The position numbers were made by a program, and so were the translations under genes. From positions 248,001 through 312,000 of the forward strand of contig JAACJM010000034.1 in assembly GCA_013368315.1 (NCBI GenBank): a DNA stretch of 64,000 nucleotides, given 5' to 3'. Source of the DNA: Tetrapyrgos nigripes (Eukaryota; Basidiomycota; Agaricomycetes; Agaricales; Campanellaceae). Numbering within the stretch: the stretch's first letter is position 1; each line of letters starts with the position of its first letter. Shown here one piece after another: positions 1 to 64,000 of this stretch. Below the pieces are notes generated by a model. The model saw nothing but the letters and a program-made list of their open reading frames with translations. It was not told where the DNA came from and did no database searches.

Positions 1-274
1 TGTGATGGCCTCTGTAGTATACTTATCTCTACTTTGCTTTGTAATTATCTATCTATGCCCTGTGATTGCTTGCACCTTCCAACACAATCTCCCTAGGACC
101 TCCAGCACTTTGTTTGAGGTAGACACCCTACCCTGCTGGTCAGGACGATTGGCCCTACTGAGCCTTTGCTTGCTGTTCTAGATCCAGCAAGTGGATCCAC
201 AGATAGCTACCTGCCATGTATTGTAGCTATACAGGGCGTGTATAAATCTCTCTCTCTCCAATCTATCTATCTAT

Positions 275-358
275 TGTGGTGACCAAGACATCTGGTCTGA
301 AAGGGTGTGGGTTCAAATCCCACTCTCATCATAGGAAGTTGGGATCCTACATCTTTTT
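275..358 (+). repeat. tRNA-3'-half-like fragment (possible SINE)
   Basis: A perfect T-arm-like hairpin lies at 307-323 (five-pair stem around a TTCAAAT loop, matching a Pol III box B). It is followed by a seven-base acceptor-like strand and an A. No matching 5' acceptor strand or clear D-arm is seen upstream, where there is only a TCTA/CT microsatellite. A run of five T at 354-358 could end Pol III transcription. This fits a decayed tRNA or a tRNA-derived SINE, but one copy is not enough to decide. Confidence 0.3.
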
Positions 359-1228
359 GACCTTCCCTTCCCTCCTGGCCTCATGCACAAAATTCCAGAA
401 ACTTCAAATGGTGATCCTGTTTCACTAATGTCTGCCCATCAGCCAAATGTTCCCCCTTTTTTTTCCAGGATCCTTATGACCTTGTTTTTGGTGGCCCGTA
501 CTTGTGGCTTTGCGCAAGAGCATTCAACTCTCGGGTAAATTTCACTGTCCAGGACTTTAGATTAACATTTCCTTAGTCATTCTATCTGGCTACTGTCTCA
601 CTATCCTTCGTGCTTGGCGACTGTATTTTCATTTGTTGCTACTAGCTCAAAAAAATAATCCGTCGTGCATGAGTATTCAGTCTCAGATAACAATGACAAC
701 TCTCGAGCGACGAGTTCTAGAACCAGGCAAGTAACTCGTGAGTTGAAGAGAGCTTTCAGTCAGCAAGATGCGAACCATATGCATTACCATCGGTACTTAC
801 TACTACTTGCTTCCTAAGTCAGACAAAAACTCGGTGCTGGATTGTCCGTCCTGCTTACTCAAGTGTGTAATTGGACTGCCAGTTACCTCCGATCGAAACA
901 GACAATCGTTCTAAACTATTCAAGTTACAGAAGACCCCGGTGGCGTCGTGGAGGAGGGTGAGAAGCAACTCTCACGCTTTTTGAAGTGGTCAATTTCCCG
1001 TCGACACAGAAACGCTCGGTGGTTTGGTGGACAGTGAGAGGATGCTCTCACGGATTCTGTCGTCTATGCTTTTCTTCCTAATCTCAGATGACTATGTTTT
1101 TCGAGATGATAGCAATCGTATTGAACTGGCATGGTTTTTAAAAAGCTTCTTGAATTTTCCTGGCTCGATATCAACATCCACTTCAAGTTCCTGCGTTTTA
1201 TCGAAAGCTCAATCTTCTAGTATCACCC
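359..1228. other. Intergenic stretch upstream of the dioxygenase
   Basis: No convincing coding exon, RNA gene or repeat was seen. The part nearest 1228 is the presumed promoter and 5' leader of the intradiol dioxygenase. A short open frame at 1024-1260 overlaps that start and has no family features. Confidence 0.4.
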
Positions 1229-2624
1229 ATGTCATCCACCCTCAACTTGACAGCCAGTAAGCACGCTGCACAGCACGGAAAGGTCGACCTATCCAAGATG
1301 CCTAAGATGATGGAGATGTCTGCTACCTCTATTACTGAGCAAGTTCTTGCCATCAATAATGCTAATTGTGCGTCATGGATCCTTCTTTCATGTATGGAGC
1401 TCTCGCTGACTTAGGAAACCTATAGGCTCCGATGAACGAATGAAATTCGTCTTTGAGCGTTTGGTACGTTTATCTGCTTCAATGTTTTCCAATCGTTTCC
1501 TATGTCCTTCGCCCACAGGTCCAGCATCTCCATGACTTCGTTCGCGAGACGTTCATTACGACTGAAGAATGGGTCACTGCAATCAAATTCCTGACAGAAG
1601 CCGGCCAAACATCTACAGACCACGGTCAAGAATCGGTGATGCTCTTGGGTATCCTCGGCGTACCTGCCTTGATCGACACGATGAATAACGCAAAACCTCC
1701 AAAGGCCACAGAGGCAGCGGTTCTTGGTCCCTTCTTTATTGACGATGCTCATGATCGTGAGTGATTTATCTTGGATTTCTTCGTCGTACTAGTAGAGGGC
1801 TTTTGAATTTATCCAAACGTTTGATGACCGTGATCCTGACTTCTTCCTTCCCCATTCATTCTTTACGGCAGTCGCACATGGCGATTCGATTGCTTCTGAA
1901 GGCAAAGGCGAGTACATGTATGTTCACGGCAAAGTTGCCGATACCAAGGGCAACCCAGTTGCCAATGCGCTTATCAACGCCTGGGAAGCGGACGAAACTG
2001 GCTCGTACGACGCTCAGTATGAAGTTAGAGATGGACCTGAGTGCCGTGGTCGATTGAGGACAAACAAAGATGGAAAGTACGCTTTTAGGGCTGTTGTGTG
2101 AGTTTAATCTCAGGCTTAATCTTCAAGCCTCAATCATTTGTCCACTGTTGTGCTTATTCGTCTCCATTCGATTCTCGCAGCCCAGTATCCTACCCAGTCC
2201 CCGCAGAGGGTACTGTGGGCAAGCTTTTGGATACACTTGGGAGACACCCGTTCCGACCAGCCCATCTCCATCTGCGAGTCGAAGCGCCTGGATATGAGAA
2301 ATTGATCACGCAGTTGTATATCAACGGGGACCCTTACCTCACGAGTGATACGGCGTTTGGTGTGAAGAGCTCTTTGATTGTGGTAAGTGCTTAGGATGCA
2401 AACCAACGATTGTGATATGGCTCACCTCACTTCATGTTTTGCAGGACCTGAAACCAGTCAACGATCCAAAGCTCTCAGCGAAACGTGGCTTCGGGAATCC
2501 TGACAAAGTTCATATGGAGCTCGAAAGAGACATTATACTTGCGACGCCTGAAGAAGGTGCTGCAGCCAGAAAGAAATTGCATGAAGATATGCTGAAGTCG
2601 ATGAAGACGGGATTGAAACGCTGA
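1229..2624 (+). CDS. Intradiol ring-cleavage dioxygenase (catechol/hydroxyquinol 1,2-dioxygenase type)
   Basis: This is a non-haem Fe(III) enzyme family that opens catechol or hydroxyquinol rings between the two hydroxyls, giving muconate or maleylacetate-type acids. Five short GT-AG introns join six exons into one frame of roughly 315 residues, the usual family length. The N-terminal helical dimerisation region reads through VQHLHDFVRETF, then the beta-sandwich starts at VHGKVADTKGNPV. Putative iron ligands are a Tyr in the GSYDAQY region, a Tyr in PVSYPVP and the two His of RPAHLHLRV. The ATG at 1229 begins MSSTLNL; no signal peptide is evident, so an intracellular enzyme is likely. It lies 377 bp upstream of a co-oriented dehydrogenase, so both may serve aromatic catabolism. 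The presence of the N-terminal domain favours the hydroxyquinol/catechol class over secreted fungal forms; the exact substrate is inferred only. Confidence 0.88.
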
Positions 2625-3001
2625 GACTCAGTGACGCTGATCAATAATCAAATGCTAAGTAGTGCTGCTCCTGCTAGTACATATCCCTTGCTGTTTTTCT
2701 TGAAGAATATCACATGAACTTTGATCAGATATTCGTGAAAAAATCATCGAAGGTTGGATGGGATTTGGAGCTGGAGTTGAGCTAGCGAAGTTTCATTGGT
2801 CGGAATGCTCTATGCCCCTGGAGTCAGAAGTGCTCAAATTGAATACATTGTTGTGTAAGTGGTGCGACTTCGAGAATGCAAGGATTCTCACGACCACAAC
2901 TTGGTTCATTACGCCCACCATCTTCTCGTATTCTCAACCGTGATTTGCCGTTCCGGTTTGGCATCCGGGTAACTTGCTCAGGAATTGCCCCTACAGTCAC
3001 A

Positions 3002-4457
3002 ATGCCCCCATATGCTGCCCCGTCAACAACCTTTAATCCGACGAAGGATTTTCCGAGCAAGTTAAAGGGAAAAGTTGTACTAGTGACTGGTTCTAGGTGA
3101 TTACTGGACTCTCTTCCTCATGCTTCATGAGTTTATTTCTCCTCACTCTCAGTAGTGGCATAGGTTTTGCCAGTTTGCAACATTTCTCCAGAATGGGAGC
3201 CAAGGTCAGCGTTCAAATATCGCCGTCTGTCAGCGAAAATATCAAAGTCTTATCTCTAATAAGGTATACATGGCTGTTCCTGACGAGGAGAGAACAAGTG
3301 AAGCGCTTGAATGCGTCGAGAAAGAAGGGAGGGAGCCTGGATGCGGGGAAGTGATTTGGCATGAACTTGACCTTAAAGATCCTCGAACGGCGAAGTCGTC
3401 TGCTCTCCGTTTCATGGAGAAGGAAGAGAAATTAGATGTGTTGAGTACGCTTTATCTTTTTGCGAGGGGCATTGATCATGCTGGATGCTGATTTGACCTA
3501 CACGCAGTCAATAATGCAGCGTTGTTCGTTCCGTCCTTTCCCAGTTCTTCCCAGCTTCCAGCCTCATACTAGTTTCTTGTTGATTCTCCAGGATCTCAGA
3601 TAATGGAAAGCCGCAGCTGAATGCTGACGGTGTACAAGACAATATGGCAATCAAGTAAATTTTTACTATACGCCCTACGCTTAGAGATACTGACGACTCG
3701 AAGCTACCTGGGACCACTCGTGTTTACACAGACCCTTCTGCCGCTACTGGAGAAGACCGCAATAAACGGAGATGATGTTCGAATTGTGAATGTGAGCCTA
3801 TTCTGCAGATATCTGGCATTTTTACACTTATCCAGGCGTCAACAGGTCGGTTCCGCGGGGCACAAAGATGTTACCTATCTGGATTATAGCTCAAAGGATG
3901 CGTGGAATTATAAGTTTCGATTTACCTTACTTCCCACCCTTTCACGGTACAGTAAGTGCAGCTCTTCACTACTCTGGTCAGTTCATTCTAGTTACACGGA
4001 CTTCACAGCGTACTCCAAGCTAGCTGTACACTTGTGGACGAATCATCTCAAGAAGCGCCTCGCTGCAAATGACTCAAAAGTGATGGTATTAGTGGTACAT
4101 CCTGGCGCTATTCTCAGTGTGAGTACTTTACCAGCTGTTGGCCCTTGCGTTTCAACTCACATTGATTGGTCGCAGGATGGTGCCATCCGTAACCTTCAAA
4201 CCCTCCCATTCCCGTCTTTCTGGATATGGCTTTTGGGGAAGTTTATGTATCCACAGGAGCAAGGCGCCTTTACAACAGTGTTTGCGGCATGCGCACCAAG
4301 AGATGACCCTCACATAGCAGCACCCGGAACGTACATTTGTCCGCCAAATGTAGCGGATCCGCAAGGCAAGGCAGCCTTGGACGAGAGTAAGCAGGTAGAA
4401 CTGTTCGAATTTACCAGAAACCTTTTGGATGAGATAGGCGTGGAAGTGACATTCTGA
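3002..4457 (+). CDS. Short-chain dehydrogenase/reductase (SDR)
   Basis: NAD(P)-dependent oxidoreductase of the classical SDR type, closest in feel to retinol-dehydrogenase/WWOX-like members. Splicing six or more small introns gives TGSSSGIG (cofactor-binding TGxxxGIG), then NNAALF (NNAG-like motif) and VNVGSAGH (strand 5). The active-site YTYSK (YxxxK) is created only when the intron 3952-4008 is removed. The presumed catalytic Ser position reads G-S in VNVGSAGH. The chain begins MPPYAAPST at 3002 and ends IGVEVTF, about 330 residues. No transmembrane anchor was seen. It follows the ring-cleaving dioxygenase on the same strand, which suggests, but does not prove, a shared role in aromatic turnover. 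The substrate is not predictable. Confidence 0.85.
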
Positions 4458-4592
4458 AGGACTCAGCGGGTTATCCCTGACCTTGCTCAATATGCCCTAC
4501 AACTTGACTAGTACTGTACTCATCGATAAACCGGAGGTATTATTGTAGATACTACAACGTAAATGATACAGAAAGCAGAGCGAAAACAATTG

Positions 4593-7500
4593 TCAGTGTG
4601 CTGGATCCGCCGTAACGAACATCTCCAGCTCTCCCCGCTCCCGACCCTCCCTTTTCATCTTCTCATAACATTCCAGCGTCACACTGGCCACCAACGCTGG
4701 TACACAGTTCTGCTCCCTCACCCAGTAGTTGATCATCTCAGGGAGGCCCTGCAGTCCAGAATTCTCCGATACCGCAGACAGAACATATGGCTTCGCCTGC
4801 CCCGGCTTCCATGTTCCCCTGTCTACTGGCTTGAATATCAGCTGCGTACCCAAATCGAACATCGACGTCACCCGCAGGGTTCCGTCTTGAGACCATGCGG
4901 TCTTGAGCCCAAGAACTACGGAAAGACATGCATTAAATTCTGCTGTCTTGCCACGGAAAATCTCCAAAAGCCTCTGGCGACCCTTCTCAGATCGCTCGAG
5001 ACGGGCTGTAAGGTCTTCGTTCTGGGTGATATATGCATCCAGACTTGAACGTGGAACAAGAGCTTCTGCATTTTCGGCAGCACCTTCAGCACTAGCTGAG
5101 GCTGTATCCGAGATCACTGTACCCCCGGACTGCTTCACTCTCTGCTCCAACTCCTCAACCCTCTTCATCAGGCCCTCATTCTGCTTCTTCAACGCATCCA
5201 TAACCGACTTTATGGATCCAAAGTACTGGTCTGCCGGATTATCTGCCATCTGAAGGACTCGTACATTGGGTGGTACATGTCTTCCACCAGCAATTTCTCC
5301 ACCAAGCTCAAACAGCTGCTGTTCCAAGTCTTCGATCTTCTTCAAATGGTCTTCTACCTGCTTTTCAGCAGCCGCTAAAGCAGATTGTGCAGACTCTTTC
5401 GCGTTAGTCTCAGTGGTGAGGGATTCCTGGAGGGATTGAAGAGTGGGAGAGGATGAAGATTCGTAAGGGGAGAGACGTTTTGTGAGGTGAGCGTTCTCTT
5501 GGGTGAGGCGCTGAAGTTCTGCGACAGCCTTATCGAGTTTGGACTGAAGAGTGTCGAGTTGGGACCGAAGGTTGGAGTTGGCGGTTTTACTTTCCGCATA
5601 CATCGCCTCAAGTTCATTGAGTCGCGAGAGCCTGGCAGAAGTAACTTCGTCCAAGACGGGGGCGGAGGAAGAAGCAGTGGTGCGTTTAGCTTTTTCATCA
5701 GCTTGGTATTGTGCCTGAAAATAGAGATCAAAATCCAAGTTAGTGAAGACCATAAGAAATAAAGGGGGAAAGCGAAGACAAGGGAAAGGCGCTGAACTCA
5801 CCAATACTTGGTTCACGAAAGCCAACTCCCCCTTAGCCCCTTTCACTTCGTCCTCCATTGTCCTCAGTCTCATCTTCAACCCCAAGTTTTCTTCTCGCAT
5901 CTTAGACCTGCCTTTCCCATCGTCGTCGTCTATCAAATCATCTTCCCCAACCTTCTCTCTCAACTCTTTCACCTCTCCCTCTAGCCTCTCGCATTTCCTC
6001 TTCATACCCAGCAGCGCTGCCTTGGTTTCTCCATGCTCATCCACCAGTTTCGCGTGTTCAAGGCGAAGAGCGAGAAGGTCAGCGGTAGTATGAATGGACG
6101 GTGGGTCTTCATACACTTCTTCGTCTTCTACAGGTGCTTCAGAGGTACCTCTGTCGTACACATCCTCGTCTTGACCACCAGAAGACTGAAGTTCATCCAC
6201 TTCATCCTGCTCATTCTCTTCCAAGACAGACGCCATACTCCTGCTCATTGCCATATCCGAGCTAGACCCTGGTCCAGAGCCAAATATCGAACTTGCAACA
6301 CCACCCAAGGCTGACGTTGAAGCTGGCATGGCACCACCACCTCCCCCTCTCGGTGTCGAAGTCGTCAACTCATCAAGAGTCATCTCTTCCCCATCCCTTT
6401 GCTGTCTCGTTCCCTCTCTAGGTTCATTCAACACAGAACCCGCACCAAAGCCAAAGCCAAAGCCAGCCCCACCTCTACCCTTCAAAGGCGTCTCAACCAT
6501 ACTCCTCCCCTTCTTACTCTTCATCGACCTCGACATTAAGGAACCTGGTTGGGTACGAGTTGTCGTGGGTGTGATGATGTTTCGCTTTGAGGTGGAGGCT
6601 ATGTTTGTGGAAGGGGGTGCAATGCGTCTTGGAGCAGGAGTTATCATTCCTGCAGACATGTCGGCGTGAGTGGGACCTAAAGTAGCTGAGCCTCTGATTG
6701 AGCCGCCGCGTACAGAACCACGTAACGAGTTTGTGCTTATTTCCAGTACAGTTCTGTAGGTGTCCAGGCAGGAAAGGTTGAGAGGTGACCGTGGATCGTT
6801 GAGGATGGATTGGGTATCGTTGTAAAAAGGTGGTGGTGGTGGTGGTAGCAAGAATATCGAGGGTGCAAAGGGTACAGAACAGTCGGTGAATAACCGTTGT
6901 TGCGTTGTGTTTAGGCCGTCGAGTAATATATGTGCATTCAGTAGCAGACCCACGAGGAGGTGACGAACGCGCAACGCAAAAGAATACCAGAGGCGATAAT
7001 AGTGGAGGTCGGCAGCAGGAGTCGAAAGATTATGAAAAGAAAAAGATATAGTCAGTAATCAACAATCAACGACGAAGAGAAGAAAACGAGGGCACACGTA
7101 GAAAAAAGGAAGATGCAATGTGACAAATATGATAGAAATGTTAGAAATAGAAAAACGGAAAAGACGAGAACCAGAACCAGAACCAGAACCAGAGGAGAAA
7201 ATGACAGTTAAGCCATTCGTAGTAACATCCGAACACTTGCTAGTAAACCTCGGATGGCTCTTTGTCCAGAGTGTGGCAAAGACAAAGGAGAGGATGAATG
7301 CAAGATGAACAAATAGAAGAAAGGCGAAGAAAGACCAAGTAAAGGCAATAGACAATCATGTCACTCTCGAGCCAGACCAAGAAAAACTCGAGAAAAATAG
7401 AAATAGGCGTATACACGTGTGTGCATGGGTGTGACGAGATGGAACTGCAAAGGCAGATGACAAAAAGCACAGGATGGAACGAAAAAAAGTTCGTCCTTGG

Positions 7501-9267
7501 AAGAAAGCAGAGAGCTGCTAAAGACCCAGACAGCAGGATTGGGACATCTGCTGAAGACAGTGGAAAGAAAAAAGCCGTATGGAAAATTGTAGACCCAAAC
7601 CACAGAGAATATGGCATGGGGAGAAAGGTCGAGAAACGAAAAAGGATGTCAAAAAGGTAAAATAAAAAACCTAGGATTATGAGCCCAAGAGACGAAGATG
7701 CGAGTCCTTTAGGCAGGAAACGAGAAAGACAGGGTCTAGAAGCCCAAACCGACCCTATCTAGACCGCGTCCAATCAACGAAGAAAGGTAAATGGGCATAT
7801 GGATACGGATGACAGGAATGAATGACATGCATAGGATGGTCTGGTGTCCAGGCGTTGTGGTATGGTTCCAAGGGGTGGAACAGAAGGGAGAAAGTCCAGA
7901 AAGAACAAAGAAAAAAGTAGAAGAAAAAAATAGAGTAGGGGGAAGGGAAGGGAAGGAAAAGAAAACAAGACTGAAAGGAACAAGAAACAAAAAAGGAAGA
8001 AAGAGAACCCACCTCTCGCCCTCCCTAATTAACCTCTCGACGTCCTCTTCCTTTCTCTTCAACTTGACTTCCAAACTTCTGTTTTCCTCCCGTAGCACCC
8101 CGATTTCGTTCCATAGGCCGGGAGTGTCGCCATATCTGTGGAATAGATTAAGTCAGAGACGGGTACGAGAGGAAGATAAGAATAAGAAATAGAAAACGAG
8201 GATAAAGAACAAGTGAAATGAAAACCCACCTCTCCTTCAACGTCTGGTTCTCCGACTTCAGAATCGCCATATCAGCTCGCAAATTCGTGATCGTCGACTC
8301 CAGTGAGCGAAGAGAGGATGCTTGATGTGTGAGCTCCGACCTATATATCTCTTGGGCATTCACGGTTTCCTCTCCTGGTGATGTACCATTGGCGTTGGCA
8401 TTGACACTGGCGTCCAAACTCGTCGAATGCCCAGAGAACTCCCTCTCCTCCTCCTCTCTCTGTCGTTCCAACTGTCTCTCCTTCTCTTTCCTCCTAAACT
8501 CCTCCACCTCGTTCTCCAGCTGTCGGCTTAGATTCTTCCAAGCGTCCAACTCCTTCCTCAAACTCTCAATAACCCCCGCTTTGTTCCTTCTCTCCCTTTC
8601 CACCACTTCCAACTTTTCCAAACAATCCCTCTTCTCCATCTCCTCTTTCACTTTCGCCTCTCTAAACAGCTTCACCTTCTCCTGCAAAATCCTAACCTCT
8701 TCGTCTGATCTCCTTTTTTCTTCCTCATGAACCGTGGCTTGAGTAGCATTCAAATCGGAGTAGTGCCGACGGTCGAGTTCGAGTTGGGAGATGTAGGCTT
8801 CTTTTTCGGAAAGGGTCTTTTGGCACGAGGTTAAACGCGTTTTGGTCGTGGCGAGTTCGCGCTCGAGAGAGGCAGCGGAGAGGGTGGTATTGAGGTGGCG
8901 TTTGGATTGGAGGAGGTTTTCTGTTTTGTTTTGGTTGGAGGAGGGTTTGTTGAGAGTCAGAAAATGAGGGTAAAATGAGGAAAGAAAAATAAGACTCACC
9001 CTCCAACTCGGCCTGTACCGAATCTCGCTTCAGCCCAAGGGTACTACCAGTGCGATATCCTGACCTCATACTCAAGCTCGACGATGGTCTAGAGAAGCTA
9101 GACCCGCTATCGTTGGGACTGGCATTGACTCCTCCTGCAGCAGACTTGGATGCAGAACTCCGCGCAGTTCCAATACTCCCACTGTTCGTTCTTTCTAGGA
9201 TAGACCTAGGCCTTAATGTTGTTGTCAAGTCCTTTTCGGTCGGGTTTCCGTTCATTTTCGTTGACAT
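4593..9267 (-). CDS. MAD1: Spindle assembly checkpoint protein MAD1
   Basis: MAD1 is a coiled-coil kinetochore protein that recruits and activates MAD2 to delay anaphase. The N-terminal part (9267 to about 7995) starts MSTKMNGN and is Ser-rich, then a long Glu/Lys/Arg coiled coil interrupted by two short introns. The C-terminal part (below about 6180) continues coiled coil from LLALRLEHAKLVDEHG, with an intron at 5715-5801. It carries a MAD2-interaction motif, NVRVLQMADNP. The last about 120 residues are the RWD-like MAD1 C-terminal domain, from RLLEIFRGKTAEF to VPALVASVTLECYE. Between the halves (about 7995-6180) lie polypyrimidine sequence and a Ser/Gly/Thr-rich open frame. This is either a long intron, a disordered insert, or a sign of two genes: an alternative ATG at 6659 begins MSAGMITPAPRR. 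The identity of the C-terminal half is firm; the joining of the halves is an inference. Confidence 0.8.
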
Positions 9268-9528
9268 TGACTGGGCAGGAGGGGCTTTCCTTTGTTCTCG
9301 TTTCTCCGTGCCTTGTGCTTGTTTTTGCGCGTCCCTCGATGTGAGTTGAGCTGAGTCGTGTCGCTAGACCCCTTGCTCGTTGGAGAGTAGGAGGAGGGAG
9401 GAGGTGAAGGGTACGCGTAGGACGTGTACCAACAATGTACCAAGGCAAATGTGGGCGGAGGGATTGGGAAATAACAAGGACAAATATTGATAACAATATG
9501 AACAGTATTTCTGCAAGTTCAATATGTC

Positions 9529-9610
9529 GGCGCTATAGCCAAGTGGTTACGGCGACAGATTAGAAATCTGTTCCTCTTTGAGGGCGCAGGTTCGAATCCT
9601 GCTGGCGTCG
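9529..9610 (+). tRNA. tRNA-Ser(AGA)
   Basis: Complete class II tRNA of 82 nt. The acceptor GGCGCTA pairs with TGGCGTC (two G-U pairs), discriminator G. The D-stem is GCC/GGC. The anticodon stem ACAGA/TCTGT encloses loop TTAGAAA with anticodon AGA, reading the serine codon UCU. The variable arm is CCTC/GAGG. The T-arm is GCAGG-TTCGAAT-CCTGC. No intron. It sits 261 bp upstream of, and divergent from, the MAD1 start. Confidence 0.95.
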
Positions 9611-10565
9611 CTCATCAGAGCGAGGATAATTTTCTTCTGATTTTTGCTGATTCTTTTCCTTGACACTGAAGAACCGCCAATCTCTCTCTGTGCCTGCGCT
9701 TGTCTTACTAAACTTTCTACCCACAGATTCCAATCCTCACAGTCGAAAAAAATTGCGGCTTTTCGGATAATTTCAGAGATTTTACTGATCCCAGGATAAC
9801 CGTTGAAAACGTCAGCCTTGCCTTTGCCTGAACCGTTGGTAGTGGGTCATTGCGGTCTTTACCTCACCTCCCTCGTCGGTATCATCGTTGTCTGCCGTTC
9901 AAAGTTCTGTCGCGCCCCCGCCACAGTCCTTGACTCTGCTGTCAGAAAAGAGGAGCTTTTGCATATGCTCGTGTCTACGTCTTCGAACGAACTTCAACTT
10001 CCCGCGTCAAATTTTTGCTAATGGTCATGTCACGGCAAGGAGTGCATATTTGGACGATGAGAATAAATCTCGGGTTTTTGCCCGGGGACGGAGCTACTCC
10101 ATATAGAAGTTCAGCTTAAAAACGGTCCCATATGGAGTATTCCAGCCGCTGTGGAAATATTCGAGATTTACTCCAGTTCAAAAATGCCCGACAAAAATGC
10201 ACTCATTCCGCCGTATGCTTCGTGGACATTGGCAACGCCACTGACGACTGCCGCACTGACTTGGCATTGACGCTAAGTAACTCTTGCTCCGATCATCTGT
10301 ACTCATCACTGTTCTAGTTCGTAACAAGGTGGGTGGCTTCGACCGGATGAAAATAGCAAAGAAAGTCGACGTTGGGAAGGGTCGCTTTTCGAATCATAAA
10401 TTGACAATCTGTCTCTGAGTGAATCCTAGACTGGTATGTAGCCATGGAACGCTCACAACAAACGATTCGACAAGTCTCAACAGCGGCAGCTTCCCGTCAA
10501 AAACCAAGAATAATTACTTGTACACTTGGCCTGTACTAAAGAGATCCGAACTAATCGCCATTGAT
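9611..10565. other. Intergenic, no gene recognised
   Basis: Only short open frames without family features are present. No introns or motifs could be assembled into a gene. Confidence 0.4.
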
Positions 10566-11007
10566 GTTCCCAATTACTATCGCGGGAGTGCCACCCCTGC
10601 GAGATACCTATTCTCCATCGAGTAATGCCAAAGACACTTACAACTTCAACAGACTTGTTGTACTCGTACATCTTTGTGAAGACTCTGATGGAAAGGGTAG
10701 TAGTACTAATGTACAGGCTGTGGTTGTTCCTAACTACAATTGCTGCCACCCCCGCGAGATACCTATTCTCCATCGAGTAATGCCAGAGACACTTACAACT
10801 TCAAGAGACTTGTTGTACTCGTACATCTTTGTGAAGACTCTGATGGAAAGGTTAGTAGTACTAATGTACAGGCTGTAACTGTTCCTAGCTACAATTGCTG
10901 CCACCCCCGCGAGATACCTATTCTCCATCGAGTAATGCCAGAGACACTTACAACTTCAAGAGACTTGTTGTACTCGTACATCTTTGCGAAGACTCTGATG
11001 GAAAGGA
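10566..11007. repeat. Three-copy tandem repeat, 155-bp unit
   Basis: The phrase GAGATACCTATTCTCCATCG recurs at 10601, 10756 and 10911, exactly 155 bp apart. Copies two and three are almost identical; the first differs at a handful of sites, and the last stops after GATGGAAAGG. Each unit includes TTGTTGTACTCGTACATCTTTG. The repeats abut with no spacers, so this is a minisatellite and not a CRISPR array. Confidence 0.9.
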
Positions 11008-13603
11008 CTAGTGGCATGATCGATCCTGTTGCTGTACCTGGAAAATTTTCAGGACTTAATCATGATTCATCGCTAGACCCTATGTAAGTGCCGAGGAACC
11101 CACACTACGCAGCGATTCACTAGGAAGTAAGAACACTCCAGACGGTGAGCTCTCATCTCGCCCTAAGTACGGCGTCTAAGAAGGATCAAGACAAATCAAA
11201 AGAGATCTGATGCTTCAGATGCTAGCGCATTCGAAGATTTAAGCTATGAACCAAATTTACCACCGCCGACTCCGAATTTCATATTTTTTCCACGGATAGC
11301 CAGGGCAGGCGAAGCAAAGCATCTATCCATCAACTTCGGTACTTGCTAATCCTTGAGCTTCTCAAGGTTCTTTGATCCAACTAGCTATCATCCTTCACGA
11401 CTCACGATTTACAGGTGCTCCCATAGTTTGTAGTAGGATTACTGATGGCTTGATGATGATGCGCTGAAGCCTCACAGCCTGAGCCGCTTCTTTACAGCAG
11501 TTGTACGTACGTAGTAACACTTCCAATCCTTATTTCATGATGATCATGATGATCACGGAAAACAGAACCCAGTGCTTCGAATTCCGCGAAGGCCTATCAC
11601 ACGGCTCTCCGCCACCATCAGCATCAAACTTCGGTAATATTTCATCATGGAGTTGGAGCCCGAAAATTTCCTGAGAAATAAAAGAGAAATAAAAAAGAAA
11701 TACAGCACTTAAACTATACTAGACGGCGATCGATCCTTAGATGACTATGCATTTGAAGTGCATTAAGGTTCTTCATTTTTCATCAAAGGACTTGGAAGTT
11801 CCGATCCGTCAAGCTTGATGTCCTCCAGCACTACTAGTGGCAAATGAGAATCGCTTGGCAGATGCGTATGCACTCTCATCCCTGCGATGACCAATGGCAG
11901 GCTTACTAGTAGGATACGCATATGATACGACCCCTCGTATCTCAGCTCAACTGGGTTTTCGCCTCTAGTAAACATTCGAAATCCAACAATACGATCATCA
12001 AGAGCCCCTGCAGCACCACTGGCAAATATTCAATGCACCGCCAAATGAGTACCTCTAGAGATTTCCAAGTTCGTGTAGTTCGAGTACACCGTCCCACCTT
12101 CACCCGAATTAACACTGGAGGTGGGTCCATGTGAAGCCATCCCTTTGGCTGCCGCACCGGAAGCCTCACTCGTTCAATTTAGTTCAATTCAGTTGTGCAG
12201 GCTTCTCGTGTTCCCTATGAACCCGCCTCCAGGTACGCCGAAAATACAAAAATATCCGCTCGGCAGAAAGGCGTACAGAAACACATTTTTGTACAGAAAA
12301 TGTCATCTATCCGTCGAGCGGATATTTTTGTCCTTTCGGCGTGAGAGTAAGGTTAACGTTACTGTTCGACAAATGGTGCCGGTGTACATGGCCAAGTATG
12401 GGAGTGGTGAGGTGTGCCACGGTACACTCAGAATCATGGTCAGCATTTGACACTGACAGAAAGATCGTCAAAAAATCTCTAGAGCAACCGGGCACGGGCA
12501 GATAATCCTGCCACCGTACTTACCAGGAAATAGCTATAGAGTCTAGAATATACAATTTGATGAAACGATGAGATTATGAGAGTTTGTCAAGGTGTATGTG
12601 TTGACGGGTACCTCGATCCTTGAAAGAATCAATGTCAGTGGTACCATGTGGTATCGTGTGGTATAGTGTCAAATACTCAATTTTAAACAGAGACCAGATA
12701 TTGAAACCCCAGAGCAACAAGACGTCGGGAATACTCGGACTCTTTCCGCCACACCAACCAAATCATAGAAATTTTGAAATTGTGTATGTCGCCTGAGTAT
12801 GTATAACACATAGTCCCGGCTGGTACCTGGTACCCACATACCAGATTGATTCAACGACTCCCAATCTCGGGTACGCCATTGAGCCACCAACGCAGATCCT
12901 CAGGAAGATCTTCATTCAAAAATACCTGGTGACCGATGGGAATGCCTTCAGTACCTGGGGCTTGAGTACTTACACCGTTCTAACCGGCGCCTGCCACCTC
13001 TCGGATGAAGTACTCCCAGTGGTACCGGTGTGGTCGTTTTGAATCATGATCAAAATCAGAAAGATCTCCAAAAGCTCCCTGAAAGCTGAAGGTACATAGT
13101 TCACAAAAACCTGAGGTCGCCGATGAGCTGTATACAACGTATAGTAAGTACGCACATACGTTGGATACCTAATAAAGTACTTCCATGTCCTTGACATCCG
13201 AATACCCTCTCATTCGTCGAGATCCTACATAACCTGCCAAGGAAGTACTTAGCAGGAATGCTGGAATCATTACTTGGTCAGGATATCGATTACTAGACTC
13301 CCGAGGATCATGATTATGCTCGAAGCAAGAACTCGGAGGACCTTCAGAATAACAAGTCGCCATACTGACCGATCCTTGTCATAGCTTGCGGGACTTAGAC
13401 CCAGGACTGGAGAGTCACTGGATTCACAATCTACTAAGGTATTGGCTGGAGCGCGAGCCACAGTGAGGACGGACGATTCGAGTTTGAAACTTGTAACTTA
13501 CAATAATCGATTGTACTCTCCTACTAATCGAGGGTATTACAATAAATAATAAGTAATCCACCTCTGAGCCAAATTCTTAAGTTCTAAACCCAGCATTCTA
13601 AAT
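11008..13603. other. Intergenic, repeat-bearing, no gene recognised
   Basis: About 2.6 kb lies between the tandem repeat and the P450. It holds the inverted-repeat element listed at 12235-12342 and otherwise only short, motif-free open frames. Confidence 0.4.
12235..12342. mobile_element. 108-bp MITE-like inverted-repeat element
   Basis: The left end ACGCCGAAAATAC continues to ATATCCGCTCGG. The right end reads, on the other strand, ACGCCGAAAGGAC continuing to ATATCCGCTCGACGG. About 30 bp of terminal inverted repeat encloses a short centre. The core ATCCGTCGAGCGGAT recurs at 40.1 kb in a second, shorter hairpin. No clear target-site duplication was found. Confidence 0.6.
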
Positions 13604-15748
13604 CTAATTACGAGCCGTCAACACAACTTGCAAAGGTCCCTGCGTAGTAGTAAAGAAATCCTTAATCGTGCCTTCCCAGCCTTCAACGTCGAAACCTTCA
13701 GCAAATCGTATATCATACCTATAAAAGAGGGACGACAAAATAGCCAACATCTCCTTTTGAGCGAAACCTCTTCCAACACAACTCGCTTGACCGTACGAAA
13801 AGGGGATGAACGCTTCGGATTTGTGTTTAAGGCCAGAAGATTTGTCCGTTGATAGCCAGCGATCTGGAATGTATTCCTCTGGATTGGGGAAGTTGTCTGG
13901 GTTTCGATGCAATGAATAGAGTGGTATTACGACTTGAGTGCCCTCTGGAAGGAATCTGAGCAAAGTCTTCAGCATTAGGACGTATATACAAAGACATGAA
14001 GTGAACGTCACTTGCTTTCCGGAAATTATTTTGCCACCTGAGCCGTAAGGAACTTCACGGGGTGCGCCTGAGGGAGTGGGAGGGAGTAATCTAAGAGCTT
14101 CGGAGCTGGGAGACGAGGATATTCTTTAATGTCGACCTCCCACATATAAAGCCAACCTCGATACTTACATGCAAGCAGAAAGATAGGGAAGCTCCCCGCG
14201 CACTTCTGGATTCCTCGAGAAATCATCATCTATCTCCTTCTGCAAAGCCTTGTAGGCAGTGGGTTGTCGCACCACGTAGTATACTACAGCAGAAAGTGCT
14301 GCAGAAGTGCTGTCTGTCCCTGCTATGATTGCTAAGATTCCGTCCTCGATGACTTCCATCAAGGAAGGCTGCTCTTTCTCTTTGCCAGCTTCGTCCATCT
14401 TTAGCGCGAATAGTAAAATTAGTCCTTCAAAATAACAGGAAGGTTCAAGTGATTCAACTCACGAGGTGATACCAGATATCTTTGGTTGAGCCTCCTTCGT
14501 CGATCCTCGACGAAGCGCAATCTCTTGCAAAGTCAAACATACGCTTCTTTGCGTTGATCACGAAGGGGAGGAATCCAAGGATCTTCATGTCCCACACCCA
14601 TGGCAGCCAAGCCAACGAGTTGACTTTCCTGTTAATATGCAAATCAATCTTTCAAATCTAGCTTCGAAAAAGTTCAGATACTAACGAGGTGAAGTCTATA
14701 ATAAACTTGAGATAACCGGCTGCGTCGTTCGTTTTGATGACCTCAAACTTCTTACCGAACCTGGAGGGAGATCATACGCATATGAGAGGTATGAAGATTA
14801 ACGGAGATTGAAACGATACCCACGACATTTCACCCATGATGTCAAATCTAATAAGGAGAGGCCGTCAGTGGAGTCTCAGGATGTGTGCTATGCTGGACTG
14901 ACGTATAATAAGTGAATTTCTGGGCAATGTTTATCACTGTTCCATCCTTAGCCGCCTGGTCAAAGACATCAAGCAACTCTGCAGCCTGCCCTCTGACGAT
15001 CTCGTCATAATTGTTTAGGGATTCGGCACTGAATGCTCTGTTCCAACGTTGTCGACGACGGAAATGATCCTGCCCCGTCAAGAATAACAGATTGGGTGGT
15101 CGGTCAGACTCTCTTCGAATTGTATAGACTACAGAGAAAATCAAAAATTCAGAGAAGGACCAAGGTGAGGATGAAGTCCTTACATTTACCCCTCGGTAGC
15201 CCATTCAGTCCATACACGCCAGAAACCGCATCACTGCCAATGAATGATACCTCATTTGGGCCTGGAAAAGTAAGACGATAAGTTGAGTGTTTCCGCTGAT
15301 AGAGATATGTATCACGAGTTGCGCACCGGTACGAACTATTGGTCCGTATTGATCATGCCATTCCTTCATCACCCGCTGCAAATTTCCCGTAGTCGCGATA
15401 TAGAAACTCCATAATTTGGTGACTCGAGCAAAGAACGGTCCAGGCACGTCTGCGAGTGGGTGAAAGGGCGACATTCGATAGAGCAGCACGGAAATGGCCA
15501 TCGTTAGCAAGAAGATAGTATATGATGTTAATATCGAGATGATTTTGCCATCTTTAACTACGAATGCTAGAATAGCAGGTTGAGGAAGTAACGCTGCGAC
15601 CACGATACTGACAGTGGTCGAATCTCGTTCATATTTTTTCCAGTACAAGTGGTTGACCTAGAGAATGCGTCAGAAATGTCGAAGAGAACGAGAATGGAAG
15701 CCTCACCAAACCCAAGGAAATGCTACCAAGAGCAAGGGAATTGGTCAT
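13604..15748 (-). CDS. Cytochrome P450 monooxygenase (paralogue A)
   Basis: Haem-thiolate monooxygenase, probably anchored in the ER. The ATG at 15748 opens a 14-codon exon (MTNSLALG) spliced to VNHLYWKKYERD, followed by hydrophobic segments and the proline hinge PFHPLADVPGPFFA. Later exons give the I-helix AGTDST, the ExxR motif in SEALRLLPP, the PERF-like YIPDRW and the haem loop FSYGQASCVGRG with the cysteine ligand. It ends LTARN. Around eight or more introns; every motif needed for activity is present. It is a close paralogue of the P450 at 37.4-39.6 kb, sharing exon layout and the phrase RGELPYLSACM. It lies 20 kb away from that gene across a retrotransposon, so it may be a displaced member of the same biosynthetic locus. 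The substrate is unknown. Confidence 0.92.
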
Positions 15749-16783
15749 CGTGGTTCAAAGCAAGCTCGCCCGCAGGTAGATGGTGGCTTTTAAGTAAATG
15801 AAGCTTGCATCAGATCTGAGGCACAGCTGGACTGATGATATTGTGGTTCGGGTACGCATCAATCTGTCAAGCCCAACCATGCTACATAGTAACGAGGAAT
15901 CTTTTTTCAGAAGCTCAAGAGAATACACATCTGCAGGGTTACAACCGCCTTGAGCGCGCTGCGCAACTTGAAGCGGGAAGAATGTCTGCAGATATCTATG
16001 TATCATACCTAGGGCAGCGCGGATCCGTAGCGTATAGGGTTAGACTCTGTCGATGAGACGTAGATAACTATCCAGGGTCACCGGTAGCTTGACACACGGC
16101 GTGAAACCGTAACAGAACCCAGAGGAGTGAAAGTAGAGCAAGTCGCTTGACTCACGGGATACGACTCACCCGACACGGTAGCTCGGGCAAACATAGCCGG
16201 TTACCATATCGGGAAGATGGTAGGAGGCTCTTTGTCTTTAACCATCATCATTGCCCACGAGGGACACACTCCTTGAACCCTTCGGTGCTCTTCTGACGAT
16301 GTCCACCCAACCTACAGCACGCCTTGATCTTCCTTAGACCATCCTGTCACTCGGCGATACGCGGTCACAGTCTGGTGCCGCTGCGGGGCCGGAACACGCA
16401 CCGAGTCACATTCTCGTGCCACCTATACACGCTCACTTGGGAACCGAAGAAAAATGTAGATAGTAGATTGTGCGTAACGGTACTGTACATTCTTCAGTCA
16501 AGTCATACATCTTCGAAACTTAAGAAATACCATCAAAATCCATTAAAATTGCTAAAATCCTAATTAAAGTTATAATTCACGACGTACCACGGCAGGTCAG
16601 GTTTGGCTGAGGTGTACCGGTCTGGGATAAGTTGTTGATGACATAGTTGACGCGCTCGCTACTCCTGTTATCCTCAATGCGTCACAGCATGGAAACGGCG
16701 CCACAGCTACGGATAATTCAGAGAAAGCATATCTATTCCTCCCACCCTCGATGATTGGGAAATCTTGCCTGCTAGTGTTCAGT
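15749..16783. other. Intergenic upstream of P450 A
   Basis: Presumed promoter of P450 A. No gene, RNA or clear repeat was recognised. Confidence 0.4.
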
Positions 16784-17945
16784 CCCAGTGAAAAGTCCAA
16801 AACGCGCCAAACCGAGCCTGATGTAAACCTGATATGCTCAAACCGAGCGAGAACGAGCGAAACCTATCAAGAAGATTATCATATGATTTTTATTCACCCT
16901 TCTTTGCCTTCTTCCTCCTTGGTCTTGCCTTTGTCTCTTCTTGCTCTCTTCTTTCCGATCTTCTCCAATTTTTTTTTTTTGCGTGAGAAAATTTCTCTCT
17001 TCTTAATCTCATCTCATGTAGCTTTAGTATGCTTTGGACTTCGGAAAATTTCCCCAAAAGAACCGACGCCGACGTCACACATCGTGACCATCCCCAAAGC
17101 TTCTCGCTTTCCTCCTTTCCTTACCACCACCATCCCCTCTCATTTCTTTTCTCGTTCCCCCTCCCTCCCCTCCTTCTACTCCCCTCATGTACCCCCACTT
17201 CGTTGAGTAGCAAATGGGAAATCTGGTAAGGCGGTTGTCTTTTTACGTCTTTCGCGTCTTTAACACGCGTCGCGTCCCTTTCTAATACAGAACTACCAAC
17301 AACAACGAACAGCGTAACGGTTTTGGGTCAGCTAAAGGTGTGTGAGTCGAAGTAACTATCCATATCTGGCTACACAAATACTGATTATAGGATGTAGACG
17401 GTCGTGTAAGTTGTGATAAACATTTAGGTGAGTAGTTCTCTCTTTTATCATTCCGGCCAGTACATATACTCAACAAGCTTGAAGTGACAGTATCCATGGC
17501 AAGGACTCGCTGCAGCATCTTTTCACGCACATGTACCTATATCTCCCGTAGGATAGGTGAGCTGATCTGGTTTCATTTCGTAGTCGGTGTCAAATACAAC
17601 TTCAAGTCAACGCATAGCTATCAGAAATGGTGTCAGGGTGGGGTATCCAGGTACTAGTACAGGAGGAGCAGCACCAGGAGGGAGAGGACAAAAGGGATAT
17701 GGCGAGAACGAGCTGTATCGGGTAGGAACGGATATATGTAACAGTAGTACTACAATCCAATACTATGTGTCCAAAATGAGCGAAAACAAGTGTAGACTAA
17801 ACCGAGCAATCTCGCTCGACCTGGCTCGATCTGGCAATGTATAAATGTCTAAATTTTCGAGCCAAAGAAAGCCAGAACAAGCCCCAGCCAGCCGTTTGCT
17901 GCAGCTCGTTCTGGCGCGTTTTGGCTTTGTGGACTTTTCACTGGG
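16784..17945. mobile_element. Possible 1.16-kb non-autonomous DNA transposon
   Basis: The left end CCCAGTGAAAAGTCCA recurs as an inverted copy at the right end (17930-17945). Similarity continues inward through AACGCGCC and several CGAGC subterminal repeats near both ends. The interior is pyrimidine-rich and has no transposase. No target-site duplication is obvious, so two separate fragments in opposite orientation cannot be excluded. Confidence 0.4.
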
Positions 17946-20301
17946 CTTTACGACCATCACCTGTACTTCGTACCTTCTTCTTACGCGTCTCAATCCATAG
18001 CGTGGCCGCCATTGGTTCGCGTGTGACCGTTAGTGATTTCCGGCGAGCATAGCCGCGTCGGTTTACAACGCGGGACAACCAACTTCACCGCTATCATCCC
18101 TGTCTGAAGACAGTCAACCGCTACGAGTGGAGTTTCAAAAAAGCTCCTCGAACTGTCTACTTAGCCCTACCTTCAGCGTCTCTTCTTCATCAGCTGCAAC
18201 CCCTTCATCAGATGCGTCGACGGAGGCGGTCAGGCTAGCTGTGTCTACACGGCCAGATGTTCGGATGGACTCTGTCTGACCGGATGGCAGTTCTGCCAGA
18301 TCTAAAATTTTGTTTGGAGCTTGGTTGGAAATTTCTTAAACCCTGTATCAAATTTCATCGGATAGACAAAGTATCGTACTTTTGCTCATACTCAGTCCAG
18401 TCTGAGCTCTTGTAGCACCTGGGCGTAAATCCTTCAGAGTTTCCTGAGAAAGAATCTTTCTGAATTTGGTCTATGATGTCATTGCCACGTCCATCAGGCT
18501 TTGACGACAGCGAAGGCACGTCTTCGTTGTTTTCCTCGTTCACCTATTTGTTCTGACCGTAAAACTGGGTTGAGAAAGACAAAGAAAGGAATAAAGAGGA
18601 GAAGACCTCGAGGCCTCGTTCGCTTCACCATTGGCAGTTTACTGGCGGAGCAGCAGGATGGCAAACGTGTCTGCACAATTTGCTTCCATCGCCGGTCGCG
18701 TCCACACACGTGAAACTTTGGCTTTATTTGCTCCATGTTGGATCTCTCGCTCAGACTGTCAACACCGATTCCTCAAGGCCCCAATCCGATCCCTCAATGC
18801 CTCAATCCCAGATTCCTCAACGCCATAATTCATTTCTTTGCCATAATCCTGATCCTCGACCTCCCAGTCCTAAGTCCTCAATGCCCTGCAGGATTTGCGT
18901 GAGCGGTCAGCTACAGCCTTCAAATCTTCTTTCAAAGCTCTGCCAGACATCCCTCAATACTATGCCGCAAGTGTAGCCTCTCACATTTCGGTGGTTCTTT
19001 CGCTGTCTTCAAGACCTCTTCACTGAGCTATCAATTATTCCTTCAAATGCCCGTCAACAATAGTGCCTCAACATCCTCAACATATCAATCCATAAGCTTG
19101 CAAACCATCCAAGAGAGTTTCCTACAGTGCCCTCAATCTTACAACTTAAGCATTCCTCCAGATTGGCCCTCTCGTCTCTTGACTCTGACTTTGGATCTCT
19201 TTTGCAGTGTTACCTGATGTCCTTCAGTCAAACAGACTTTCATTATATCATTGAGTGGTTTCTGCCTTCTGCGTCGTCCATCTGATAGTTTAGGATGCTC
19301 ATACTATTTGTACTTGTTCACGCTGTATTTGTTACCGCTATAATATATGCTGTCCTTGTTGTATTCCATATTGGCTAGTATTAGGAAAGCGGAAGGGCTC
19401 GGGCAGTCAAGGAACAGATTGGAAAAGAGTGTGGATATGGAGTTGTCATGAAATATCAGGTTGGTACTGGGGTTCAAATATTATAGACCTGGTGCCATTT
19501 GACCCCGCGATAGGAATTCTGGATTTCAAACAATGTTACACTTTTTTAAGCCTTGTCTTAACCCTCACGTGTTCAACTAAGTTGGATAGTATTGCCCAGC
19601 TGGGTACATGAAATTGAAAACAGGCTATGACATGCATGTGACCGGGAAACTCGGTTAAACATAGCCGGTTAAGCATTTCATCTCCGCCTAAAAATAGACT
19701 AAGGTATGTCGAATTTAGTCAACGTATATACTGCCAGTGCAAGCGGTATGTTGAATTCTGCGTGTCATGCCTGCGTGCCTGCATGCCGGTAGTTGTGTGT
19801 CTGCGTGTCGGAGTATATCTTGTGATTCCATGTATTTCAGCTCATTATGATCTTTTCGTACCCACTTACAAGACAAAACATATTATTCTGAGTGCAAGGG
19901 CCATGAAATAGGTATTAAGGACTCTACTGGAGTTAAGTGCAAGGCAACACATTGCTGATTTTGTATAAAAGATGTCTCTAGATGGGAAATTTATCATTCA
20001 CCTGTGTTATCTTGAAATCTAGCTTGAAACTGAACACGTAAAGGTAGAACTAGGAATCGCTACGTGACTACTGTGACAGAAGGTGACACTAGAAATACAT
20101 GTGATAACAAAGGAGAAAACGAGTAGCTGTAAACCAGCAGGTTTACATGCGTGTATGCATCTACTACTCGCTTTTGTCTACATCCTCTCTCAGTCAAAGT
20201 GCATCATTTCGCTGCAGTTTCATAAAAACATTGATTATATCATCCACAGGTGTATCTTCTTGAACCAGACATGCTCGTCGGTCTCCTTTCTCATTCGTGC
20301 A
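17946..20301. other. Intergenic, repetitive, no gene recognised
   Basis: Contains CCTCAAT-rich low-complexity sequence (about 18770-19100), a TGCGTGCC-like microsatellite near 19765-19815 and half of a palindromic MITE at 19677-19723. No coding exon was supported. Confidence 0.4.
19677..19723. repeat. Truncated copy of the 45.98-kb palindromic MITE
   Basis: Reads CATCTCCGCCTAAAAAT followed by CTAAGGTATGT and TAGTCA. This is the terminal repeat plus internal sequence of the intact element at 45977-46044, without the second terminal repeat. Confidence 0.6.
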
Positions 20302-20473
20302 TGTAAACGTAGATTACGTTTACGACACGATCACATGTAGTGACAGTACTATATATACCAGTAGTCACACTGTACTTATTCTTATCTTTTTTCTTTCATC
20401 TTCTCAATACAACGTGTTCCAGATTCTAGTCTCATTCCTCCCGCTTAGTGCTCCAGCCGACAACTGGATTACA
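20302..20473 (+). repeat. 5' LTR
   Basis: 172 bp, TG...CA ends. It matches the 3' LTR except for a few substitutions, a TA-length difference in the TATATA run and one extra C, indicating a fairly recent insertion. It is followed by TTTTTTTGAATC, with no obvious tRNA primer-binding site. Confidence 0.9.
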
Positions 20474-20814
20474 CTTTTTTTGAATCTTTCTGTGCGTTCA
20501 GCTGTGAGGCGACGTGCACGTTGTTAAAAAAAGGAATTCCGTGAGTCTCCTCATCGATAAGATCCGTTTATAATCTTCCCTTGCCTACTGTCGTCTCTTT
20601 ATACTACAACGATGCACCCGCCATTGTATTTTGTCTCGTCTCTGCCACGTCTCTGTCTCGTATTACATCTGCCTCGTCTCGCCTTGCCCAAATGGTCATT
20701 TTCACTGTGGGTAGTCTGTCTTGTCCTGTCCTGCCTCGTCTTCATAACTGTCTTGTCCTGTCCTGCCTCGTCTTCATAACTGCCTTGTCCCGTTTGAACG
20801 TTATAACATCATAA

Positions 20815-23800
20815 ATGTCTAACGTCGCTGTTTCGTCTGTTTCCAGACCTCGCCATAACAAGAAGGTGGACGCTGCCGAGAACCAAGAAATCATCGATCA
20901 AGTAGAAGGATCTGCGACTACGGGTCCTGTCACTAGATCCTCTGCAAACGCCCTGTCGCAGATTGAAGCAGAAACACCCAATTCTGAACTCACCGAACTC
21001 ACCGACAACTCTACCAAGGTCACTGACGAGTCTACCAAGAGTAATCGTTCTTGTTCCCCATCTGCATCCTCGTCATCATCCTCGTCTTCCTCGTCGTCTT
21101 CCTCCTCTAATTCTCTGAGTCTACCCAGCATGTCAACCTCTGCCGCATCCACCAATACTACCTGGTCACCTGGTGGCCCTGGTAAACCACCAAAAGTACA
21201 CGAGAAACGTCTCTCAGCTCAACAATACGCCAACATCAGGATGTGTATGCTCCGCTTCCTCGGAAGCAGGAAGACACCCTTGACTGACTTCAAGTCCAAG
21301 GAAGCTCGAGACCTCTACGCTGAGTGCTTCCAACACCCGGCGAGCATGAACTTTTTCTCAGTCAGGCAGGACGAGCTTCACGCAGGCTCCGCCTCAGACT
21401 TCGAGAACGTTTTGCTGCACCACGTCATAGGCGAGGACTGGGAAGAAGATATCGAAGCTCTCATCATATACACAGACTTAGCCAAATTCGAGGACTCTGA
21501 CTTCAGCGTCATGTACGACACCTTGGTCACCTACAACAACTTGCTGAAGGGTACTGCTAAGCATGTCGACGACAGTCACCTGCAAAGCGTGTTGCACAGT
21601 GCGATTGGTCGAGGGTTGCGGGAACACTTGAAGAAGAACAAGGTCTTGGACACGCTGGACTTGAAGTCTTGGGTCAAGACGGTCAAGATCTTGGATGCTG
21701 AATATTGTCGTTATGTCTGTCCAGAACAGGACCAACTTCATCGTCTCGAGAGGGCATTCAAGTCGAGTGCTTCTTCCTCTGGTTCCCGTGCAAACAACAA
21801 CAACCTAGCTCCCGCTGCCAGTGTCTTGTCATCGTCAACATCCCAAGACCATCGTCACATGCCTCGGGCCATGGCTGCCGCTCTAGCTTCCTCTTCATCA
21901 TCCTTTCCTACTGACCGGGCACCATACATGTCCGAAGTCCATGCATATCCAGGCCAATTGCAGCTTTACCATGATGGACACTTTTGCTTCAAGTGTAGGG
22001 TGGCGAATGCGGACCATAGGGCTTCCGAGTGTCCCAACGGTGTAGTTATGCCAGCTCTCACAGTGCCAAACAGACCCTTGACGAAGGATGACATCAACTA
22101 CGCAACCGAATTGTACAAGAAATACAAGGCCCGAGTTTCTCTGAATGCCTTGTTGAAGAGAACCCCCACTGCTGTCGCTGCTACTGTTCCTCGTTCTGGC
22201 TCTAACGCTGTGGTCGACGACATTGACGCCTTTCTTGAACAAGTGGAGGGTGGTTCAAACGTTAACCCAGTTTCTGCAGTCTTCCCCAATGCTCACATGA
22301 TGTCGGACACGGATTTATACTCCAACACTCATAGTCATTGTCGCTCCATCTCATGGTCTCCTATGCATGTCCCTGGATGCCGGGGTCGTCGTTCATCTAA
22401 CTACGATGATTACAACACCTCGCCTTCCCCTGATGCACGTAGATGTCGTCGCAGTCCTTCTCCACGTCGTCGTCGTTGTAGCTCCTCCTTGGGCCATGTG
22501 TCTCCTGTGGCTGCATTGAAGGATGCCAAGGAGAGTGACAATGAGGAATGGCTCCAAGCAGATGGTACGAGGACTCCAGAGGCTGCTGGACCTGCACCTG
22601 AAGTACGACACACGGTAGTAAGTGATGCTCCATTGCGTCTACCTCATTTGAACTTGTGCGCTCTGCTTAATGGGCCCGTGGTCTCTTCTCCTCTTCGTGT
22701 CTCATTGCTGCTTGATTCAGGCTCACATATTGTCTTAATCAGGGATGATCTGGCATCTTGTTTAGGCCTCCGTCGCTTCAAGCTACCTCGACCAGAGGTC
22801 ATTGGTGTCACTACAACTGATTCGTCGTCTCCAATGAGTACAACGACCTTGCATGAATTCGTGAAGTTACATATTACCGATCACTCTAACACTTGGACGT
22901 CTCATACAGTCCGAGCAATCGTTTCTCCGTCTCTTTGTTCCCCTATGATTCTTGGACTCCTCTTTCTATCACATAATAAGCTTGCCTTGGACTGTGAAAA
23001 TCGTACTTGCATTGATAAAGTTTCTGGGATTGATATTTTGAACACGAAGGAGTCTGCAGAGCGACTTGCTTCAGCGTGTCGTGTACCTGACAGACGTAGC
23101 CCTAAGCAAAAACGTGTAGACTATTGTAAATTACATTTGGTGGTTGTTAATGAACTGAAGACTTTTCACCGCCAGAATCCTCGCCTTCAGGCTTCTGATT
23201 GTGTGCAGTCCGTTGATATTGCAGCAGCAGTCAAGGCACGTCTAGAAGACATGGAGCGGGCTGCTGAATTACAGGCACATTCTGACAAGTTAAAGACGAA
23301 GTTTGCGTCTGTCTTTGAAAAGATTCTGCATGTTTCTGAACTGCCGACCGATATACTATGTTCTGTGAAATTGAAGGATGCGAATAAAACTTTCCAAGCC
23401 CGTGCGTATTCATCACCTCGAAAGTACAAGGAGGCATGGTCAATGTTGATCCAGGCACACCTTGACTCAGGTCAAATAAGACCCTCTTCCTCGGCTACAA
23501 TGTCGCCCGCATTTTTGATCCCTAAGGCTGACCCTACTGCTCTCCCCTGCTGGGTGAATGATTACCGGGTACTTAACTCTAATACTGTACCGGATCGTCA
23601 TCCCTTGCCTCGTATTGAGGATATTCTGGCTGATTGTGGAAAAGGCAAAATCTGGGGGAAAATGGACATGACTGACTCGTTCTTTCAGACTCACTTGGAT
23701 GAGGAGTCTATTCCCTTGACTGCGGTTAACACACCCCTGGGTCTGTACGAATGGGTGGTTATGCCCATGGGTATTCGAAATGCGCTGGCAATTCACCAGC

Positions 23801-26279
23801 GTCATGTTGCCACTGCCCTGTGAGAATATATCGGAAAGTTCTGCTATGTATACCTGGACAATATCATCATATGGTCCAAGGATGAGGACGAACATGCCCG
23901 ACATGTGGAATTAATATTAGAGGCATTAAAGCGTAACAAACTTTATTGTAACTCCAAAAAGTGCAAGTTCTTCCAGACTGAGATTGACTTTTTGGGCCAC
24001 CATATCTCCCATCGTGGTATCGAGGCACAGAGTGGCAAGTGCAATGCCGTTCTCCATTTCCCACGTCCTCATTCTGCAGCAGCAGTTTGTCAGTTCCTCG
24101 GAATGGTGCGATTCATCGTGGGTTACTTGCACAACCTGGCTGAGTACACACACGTCTTGACACCTTTTACCAAGAAGGAATGTAATAAGTCTTTCCGGAA
24201 TGGACTAGCGATCATGAAAAAGCCTTTGTTCGGATTAAGGAATTGGTAGTAGAACGCGCAGCGTTGACGACGATTGACCACACGAACCCTGGGGACAACA
24301 AGATCTTCTTGGTTTGTGATGCCAGCAATTGGCATACAGGCGCTATTCTAGCGTGGGGTCCAGATTTAAAATTGGCAAAACCTGTGGCCTTCGATTTGGC
24401 ACAGCTCTCGGGTGCTGAGTTGAATTATCCTGTTCATGAGAAGGAATTGCTAGCTATCATACGCACATTGAAGAAATGGCATGCGGACTGCATAGGAATG
24501 AAGATCTGCGTGCTCACTGATCATCGCACCTTGACAAATTTTCAGGGACAGAAGGATTTGAGTACGCAACAGATCCGTTGGCAAGAGTTCCTCAGTCAGT
24601 ACGATCTGGACATTGCGTACTTGCCTGGAGACGAGAACACTGGTGCGGATGCCCTCTCTCAGATCCCGGCTTGCTCTCTACCTGACGAGGCCAAAGATAG
24701 CGTTCCGACACGTGTGTTTGAGTTCTGGAAGAGGGCTTCGGCTGTAGCTCCGGTGATGTCGATTTCGGCAGACAAAGGATACCTGGAGAAGATCAAGTCA
24801 AGTTACCTGGATGACGAGTTCATAAAGAAACTCAAGAAACTCCCTGCCCTGCCTCCTGGTATTGAAAAGCGTGGTGGTTTATGGTTCGTGTCCAACTGTC
24901 TGGTCGTTCCTGCTGGTGGAAACCTATGTAAAACCTTGTACCGGTTGGCACACGATAGTACAGGTCATTTCGGTGGTGATAAGTGTTACACCTTCCTACG
25001 TGACTCGTTCTACTGGCCTAATATGAGGAAGAACTTAGTTGGCTCATATGTGCCCTCATGTGCAGAATGTCAGTGAAACAAAGGTTCTACTGCTAAGTCT
25101 AACAAGGGTCCCTTACACCCACTACCTGTTCCAGATGGTTGCTTGGAAAGTGTTGCCTTGGATTTCATTGGACCGTTACCTGAGGACAAATGGTTCAATT
25201 GCATATTGTCTATGACAGACAGACTTGGGGCAGACCTTCGCATTGTGCCAACTAGAACCGACTCCACCGCTGAAAACTGTGCCTTGTTATTTTTCAATGA
25301 ATGGTACTGTGAAAATGGCTTGCCCAGTGAGCTAGTGTCAGATCGAGACAAGCTGTTTGTCTCTAAGTTCTGGAAAGCCTTCACGACATTGACAGGTGTC
25401 AAATTAAAAATGTCTTCAGCCTTCCATCCAGAGACAGATGGCTTGTCTGAGTGGTCTAACAAGACCATTAACCAATCCTTGCGTTATTACGTGTCACGTC
25501 AGCAGAAAGGTTGGGTCAAAGCGCTGCCCAAGGTCAGGTTCGATATAATGAATTCCGAGAACACTAGCACTGGGATGTCCATGTTTCAGCTCAAAACTGG
25601 AAGGTCTCTGTGTCTGGTGCCTGCTCTGGTACCACAAACAGGGTCAGTTGAGTTGATTGAAAGTGCCCATGCTCGTGAATTCCTGATCCGAATGGTGGAT
25701 ATTGAACAGGATGCTCGGGATGCCCTGTTTGCAGCCAAGGTTATGCAAGCAATACAGGCAGATAAACACTGTGGCCCCCCTCGCAGCTTCAAGGAAGGGG
25801 ACATGGTTATGTTGTCAACTGCTAATCAGCGTAGACAGTACACCCAGAGTGGACAACACCGAGTGGCAAAGTTTTTTCCAAGATTCGATGGCCCTTACAA
25901 GGTGATCTGTGCCCACCCAGAAACGGACTCATATACCTTGGATCTACATAATATGCCTTCAGTTCTCCCTACATTCTATGTGTCGCAGTTGAAACCTTAC
26001 AAGCCGAACAACGACATCGAATTCCCTGGTCGTGCACACGATCCACCACCTGATCCTGTGATGATCAATGGCAGACCTGAGCACTTCATAGATCACATAG
26101 TCGATTCCCGTCAGAGGGGTCGAGGATGGCAATTTTTGGTTCGTTGGGTCGGAGAGGGCCCCGAGGGTGATCAATGGGTTCCGTTTTCGGAAATCCGCGA
26201 CTGTACTTGTGTGGACGAATGGGCTGCTCAAGGTGGCGCAGGTCCAGACGAGGTGTTAACGCCGGAAGTGGCGGAGTAG
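20815..26279 (+). pseudogene. Broken gag-pol polyprotein of a chromovirus
   Basis: The open frame starts at 20815 with a Ser-rich Gag and a zinc knuckle of unusual spacing (CFKC then H and C, CX2CX6HX4C). An aspartic protease motif LDSGSH and a reverse transcriptase follow. A TGA at 23821-23823 interrupts the frame; the context suggests a CGA arginine codon mutated by C-to-T. The RT active site reads YLDN in place of YxDD (Asn codon at 23860), so catalysis should be lost. A frameshift lies near 24190. RNase H (VCDASN, TDHRTL) and integrase follow, with a His/Cys zinc finger ending SCAEC. A second TGA at 25074-25076 is followed by the DDE core around DFIGPL and SAFHPETDG. A C-terminal chromodomain spans about 26085-26230 (VRWVGEGPEGDQWVPF). 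Confidence 0.9.
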
Positions 26280-26394
26280 GTATGCGAACGTTCAACAAAA
26301 TTTTTCCTCCTAACGCCTTCATTTCCCATATCTTATTATCCTTTTTTTTACTGATGTTACCGTGGTATATGCTCTGTTTCGAACTGGGGAGGAG

Positions 26395-26569
26395 TGTAAA
26401 CATAGATTACGTTTACGACACGATCACATGTAGTGACAGTACTATATATATACCAGTAGTCACACTGTACCTTATTCTTATCTTTTTTCTTTCATCTTCT
26501 CAATACGACGTGTTCCAGATTCTAGTCTCGTTCCTCCCGCTTAGTGCTCCAGCCGACAACTGGATTACA
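26395..26569 (+). repeat. 3' LTR
   Basis: 175 bp, TG...CA ends, directly preceded by a purine-rich polypurine tract. Almost identical to the 5' LTR. Confidence 0.9.
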
Positions 26570-27501
26570 GTGCGCTTCCCAAGACTGACTTTGATTTTTC
26601 CGTTCAAAGCATCTTTCTTGAATTCATGGTGCACCCCTGCGACTGAATATGTAGATGGATAAGGTGTAAGTGTCTTTATGATTGGCGGTGTAGATAGTTA
26701 TTGTACCCATAACATGTACAAGCATCTAGCGCAGAGGATCCATAACGTCATTCATACCAGTTGTACTCACCACCTCCGTGACAACCTGGGCCCGTATTCT
26801 TGGTACATCTCGAAGTCTTCTCAGCGCTACACGATGACAAGGTTCCACGTGCTGGGTGGTATGTACATAGACACAGTACGACATTGGGCGTAAGTACTCA
26901 TGTCGTCCTCATACACATACTAACAGTGCTTTTATGATTGGGTGCCTACTAAGTCTCCTAGCACTGGAGGGAAGTCTTCCTGAAATTGAGATACTACCTC
27001 CCATCAGAATGCTACCACTTGAAAATGATTGTCAGTCCGTCGCTTCGTCGCCGTAGAATGGAACGGAGATCGTTTCCCCGACAGTCAGAAGTTTAGCTCT
27101 CAAAATACGGAAGTGCTTCAGCAACTCGGTCAGAACGACTCAAAATTCAATGGCGAGCGGTACACACACCAGTGGTGACCAAGGCCTTGCCACTGCCAAG
27201 GATTTTCGGAAAAATATGGAGGCGATGTAGACGTTGTGTTACTTGGCAATCACGTAGCGCTCACACAGCGCTCAGGGATAGGATAGTGTGCCCTAGGCAG
27301 ACTATAGGCTCGGCACCCTCGCTAATTTAGGATAGGACAGACCGGCCTTACGGACCCATGAGAACTCCAAGGAGCTGACACCTCACGTTTGCCCCGGGTC
27401 CGGCATCCACGGTATTTACAATTGATGTGTTTCATTGGAGTGTTCATAACTGCGGTATTGCGACTCCTCTTCGTCTCACACGCAATCCCTACCAGCTGAG
27501 T
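26570..27501. other. Intergenic between retrotransposon and membrane-protein gene
   Basis: No gene recognised. The right part is the presumed promoter of the gene starting at 27502. Confidence 0.4.
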
Positions 27502-28935
27502 ATGGCAAGAGACATCGACTACAATGTTCTCTTCATTATCGCGGCCTGGGTGGAGGTATGTGCTCTCTGACTCTTTTTCATCGTCGTTGTCGTACTGATT
27601 GATGTCTCTTAGGCTGTCGCATATGGTGAGACTTGGAAGCAACGATCCATTTCCAGTAACGAACTTCTCTCCTAGGCTTTCTTTTTTGCATGTTCTGTGT
27701 GAACATGTACTTCACGTTTGGTGGTGGTAGGTTTTGTCTAGGAGAAAAGTTTTGACAAGGAGTACTTATTCGCCGTTTCTCCCTCAGGTCGAAGAAACTC
27801 CGATGGTCACTCCAAAGTCCTACTGGGAATTTCGGGGTCTATGTTCATCATCGCCACTATCCACGTCTGCTTGTCATGCTATCGCCTGGTCGTAGCATAT
27901 GTTTTTAACCGTCTCAATCGTTTCGGTGGTCCAGCTGGTTTTATGGGTAACTTAGGTCATTGGAGCGCAGTCTTATACGGTGAGTGACGGTGACGCTCCT
28001 CCGCAGTATGATATCACTGACCTTATCGGAACTTACCTTTCAGAAACGCTTTATGCTACGCAGGAGATTTTAGGAGGGGCAGCGGCAGTGTGTAATCCTT
28101 TGACATTCCCAAATTATCTTTCTAACTTTCTGCTCAGATCTACCGGTGTTGGGTAATATGGAATAAGGACTTCAAAATAGTCGCATTGCCCATTGCGTTA
28201 CTCATTATAGCCATGGGTAAGTGGTTTAGACCATTCAAAGCAGAAGCTTTCACTGAAAAACACCCCTCCATGTTAGTGTTCGGATACGGTACAGACGTCT
28301 TGTTTACCAGACAAGGCTCTCTAGAAAGCAACCTCTCCCGACTCCCAATGCTCCTGACATGGATCCGTACTTTCTACGCTGTCGCGGTCGTCCAAAACCT
28401 CCTCACGACCGGGCTTATGGTTTACGCTATTTATCGGAATTACCGGAAGACTGTTGGTGCCAATTTGAGAACGTGAGTGCCGTCCCTGGTTTTGCAATGC
28501 TCAGCCTGACTCTAACCTCACCAGTTACGGGGGAGTTCGCTTGACTTGGTTAATGAGGACGATGGTTGAAGCTGCAGCACTGCAGCTCTTGATTGAGGTG
28601 CTCCTTCTTATACTGTTCTTGTGTAGAACGAGTAAGTCGCCCAGCTCAAGTACCCGTAGTTTCTGACCTTCTCCTCAGACATTCAATACATCTTCCTCGA
28701 CCTGGTCGTTCCAGTCATCGGTATCACTTTCAACGCGATGACAATATCTTATCGGTTGAGATTACTCACAGAGAAAAGCGGTGGCGACACGGCTTTATCT
28801 TCCTGGAAACCAGCCAGTCAACCACGAAGCGACCGCACACAAACCACTATGACTCAAATAGACGACGTCGATGGCATTGAGCTGGATGACGGTACTTATC
28901 GCCGTGATAAGCATCGCAGCCTTGCAGATCTCTGA
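27502..28935 (+). CDS. Multi-pass (about 7 TM) membrane protein, paralogue A
   Basis: Protein of about 345 residues starting MARDIDYNVLF, assembled across about seven short introns. Hydrophobic helices include FLFCMFCVNMYFTFG, IALLIIAMVFGY, LLTTGLMVYAIY and LLIEVLLLILFL. The C-terminal tail is polar and Asp-rich, probably cytosolic. I do not recognise a characterised family; the layout resembles the large uncharacterised sets of seven-helix proteins in Agaricomycetes. It is a close paralogue of the gene at 44481-45966 (shared GNLGHW, YATQE and VGANLR). Its placement near the isocyanide/prenyltransferase genes may be meaningful, because the other copy also sits there. A transport, receptor or regulatory role cannot be told apart. 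Confidence 0.82.
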
Positions 28936-29596
28936 GCTTTCAGGCAAGTTCTTGCTCTGTCTCCTCCTGCTATCTGACCAATATCTGACTTACCGGCACT
29001 TACAGACTGATCTTCATGTACTATGTATACTATGTATTACTTGGTGTACTGTTATACCTACGCGCTGCATACCTTCCCCTGATCCATGACTAGCTATCAC
29101 TAAATAAGTTGGAAGAAGAACGGCAAAAGTCCGGAAGGAGTCCCACACTGCTTCCAGAATGCTCCGAGGAGGGATCTGAAAGCGTGCGTAACTGCATTTC
29201 CTCCTTGGGGGAGTTCGTGCTGGTGCAATCCCAGCGACTACCGCGGGTTGTAAGTGCGCGACCACTAGTGACGCGTGTCGTACAACTAAGTTTAAAGACT
29301 CAACGCTCCTCCAAAAAAAAAAAAAAAAAAAAAAAGAACGGCCGTGCCCCGTCACAATTATCCGTATATCCTTGACCCCTCAAATTATTTATTCGGTCCC
29401 GCGGTGGATTCTCCTTGGACTTCTTGGACTTCTTGGACTCATCTGTTGTACAACAACACCAATATCGAGTGTAATTCTTATACTTACATATTAGCTCTTG
29501 GGTGGGCTCGGAAATAGCTGAGCATGAACTCTCAGAGAAGGATCAGGTATATGTATTAGCATGCGGTAGCTCCAATATCATGTACACGTTTATCGA
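28936..29596. other. Convergent intergenic region with long A-run
   Basis: This is the 3' region shared by two converging genes. A run of about 22 A lies at 29313-29334, followed by G/C sequence, and a short TTCTTGGAC tandem repeat at about 29418-29440. No gene is seen. Confidence 0.5.
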
Positions 29597-30788
29597 CTAG
29601 CTAGTAACTTCATCGATCTTTGGCGTTCCGTCATCGGGTAAACTGTCAAGCGGGATCTGTAACTCAGGGAAGCTAGTCACTCCCTTTGTCGGCGCTCCTG
29701 GGTGCAGAGCATCTGGCGATCCTTTCTCCACGGGGTTTCCAGCACGCATCTCATATCCTTCCCAACTCTGTTGGATTTTTACCGTCAGTGGCAGGCTCCA
29801 TCATGCAAAACGCGCACTCACTTCATCATAAACCCTTGCATTCACGCCAAAAGAACCCAGAATAAGCCAGACCGTACACGCTGTGACACCCCATCCACAG
29901 GTACTTATCACCTGAAGTTCACTGGATTTATTTTGTAATTCATTCAGAAGATCATCTCCGATCACTTTTGCGATAATTCCCTTCCACGTTTCCTCTGGAA
30001 GAACACGCATATCATTAGGTGGCGGCCCGGCAAGGAAGTTGGTGAACGGAAGAGAGATGGACTTAGGAATATGCCCAATATCTGCGTATTCCTCGACAGG
30101 ACGAGTGTCAATGATGACGCGTTCTTTGATACCAGCCTCTGAGGCGACTGATTCAAAAGCTGGTTTTGCATACATTTATCACAAAAATGGGAAGAAATTT
30201 TGAAAAGGTCGACTTACAAGCAATCATCTCCTTATTAGGCTGTACAAATGGATAATCTGAAGGCTCTGTTGCCGAGTAGGATCCAGTTTCAATGGAATAT
30301 CCCGCAGCTCGCCAAGCAGGTAGGCCTCCGTTGAGAACGGACACCTTTTCGTGACCAAAGACCTGTAAGCAACGTGTCCATCATCAGAATATTGCTGCCC
30401 GGTAACCGAATGATAATCAAAGTCATTCGCAGCTCACCTTCAACATCCATGCCCCTCTCGCCGGTGTCCAGAAGCCCATGACATCGTAACAAATAATATG
30501 ATCGTCTCTGCGGATTCCCAAATACCTCATCGCTCCTACAAATTTGCCAGTTGTCGGAAGCATAATCACCGTTTTCAGTTCAGGGTCCTCAGCGGCGTAT
30601 CGCTTCATAGAAAAGAACCTAGCGCCAGGAATGCGCCCATCGAGGTGTTGAGTATATTCGGAGGCAGGTGGGTATACAAGGGATACGTCGAGGGGAATGA
30701 CCCGCGGCCTAGATGCGTCCTGACCTTGGAGCAGTTGGTGTAGTTCTTGGGGAGAGATGAGCTTGGGTACGGAAGTATTGGCAGCCAT
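29597..30788 (-). CDS. Two-domain rhodanese (thiosulfate/3-mercaptopyruvate sulfurtransferase)
   Basis: Transfers sulfane sulfur to acceptors such as cyanide or thiols. It starts MAANTSVPKLISP at 30788. The first rhodanese domain contains HLDGRIPGARFF, the second IIDTRPVEEY and GHIPKSISLP. The catalytic cysteine is in VISTCGWGVTA, matching the CGxGxTA loop of active sulfurtransferases. It ends IDEVTS at 29597 after about four introns; length about 325 residues, normal for two-domain enzymes. No targeting peptide was recognised. It is co-oriented with the prenyltransferase (353 bp apart) and lies next to an isocyanide synthase, so a role in isothiocyanate formation or cyanide/isocyanide defence is attractive. 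Housekeeping sulfur metabolism remains possible. Confidence 0.9.
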
Positions 30789-31140
30789 GTTCGTTGGGTG
30801 AGTGACTGAAAAAGAGTCCTATGATCGCTCCCTACTTATGTGTGGCCGAATCGACCAATACGTAACCCTAGTACCTGATACCACTCGAATGCTGTCCGAT
30901 AGTACGTATCAACAGTCGAATGATGGTTGATTAAGAGAGATTAAGAGAGAGTAGTGCTTTACGACAGTTTACGATTCGAGATGTACTCGAGTGATAGATC
31001 TCAATTGCCTTTGAGACGTACATAAATCCCAGATCATAAGTAATAAAAGACCTCCAGTATCAAAATTATCCGTTGTTCCAACCATATTTACGATATTTTG
31101 GCAATCACACGGGGATATGTACACAGACGACGAGAGAATC

Positions 31141-33097
31141 TTAATTCAACCAAACTTCGGGTGAAAAGTAACTTGTTAACTCCCAACCGTGTTTCTTCAC
31201 GGAGAATGTCATATAAGTCTGAATAGCTTTTCCGGGGGTATCAAGTGGCCTATGAGAACTGGGATGATTTTTGAGATGTGAACGTTTCAGCAATGACTTG
31301 AAGGACTTACTAGGCTTTGGAAACCTCTCGAACAAACCAGCCGTCGGAAAGATGCTCTGTCAGGCCGATACGACGATAGAATCGTTCCAGTGCTTCGCAA
31401 ACATTCAAATCGTTTGCCGAGTATACCCTGTACCGAGATCGGTACGGCCAACATGAATTAGAGAATTTAAGACTCACCGAATGGGAAGGTAGACTTTGGG
31501 AAAGACCAAGTTCTGTCCGGGAACGAACTCGTAATAATACAGTAGTCCGCCGAGAGGGTGCAGATTCTTCTCAGCTTTCACGACGTCTTTGGATCGCTCC
31601 AGGGGTTGCGCATGATTCTCGACAGCGTTCGGGAACATGGTATTCCAAAGTGTCTCCAATACCTTAACGGCTTTTTCCATTTCAGGCCCTTTGAGACGAC
31701 CACCAAGAGTAAAACCGCTCTTGGCATCGTCCCAAGAAGTACCCTTCATAGTACGACAGTAGATCTACAGAAAGTCAATGATGGCAGAGAAGAGAAAATC
31801 GAGATTCTTACTTTCAAGCGATTTTTCGATGGAGTGAGACAGTCGGTAGCTACGATTTCGAATGCAGGGCGAAGCTCCTTATCGATGCTGTTAGTGTATT
31901 CCATCAAAAGATCGAACGGCTGGGCCAGCGACGGATCAAGGTCTTGGGCCAATTTACGGCAGGGTGACAAATCGATATCGCCTAGGAACACAGGACTTTG
32001 CGTGTTTAGTGGAGGAGAGGCCGGATCCCAAGGAGGAGCTCGGAAGGCAACATAATACGCCTTCAGCACTATCGTACCCAATGGACTAAAGTCCATTCCT
32101 GAAAGTTACTGAATTAGAACGCACATTATATGAATCGTTTCACTTACCAAGCATGAAACGACTTCCAGGAAGAACCTCTTCTCCTAGTTCATCGCTCTGA
32201 GAATCTGCATCCTCAGGAAACATGAACTTCTCTATTTTTCGTCGCCAAAGCATTCCGTCGTCTTCAATCTTGACCATGCCACCAAAATTTCCGAGCGTGG
32301 AAACATAATAATCAAGCATTCTTGCGCCCTTGTGGAACTGGCCGGTTTTCGGGTCACTAGATATTCCAGTTTCACCGTCAGAAAGAAGGAATGCAAATAA
32401 TGATGTACTCTTACCGAGGTTCAATCGCAAAGCGAACGTTCCGGTTGGGTTTGTCGTCGGATGTAGCTTCCTTCAGGTTAGAGCTCGGAATGATCCAACT
32501 AAGCTCAATGGGACTTCCATCGAGGGTCATAATGGAAGGAGGAAGAGTGAAAGCATCCGGGCCCAAGAAGGGAACAACTTGTGCATATACGAAGAGGACA
32601 AAGGCGCATTGGATGGGGAGCGGATAATTCTGATGGAAATATTCAGATGGAAAAGAAAGCAATCTATAAGAGTACTTGCCGATGTATCCAACATATGGGC
32701 AAAAGGCAGGACTACCTTGCGCCAATAGAAGTGAGACTGTCCGGAGTCGTCGCCAATGAGAAGCTGTTTTTTTGAAAATATAAGGTCTGAAGATACTAAA
32801 AGTGTCATAAACGGGCTCACATCGGCCAGAATATCGAATAGCTTCAAATCAGTCATTCCTTTGTTAGCCGATGGCTTGCTGTTAGGAGTGCGTCCGTACA
32901 AGGCATGGACAAGCGCTTTGGCATTGTCTTCCAATGACGCGTCTAGTTTCCAGACGGCTTTCAGAATAGCTGCAAGTCCCAACGTAAATGTAAGATCGAA
33001 TTTCGGGTAAGTAAAAGGAACACTGCAACTCACATTGGAGTGGTGCTTCACTGGGGCCTGGAGGTGTCATAGTAAAGGATGAAGATTTCCTATGCAT
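31141..33097 (-). CDS. DMATS-type aromatic prenyltransferase
   Basis: Joins a prenyl diphosphate (usually dimethylallyl-PP) to an aromatic ring, most often the indole of tryptophan, without metal dependence for catalysis; ABBA-barrel fold. Family signposts in order: FYWRKVVLPFAHMLD, VYAQVVPFLGP, DGSPIELSW, VRFAIEP, ATDCLTPSKNRLKIY, GFTLGGRLKG, KVYLPIR followed by NDL, and the C-terminal WELTSYFSPEVW. Start ATG 33097 (MHRKSSSF); an in-frame ATG at 33070 is an alternative. Length is about 460 residues, standard for the family. One intron, 32631-32679, appears to be GC-AG (GCAAGT donor) and is needed to keep frame. It lies 1.3 kb downstream of the isocyanide synthase on the same strand, pointing to a shared pathway. 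Substrate not determinable. Confidence 0.9.
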
Positions 33098-34418
33098 AGC
33101 TTCCAGTCGCTCGAGTCTTTATAAGTAGAATCATCTCCATCAATGAAAGAGGTACAGCATGAGCATTGGTTCCTCCCCAGGGTCATGACTGCAATTACTG
33201 CTCCAGATCAGCGAGTAAATTTAAGTATTTGCTGCGACGGAGAAAAAGAACCGGGAAACGTGTGGGTATCGGACAAGTGATGGAGATATCCGGCCGCCCC
33301 TAGATCAGCCGGAAAAGATGGACAGGAAGACAAATCATAACGTCGTGTGAACAGTGAGACACTTTACCAAAGAAAGACCGAGAACTAATTACATACATGT
33401 TTACCTCGGGCCAAAAATGAAAGCACAAACCATCATGCCATGATGCTGATCCAGCAGGTAATGGTCGATTGCAACGGAATAAATGTTTAGTTCAACAAAT
33501 AGACTCAGAGGGCGGGAGCTAACAAGTATAGGTGCATCTTAACCTATTTCTAGCAGCTAGCAAAATTGGAGATTCATTGGCAACCATCCCGCTCCATATG
33601 TAGGTTCAACAGCTGTATCGCTAGATCCTGATGGACTAGATGTATCAAGAGTTCAATGAAGAGATAGTGGGTGCTGATTTTTACCTGGAACTCAGAATGG
33701 TGGGAGCACACAAAGTACAAGTCTTCAGCGGCCTGAGAGACAGGAAGTCATTATACTGTGCAAATCAGCAGTAGTAGTGCTCTTCGCTCGATCGTAGACC
33801 AATATGTATATCCCATCATTGTCATAGGTAGAGGCACCATCGAGACATCATGACATACCGTGAATCAAGTCCAACTCAGAGATTTCGTTCGACTGCGTGC
33901 TCCTTCTGTCGAACAATCATCCGCCACCAAGTTATTGAGAAGTCTGAGAAAATCAGCTCAAGACTCTGTGAAATTCAGTTGGCACTGCTTCATAGTATGG
34001 ATCAAATTCCTAGCCTTCTGAGTCGTATCAGTCGAAGATGAGTTCTTCTGAGATTCTTGCTCGTCCCTATCATGACGCAGGTGCCTCTCATACATTTCGA
34101 ATTCTATCATTTCCACCGGAGGCTGCTATGCTCGTCTGTCATACAATATGCACTGATATTTCCCAGTTCGGCTATCAGAAGGGTAAGTATCTAGCGTTCA
34201 ATGAAATACGGAAATCTCTCAGTGAGCTCGTTAGATCTAAATTGTACAACTTTAAAACAAAGGAGTAAAGTACAACTATTTACATGAAATAAATAAAGAC
34301 ACAATCCATCAGAGCCAGATAAATATATGTTCCAGCATATGAAGAATTAATCAGAGTTTACAGTAACCGATAATCAACCATAATGGCCCAGAGATTCAGA
34401 AAATGTTTAGAGATCAAG
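33098..34418. other. Intergenic between isocyanide synthase and prenyltransferase
   Basis: Contains the prenyltransferase promoter. Short open frames at 33850-34268 show no family features. No repeats or RNA genes recognised. Confidence 0.4.
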
Positions 34419-37010
34419 TCAGTTAACGTGAATGCGCCACAGCTCCCTTGGACTCGGCACGAATGCAGTCCTTGTGTGCAGCAGCTAAGGGAATAGTTCA
34501 GTACCGGATCAAGATCAGAATCAGTTGTGCCTAAACTTACCTCAACGTTGTCCGCAAGGAGGAAATCTCCCGTCTCCCAAGTGTGAGCAAAGCAAAACCT
34601 GCGATCGTACAACAGATCGGACAGCAGGTCAACAATTGTAGCCTCTTCTTCCCGCGTAGAATCACTGATCCCGACGTTAGTTGCTTTGAACTTCGTTACC
34701 CATTGTGGCCTGCAGTGGGATTCATCAAACACCCCTCGCTTTCATGTAAGGAGACCAGACGTACCAAGGATCATGCCATCTCAATATATCATGACCGGTA
34801 AGCTCGTTCTGCGTGATCAGGGGCAGTTTGAAGTGATCTCCCCCGAATACAGTGTTCTGGGGTGTGTACACCGTCCAGGTCTTTGATGAAAGTAGCTGTC
34901 TCTGCGAAGGAGTGACTCCATATCGCAGGATATCAGCTGTATTCGTCAGAATAGTTTGACCGCCTTCTTGATTCCCTGGTGCTTGGATGCATTGAAAGAC
35001 TTGGAACTGAGGAGGATCATTCGTGATTCGTCCATGTTCGTCGGTCTTGGTCTTGAAAACACCTGCGAGGATGAGACGAATCAATGACTGCGTCAAGAAA
35101 TGCAAAGGTACTGATCACTGACCGTCGTAATGCATAGGCATCGCTTCACAGGTGAGCGAGCTATTTACGTCCCAGTTGGGATTCTCTTTCAGCTCGAAAA
35201 TAGCCCCGTAAGCTGGCCAGCGCCTATACAGATATCAGAATGACCTTGAAACGAGGCTAAGACGATGAAAGCTCATACAAAATTGGTCCTAGCTCTTCAG
35301 ATTTCTTAGTCATATCGTCACGATCAACTTTGGAGAACCCGCGAAGGAGTACACAGGAGTGCATAGTCGTGAGCTTACGCAGTTTGTCCATGGGTAAATC
35401 GTTGAACGACAGGCCGGCGGATGGAGCGCAGGAGACGGTCAATCCGAACGGGAAGTTTCGAGTGAAGGAAATCTGTGCATCGAGCTGTGATCCAAATGAG
35501 TATACGGAAGATTTCTCCCGTACGTAGTAAGGCCGGTCGTATTTCGAAACAATTTCGTAGTTCTTCTTGTCAAACGACTGTAGGGCACCAATTTGGAGGC
35601 GTCCGTCAGCAGCCTCATAAATGACGTTGTGCCACTGTCCAAACATTTGTTATATGCCTAAGAAATCAAGTAGAAAGATGCACTTACTGGTGTAGCAGAC
35701 ATCCTTGAACCAGGGAAGAGGTTTAAAGCGAATTTAGGTCCTTCGTTGGGATGCTCATGACAGCTGAGACGGACACAATTAGGGAATTTAGCTTGGACAA
35801 GGTCGGAGAATTTCTTTGAAAAAGGTCAGTTCTCTAAGCGTCATGGGTTCAGGCCGAGAACTTACCGTTCCGTTGACAATCATTTTTTTGGCAAGCTGTC
35901 GGCGAACTTTATCTCTTTGCTTTCCGGAGAGCGGGTTTCCATCAGGGTCCATCATCATACTCGTTCCGTCTAAATCGAGCTCCAAGAACTTGAGGTATCC
36001 CCGGTATGTTCGGATTACACCGGAATCTTTGCTGATGCTGTCCTCGATATTGTAGTGGGAAATATCGTGGGCAAGGAATTGCGAGCGGATGATGGGAGCG
36101 TCGCGAACGTACTCTTCCGGGGTCATCTCATTCGAATTGGCAGAGAGGGGACCTTCCTGAAGCAGATCTACCAGCCTCACGAATGTGAGGTGCTCCAGCC
36201 GATTCTCCACGCATATTTTACGCAGCTCGGAATTGTATTGGTAGACGTTAGCGTCGCTCTGTCCGAGAAGCTCTAGACTAGAACATCAGAAATCAAAATA
36301 AATTGACATGGAAAAACTTACCACCGTACACGATGCCGTCGCTTACTATGCGAACGATAGCGCCGGGCGCATAGTCGTCCTCAATTGCGCAAGCAAGAGC
36401 CTCCAGTCTATGCAGAAGGAGCTCTTCTCCCAAGTCGGGAAGACGACCAAGGACTTTGCGCGCACTAGGACTCTTGAAAGGGAATCCAGGAAAGACGAGC
36501 TCGATCTTCTCTTGTTGCTGTACATGATGGGAGAGGACATCATATAGAAAACGGCGCCCACATGTTTGGAAGCGGTTATCTTTTCCGTCTAGGAAAAGAA
36601 AGTGGGAGATGACCTCCGTGAGTCGCGCTGCTTGGTCCGGAAGCTCAGCAGTAAACCACCAAGGGCGATGGGCTTTACAGACCACGGCAGCAGGGGCGGT
36701 TCCCGTAGGTTTGCCATTGGAGTCAAGTTTTATATCGACCGGAGGTCGCGAGAATTCTGATGGCGGTAGGCAGACAACCATTGCGTCGACAGAGGAGGAA
36801 TTGTGTACGTATGTGCGTATAACAGCAGGAACCAACTTTTTAAGACGGTTGAGGAGAGAAGCTGTGACTCTAGGCGATATTGCTGGTGCAAAAGTGTGAG
36901 ATGATGAAAAGTTCCTAGATCGGACCAGAAGATCTCCATTTCTTGGCCGTGAATAAATGAGTCAGTACCACTTATTAGAACTAAGCGACAACACCGGTTT
37001 GAGTAGACAT
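34419..37010 (-). CDS. Isocyanide synthase-TauD dioxygenase fusion (DIT1/PvcA + TauD)
   Basis: The N-terminal half is a DIT1/PvcA isocyanide synthase, a family that turns an amino acid's alpha-amine into an isocyanide using ribulose-5-phosphate. Visible motifs: FPGFPFKSPSARKVLGRLPD, YAPGAIVRIVSDG, SQFLAHDISHYN, VRLSCHEHPNEG and PWHNVIYEAADG. The C-terminal half is a TauD-type Fe(II)/2-oxoglutarate oxygenase, typically forming the vinyl group by oxidative decarboxylation. It has MHYDGVF (HxD iron ligands), HTWETGDFLLADNVE and LLHTRTAF (distal His) with RELWRI (2-oxoglutarate Arg). The best start uses a 16-nt first exon (37010-36995, MSTQT) and a 112-nt intron; it joins in frame to AISPRVTAS. 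About 740 residues and roughly eight introns. It diverges from P450 B. Probable substrate is tryptophan or tyrosine, inferred from the neighbouring prenyltransferase. Confidence 0.9.
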
Positions 37011-37442
37011 CCTGAAGGAGTTGTTGATGTCAGATGGATCATCATAGCGAGATGTTGAAATCCCGGCTGAGCCTCCTACTCAGCTGCACAAGCTTTCTAG
37101 TGATGCTGTTACATGTGGATGCAATAAAATTGGATATTGCGATGGCCATGAATTATGATAGCTACCGGCACTTCACGGCAAATATTATCACTGATAGTTC
37201 TCAGATGCAAGGTTCAATCACGAAAATTGAGGGGTTCGATGTCAAATCACTGTCCCAGATGAAGTTTCTTGGAGTATCAGTGCATATCAGACACCTCAGA
37301 GAGGACGAACGATCTTCTCTTCGGAAAATGGCCGCTGCTGGCGTCAATCAATCAATGACTAACTTGAATGACGGCAATACGCGCCGGCACCGTGAGTGAC
37401 GAGTTATCCCACGCGGCCTCGTCTGTTTCGTCTGCAACCACC
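37011..37442. promoter_or_regulatory. Shared divergent promoter of isocyanide synthase and P450 B
   Basis: 432 bp separate the two start codons, which point away from each other, so both promoters must lie here. An open frame at 37034-37399 runs through it but lacks family features. No specific factor site could be assigned. Confidence 0.55.
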
Positions 37443-39576
37443 ATGTCATCGTCGACTCCCCTAATTTACTCCAGCATTGCATTGGGTGTGGTGAGGAATT
37501 TGCTCTCTTTCTTTGAAGGCGTACTCGCGTTCTCATAACTTCTAGGCCAACCACCTCTATTGGAAAAGATATGAACGAGACGACACCAAGTTGAAGACTG
37601 TTGCGATTTCACTGCTTCCCCAGCCAGCAATCCTCGTCGCTTTAGCGCAGAGGTCATTTAGCTTGGCTCCTTTCATAACCTCATACGCTGCATTCTTTCT
37701 TATCTTGGGAACCTCCATCATACTCTATCGAATTTCACCTTTTCATCCTCTCGCTGGAGTGCCAGGGCCGTTCATTGCACGCATTACCAAGTTATGGACA
37801 TACCGCATCACAGCTTCTGGAGAGTTGGCCAGAGCTATGAGGAAACTACATGACGAATACGGACCAGTTGTCCGTACAGGTATTATCTCCTTTCACTCTC
37901 GATAACAGGATGACTGAAGTCTTTGTTTTGCACTGTAGGCCCCAACGAGGTTTCATTCATTGATGGTGATGCTGTGAATGCTATATATGGAACGAATGGT
38001 CTACCTAGGGGAAAGTGTAAGTGTTCTGTCAAGTCTGACACTCGGCATGCGTTCAATGTGACTTTTCAGTCTATACTATCAGAACTGAACCCGGTTCACC
38101 AACCAACCTTCTTTTCACCACGGGTCAGACTCATCAGCGCAGAAGAACACGTTGGAACAGAGCTCTGGGAACCGAATCCCTCAAGAACTATGACGATATC
38201 ATTGCGAGACAGACTGAAGAACTCCTCGATGTCCTCGCCCAAGATTCGAAGGACGGAAAACCTATAGATCTCACGAGGAAGTTCCAGCATTATACGTACG
38301 TGGGCCGTCATAGATCATGGAGCTAATTCTGACCATTCTGGTTATCTATAGTTTTGATGTTATGAGTGATGTTGCGTTAGTACCCACTTAAAGCCGTTAT
38401 TCAGAAAAAGAAAGTTTTACTTTTGTCCTCTAGGTTTGGCCGAAGATTCGGTGTCACTAAAAGTGACGATTCCGCCGGCTACGTCAAGTTCATTCTCGAT
38501 TTCTCTGAGTTAGTCCATATTACCTTTCATTATGCCCTTGTGCGTTCGATAATGTGATTGCTTTGGTCCGTATGTTCAGGTCCATTAACATTCTTGCATG
38601 GCTACCGTGGGCATTTGAAGCTGCCGGACTCATTCCTCATATCGCCAAAGTCAAGAAGCAACTGCTCGGTTTCGCTAGGGAATTGGCTACTTCCAGAGCA
38701 CAGGCCGGAGCAACTCAGAAAGACATTTGGTATCATCTTGTAAGTGAAGATGTCTGAATTCACGCAATCTCGATTTCAACGAACTCGTAATTGTAGATGG
38801 ACGAGGAAGACAAGGAAACTCAAAAGCCGACAATGCCAGAAGTTGTGGCTGATGGAATCCTAGCTATCATTGCCGGTACGGATACCTCCGCTGCTGCGAT
38901 GTCAAGTACCGTTTGGTTTGTTCTTCGACATCCTGAGAACTACAAGATGCTCCAAAAGGAGATAAATGAGGACTTTGCCCAAAATCCCGATGTCAGGGGC
39001 GAGCTACCATATCTTTCCGCTTGCATGTAAGTCAAAACACTTGTTGACCTGAACATGCTGGCTGACTTGGAAACTACTAGTACCGAAGCTTTGAGACTGC
39101 ACCCTCCCAATGCCACCGGTGGTCCTCGCCAAGTTCCCCGTGATGGACCTGGTAAAGTGATCCTCGGGAAGTAAGTACTTCTGGCGCTGCGCTGAATCTT
39201 CAACTGTTGAATGATTGTTCCTAGGTACCTTCCTGAAGGCACTCAAGTCATCGTTCCACCTTACTCCGTCCATAGGAACCCGAACAATTTCTCTTCACCT
39301 ACGCAATATCTTCCGGAACGCTGGCTGCCTGGATCAAAATCCAAATTCCCGAATCACAGATCCGAAACGTTTATTCCCTTCTCTCACGGAGCAGCTAGCT
39401 GCGTCGGACGAGGTCTAGCCCACAAGGAGATGTTGGCACTGCTTTCAGTGTTGTTTTATAAGTATGACATGAAGTTTGCCGATGGTTTCGATGCTGAAAG
39501 CTGGGAGAACACGATTATGGATTACTTCATTAGTCCGATGGGACCGTTGAAGATTGTTTTGACAGCGAGGCACTGA
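37443..39576 (+). CDS. Cytochrome P450 monooxygenase (paralogue B)
   Basis: ER-bound haem-thiolate monooxygenase. Start ATG 37443 opens a 16-codon exon (MSSSTPLIYSSIALGV), spliced to ANHLYWKRYERD, hydrophobic helices and the hinge PFHPLAGVPGPFIA. Downstream: RRRTRWNRALG (C-helix with heme-contact W/R), I-helix AGTDTSAAA, ExxR in TEALRLHPP, PERW-type YLPERW, and haem loop FSHGAASCVGRG. It ends VLTARH. About nine introns, at the same places as in the P450 at 13.6-15.7 kb; the two proteins look about 60-65% identical by eye. It shares a 432-bp divergent promoter region with the isocyanide synthase, so co-expression is likely. It is the best candidate for oxidising the prenylated isocyanide scaffold. 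Confidence 0.93.
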
Positions 39577-40207
39577 GGTCTTTTTGAGTTTGTAGGGTTG
39601 TTCATTGGAGTCGGATGAGTTTGTTGCGGTATTACAAGTTGCATGGCAATAGTAGGATGCCCACAACTTTCTGTATGCTCAGGCAGGATTTCATGGGAGC
39701 TTGTGCCACTATATACTAGTTCCAACAAAATGGATGCGTACTTGGCATTATACGAGGAGGCGGTTTGCAAATTTCTACGAAAGGTCCACACAATATTATT
39801 TTCTCGAGGCACCCGTACAGTACAACGTCTTCAAGTTGCGACGATGATTACTTCTGGGTCGCTGTGCCAGTTTCAGTTAATGAAAATGCCACGCTGAGGA
39901 CTTGGCGTTCGTATGTTTTTTTCGTAAGAGAAGACTCTCAATAGGCCTGTCAGCTGCTAACTCTTGGAGTCACACTGCGCTAGGGCTTTGATGCTTGGTA
40001 GAAAACGGGTACGTTGGTCTTACCAGTTCTTTTTATCCGGTCTCCGTAAAATACCTGCAGGGAAGGAAGCTTTGGACCTCAGACCGTCCCACACCAAAAA
40101 CGCCAACTTATCCGTCGAGCGGATATAATCGTATTTTTGGCGTGTCCGTCACCCATTAGATGATTAGCAGCGCCCATTTTTACGTTTTCGGAGCGGACGC
40201 TGATCGG
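39577..40207. other. Intergenic with a short hairpin element
   Basis: Downstream region of P450 B. Apart from the inverted repeat at 40091-40145 nothing was recognised. Confidence 0.4.
40091..40145. mobile_element. 55-bp hairpin MITE related to the 12.2-kb element
   Basis: An imperfect inverted repeat opens ACACCAAAAACGCC and closes with the complement of ACACGCCAAAAATACG. The core ATCCGTCGAGCGGAT is shared with the element at 12235-12342. Confidence 0.55.
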
Positions 40208-40579
40208 CTAAATTCGGGCTGTATGGTTGAGGTATTTCTTGCCGGTGGGCTCTTCCTGCAAAGCAGGAGGGCTGGAAGTGCTGAAGCGGGAGGCGCCGGA
40301 GTTGCTAGTGGATAATGCTGTAAAACGATGTCGTCAAATGAGAAAAAGGAACAATTAAAACGCATACAACGGTACCCAAATTGTACCATACAAGATAGGT
40401 ATAAGGATTGGGATCGTAGGCAAAGCCATTTGGAGGAACGAAATTCTGAGCCATGTATTAATGAATAACTGAAGATAGAGTATGTATGTAGGTATTAGAA
40501 GGACCGAATGAGGGAGGTGTTTGAGCTCTGGATGCAGCGACAGTACTTGCGTATTTCCGGCGTTCAGTTCGTGGACCAT
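40208..40579 (-). CDS. Small hypothetical protein (about 70 residues)
   Basis: Three exons can be joined into one frame: MVHELNAGNTQ, then NFVPPNGFAYDPNPYTYL, then a Ser/Thr-rich tail ending KKYLNHTARI. The first intron would end at ATGGCTCAG, the second run from GTACCG to TTTACAG. Alternatively translation starts at the ATG just before NFVPP. No family recognised, no signal peptide or CaaX end. It lies between P450 B and the MFS transporter. Support is the coherent splice structure only. Confidence 0.4.
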
Positions 40580-41390
40580 GCCGTGTAATAAAATCCTCCT
40601 CCTCCCTTACCTAGCCTCGGCTACGTCGTGGCTAAAACTTTTGACAGCTCAGAGAAATCCGAAGGCTGCTGTTAATCATCTCTATTCATCGTAATGCATA
40701 GGGAAATAAGTAAGTGCCCTATACTGTAATAGGACCTCGGGCCGTAAGTACATTCGGAAATAAGCGCCTCGGTTCCTAGGCGCCTGACTCTTTCTTTTTT
40801 TTTTCCAAACCGATGGCACTCGAGTGGGGGACCTTTCGTCGTCTCTTACGTCGCTGTTCGAATAAACTACTTTTATACACATCGGGATAGCCCGGCTGAA
40901 GCCTTTGATCCAAGTTTGATCAGCCCTTTGAAACCATTGTCAAAAATAAAATAATGGCCATGATTCTAATCAATATTCTTCGTGAAAGAGTGATCATCGC
41001 AGTCGCAGAGAAACCCAATCTGCTTTGGCCTTTATGTGAGCTAGGCAAGTATCCGGAGAAACCGCTCACAAAAACTTGTATGTTTTACATACGTGGGACC
41101 CTCTGAGTCGAATCAACACAGTTCATTTTTCATTTTTTTGAAACAAAAGGCACCATGATTCCGGCTCGGTGGAATACAAGTAGGGAAGGGAAGTTTTCCA
41201 TGGAAAGTTTAAGGGCGTTATAATCATATCATTCCAAACTAAGATGAATACAAACATGCATATGTACGCGAACAATTGGCCAAAACTCAAACCAGCAAGC
41301 AACACAGTCCAATCCCATCGATATCACAGAACGCTGAGGTTGAGGTCGGATTCCCAGCCCAACCCAACCAAGCACTGATTTCTGCTCTAT
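40580..41390. other. Intergenic, no gene recognised
   Basis: Only short motif-free open frames. Includes the 3' flank of the MFS gene. Confidence 0.4.
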
Positions 41391-43141
41391 CTAAACGAGC
41401 TTCGTGCCCTTCCTCTTCTCCTGCATCGAACGAACGAGGAGGAGTAAGAAGAATCCTGCTAAGACGGTGATGCCACTGAATATGATGGCTTTTGACCAGA
41501 CAAAATTGCGAGTGCCGATAAGTTGACCGTCGATAGGAGGACCCACGAGGAAACCAAGGCCAGCGATCGCATATGCGATACCGAATCGGATTCTAATCAA
41601 AAAACAGTCAGACTTTCAGAGAGGCTGAAAGCATAATACGGCAGTACACACCCTATCTCATGCGGCCCCTTTGCTAAAGAAGCAACCAATGGAGGCACAA
41701 GAGAGAAATCTATTTACGCCACAAAGAGTCAGTACCCAATCCTTTGGATGAGTTCCAGCGTGAAAACTCACATGCTCCAGAGAAGAAACCGTAAATGATA
41801 ACGAACACAATCATAGAACCAACTTTCAGTGTCCCGTAGAGGGCGAAGATCATAGCTCCACTGATTCCTACACAGGGTAACAAGGCGTTGAAGGGACCCC
41901 ATTTATCGGCAGCAATGTTCGGAAGGAGTCGACCAGGAAGAGAGGCTGCACTCAGAATCGCAAGCTGTATAATGCAAAATTGGTCAGTCAAGGGAGAATA
42001 TTGAATTTCAGAAGCAAGGGCAATACGTACGAAGTAGAACGCAATGTTCTCGTCAACTCCATGCACGATACCGAATAGTTGGATGTAGAAATCTGTAAAA
42101 TGTGATTTAGTCGCTTCAAACCGAGGAAGGTAGTCAACAAGACTCACAAGGGAAGAATAGACCCATATTGATCAAAGTGCAACTGTAAACATCACCGGTC
42201 ACAGATCGAGGCCGTTAGAAAATGGCTCAAGCGAGCGTATCGTACATAACACCTACGCCAGGATACACAACCAGTATGGGATATCTCTCATCATGAACGC
42301 CATGTCGGGTTTCGGCCTGTTGGAAAGATCTGGTTGATTGTCGCTCATAAGAAGGTTCGCGATGACAAGAAGTCCGAGCACGAGGAAAGCTGACGCCCGG
42401 ACTCCCCATTCGAACCCGACCGAGGGGTGTTTGAAGAGCTGGTTCAGCATGATAGGAAAGAAGATACTGCCCAGAGAAGATCCTTCAGACGAGGAATGAG
42501 CTTGTTGTAGAGCATATTTGCAAGAGAAACGAACCAATGGTAACCACACCCATAGCAAATGCCCGGTGAGCCTGCCAGTGGCGTGATTGAACGGCGACAG
42601 CGGGAAGATACATCAGACCAGCGCCGATTCCCATTCCTAAACCTTGCGACAAGAAGATCTGGTAATATTTGTCTGTGTGCGCAATAGAAACCATAAAGAG
42701 GCTGCGCAGTGTTAAAATCAGCCCAGGAATCTCAGCGAGAGGCAGGAGGACGTACGAAAAGACATATAGGAGTGAACCGGCCACAGTCGTCTGACGGAAG
42801 TAGCCCATATCCAACAGTTTCCCAGCAGGCAAAGACATCGCAAGGAGGAAGAACATTTGCGTAGAACCGATCCAACTGATTCGAGAAGTTGACGCTGCAC
42901 CAGCGCGAGTGTAGATGTCTTGATACACTCCGAACGCATTTATGTAACCAAAGGTGACCATCGCCACGAGGAAGCTACGAGAACGGATGTCACTGTCTCT
43001 GAGACTACGGAAGATTCGTTGTAAAGCATACCCTCCAAGCACTGTCAACCATGCCCTCGCGCCAACATCTCCAAATCCTGTATTCTCCTGAGCAACAACC
43101 TTCTGTTCACTCGCGGTCGAGCCAGTTTCTTCCTTCGACAT
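41391..43141 (-). CDS. MFS transporter (monocarboxylate-porter-like)
   Basis: Major facilitator with about twelve membrane helices in the plasma or an internal membrane. Start MSKEETGSTASEQ at 43141 gives a polar cytosolic N-tail. Helices include FLVAMVTFGYINAFGVYQ, MFFLLAMSLPAGKLLDMG, LGMGIGAGLMYLPAVAVQ with SRHWQAHRAFAMG (typical of the monocarboxylate-porter group), GSSLGSIFFPIML, FYFLAILSAASLPGRLLPN and YAIAGLGFLVGPP. It ends GTKLV. Roughly eight introns. It lies between P450 B and membrane protein B, the usual place for an exporter of a cluster product, but this subfamily also imports organic acids, and direction cannot be told from sequence. Confidence 0.88.
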
Positions 43142-44480
43142 CGTAGATATGCTGCGGATGCTAGGGATGTTACTGTACAAAAGTATATGCAGCCAGTAGC
43201 AGTAGCGGAGGAAGGGGAAGGACGAACACAAAGAACCCGGAATATAATAAGTATACTTAACGCACCCGCAATACCCGTAATTGATCCCACCTCGTTTCCC
43301 GTAGTAGCGCTGTTCGTAGGTGAACACGGGAGAACCTCAATTGAGCCTCGAATCAACGCTGAGTAATCAGATCAGTCTGTTGCAACCCTGCCCTCTTTAT
43401 CCTGTAACCTGTTCTTATGAAGCTCTGTCGGGGAAGTTTTTCGTCCATGTAGGCCGTACCAGTACTTTAGGCGCCCGGCATTTCAAGAATATACCGCTAA
43501 CCCACCTTTTCTCCCTGGGAGGTGTAGACTGGCCAAACCGTGGTCCCGATGAAATCTGGCTATAACAGGACTAAATGAAAGAACCCATCCTGATTCGTGA
43601 TGACTGGTAGTATACGATACGGAACTTATCCATCAAGTGGAGATCGTAGCTCACTTCAAGACATGGAGTATTCATAAGAATGCAACCAGCAAGATCTCGT
43701 GTGAATATCAACGGGAGCTCGTCTTTTCCATCAAGAGAACCTCACAACTACAGACTGTCTAGCCCTGGAGGGCAGAATGACGAGAAGAAAGTAAGTGAGA
43801 AAAAAACCTAAACGCCCATAATCTTTATCTGACTGTATGTCTAGTGTGGCGACTTTCGAGTCTATCAGGCTCTCCTACGGCCAACATCTGATCCTATCAT
43901 GATCGTTCGGGCTTATGCTGCGACAGGTGCATGCGTTCATCAAGTTATCATTGTCACATATGTCGACAGCGTGAGAATTAAGACTGAAGGAAGTCCGCCG
44001 AAAGAGCTTGCAGTAATTTGTGCGGTTGACGTGGTAGGGGTCAGTCTTTTGTGATCGAAGCTGTAGAAAGTCATAAGTATTCCATAAGTTCGTACATCAA
44101 GGTCTGATGTTACCATCTGTAGCAAATCTGTAGGCTGTCTTTTACCTACTAAATAATCTTTCAAAGTGGAGGACTTCGATCGCCGACAACTTCCAATCAA
44201 AGTCTGATAGGGCACGAACGCCTAGTGACTTCTGAGGAGCTTTGACAGCTGGATATCAAGCTTGCTGTCACTGGTCATGAATCCTAGATGACCACCGGAT
44301 AAATTACTCTCGTCTTCATTCATGAGGGATCAAAAGGTCTCTGTGCCTATCGCTTAGGCAGCAGGCTTGATCGTAAATGAATTGATTTTCCCCTTTGGTT
44401 CTAAGCCTAGCCTGGGTACAAAAGGTCCGACGATTCTGCCCTCGATAAGTCCGAACTCTTTGCCACTCGCAGTCTGTAAG
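43142..44480. other. Divergent intergenic region, MFS gene / membrane protein B
   Basis: 1.34 kb between divergent starts; must contain both promoters. No gene or repeat was recognised. Confidence 0.45.
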
Positions 44481-45966
44481 ATGGCTGGCAGGGACATAGA
44501 CTACAACGTTCTTTTCATCGTAGCAGGTTGGATCGAGGTTTGTCTCCTGTTCCCTTATCAGTAACTTATCCTGATCCCTCATCTCCGTCATCTTAGGCCG
44601 TTGCATATGGTGAGGATTTGAATGGAGTACTTCGTGATCTGCAGCCTGAGTACATTCTTGTCTAGGGTTCCTCTTCTGCATGTTTTGCGTTACTTTATAT
44701 TTCACATTTGGCGGAAGTATGTACAAGTCTTCAACGATTTATTGTTCTGACCTCACAATTTATTTCGACCGAAAGGCAGCCGCAGATCCTACGACGCCCA
44801 TTCCAGAATCCTTCTTGGCATTTCGACTTCCATGTTCTTGATCGCTACTTTACATGCTTGTATCGGTTGCTATCGTCTTGTCGCCGCATACGTCTTCAAT
44901 GGTAGGAATCCAAGAGGTGGACCCGCTGGTTATCTGGGCAACCTTGGTCACTGGGACGCAATCTTATACGGTAAGCAATTCGTGAGACTATTAAACACTG
45001 TCTCTGAACTACTGTCTGATTTTTTAGAGGTCCTGTATGCTACGCAGGAGGTATTGGGAGGGGCTGCTGCCGTGAGTTAGCGTCATGTCGTGACTATTCT
45101 TCTTCCTAACGGCTGTGATCTTCAGATCTATCGATGCTGGGTCTTGTGGAATAAGCAGTTCAAGATCGTTGCCCTTCCCATCGCTTTGCTCATTGTGACA
45201 ATTGGTAAGTAATGTTGATCCTTGTGCTCGCAGAGGCATTTGCTAAATCAGCGTAACCATCTCAACAGTGTTCGGGTACTGGACCGATGCCCTATTCACT
45301 AAACAGGGCACGAACGAATCCACTCTACACGAGCTTATACAGCTTAAGCACTGGATCCGTACATTCTACTCTGTCGCTGTGGTCCAGAATATCCTCACCA
45401 CTGGTCTCATGATCTATGCCATCTATCGAAACTATAAGCAAACGGTCGGGGCTAATCTCAGAAGGTAAGACCTGCGATTTTCAAATAATAGCTAGAGGTT
45501 GAATGATCCTTTTCGTTTTCGTGTGGGCCTCAGCTTTGGAGGTATTCGTATGACTTGGTTGATGAGGACCTTGGTAGAAGCTGCAGCGCTTCAGTTGTTG
45601 ATCGAGTTGCTTCTGCTCATCCTCTTCTTGATCGGCACCAGTAAGTTTTATCGAGGTCTGTGATTAATCGAATCTTATTCTGAAAATTCTTTAGATATCC
45701 AATACATCTTCCTCGATGCTGTTGTACCCGTCATCGGCATTACCTTCAACGCTATGACCATCTCCTACCGCCTGAGGATATTGACAGAATCCCGTGGCGA
45801 TACCCAGTGGTCGTCGTCTTTCAAAGCTGCTACTGCCAGCAGCCAGTTGCCCAGAAGCGATCATTCGCAAAGTACACGTGTGGGTGTAGACGTTGACGTG
45901 ATTGAGCTGTCCGGGAACGGTTCGCTGTACCATAAAGAGAGGCGTAGCAGCTTCGAAGATGTCTGA
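44481..45966 (+). CDS. Multi-pass (about 7 TM) membrane protein, paralogue B
   Basis: Starts MAGRDIDYNVLF and splices over about seven introns at the same places as its paralogue at 27.5-28.9 kb. Hydrophobic helices: FLFCMFCVTLYFTFGG, ILLGISTSMFLIATLH, IALLIVTIVFGYW, ILTTGLMIYAIY, LLIELLLLILFLIG and VVPVIGITFNAMTISY. The tail is polar (about 60 residues), ending RRSSFEDV. Family function is not known to me; a receptor, transporter or scaffold is possible. The two copies are very similar in their helices and diverge in their tails. A palindromic MITE begins 11 bp after the stop codon, so it should lie in the 3' UTR. Confidence 0.83.
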
Positions 45967-45976
45967 AAGGTAAAAG

Positions 45977-46044
45977 ATTCATCTCCGCCTAAAAAATAGA
46001 CGGTGACTAACATACCTTAGCCCATTTTTTAGGCGGAGATGAAT
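45977..46044. mobile_element. 68-bp palindromic MITE in the 3' UTR of membrane protein B
   Basis: Perfect 21-bp terminal inverted repeats begin ATTCATCTCCGCC; the centre is ACTAACATACCTTA. Transcribed RNA would form a long hairpin. A truncated homologue lies at 19677-19723. Confidence 0.75.
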
Positions 46045-49000
46045 ATCGTTTGTAAACTTTGTAAACAGGGAGTTGCATTGGCTGTACTTGTACTTGTGGA
46101 TGCACCCTTACTTTCATTTATTTAAGCCTAACTTAGGTGTACTTTTGGATCCAAGCTTGTGTTTTTTAGTGTGTTAATATAGGTTGTATGCACTGTGTGC
46201 AGACGAACATGAGCGTAAGAGAAGAAAGAACCTTTCGTTTCAAAATAGAATCTCTGAGTCCTGTTTCGAAAATGACATACGTTATGTTGATAAATCACTT
46301 TGTAGACCATACACTGACACGGAAAAGGTCACATACTTTCGATTGAGCGCCCGTAGACTCTCCAAGCCCCCTTTTAGCTAGCCCTTAGACCCGTACAGCA
46401 ATGAAGATGCGTTGTTAGTGTTATATGAGTGCGAGAATGTCGCCCATGGCTCAAACTGTATATTCCTGAGTCCTTGCCTTTGGTCGGGTCAGGTCTTCAT
46501 CGACATCTCCACGTGAGTCCTTGTCTTCCTCTTTCGTTGGTTCAGGTCTTCATCGGCATCCCTTCTCACTCCTGATTTGCTCCTGAAAGTTGAGGATGAT
46601 TCCGATGGAGTATGACACTATAATAACTTGAACAATCTCACTGATAATTGCCCTGCAGACCCTTCATATACCTCCAGATAAGGATCACTGACGTTCCTTC
46701 TAACTCGGGAAGGCCCACTTTAGATAAGATACTCGCTGCTAATAAAACAATGTTTCTCATCTAATCTTGAAGGTCCCTTTTTACTAGTGGTATGCGCCTG
46801 ATGGCTTGCGAGAACGAGGACGAAAAACAATGTCCGAAAGGTCGAACAACTGACGATGCTGTGACAATGTAAACGCTCGCTGTTTTGCAGGTTTTTGAAA
46901 ACCAGTGTGGCGAGTCAATACTGAGCTTTGAAGGTAGTATGTAGCGCCAATACATTCGAAAGATGTTCAATACTTATTCCAGGTTGCTTGAATAAAAGAT
47001 AAAGCTTGGATCCTCAGATGTATACCCGTACGGGTTCGTCTTTTGAATGCTTAAAGGAAGGCACTAGAAAGATAGTACTTCTTCAGCTAAACTCGTACCC
47101 CTGCCTGGAGCAAAAAGATAATTCTATACTCACTCGAGTTCTCGGGAAGCCCTTGCCACTGTATATACCACGTATATACGGGGTCATAATACGCATTAGC
47201 AGCTAAACCTCAGTCAATTCGGAGACCAAAGAGTCCAGTGTGCGGTGGTCATATGAAGTCAGGGGGTAGCCTTCTGGAAAAAACAAACGGAGAGAGACCG
47301 ACATCAACCGCTCGGGACCTCAGTTTTATGCAACTCTGTGGCGTTCGTATAGGAGTACAACATAATCGACTGACCTGTCTGCGAAACTTCGTGCCTGTCT
47401 TCTTGACGGCGTTTACGGACGTCTTGCATAGATAGCCTAAACTTAACGCAAACTTAACCTAATCTTGACCCAAACTTTAACGGGAGGGCGATAGTTTGCG
47501 GCTTATGCGCTGATAGCAGGTCCTATCACATAGATATGATATGAGAGAGATTGATGGAAAAGCGGCGAATATAGAACACCACCAACGTAAATTTTCATGT
47601 TTCGCCGTCAAAGGGCGTTTGGGAGCTCCCCATAAGAGGGTGCGCGCAGACCGTGTAGTGAGCCCAGCTCAAATGGAGGGGTTGGAGTTTGCTGAGATAT
47701 TGTACCATTGAAGTTGAACGACGCGGTTGGGTGGCCTCAGCCCCGACAAAACCTCGCGGATCGGTACATGCTAGGGCGAAGGAGTCGTATAAGAAAACGC
47801 GACTACCGATGAAAGGATGGCATACGCCTATACAATGGAAATCCAATGTCCTTGCTCCCGAGTCCCATATTTTCCTGAACAATGTTACCAACCTCTTCCG
47901 CGTCAACGACGCAGCTGGTCACTTCGACGACCACCTGGAAAGAGGACTGCTAGCATCGTGGACGCCTGAGGTCATAAATGCACTCGATTCGCTATCGCAC
48001 TCTTGTAAGGATGATCCCGGTGCTTCGCTTCTTCGATGCCTTCCACTAAAGATAGACATAAAGGGGGTGAGGAGTCTCCTCCTGAGGAAGAAAGCGGACT
48101 CTCGGAAAGGGGAAGATGTCGAAGTAGACGTAACATTCAATCACCGGAGAAGTATCGTCAGCCATGCCAATTCTGTGGTTTGGGTCACCGTATTGGACTC
48201 GGAGAGCACCTTCGCAGGAGATGATGCATGATATTGATGTAGACCAGTAAGTGACGACGACTATAGGAGTCCCTTCGATGAGGTTTGTTGGCCCCTTGGA
48301 CATTTCTGTCCTGTGCTTGATGTCTACTAATTGTTCACAGTTGACCTCACCGTGACTGAGAGCATACACAGTGGATACTACGGAAGGATCAGAAAAAAAT
48401 TCGAAATTACAGCGGAAAAGCGACACACTAACGACAAAAAATCTAATTTTCGGCTCTCAGGTTTCCTTGACATTGTCATGGTGCCTTTCTACGTTGCATA
48501 CGCGGCGTAGTGCTTGCGAGAACTTTGAGAGAGTACTGCTGTTAGCATTGTGAATGTCTGAAATGAAAGGGAAAGGGGAAAAAAAGATAGAAAAAAAGAA
48601 ATAGAAAGAAAACGTACTTGATTACAGTGCACTTTGGGTTCCATCTTCTTCAAGGTATCCGCATACACTGGTGCGGCTGAAGATAGAAATGACGCCTCCG
48701 CTGCCAAAACTTGGGGTTCTACGGAGACTCGGACTGTACGATGCCTCTGAGCATTTCCTTGATGTCGGAAAGCCGAAAAATACCGAAGCAGGTGCAATAG
48801 TCAGAGCAAGCATCACCACTGCCAGTCGGCTTAGTGAGATACGGGCCGGGAAAGTATCCGTAGGTCTTCTAGGAGAAACTCTGAAGAGGCTTGGAGCAGA
48901 TGGATGGATTGGGTTGCTAGAGCCTAGTCTTCAGAGGAACCGATTCCGCTGACATAAAGGAACTAGACGCCTCGCGCTGGAGTGGACAACGTGCGACGCT

Positions 49001-50012
49001 GTGGACTAGCCAAATAACAATGCCCGCAGGAAGCTATTTGAGAACAGCATCGGCAAGTGTCATCAGCAAAGAGATATACACGATGACGCACCATAGGGTC
49101 ATAACTCAGGTTACTTCTCCAAGATAAAGATATAACTGTGAGAGACTGCAGTAATTCTTCACTCTCCTTCAGCTATATCGTCAGCACCTGCGCATGTAGT
49201 TAGCAAAACTTCGCAAAGTATATGCGTCCAAATACTCACTTTGGCCCCTGTAAGCTGAATTTTAGATACGGAGTTCTGCCATACAAATCCTTCAGGGAGG
49301 ATACGCTGCGAGTGTCTGCCGTTGTCGAGGTTGTCCTGCAGAGTAGTGGGCCTTTGATACGTCCGAAACAGAGACCCGAAGGACATACAGATTGCATATA
49401 GGACATCATGATGTGTAACTTCAACGCGACTCTAGTTTCTTGAGCTTACAGAAACAAATCGGATTCAGTAGCAGTAAAATATAGAAGATATGAGGACACA
49501 CAAGAGGAAGACTCAGTGATACCTCATTTCGATCAACGTTGACGTCGTTGAAGAAAGACCAGCATCATTTGTGCTCCAGGATACTTCGAGACGTTGGCCT
49601 TTGGTTCCAAATGACATACAGCGATTATTTGCATGCAGTTGCAACGGTATCAGCTAGCTTGTGGACTGTGGAAGACGTCTGGGAGCAAGAGCAGCGAGAG
49701 GATCATGGTTGCATCTTGGGCAAATCTTGGGATCAGCGAGCTGCGAAAGGCGACCGTTGGCATAACACGTGACTCACGTGATGACGACACGCGACGCGGG
49801 TCTCAAAAGTCAAGGCGTATTGTTCTTTAACCTTTTGTTCACTCACTTCATCTTATACCCTTCCTTTAGGACCTTGAGAGAAGCTCGAAATCGAGAAATT
49901 TATGCCATACTCGCGAATGCAGGGGTTCTTTCACTCTATGTAAGTAGTTACTAGTGCTGCAAACACTTTAGTGGTCGTCGTTTCTGTCTGTCTACGAGAG
50001 ACTAGCATTGAA
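46045..50012. other. Gene-poor stretch, possible gene relics
   Basis: Nearly 4 kb without a confident gene. Weak signals: a 180-codon open frame at 47689-48231, a Cys/His zinc-finger-like frame at 48036-48224, and a protein-like frame on the - strand at 49159-49386. None could be extended with splice sites into a recognisable protein. These may be relics or small unknown genes. Confidence 0.4.
48036..48224 (+). pseudogene. Zinc-finger-like fragment
   Basis: A short frame rich in Glu, Arg and Ser ends with CQFCGLGHRIGLGEHLRRR, which resembles a single C2H2-type finger (CxxC, then His). No upstream DNA-binding domain or clear start exon was found, and another frame is open over the same bases. 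It could be the relic or last exon of a regulator. Weakly supported. Confidence 0.2.
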
Positions 50013-51747
50013 TTACCAATCATCCGTCAGGAGATACACAAATCCTGAGACCGATGAGCAGCAAACTTGAAACATCAACACTATTCCAGGAAGCACATAC
50101 GTACAAGTAGAAATAATAGTGGTAATGGCCAAGACTCTAGATAGTACACTAGAGACAACGTTAGCGTATGTGCATCCACAGGGTGCCATACACACCTTTG
50201 CCATAGACCAATTCACGACGATCTTTTGAACCCTTTCATCCCTCCCCTTTAAGCATTCCGAACAGCTAATGTGTTTCGTCATAGCTTCAAAGACTCCTTT
50301 GATGACGCTCGTCGGTGTATCTTGCAGCAGAGAGAAAATATCATCACGATAAAGACCAAAGAGAACCAGATATCATTAGAGCGACGAACCTGGTTTTGCA
50401 GACCACGATAGATAAGCCGTTGTCAACGTCCAAGCGCTCGATAGAGCGTTTTGTTCTTCAAATCCACATTTCTTGGTCGGATTATGCAACGACGGCGGGG
50501 GCATTAACGATTGAATCAACATCGAGACTCTTGTTCTGTGTAATCTGAAGAGTCTAGCGAGATACAATGAACGCATGCTCTCAGCGTCCTCATCCGTCAA
50601 TGACATCAAGTTCAGAGGGAGCAGATGAGAAGAGATCGAGACAGCGAGCTCGTATAGATCGTGTCTTCCGCATAAGCAGTAGATGTAGAGAGGGTAGAGA
50701 GGAGCACGGAACTGGAGGAATTTGTAGACGGGGCTTTCAGACGTGATTAGGAAACTGGGCTTGTATCCGAATCGAGGCAACTTATCGATGGCGGACGCAA
50801 CGAAGGGCAACTGTGGATTAAACTTGGAAGGATCGATCTGATAGAGGATATGTAGGATGATGTTGAGTTCGGAAGAATGAACGTCTGGAAGATTTCGAAC
50901 TCGTTCTGTCTCTTCGAGAGAAATGACCGGTAACAGGCCATTGAAGCAGTTTTGCGATGCTTTCAAGAGAATTTTCTGATTGACGTAGAAGACGACGGCG
51001 TCAGATGTGGTGAGAACGATATCTGGTATTGGTAGGCTAGGATCTAAAGGTGCTGGTTGGAATGCAGTTGAAATGGTCATTGGATCGTGAAGTTTCACGT
51101 CCAAAGGAATGGACTTTGAGACATTAGCGAAATCAAACGGCGGAAAAAGGCTTGGAGGGACATACAGATAACTTCAAGTCTTGAAGATGGCGAGAGTCAT
51201 CAGGTTCAGTTTTGAACACATTTTCAAAGTGGGGTTGCACTATCAATGTTTAGCATAGGATAGCGAGAGTAAAACTAGGCCCACTTACCAGAGTTGGTGA
51301 AAGATGAACCAGGTACGCTGGGCTGTCCTAAACCAGGTAATACACCCCCACCTCCTACGAGAGTCGCAGAATCTGAATATTCAGGATGCCAAGTCCATTG
51401 AGGCAAGGGAGTGGGCGGGCCATTCGTAATCCTAGCCATGTCAATCCAGTCTTCGATAAGGAATTCGTACGAGGTGGGTTTGGACGTCTCCATATCGAGG
51501 ATATCTGGGCGGTAGTGATAAGAAAGTCATATTCCCAAACCCGCTCTTTTGTATATCACGTACTCCGGAAACATGCGTGCGGATAGTCTCCACTATGGGC
51601 AAACCATCGAGAGTACGGCGATCCGGAATATACGTAAATAGAAGCATTCTTGTCGACAGTCCACGCTGGATTTGGAGAGTATGATTGAAGCTGAACGAAC
51701 GCCGTTAGATGGAGTCGCACAGGTTTGGATGGAATTTGAGCAGACAA
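50013..51747 (-). CDS. BTB/POZ-domain protein
   Basis: The BTB fold mediates protein-protein contacts, for example as an adaptor. The clear part runs from about 51104: DIVLTTSDAVVFYVNQKILL (BTB strand/helix start), LPDVHSSELNIILHILYQID, SAIDKLPRFGYKPSFL and LYPLYIYCLCGRHDLYELAV. A later exon contributes HISCSECLKGRDERVQKIVVNW. The stop at 50013 follows a read-through of a possible last intron, so the C-terminus is uncertain; the true end may be near 50200. Upstream exons (51.1-51.7 kb) add a Gly/Trp-rich stretch including PLPQWTWHPEYSDSATLV and VLPGLGQPSVPGSSF that splices in frame, but frames overlap there and no firm start codon was found. Confidence 0.65.
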
Positions 51748-52244
51748 GGGTTACGAGTTCTCAAGATAATGCCTGAGGGAGGTCCAAAAATGTGAGATTC
51801 ACAGAGATTTGACTCCGGAGAAAGTTTGACCCCATTTTAATCGACGGATAACATTCACGATTCGCTGCAAGCGATTGAGGGAGCAACTTGTATTCGAAGC
51901 TAAGTAGCGGGCCAGCGCTCGGTCTCGCCGACTACTCAGAAAGATTGTCATACTCACAGCGTCGTGCATCCAATGAGGCCCTTGCCACACGCAGATACAA
52001 AGTTCCGTGGTATCTATGCTGGGCATCGGTAACCAAACGAAATTTGAAAATCGAAAATTGTCCACCGTGCGTCGGTCCTTTTGGTGTCCTTGCTCCACAG
52101 AAAAATTCTTCAGACGCTGACGGCCTCACTGCAAAGGCTTGTGATACAGGAATGAGAGGTGATAGACTTACTAGGTCCTAGGGTTGGGACTTGATTTTTC
52201 CTGAGCTCGGTATGGAAAGTGCGTTGAGAACTTAAGTACAACTA

Positions 52245-52338
52245 GTCACTTTGCCGGAGTGGTTAACGGGATCGCCTGCTGCATTTGGCAGTTTAGCGGT
52301 TGCGCTTTGAGCGCGTGTAGTCGAATTAATTTTTGACC
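52245..52338 (+). tRNA. tRNA-Ser(GCT) with intron, probably degenerate
   Basis: The D-arm is CCG-GAGTGGTTAA-CGG. The anticodon stem ATCGC/GCGGT encloses a loop CTGCTG...A with anticodon GCT, interrupted by a 13-nt intron (CATTTGGCAGTTT) after position 37. The variable arm is GCGC/GCGC. The T-loop (GTCGAAT) and T-stem are poor, and only the outer four acceptor pairs (GTCA/TGAC) hold. This looks like a class II tRNA whose 3' half has decayed. Confidence 0.5.
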
Positions 52339-52557
52339 CATTTTTGTTCCCGACGAAGAGTAGGACAGACTAGAGGAGCAGGAGTGCAAAAAACACGTCT
52401 GCACCGCAATACGAGTCGGTGATCAGTGAAGGGTATGAGAAAAAAAGCTACTTATGTAATGGACCCCTAAATGAAACTCATCTACCACTTACAGGTTAAC
52501 ATCTACAGACCACCAAGCCAAAAATAACTTGATGTAGCACTTTTCCGCTCTTACATT

Positions 52558-54061
52558 CTAAGCATCAGATACCTTGTCCTTATCAGCCGAATCCAACATG
52601 GAGTCGCTCTGCACTCTGTTAGGTGTACGTGCGTGGTTTTGATGAGACCGAATGAGTTCGAGATGAGCGCTCGAGACGACTGTATATCAGGTAAAAATGT
52701 AACATGTTTGAGATAGAACAATCTTCCAAGCAACATGTCAACGTACCACGCGCATAATCAGCGAAGAACATTTCGTATAACAGGGCGGTAACGAATGTTG
52801 CGGGAATGTTGGTTAGGGCGGCTATGGCAGCGTACTTTCCACCGTGGGCTAAAAGACGGGAAGCAAAAATGTAAGGAACACGGGTGAGCGGCGACTAAGG
52901 AACAGAAACGTACCCTTGGTCCCCCAAATTGTCATTGCGGCCAATCGTCCTCCAACGTCTCTCGCGGTGTTTGCAGCGACTATATGGGAATGAAGGTCAG
53001 CGACAAGTCAGCGAGATACAACTGCACCGAGAACAAGGTTACTCACGTCCAGGAACGGAGAAGCCCCAGACAGCGACAGCGCTAGGGAGGAAGGAATTAG
53101 TTGATAAGTCAAACCACACTCTGCCCAAAACTCACTAGATCAGACCGATCACAAATGGGACTGCAAACGGCGGTACTAGCATGTTCGTAGGATCAAGACA
53201 GTTCCAAATCACCATGGTAATCGCGAGATCCTTCAACGATGAATGTGAGTACGGCAGATGTCATGGATTAGCGGGATACGTACCGTCACGAATTCATTCA
53301 GGAACGCCCTTCCAAGGGTGATTCCGGGTGTAAGATACAGACCAAACGCACCAGCAGGTCCTGCAGGTGTGAAGATGACTGCATCATATTGCCCCGCTGA
53401 CTGCAACACCTCCTCCGCTGTAACAATCATGTCACGGTATTGGACGTAGATCAATAAACAAGCGACGTAGGCTCCTAGGATCTGAGCGATGATGTATCTA
53501 GGAGAAAAGGTCAATGAGTGGTCTTTAGAGGGAGTTGCAAACGCACCTGACGGCTTTGAGGGGAGGAAGCCCTCTGGTAAAGCATGCGCAGATAGTGATA
53601 CCAGGAGATAATAGTCCACCAGACACCGGTAGAGCGAGAGCGACGGCGAAGACGATTCCTGCCGCGTAGGCACATCCAACTTGGAAGACAGCTGGTGGTG
53701 ACAGGGTTTAATACTGGAACGCAAGTACGAGCTGGAGGGACTCACAGCTTAAACCCTCCAATTGCAAAATGCCCTGCAGGATGTTGAGAAGCTGCGAACC
53801 AACACCTAGAGGGATTGTGAGCAGAAGGAAAAGAAATGGGTTGAGGACCAGCCACGCACCAGCATAGGTATAGAAGAACACCCCGACCTAAAAAATTTTC
53901 GTCAATGGATTGCTTCACGTTTCAGCGCGCAAGTTACGAACGAATTCAGCGAAGCACTCGGCAAACCAATGGACGCTGGTATGCCTATACTTCCCCCAAA
54001 CGACCTGGGCGCGATTGGGCGGTTGTACGTCGCTCAGATGGACGATAGCTGGGTTGGACAT
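52558..54061 (-). CDS. Aquaporin-like (MIP family) channel with altered NPA motifs
   Basis: Membrane channel of the aquaporin superfamily, here about 320 residues. Start MSNPAIVHLSDVQPPNRAQ at 54061; then CFAEF/VGVFFYTYA (helix 1), GHFAIGGFKL, VGCAYAAGIVFAVALALP (helix 2). The first pore loop reads SGGLLSPGITIC, so NPA is replaced by SPG. YIIAQILGAYVACLLIYVQY (helix 3) and GRAFLNEFV (helix 4) follow. The second loop reads AANTARDVGGRL, with NTA in place of NPA, but the following Arg-Asp is kept. AAIAALTNIPATFVTALLYE is helix 6. The C-tail is polar, ending DKDKVSDA. About nine small introns. Divergent fungal aquaporin-like proteins exist; water, glycerol or another solute could be carried. Confidence 0.85.
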
Positions 54062-54371
54062 TGTACAATGTGGGGGTGGGGGAGCTAGAGGGGAATTCTA
54101 AATGGCTTCCCTCTTTTGTATTCGTCCCGAAGCCATGAGAACCGGAGACGAATCTATTATCAAGGGATCAGCAGACTAAGGTGTGACCTGTTAGATCTTC
54201 AAAGTTCAATAGCCCTGCATAGCTGACATATGACCATAGCCACCAGTATGTAGTTTCTTCAAAGTTGGGAGTTCCGGTTGGCTTTTGCGGAAAGAGTCAA
54301 ATTGATCCAGGAACAAGACGCGGAGGTTTCTCTGGTCCGCGGCTATTCTAGGTCACCCGACACCGGTGGAC

Positions 54372-54479
54372 TTGGGTACAAGGACATGTCCATAGCAGCT
54401 TGAACAGTAGACAACGTGATGGCGATTGGGTACAAGGACATGTCCATGGCAGCTTGAACAGTAGACAACGTGATGGTGA
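54372..54479. repeat. 54-bp direct tandem duplication
   Basis: Two adjacent copies beginning TTGGGTACAAGGACATGTCC, 54 bp apart and nearly identical. They end about 60 bp before the GH47 start codon, within its presumed promoter or leader. Confidence 0.8.
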
Positions 54480-54540
54480 CAGTGAGTTGGCATCAGAACG
54501 ACAATGTCCACGATATTCTTGAATACGACCGTCGGTGCTA

Positions 54541-57158
54541 ATGTCTTCTGACGCGTCACTACGGAAGCGCAAGACGCAACCCAAAAAGGAGCCAATTCGT
54601 CGAGAATCCTCCCCCGTAAGTAAGCTCATATCACACCAGACCTTCTCTCAACCCTCTCTTTTCAGGCCAACGACATCCAGAATGACGACGACTTTGACAT
54701 TGACACCTCTGCTCTTTTCTGGTATACCAGAATAATGTGGATACCTTTAATTCTGGTTACAGGCGCTTTTCTTTATTATGTGCGTTGTGCCGGACTATCT
54801 GTGCGAGGGACTTGGCTATAGCTCATCATCTGACTAGAATCCAAGTGCATTGCAAGACGCGGCGAATGTGTTTCTTGGACTGGAGTCAGAAGACACATTC
54901 GGGGCACCTGGCGTTTCTGGAGATCTGAGGTTTATACCAGACGCACAGAAGAAGGATGCTATTGTGGAAGCCTTCAAGGTGTGTCACTTTTTTGCTGCTG
55001 GTGCTTCTTTTCTGAAACATCCTGCAGCATGCATGGAGGTCATACGGTCTGTATTTCTGCTTCCCCATCCGGCTTGGGTGCTCAGATGTGTTTTACAGAA
55101 CGTGATGCAATGGGTTGCGACGAATACCACCCCATATCTCAACAGGGCTCTAATCTGACTGAAGCTGGTGGTATTGGATACACCATTATCGACTCGATGG
55201 ATACCATGTTGATCATGGGCCTGGACGAGGACTACAAGAGGGCGAGGCAGTGGGTGGAGACTAGGCTAAATTTCGATAGGGATGCGCTGTTCAGCACATT
55301 TGAGGTATGTACGTACTTCTCTCTATCGACTAATTTCCCTGTTAACGTCCTTCCCAAAGACCACAATTCGCATCCTCGGGGGTCTCCTCTCGGCATACCA
55401 CCTTTCCGGAAACGACCCATTATACCTCAATCTCGCTGTCGACCTCGCCAATCGCATTCTCCCCGTTTTCGACACCTCGTCTGGCCTACCTCAATCCAAG
55501 GTCAACCTCGCAGAAAGAAAAGGCTACCCGAACGACGAATTTCCCAACCTGGTTACCACAGCTGAAGTAGCGACTCTACAATTAGAGTTTAGGTATCTGA
55601 GCTATCTGACAGGGAATGAAAAGTATTGGATTAAAGTGGAGGAGGTGATGAAGACGATCAAGGAGGCGAGGATGCCCCATGGGCTAGCTTCCATTTATAT
55701 GGACGTGGATACGGGCAAGTTCGTACCGTCTGCTATACGGCTTGGGTCGAGAAGCGACTCTTACTATGAGTATCTATTGTGAGTCCTGCCGCAACTTTGC
55801 CAAGAAACTTGACAGATGGCGTCTACAGAAAGCAGTACATTCAGACGGTAAGCCACTGTCATCGACGACCTGCTACTATACAGTCTAACGTCTTATATAG
55901 AACAACACCGAACCGGTCTACAAAGACGTGAGTACCTGGACCACCTTACGATATCGCGTTTCTGACTGTCAACTACATACAGATGTACGACGATGCCATC
56001 GACGCCGTCCATGGACACCTCATCAAAAAGAGCCCTTATGCAAGAATGACTTACACTTCCGAGTTAATTCCCGAGCAGCATCCTAACGGGCAACTGTACG
56101 TTTTCCTCCTCCTTAAACTCCTTTAACTCTCTGGTCTCATGCATCATCACCCAGCTCATGGCGGCTAACCCCAAAACAGGATCACTTTGTTTGTTTTTTC
56201 GGCGGTTCCCTCATGCTAGGAGCAATCATCACAGGGGCGGCCGTTGAGCAGTCTTTGGTCTCTGTTCCTCCCAAAAAGACGGATTTTACGGTTATAGGAA
56301 CTAGAGATTGGCAGACTGGGACAGAGTTAGTTAGGACGTGCTGGGATACGCATGATACGGCTACGTGAGTGAGATAAGATGTTGCTTGCAGGTTTCATAT
56401 ACTCAACACGACGACCATGACGACTCGGACTGTCATCAGTGGTTTGGCCCCCGAGGTCGTGCATTTTAGGATTCCTGAAGACGGGATAGAAAATACGAAT
56501 ATGCATACACCGGTGGATTGGTATATCAAGGGTGCTAGGTATGTCATGCTCCCTATACACATGTCCCTTTGGTACTCATATCGTCCTCTAGGCCAGGAGA
56601 ATTCCCTCCATACGATGCCAGGTACATTCTTCGGTACGTGGACCTGTCATGATGATGTTTGGGACGTCCCCATTTGACTGGCACTCTCAATCTTTCAACA
56701 GCCCTGAAACGGTCGAATCCCTCTTCATCGCCTTCCGCCTTACTGGGGATAACAAGTACCGTGAATGGGGCTGGTCAATATTCCAAGCTATTGAGAGACA
56801 TTGTAAAGTAGAGACGGGAGGATATGCAGCTATTATCAATGTGGATGAAGTACCGAGTAGGCAAGAGGATAAGATGGAAACGTTCTTGATGGTACGTTAT
56901 CTGTCCCCCGTCCCCGCTCTGTATGTGAGACTGCGATTAACTCTGAGGCTTTCTGACTAGAGCGAAACGTTGAAGTATCTGTACCTGCTTTTTGAAGACG
57001 CGAGTGTGATTCCTTTGGACAGTACGTGCCTCTTTCTTCGGTCTTGTCACTACGAATAATTGACGCCTATGCTCCCGATAGAGTACGTACTCAACACCGA
57101 GGCTCACCCTCTACCGATCTTTACGCCAAACATTCGCACTTCGTTTGTTGATTCATGA
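54541..57158 (+). CDS. Class I alpha-1,2-mannosidase (GH47)
   Basis: Trims alpha-1,2-linked mannose from N-glycans in the ER or Golgi, important for glycoprotein quality control. Type II layout: cytosolic Lys/Arg-rich tail (MSSDASLRKRKTQ), acidic stretch, one hydrophobic anchor (IMWIPLILVTGAFLYYV), then the catalytic barrel. Family motifs: GGIGYTIIDSMDTMLIMGL, TTIRILGGLLSAYHLSGN, SDSYYEYLLKQYIQT, VCFFGGSLMLGA with CWDTHDTA (conserved disulfide pair), YILRPETVESLFIAFRLTGD and NTEAHPLP (Ca-binding Thr). Many short introns, some exons under 30 nt. About 560-580 residues to the stop at 57158. Expressed as a housekeeping gene in most fungi; no link with the metabolite genes is implied. Confidence 0.93.
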
Positions 57159-58442
57159 GGTTGCTTAGTGCCAAATTTGCTTCTATCTGCATCATTCATT
57201 CAAACGAGGATAGATGTATTACTTTGGGAAAGTCGTACTGTTTTACAAGAAATACTACCAGTTCTACAGAGCCAATGACTCTCGAAACTAGCTTTTTGAT
57301 AGCGTCCTTCATAGAAAGATACCTTTTCAAGTCTACTCGAAGCGCCTTTCTTTGCTTACGCCTGGCTAGTACGTTGGATGAGAGGATAACTTAAGAGGTG
57401 GGAAAGGTGTTCTCAGTCCGCTACCATCTTCTACCATCCTCCATCGTGGCTGGAGGGGTAGAGCGAACATCGGACTTGCCTAGGTGCAAATGTACAAAAT
57501 GGATTGCGGGGCGCAGATCATTTCACCCCACCCCCACCCACCGGCTCGGATCAACACCACGTCGCAAACTTCTCAATTCCTGAAATGTGGATTTTCAAGG
57601 CGTCTATTATCTATATAGCCCCATAGTTCTTGGAAATATATTTGGCATTGGAATTTAGATGAAGAACTCTACAGACGAGAGACTTGGTTTACTCTGTATG
57701 TCCATCCCGATTGCAGTTCTCGGGTGGCTATAGACGGTCTAGATCCTCTCAAGCAGGTCCTAAAGGCTTGGCTCTTGAGTGCTCTCTTCAACTTGCTTGT
57801 CCTTGCCACCATGCCATGGCTGTCAGCTGTCGTGCCCGCTGTAATCCTGTACCCCTGCAACCTTTGAGGATCTCCGCTTCCTTGCCGCTTCCACGGAGAC
57901 TCAGAGTGCCCGCACGTCGCGTGTTGCCTTTTTTGGAATCCGGAGCGGTACTGGGGCATATCGTCAACATATCGTGTATCTTCGCTACATAGTATCTATC
58001 GTACAACTTGAAATCATGGCAGAGAACTTGAGAGTTGAAGAGTTGAAGAGTTGAAGAGTTGGAAATTGAAACAGACCTTGATTGATAGACCTCGTAGTAA
58101 AGCTCGTAGGGTAGCGTAGAGTCTAGTACCAGGGTCTTGGCAATTGTTGGGACCGGTCTTTAGTGGGTCACAGTCTTTGTAAACCAGAGATGAATTATAC
58201 TATGAAATGTCGGTACCTGGCATGCTGGGCTCTACTAGGCAGGGCTGAAAATCGGAATAAGTATACATATACCGACCAAAGCTACTGTATATGTTATCCA
58301 ATTTCTCTTGAGGCGAGGACTCTTGGTGTTGACATTTTATCAAAAAAGCAGTATGTAAAGACCGCAAGGGATGTTCCACTTTCCTATCGAATATGTGAGT
58401 ACCAGTGCCACCTGTTGAACGAGTTTGCTAAATGGGTTCTAT
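57159..58442. other. Intergenic, no gene recognised
   Basis: Includes an AGAGTTGA microsatellite near 58025-58065. Short open frames at 57684-57992 lack support. Confidence 0.4.
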
Positions 58443-59063
58443 GATACATCTAGGGTTCGGAAAGTCCGGTTCAGTCCGGTTCAGCGCCAAATTTTTTGAA
58501 CGCTGGACCGGACTTCACGTCCACTGAACTTCGGTCCAGTTCAAGTCCAGGTAAGGTTCGGACGCGTCCGAACTTTTTCTGTCTCCGAGATAGCCGAATG
58601 ACTTTCTCTGACCAATGTAGCAACGAGTTTGAGTAGTTATCTGTATGGGAAATAATACTTCTAGGCCGTTGATGACAAAAGACCGGCCAAAGCACAGAAA
58701 AAGGAAGTATACAGAAACTGCTCTGCAATCCAGCTCAGAGAGGGATGTTTCTGCGTCCATTAAATGCCCAAGTGCTCTACCAAAATAGAATATAATTGCA
58801 CAGACATGAATACAGAGTGGTCATCAAACATCAAAGAAATCAAGTCCTGGGGACCACGTTCCAGTCAGAAATGCATTACAAGTTCAGTGCGTTCGGACGC
58901 GTTCGAGCATGTTCAGTAAATTTCAGAATTTGCTGGACCGCGGACTGAACTTGCGATCCGGTCCATAAAATTCTTGAACTTTGAACTGGACTTTCGGTCC
59001 AGTCCAGTAAAGTTCAGCTCAGACCAAAGTCCAGGACTGAACTTTCCGAACCCTAGATACATC
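58443..59063. mobile_element. hAT-type MITE with 8-bp target duplication
   Basis: The element 58451-59055 (605 bp) has termini TAGGGTTCGGAAAGTCC and the inverse complement TAGGGTTCGGAAAGTTC. It is flanked on both sides by GATACATC, an exact 8-bp duplication (58443-58450 and 59056-59063). The interior is rich in GGTTCAGTCC-like subterminal repeats and has no transposase. Eight-bp duplications and TAGGG ends are hallmarks of hAT elements. Confidence 0.9.
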
Positions 59064-61122
59064 ACGGTAGGCTTCGTGCGACAGCATATTACATGGTCCT
59101 GTTCATCGGTGCTGTGATAGGTTATGGCTGGTGTATGAAAGAGGTTACACATAGTATTTCAGCGCCATTGATCCTACAGTTCAACTACAGTTTTTCAGTG
59201 AGGCTTGACCCAATCCTATCATCTGTCTTATTTATACTTCTGATTTATATATACACACATCTGAATAGATCGTCGTGTATATCATCAGTCTGCCTAGGGG
59301 AGACTACTTCTGACTCTTTCTTTGATAGTCGGCCTCTCAGCAATCCTCTTCCTCAGTGCCGTTCAAACTGTCACTGTCAATCTCGTCCTAACACAGACTC
59401 GGCTCATCCAGATGTAGCAAGGATTCAGCAAGGAAGTAGCAAGGACATAGCACAGTCACGAGAGTAGATTACAAAGTTCCCTCATGTTGGTTGCACATCA
59501 AAGTTGGGTCAATGAGGCCTTGATTTCGCTGACAACAACCTTTGGTATATTTGAGGAAAGGACCAGATTGACTTACTCGCCAGTTGACTGACCCTGACAG
59601 AATCCTGTACATTTGACCATGAGGCAGTAATCACCATAAGAACTGGGATGCTTGAAGACAGATTTTGGATAGAAGTCTGGGGAATTTGGATAGGGAGGGC
59701 TTGGAGGAGGAGGGCTGCTGGGAGGTAGTGTTGATACACTGTACAAAATCACCATATACATACTTAGATTTTGGTCCATAATATCAGTTTTGATGTTCTT
59801 TTAAGGGAATAAGAGGACTAGGGTGAGCCCTGAACTGCTAGTTAAGACCTAGTGGGACTAGAAAACAACGGTACAATAATATTAAGTGCTTATGGATGGA
59901 GAAACAACTCATTCTAAGTACTATGATAGATATGTATGGGTTGGAGTTATGATAGCAGACCCACCAAATAATAAAGATAGCCTACAAAGGCTTTCAAATC
60001 CTATTATAACAACTAGTACTGCTAGCATGATCTAAAGGGACAGTGAAGTGTAAGATAGCCCCTATTCGCAGGCATAGGAACACATAGGCAGCACAATCCT
60101 CAGCCAAAAGGTTGATCAGAGAAGACAGCACTAAGATCGGACATGCAGGCAAGCACGCTAGGTCTAGATCTATGTATCAGCAAATCCCATAGTACTAAGA
60201 TGGCTTTGAAGGAGTCTTAAGTATCTGTAAAAGGTACACGTGGATAAAAGTAGGACAAAGTATATATGTACAGGATCCCAGAGAGTTCAGCTATCCATCG
60301 GTACAGAGGGGATAGTGAGATATAAGGGACAGAAGTGCTAAGTTGCAGTACATCCAAACAATTGGAATACAACCCAAATGGGTAACAGTATTTCTGGATA
60401 AGGATAAATCTATTAGTAAGTGTCTAGCTAGGCGTTGAAAGTGTTGAAGGATGAATAAGTATGTGAACAGGACTGCAGAAGAGCTGGACTCATATGTAGG
60501 ACTAAGTAGTAGACTGTTGGCAATGCATAGTGTCACAACCTGCTACAGTTCTTTGTCCTCCTTCTTCTTCTACTTCATTATTGAACCCATTTTCTGACCA
60601 TTCATCTATTGCATTTCCTCGATAACCCTTTTAAACCTTATATTACTGACTTCGAACCTTATAGAACCTGTCAAACTCTATAATAACTGTCAATCAATCT
60701 TCCATTCCATTAATCCTATCTTTACCCTACATTTCTCCACTTTCTCCTACGTTTCTCCTATTTCTCCTATCTTTCTCCTATCACTTATTCATTGTTCTTC
60801 TATATAAACCACTAGACATTCTAGCTAGTCCTTTAGTTCATTCACTTTGTCTCTGCTCCATACCAGTACTACACAGTGTAGAGCATAGTCAGCCTACTCC
60901 TTTCTCTTTCTTTATCTCTATCTCTCAATCAATCGCTTTGTATTTGTCTTCAAACTGTGTGACTTGGGTGGTTTGCTATCGAGTGTATCAGCAACCTTGA
61001 CACATAGAATGCATATAAAGCAAGATTGGAGAAAAGGAAAAGGAAAACTGAATGGAACAAAGAAACTACAAGAAAGCCCTACGCCCCTAGTGTAAGGATG
61101 CATATGAGGGACCTAGTGGTCA
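59064..61122. other. AT-rich intergenic, no gene recognised
   Basis: Two kilobases with short open frames only. A pyrimidine-rich stretch with repeated TTCTCCTA runs through 60540-60800. Confidence 0.4.
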
Positions 61123-61879
61123 TACAGTAGCTGCAAAAATTGATGCCACTACCAAATTTGGAAAGTGGCTGTGTTGACGCGTCATCCCTCCTTCTCCTCA
61201 TCGTACCCAGCCTCTACAGCACAATAGAACCTCGTAATACACCTAAGAAAGTTGTAGGCAGCTAGTAGCTACTATTCTCTACTGTAATATTAAAAAAGAT
61301 CTGTGAGAAACTACAGGGTGCTGCCTAGGTTAGGAAAAAGAAATAATAGGGCTGTTCTCAGCACTCCTCCCTAATGAGCTTCCAAATAGGGAGTAAAAAG
61401 CTGTCTATAGACTGGAAGAGTCATTCCCTTCCACCCAAATAGAAAACCGGAGCTGTACAATGACTGAGGAAGGCCGGGTATCCACTGCTGGGCTGTATGA
61501 TTCCTCAGAGAGTGTGGATCAAGTTCCGAGATAGCCAATGAGTCTGGGAGCTCTAGAAAGGTGCCTTGAAGATCTATCAGTCAATTCCTAGTAACTAGAC
61601 ACCAGGTTTGAGAGCAAGAGCCATCAACAAGGTTGCTGATGAACAGGAAGAGCATTTTACTGTGTCTGCCCATTGCAGCGCTATTGTATCTGTTTTTATG
61701 TATCCTTTTTGTTATTATAGTAGGTAATAGCAGTTACTAGCTGCCTACAACTTTCTTAGGTGTATTATGAGGCTCTACTGTACTATAGAGGCTGGGTACG
61801 ATGAGGAGAAGGAGGGATGATGCGTCCACACAGCCACTTTCCAAATTTGGTAGCGGCATCAATTTTCGCAGCTACTGTA
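61123..61879. mobile_element. TA-flanked element with about 170-bp inverted repeats (Tc1/mariner-pogo-like)
   Basis: The ends begin CAGTAGCTGC and are flanked by TA on both sides, as for Tc1/mariner/pogo insertion. Left arm 61125 to about 61300 and right arm about 61710-61877 are inverted copies, roughly 90% alike, both carrying ACCAAATTTGG and CCTCCTTCTCCTCATCGTAC. The 400-bp centre encodes no transposase. Total 753 bp without the TA. Confidence 0.85.
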
Positions 61880-63394
61880 AGTGGAGCGTTCTGAGTCATA
61901 GATGCAATGCTTGCTAACTGGGATGGTACACGAAACACCAGATGGCTTACAAAGAGGACTAAAGAAAGTTCCTATGAATATTTAGATAATATTGGACAGT
62001 TTCTGTATACCTAATAAGCAAGTCTTTACTTATGAGGAAATAGATAGAACTTGCTAACAGACTTTTTGATTTGTTTTGTATTTTCTCTACATACCTTTCA
62101 GTGGACATCAAAAAGAAATAAGTAACTGTATAGTTGTAGCTGTGAGTAGTATAAAAGGACCAGATATTACGAGTAGCTACCCAAGCCATGTACTGTAGAG
62201 TATCGGATCTCACTAGCAATAGTAGAGGACGTGAAACATGGACTAAAGCTTCTAAACAAACTTAACTGCACTCTCTACAAGTATAAACATTGTGTTGGAT
62301 ATAATAGAGTTTAAATTGAACATTTTGTGGTTATAACTGTGATCTTTGTGTTGACCTTTGGTCTATTAAGTGTCAAGAGTGTTTGATTTTAAGGCAACTG
62401 TGGCCTACAAGTGTTTGATTTGGGACTCGTTGATCCCCTTGGTGTTAAACTTGTGTTTATCGTGTTGCACACTAACTTCATTGAAAAACCCTGATCAAAA
62501 GTACTTATAGTACAAGTAAACTGGGATTTTGAGTACTGTCTACTTGGAACACTCATCTCATTTACATTTGTATAAGGTTTTGTGTTTGGGTGTAGCTCCT
62601 AGCACTTGATTACAAAAACCACCTATTAGCATGCTGGCTGGGGATTTTGAATGAGCCTCTGGCTCTGGTTTAATTGAAGAAGCCATGGAGAGGGTGTTGT
62701 CAGAACTAGGTGAGTGGGTGGGGCTTGGAATAGATGGACGAGCCTCTGATTCAACAGGTGGATGGACAGGGCCATGTTGAATGTGTTTTTGGCTTGAGGG
62801 CATGCCAGGTGAAGCACTCAGGATAGTTTTCTGGCATTTGAGCCAACTGAAAAGAGATTAGACTGTAGAAATGTCAAGGTTGTCGATACACTCAATAACC
62901 ACCCAAGTCACACAATATGAGAAGACAAGTTACAAGTGAATAGAGAGAGAGAGAGAGAGAGAGATAGAGTAGTAAGCAGACTAGGCTCTACACTGCGTAG
63001 TAATAGTACGGAGCGGAGATGAAGTGAACGAACTAAGGAGTAAGTTACAAAGATAGCGGGTATATAAGTAATATGTGAACAGATGGGAAGAAGTAGGTAA
63101 TAATAAACGGTACCATGTGGAGATGTCAAGGATGAGAGAATAGTAAGTTAAATATGGATAGATGAAGGTACTGGATCATAAAGAATGATTGACAATGGGA
63201 ACGTCCGTGGAGATAGGAAGCGGAGGAAATAAGTATGTGAGTCATAGATCTGGGAAGATGGTAACTATAGACGATGATGGGAAACGGTTGATGTTTATGG
63301 GTTTAAAAGTAAATAGAGTGGGGAATGAGTAGTAAAAAGGAAAAGAATAGAAAAGAAATGAATAGGCAGGGTGATTCGTGACAATATCCCCTTT
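61880..63394. other. Intergenic with GA microsatellite
   Basis: A GA dinucleotide run lies at about 62942-62963. Short open frames on the - strand (62558-62817) are Ser/Pro-rich without recognisable domains. No gene is supported. Confidence 0.4.
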
Positions 63395-63886
63395 TTAAGA
63401 CGAGCTTTCACCGGAGCTCGGGAGCCAGTCTGACCAGTGTTTGGCCCATTGTTCGCGAAGTCGTTTGTCCAGCTCCCGCTGTTCTGGCCAATAGTCGGTT
63501 AAGTCGTCGGGTTCGCCCCATCCCATGACGTTGGTCACAGAACCCCAGCCCGATCCATCCCATCCATTGTTGTTGTCGTTTTGTAGGATGATGTGTGCAC
63601 CCCATATGCTGCCGTCTCCCCATCCAAGGTTCCCTCTGTGCTCTGCTCGTAGAGATGTCCGATGAACTACACATGTAGCTCTATGTCCTCTTCCCAATCT
63701 ACACTGCCCTGGTCCGTCCTCCCCTCCCCATGTGCAACGTTTGCATCCATTGTGAGGTCCTTGGTGTTGCTTTGAGAGTTGACATTGACGTCCTGAGCAT
63801 CGTCCGTATGTGCAACGTCCCCCATTAGTTGGGCGTGTGAGGGGTGAGTTCTGAGTGGTGGGGATGGTAGAGGAAGCGGTTGACAT
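63395..63886 (-). CDS. Small Cys/His-repeat protein (unknown function)
   Basis: Single-exon frame of 163 residues starting MSTASSTIPTTQ. After a Ser/Thr-rich head come two similar Cys/His units: CTYGRCSGRQCQLSKQHQGP and CTWGGEDGPGQCRLGRGH. Each has Cys, QC, L and His at matching spacing, suggesting a metal-binding repeat. A Gly/Trp/Asn-rich middle and a charged tail with repeated Trp follow. No signal peptide or membrane helix. Not recognised as any known family; could be a lineage-specific gene or transposon cargo. The window ends 114 bp past its start codon. Confidence 0.5.
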   Translation of the reverse strand: MSTASSTIPTTQNSPLTRPTNGGRCTYGRCSGRQCQLSKQHQGPHNGCKRCTWGGEDGPGQCRLGRGHRATCVVHRTSLRAEHRGNLGWGDGSIWGAHIILQNDNNNGWDGSGWGSVTNVMGWGEPDDLTDYWPEQRELDKRLREQWAKHWSDWLPSSGESSS

Positions 63887-64000
63887 TGTGGTAGTGGGAA
63901 TACGAGTGGTTGTTGTTTGACTGGTAGTAGTGAACTGTTGTTCTATTGTTCTTCCCCCTGGTGTGGCATCCTTTTATAGTTGTTGCCAGGTAGTGTCGTA

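Follow-up and report, generated by a model that had tools for sequence, protein, structure and literature searches.

The question raised by this locus, on contig JAACJM010000034.1 (C34) of Tetrapyrgos nigripes, is what a mushroom would make with an isocyanide synthase, an aromatic prenyltransferase, a sulfurtransferase and a cytochrome P450 encoded side by side. The reading that we favour, with a probability of about one half, is that these four genes would yield a prenylated aryl-vinyl isothiocyanate by way of vinyl isonitrile formation, prenylation and sulfuration by a rhodanese, as suggested by sequence comparison and the analysis presented here.

In the window (the whole stretch of 64,000 nucleotides that was analysed), spliced gene models place an intact four-gene core at 29597-39576. 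The reverse strand carries genes for a two-domain rhodanese (29597..30788; 4 exons, 334 aa, catalytic loop C253-G-W-G-V-T), a DMATS-type aromatic prenyltransferase (31141..33070; 9 exons, 500 aa, including one GC-AG intron) and a fusion of a DIT1/PvcA isocyanide synthase with a TauD-type Fe/2OG oxygenase (34419..36781; 8 exons, 660 aa), and the P450 gene lies on the forward strand (37443..39576; 10 exons, 538 aa). The gap between the divergent fusion and P450 genes (36782..37442) is possibly their shared promoter; it shows poor likeness between alleles, just 36878-37184 aligning with the other allele (C247), at 79%. Both the fusion model and the rhodanese model agree from end to end with proteins deposited for T. 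nigripes (D9758_008353 and D9758_008351, respectively; 100% identity in each case), which bears out the basidiomycete host proposed in a preliminary description of this DNA. The core enzyme set named there (synthase-TauD, DMATS, sulfurtransferase and P450) is likewise real, as seen from the spliced models and from Pfam matches above cut-off.

The fusion combines in a single protein a DIT1_PvcA domain (244.7 bits for a cut-off of 26.4) and a TauD domain (100.1 bits, also above cut-off), and is predicted to make an isonitrile from an amino acid. It matches NF045653, the equivalog for bacterial tyrosine isonitrile synthases, below cut-off (104.8 versus 600). Vinyl isonitrile formation by PIsnB-type oxygenases is forecast by a Lys or Arg at the position of PIsnB Lys107 and an Asn or His at that of Asn188, along with the metal-binding His-x-Asp and distal His, a rule whose source paper found that the product was not switched by single mutations. 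Aligned with 7TCL, the TauD half has Lys and His at these two positions (HYDGVFK, RWHDP) together with the metal ligands, and so carries both residues that forecast the vinyl-isonitrile type. Family membership and these residues suggest that the fusion would form the isonitrile and then, with release of CO2, desaturate it; the predicted substrate is an aromatic amino acid, probably tyrosine, with tryptophan as the other candidate. A synthase fused to TauD is also found in the xan (xanthocillin) cluster of Aspergillus fumigatus (XanB), and the T. nigripes fusion shares 34-37% identity with the XanB-type proteins of Aspergillus among the matches listed. The synthases themselves are already known, having been counted by Nickles 2023, in which six ICS clusters are reported for T. 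nigripes and 3,800 isocyanide clusters for fungi (PMC10153163).

The prenyltransferase scores 210.3 bits against Trp_DMAT (Pfam cut-off 25) with a model that still contained one 57-base intron, which was also retained in the query used for homologue searches. Once the model is corrected against the Marasmius oreades protein, the frames are open at C34, C247, C2, C51 and C115. The M. oreades orthologue exceeds the cut-off of TIGR03429 (248.4 versus 163.85) and falls far below that of TIGR03430, tryptophan dimethylallyltransferase (59.7 versus 740.75). An enzyme of this family would put a dimethylallyl group on the ring or on the phenol oxygen, a step that may come early or late in the order. 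Aromatic vinyl isonitriles and an aromatic prenyltransferase also come together in the hapalindole-type pathways of cyanobacteria, in which the vinyl isonitrile is a Trp-derived indole and the prenyltransferase belongs to a fold family other than DMATS; isothiocyanate forms occur among the hapalindoles.

At five of the seven synthase loci of the T. nigripes genome, a prenyltransferase gene comes after the synthase gene in the same orientation, and the synthases of C281 and C446, which are alleles of each other, have no prenyltransferase. Both genes are under purifying selection, with dN/dS values relative to C34 of 0.111-0.166 for the fusion (non-allelic copies on C2, C51, C115, C281 and C446) and 0.086-0.102 for the prenyltransferase (non-allelic copies on C2, C51 and C115). 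Because all four core genes are open in C247 (97.4-97.8% DNA identity across the cluster) and the non-allelic copies are under such selection, the cluster appears to be more than a product of chance. Outside T. nigripes, where linkage was read from locus tags and shared contigs rather than from coordinates, M. oreades has rhodanese E1B28_013475, prenyltransferase 013476 and synthase 013477 on a 3,005,252-base contig; Stygiomarasmius scandens has prenyltransferase VKT23_014708, synthase 014709 and rhodanese 014711; Collybiopsis luxurians has all three genes together on a 481,823-base contig; and Flagelloscypha PMI_526 has synthase and prenyltransferase on one 347,564-base contig. Linkage of the two core genes in relatives, on which the preliminary description had staked its proposal, is thus conserved, and chance neighbourhood can be rejected, since these gene pairs are found again at paralogous loci and in further genera. 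We also consider it very improbable that the two genes act in different pathways and have inherited their closeness without function. The prenyltransferases of C194 and C201, on contigs without a synthase match, would fit such independence, as would the synthases of C281 and C446 and the loss of synthase-rhodanese linkage in C. confluens (the two genes lie on separate contigs, and no prenyltransferase of this species is among the matches listed), but the kept order and strand at those five loci, the shared contigs in four further genera and the low dN/dS of both genes (0.086-0.166) argue against it.

Judged from its sequence, the rhodanese is the most telling gene of the cluster, being altered and occurring, among the listed matches, only with this gene set. 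To have called it a sulfurtransferase was right as regards the gene and incomplete as regards its altered active site. It has the two rhodanese domains, catalytic Cys and fold of the superfamily (Pfam Rhodanese 77.2 bits, above cut-off; predicted fold with a pLDDT of 90.9), and is intact in C247. Among the 120 matches listed, five close relatives (63-100% identity), all from species also having the synthase, stand apart from the remaining 115, which are at most 37% identical. The catalytic Cys is kept in 120/120, and a Trp occupies the Cys+2 (Ser250) position in every member of this clade of five and in none of the 115 others. Arg188 is replaced by Glu in all five (Arg in 114/115 others), Arg197 is deleted in all five (Arg in 104/115) and His74 is replaced by Ile in all five (His in 110/115), and the tail after the catalytic Cys runs to 82-84 residues in the clade versus a median of 44. 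Arg188 and Arg197 are reported to hold mercaptopyruvate in human 3MST (PMC12926118). The clade therefore differs from 3-mercaptopyruvate and thiosulfate sulfurtransferases in all four of these positions as well as in its longer tail. The cluster rhodanese has neither the two arginines and Ser-His-Asp triad of 3-mercaptopyruvate sulfurtransferases (109.1 versus a cut-off of 250 for the PRK11493 equivalog) nor the C-R-K-G-V-T loop and active-site Arg of classic thiosulfate:cyanide sulfurtransferases, alignment with bovine rhodanese placing C-G-W-G-V-T for C-R-K-G-V-T and Glu-Glu-Tyr opposite Gly-Arg-Tyr. The lost arginines and changed triad could make it a weakened or quite different sulfurtransferase.

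The sinapigladioside pathway of Burkholderia gladioli is alike by description, in that the rhodanese RhDE reportedly adds sulfur to an isonitrile precursor, converting it to the isothiocyanate sinapigladioside (PMC12112954). Because a bacterial rhodanese reportedly does this, a vinyl isonitrile that is both prenylated and sulfurated seems the best reading of the T. nigripes cluster. The sinapigladioside pathway is bacterial, whereas that of T. nigripes would be fungal. To our knowledge, it also has no DMATS prenyltransferase. Linkage, the altered active site and the bacterial precedent suggest that the persulfide sulfur of Cys253 would be transferred to the carbon of R-NC to give R-NCS, and the P450 (p450 225.3 bits, above the Pfam cut-off) would oxidise an intermediate or the product. 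The occurrence of the altered rhodanese, among the matches listed, only with this gene set makes an isothiocyanate the likelier end product than a free isocyanide; the prenylated aromatic isocyanide first proposed for this locus stands as to core enzymes, linkage and vinyl residues, and probably gives way as to what is finally made. It is improbable that the rhodanese provides sulfur for another bond (in a thioformamide, a thiocarbamate or a persulfide-derived thioether, for example) or for the P450 product, the isonitrile being altered otherwise, as the pathway offers an obvious acceptor for sulfur in the carbon of the isonitrile, for which a rhodanese precedent is reported.

A free prenylated vinyl isocyanide could still be the product if the rhodanese were a guard against escaped isonitrile or freed cyanide, replacing an isocyanide hydratase, a reading that we hold unlikely. 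Such hydratases, thought to protect the producer, are reported from 21.1% of fungal ICS clusters (PMC10153163), and the xan cluster has a homologue (PMC5974471). Searches of the T. nigripes genome gave four DJ-1/isocyanide-hydratase matches, on C196, C14, C182 and C24, and none on any synthase contig; the DJ-1/PfpI hydratase that stands beside the synthase in xan-type clusters was not found here, where DMATS and rhodanese genes are present instead. A protective role would also agree with the reported action of rhodaneses as cyanide scavengers (PMC12112954) and with the persistence of synthase-prenyltransferase copies without an intact rhodanese, as is the case for most such copies in the genome: C2 and C115 have none, and C51 retains a relic. 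Since C2, C51 and C115 keep both genes under selection, and Flagelloscypha likewise carries both genes while the 120 matches listed include no rhodanese of the altered clade from it, the pair seems to have a use of its own, which counts against the isothiocyanate reading, as does the separation of synthase and rhodanese in C. confluens. However, residues that mark the classic cyanide rhodaneses have been lost (the loop Lys has become Trp, and the Arg is aligned with Glu), a rebuilt active site would be unnecessary for mere protection, and the gene is confined to synthase-bearing species among the listed matches, all of which speaks against a mere guard.

It is nearly as likely as not that marasmioid mushrooms have a dedicated isothiocyanate cluster with a rhodanese rebuilt for that task, a eukaryotic route without glucosinolate or myrosinase. 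Isothiocyanates are the mustard-oil class, best known from plants, and if the rhodanese does sulfurate an isonitrile, a fungal route to them would exist without plant glucosinolate chemistry. Recruitment of a ubiquitous sulfurtransferase to isothiocyanate formation, as suggested for bacteria and sponges (PMC12112954), could then be examined in a mushroom one gene at a time. M. oreades, in which the locus tags of the three genes run consecutively, could serve as an organism for bench work. The main text of Nickles 2023 (PMC10153163) makes no mention of prenyltransferase, DMATS, rhodanese or sulfurtransferase, and searches combining isothiocyanate with Marasmius and isocyanide with Marasmius oreades returned, in the portions of the literature that they covered, nothing on such a pathway. 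In the literature searched, no fungal isocyanide synthase was found linked with the tailoring pair of the T. nigripes cluster, a prenyltransferase and a rhodanese.

Two further genes that had been counted as cluster members lie outside the core. The MFS transporter gene (41391..43141, reverse strand), whose first exon alone gives 23.3 bits against MFS_1 (below the 33.4 cut-off), survives in the other allele only in pieces, that first exon not being found in the 40 kb examined there. The predicted membrane protein gene (44481..45966, forward strand) was not found in those 40 kb either, where only its paralog from the opposite flank (28126-28932) is present. On this comparison of the alleles, both were rejected as core members. 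A second P450 gene (13607..15657, reverse strand) encodes the nearest relative of the cluster P450 in the T. nigripes genome, and its relatives or pieces of it lie near the synthase on C51, C115, C281 and C446; it is associated with the cluster, as a putative member.

The gene set named in the preliminary description, in which an isocyanide synthase-TauD fusion stands beside a DMATS-type prenyltransferase, a P450 and a sulfurtransferase, is real and is common to marasmioid fungi. Four genes lie at 29.6-39.6 kb of the window: a rhodanese (-), the prenyltransferase (-), the fusion (-) and a P450 (+). Fusion and P450 diverge across a 661-base gap, and all four proteins exceed the cut-off in Pfam. 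The spliced models of the fusion and the rhodanese are identical to deposited T. nigripes proteins (D9758_008353 across 660 residues and D9758_008351 across 334 residues, respectively). Introns of the four genes have GT-AG ends, the sole exception being one GC-AG intron in the prenyltransferase gene (32630-32679). The model of this gene is supported by the other genomic copies, as the same junction reads GC on contigs C247 and C115, as it does on C34, the contig that holds the window at 248001-312000, and GT on C2 and C51; the donor difference is a natural change among copies.

Linkage outside T. nigripes was judged from locus tags and shared contigs rather than coordinates, using the best 120 of 131 synthase matches, 15/15 prenyltransferase matches and the best 120 of 443 rhodanese matches. 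Marasmius oreades carries rhodanese, prenyltransferase and synthase under consecutive tags (E1B28_013475, 013476 and 013477) on a 3,005,252-base contig, and Stygiomarasmius scandens carries prenyltransferase (VKT23_014708), synthase (014709) and rhodanese (014711) on one of 461,162 bases. All three genes are also found together in Collybiopsis luxurians (481,823-base contig); in Collybiopsis confluens rhodanese and synthase are on separate contigs and no prenyltransferase was found among the 15/15 matches. Thus, when T. nigripes is counted with the four other species whose synthases come closest among the matches listed, all five have the rhodanese, four have the prenyltransferase and four have all three genes on one contig. 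Flagelloscypha sp. PMI_526 has prenyltransferase and synthase together on a 347,564-base contig, with no rhodanese of the window clade (the window protein and close relatives with an altered active site) among the best 120 of 443 matches. Among the matches listed, synthase and TauD domains also stand together in single proteins of a moss, Ceratodon purpureus (P0110), and of an amoeba, Balamuthia mandrillaris (P0071); those of Aspergillus fumigatus and Emarellia grisea (P0098, P0099) have a DJ-1 domain in addition.

Among fungal isocyanide clusters, the marasmioid gene set counts as a new variant. Six ICS clusters have been counted in T. nigripes (Nickles 2023, PMC10153163), in an article whose main text has no occurrence of prenyltransferase, DMATS, rhodanese or sulfurtransferase. 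No fungal isocyanide cluster with a prenyltransferase or rhodanese was found in the one open-access collection searched, at the level of titles and abstract starts and with subscription papers mostly outside the search.

Searching the whole T. nigripes assembly (98,461,257 bases, 587 contigs) revealed seven synthase loci, on C34, C247, C2, C51, C115, C281 and C446. Judging by sequence, C34 and C247 look like alleles (97.4-97.8% across the cluster, with low likeness in the gap between fusion and P450), as do C281 and C446 (97.7% across 10.8 kb). Five of the seven loci share one arrangement, with the prenyltransferase coming after the synthase on the same strand; C281 and C446 have lost their neighbouring prenyltransferase and gave no match to it, their homology with C115 ending just before the prenyltransferase start. 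A single-base break interrupts the reading frame in the last exon of the C281 synthase copy. Further prenyltransferase copies lie on contigs with no synthase match (C194:2387-4688 and C201:53479-55329). In the synthase tree (24 proteins) the seven copies form one group (97/95), with M. oreades and Collybiopsis beside it, while Stygiomarasmius branches further out (100/99). In the tree of the prenyltransferase (16 rows) the marasmioid proteins come out as a group (99/100), but the branching among M. oreades, C. luxurians and the T. nigripes copies is not resolved.

As for the product, Kim 2022 (PMC9467999) gives vinyl isonitrile formers Lys or Arg at the position of PIsnB Lys107 and Asn or His at that of Asn188, and isocyanoacrylate formers Leu and Cys at those positions, single mutations not switching the product. 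In our alignment the window fusion has Lys and His there. A motif scan of the best 120 of 131 synthases found Lys in 86, Arg in 9, Phe in 9, Met in 3, Val in 2 and Asn in 1 at the Lys107 position (motif not found in 10), and a Lys here is therefore widespread among fungal synthases rather than a mark of this cluster. The M. oreades prenyltransferase scores above the DMATS subfamily cut-off and below the tryptophan-specific one. The Burkholderia gladioli rhodanese RhDE is described, in an article citing Hertweck's group (PMC12112954), as converting an isonitrile and thiosulfate to the isothiocyanate sinapigladioside. Isocyanide hydratase is present in 21.1% of fungal ICS clusters according to PMC10153163; a six-frame search of T. 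nigripes, scoring only the best candidates, gave four DJ-1 matches, none on a synthase contig. Taken together, these points favour an isothiocyanate rather than a free isocyanide, or at the least a rhodanese that consumes isonitrile.

A point against this reading is that selection still maintains the synthase-prenyltransferase pair on C2, C51 and C115, none of which has an intact rhodanese. Values of dN/dS are 0.111-0.166 for the fusion (C34 against five non-allelic copies) and 0.086-0.102 for the prenyltransferase (C34 against three). Intact rhodanese genes are present on C34 and C247, and C51 retains a relic (first 76-80 residues gone, last exon approximately 7 kb away). A search across the genome returned nothing for C2, C115, C281 or C446; the remaining matches were a single fragment on C266 and, on C15, a distant relative (36-37%). 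The C2, C51 and C115 copies may make free isocyanide, or may supply the one intact rhodanese gene. An isothiocyanate end point is the likeliest single reading, with a probability of about one in two.

At the borders of the cluster, the MFS gene (41391-43141) is split by inserts on C247 (C247:73456-75637), where it aligns only in pieces and the search did not recover exon 1. Past these pieces C247 holds the 3' end of a second P450 that on C34 is approximately 28 kb away, and the two haplotypes therefore differ by a rearrangement. No other P450 in the genome is as closely related to the cluster P450 as this second one (13.6-15.7 kb). Relatives or pieces of it occur close to the synthase on C51, C115, C281 and C446, with none found in the C2 stretch examined, and it may be a partner of longer standing for the synthase. 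Related membrane-protein genes occupy the two flanks, at 28126-28932 (+) and 44481-45966 (+) (73% and 54% identity across two exons); of the pair, only the gene at 28126-28932 was found close to the cluster on C247. A retroelement with long open frames lies beside the cluster at about 20815-26276 (+), and the one frame scanned (24189-25073) has RNase H and integrase domains.
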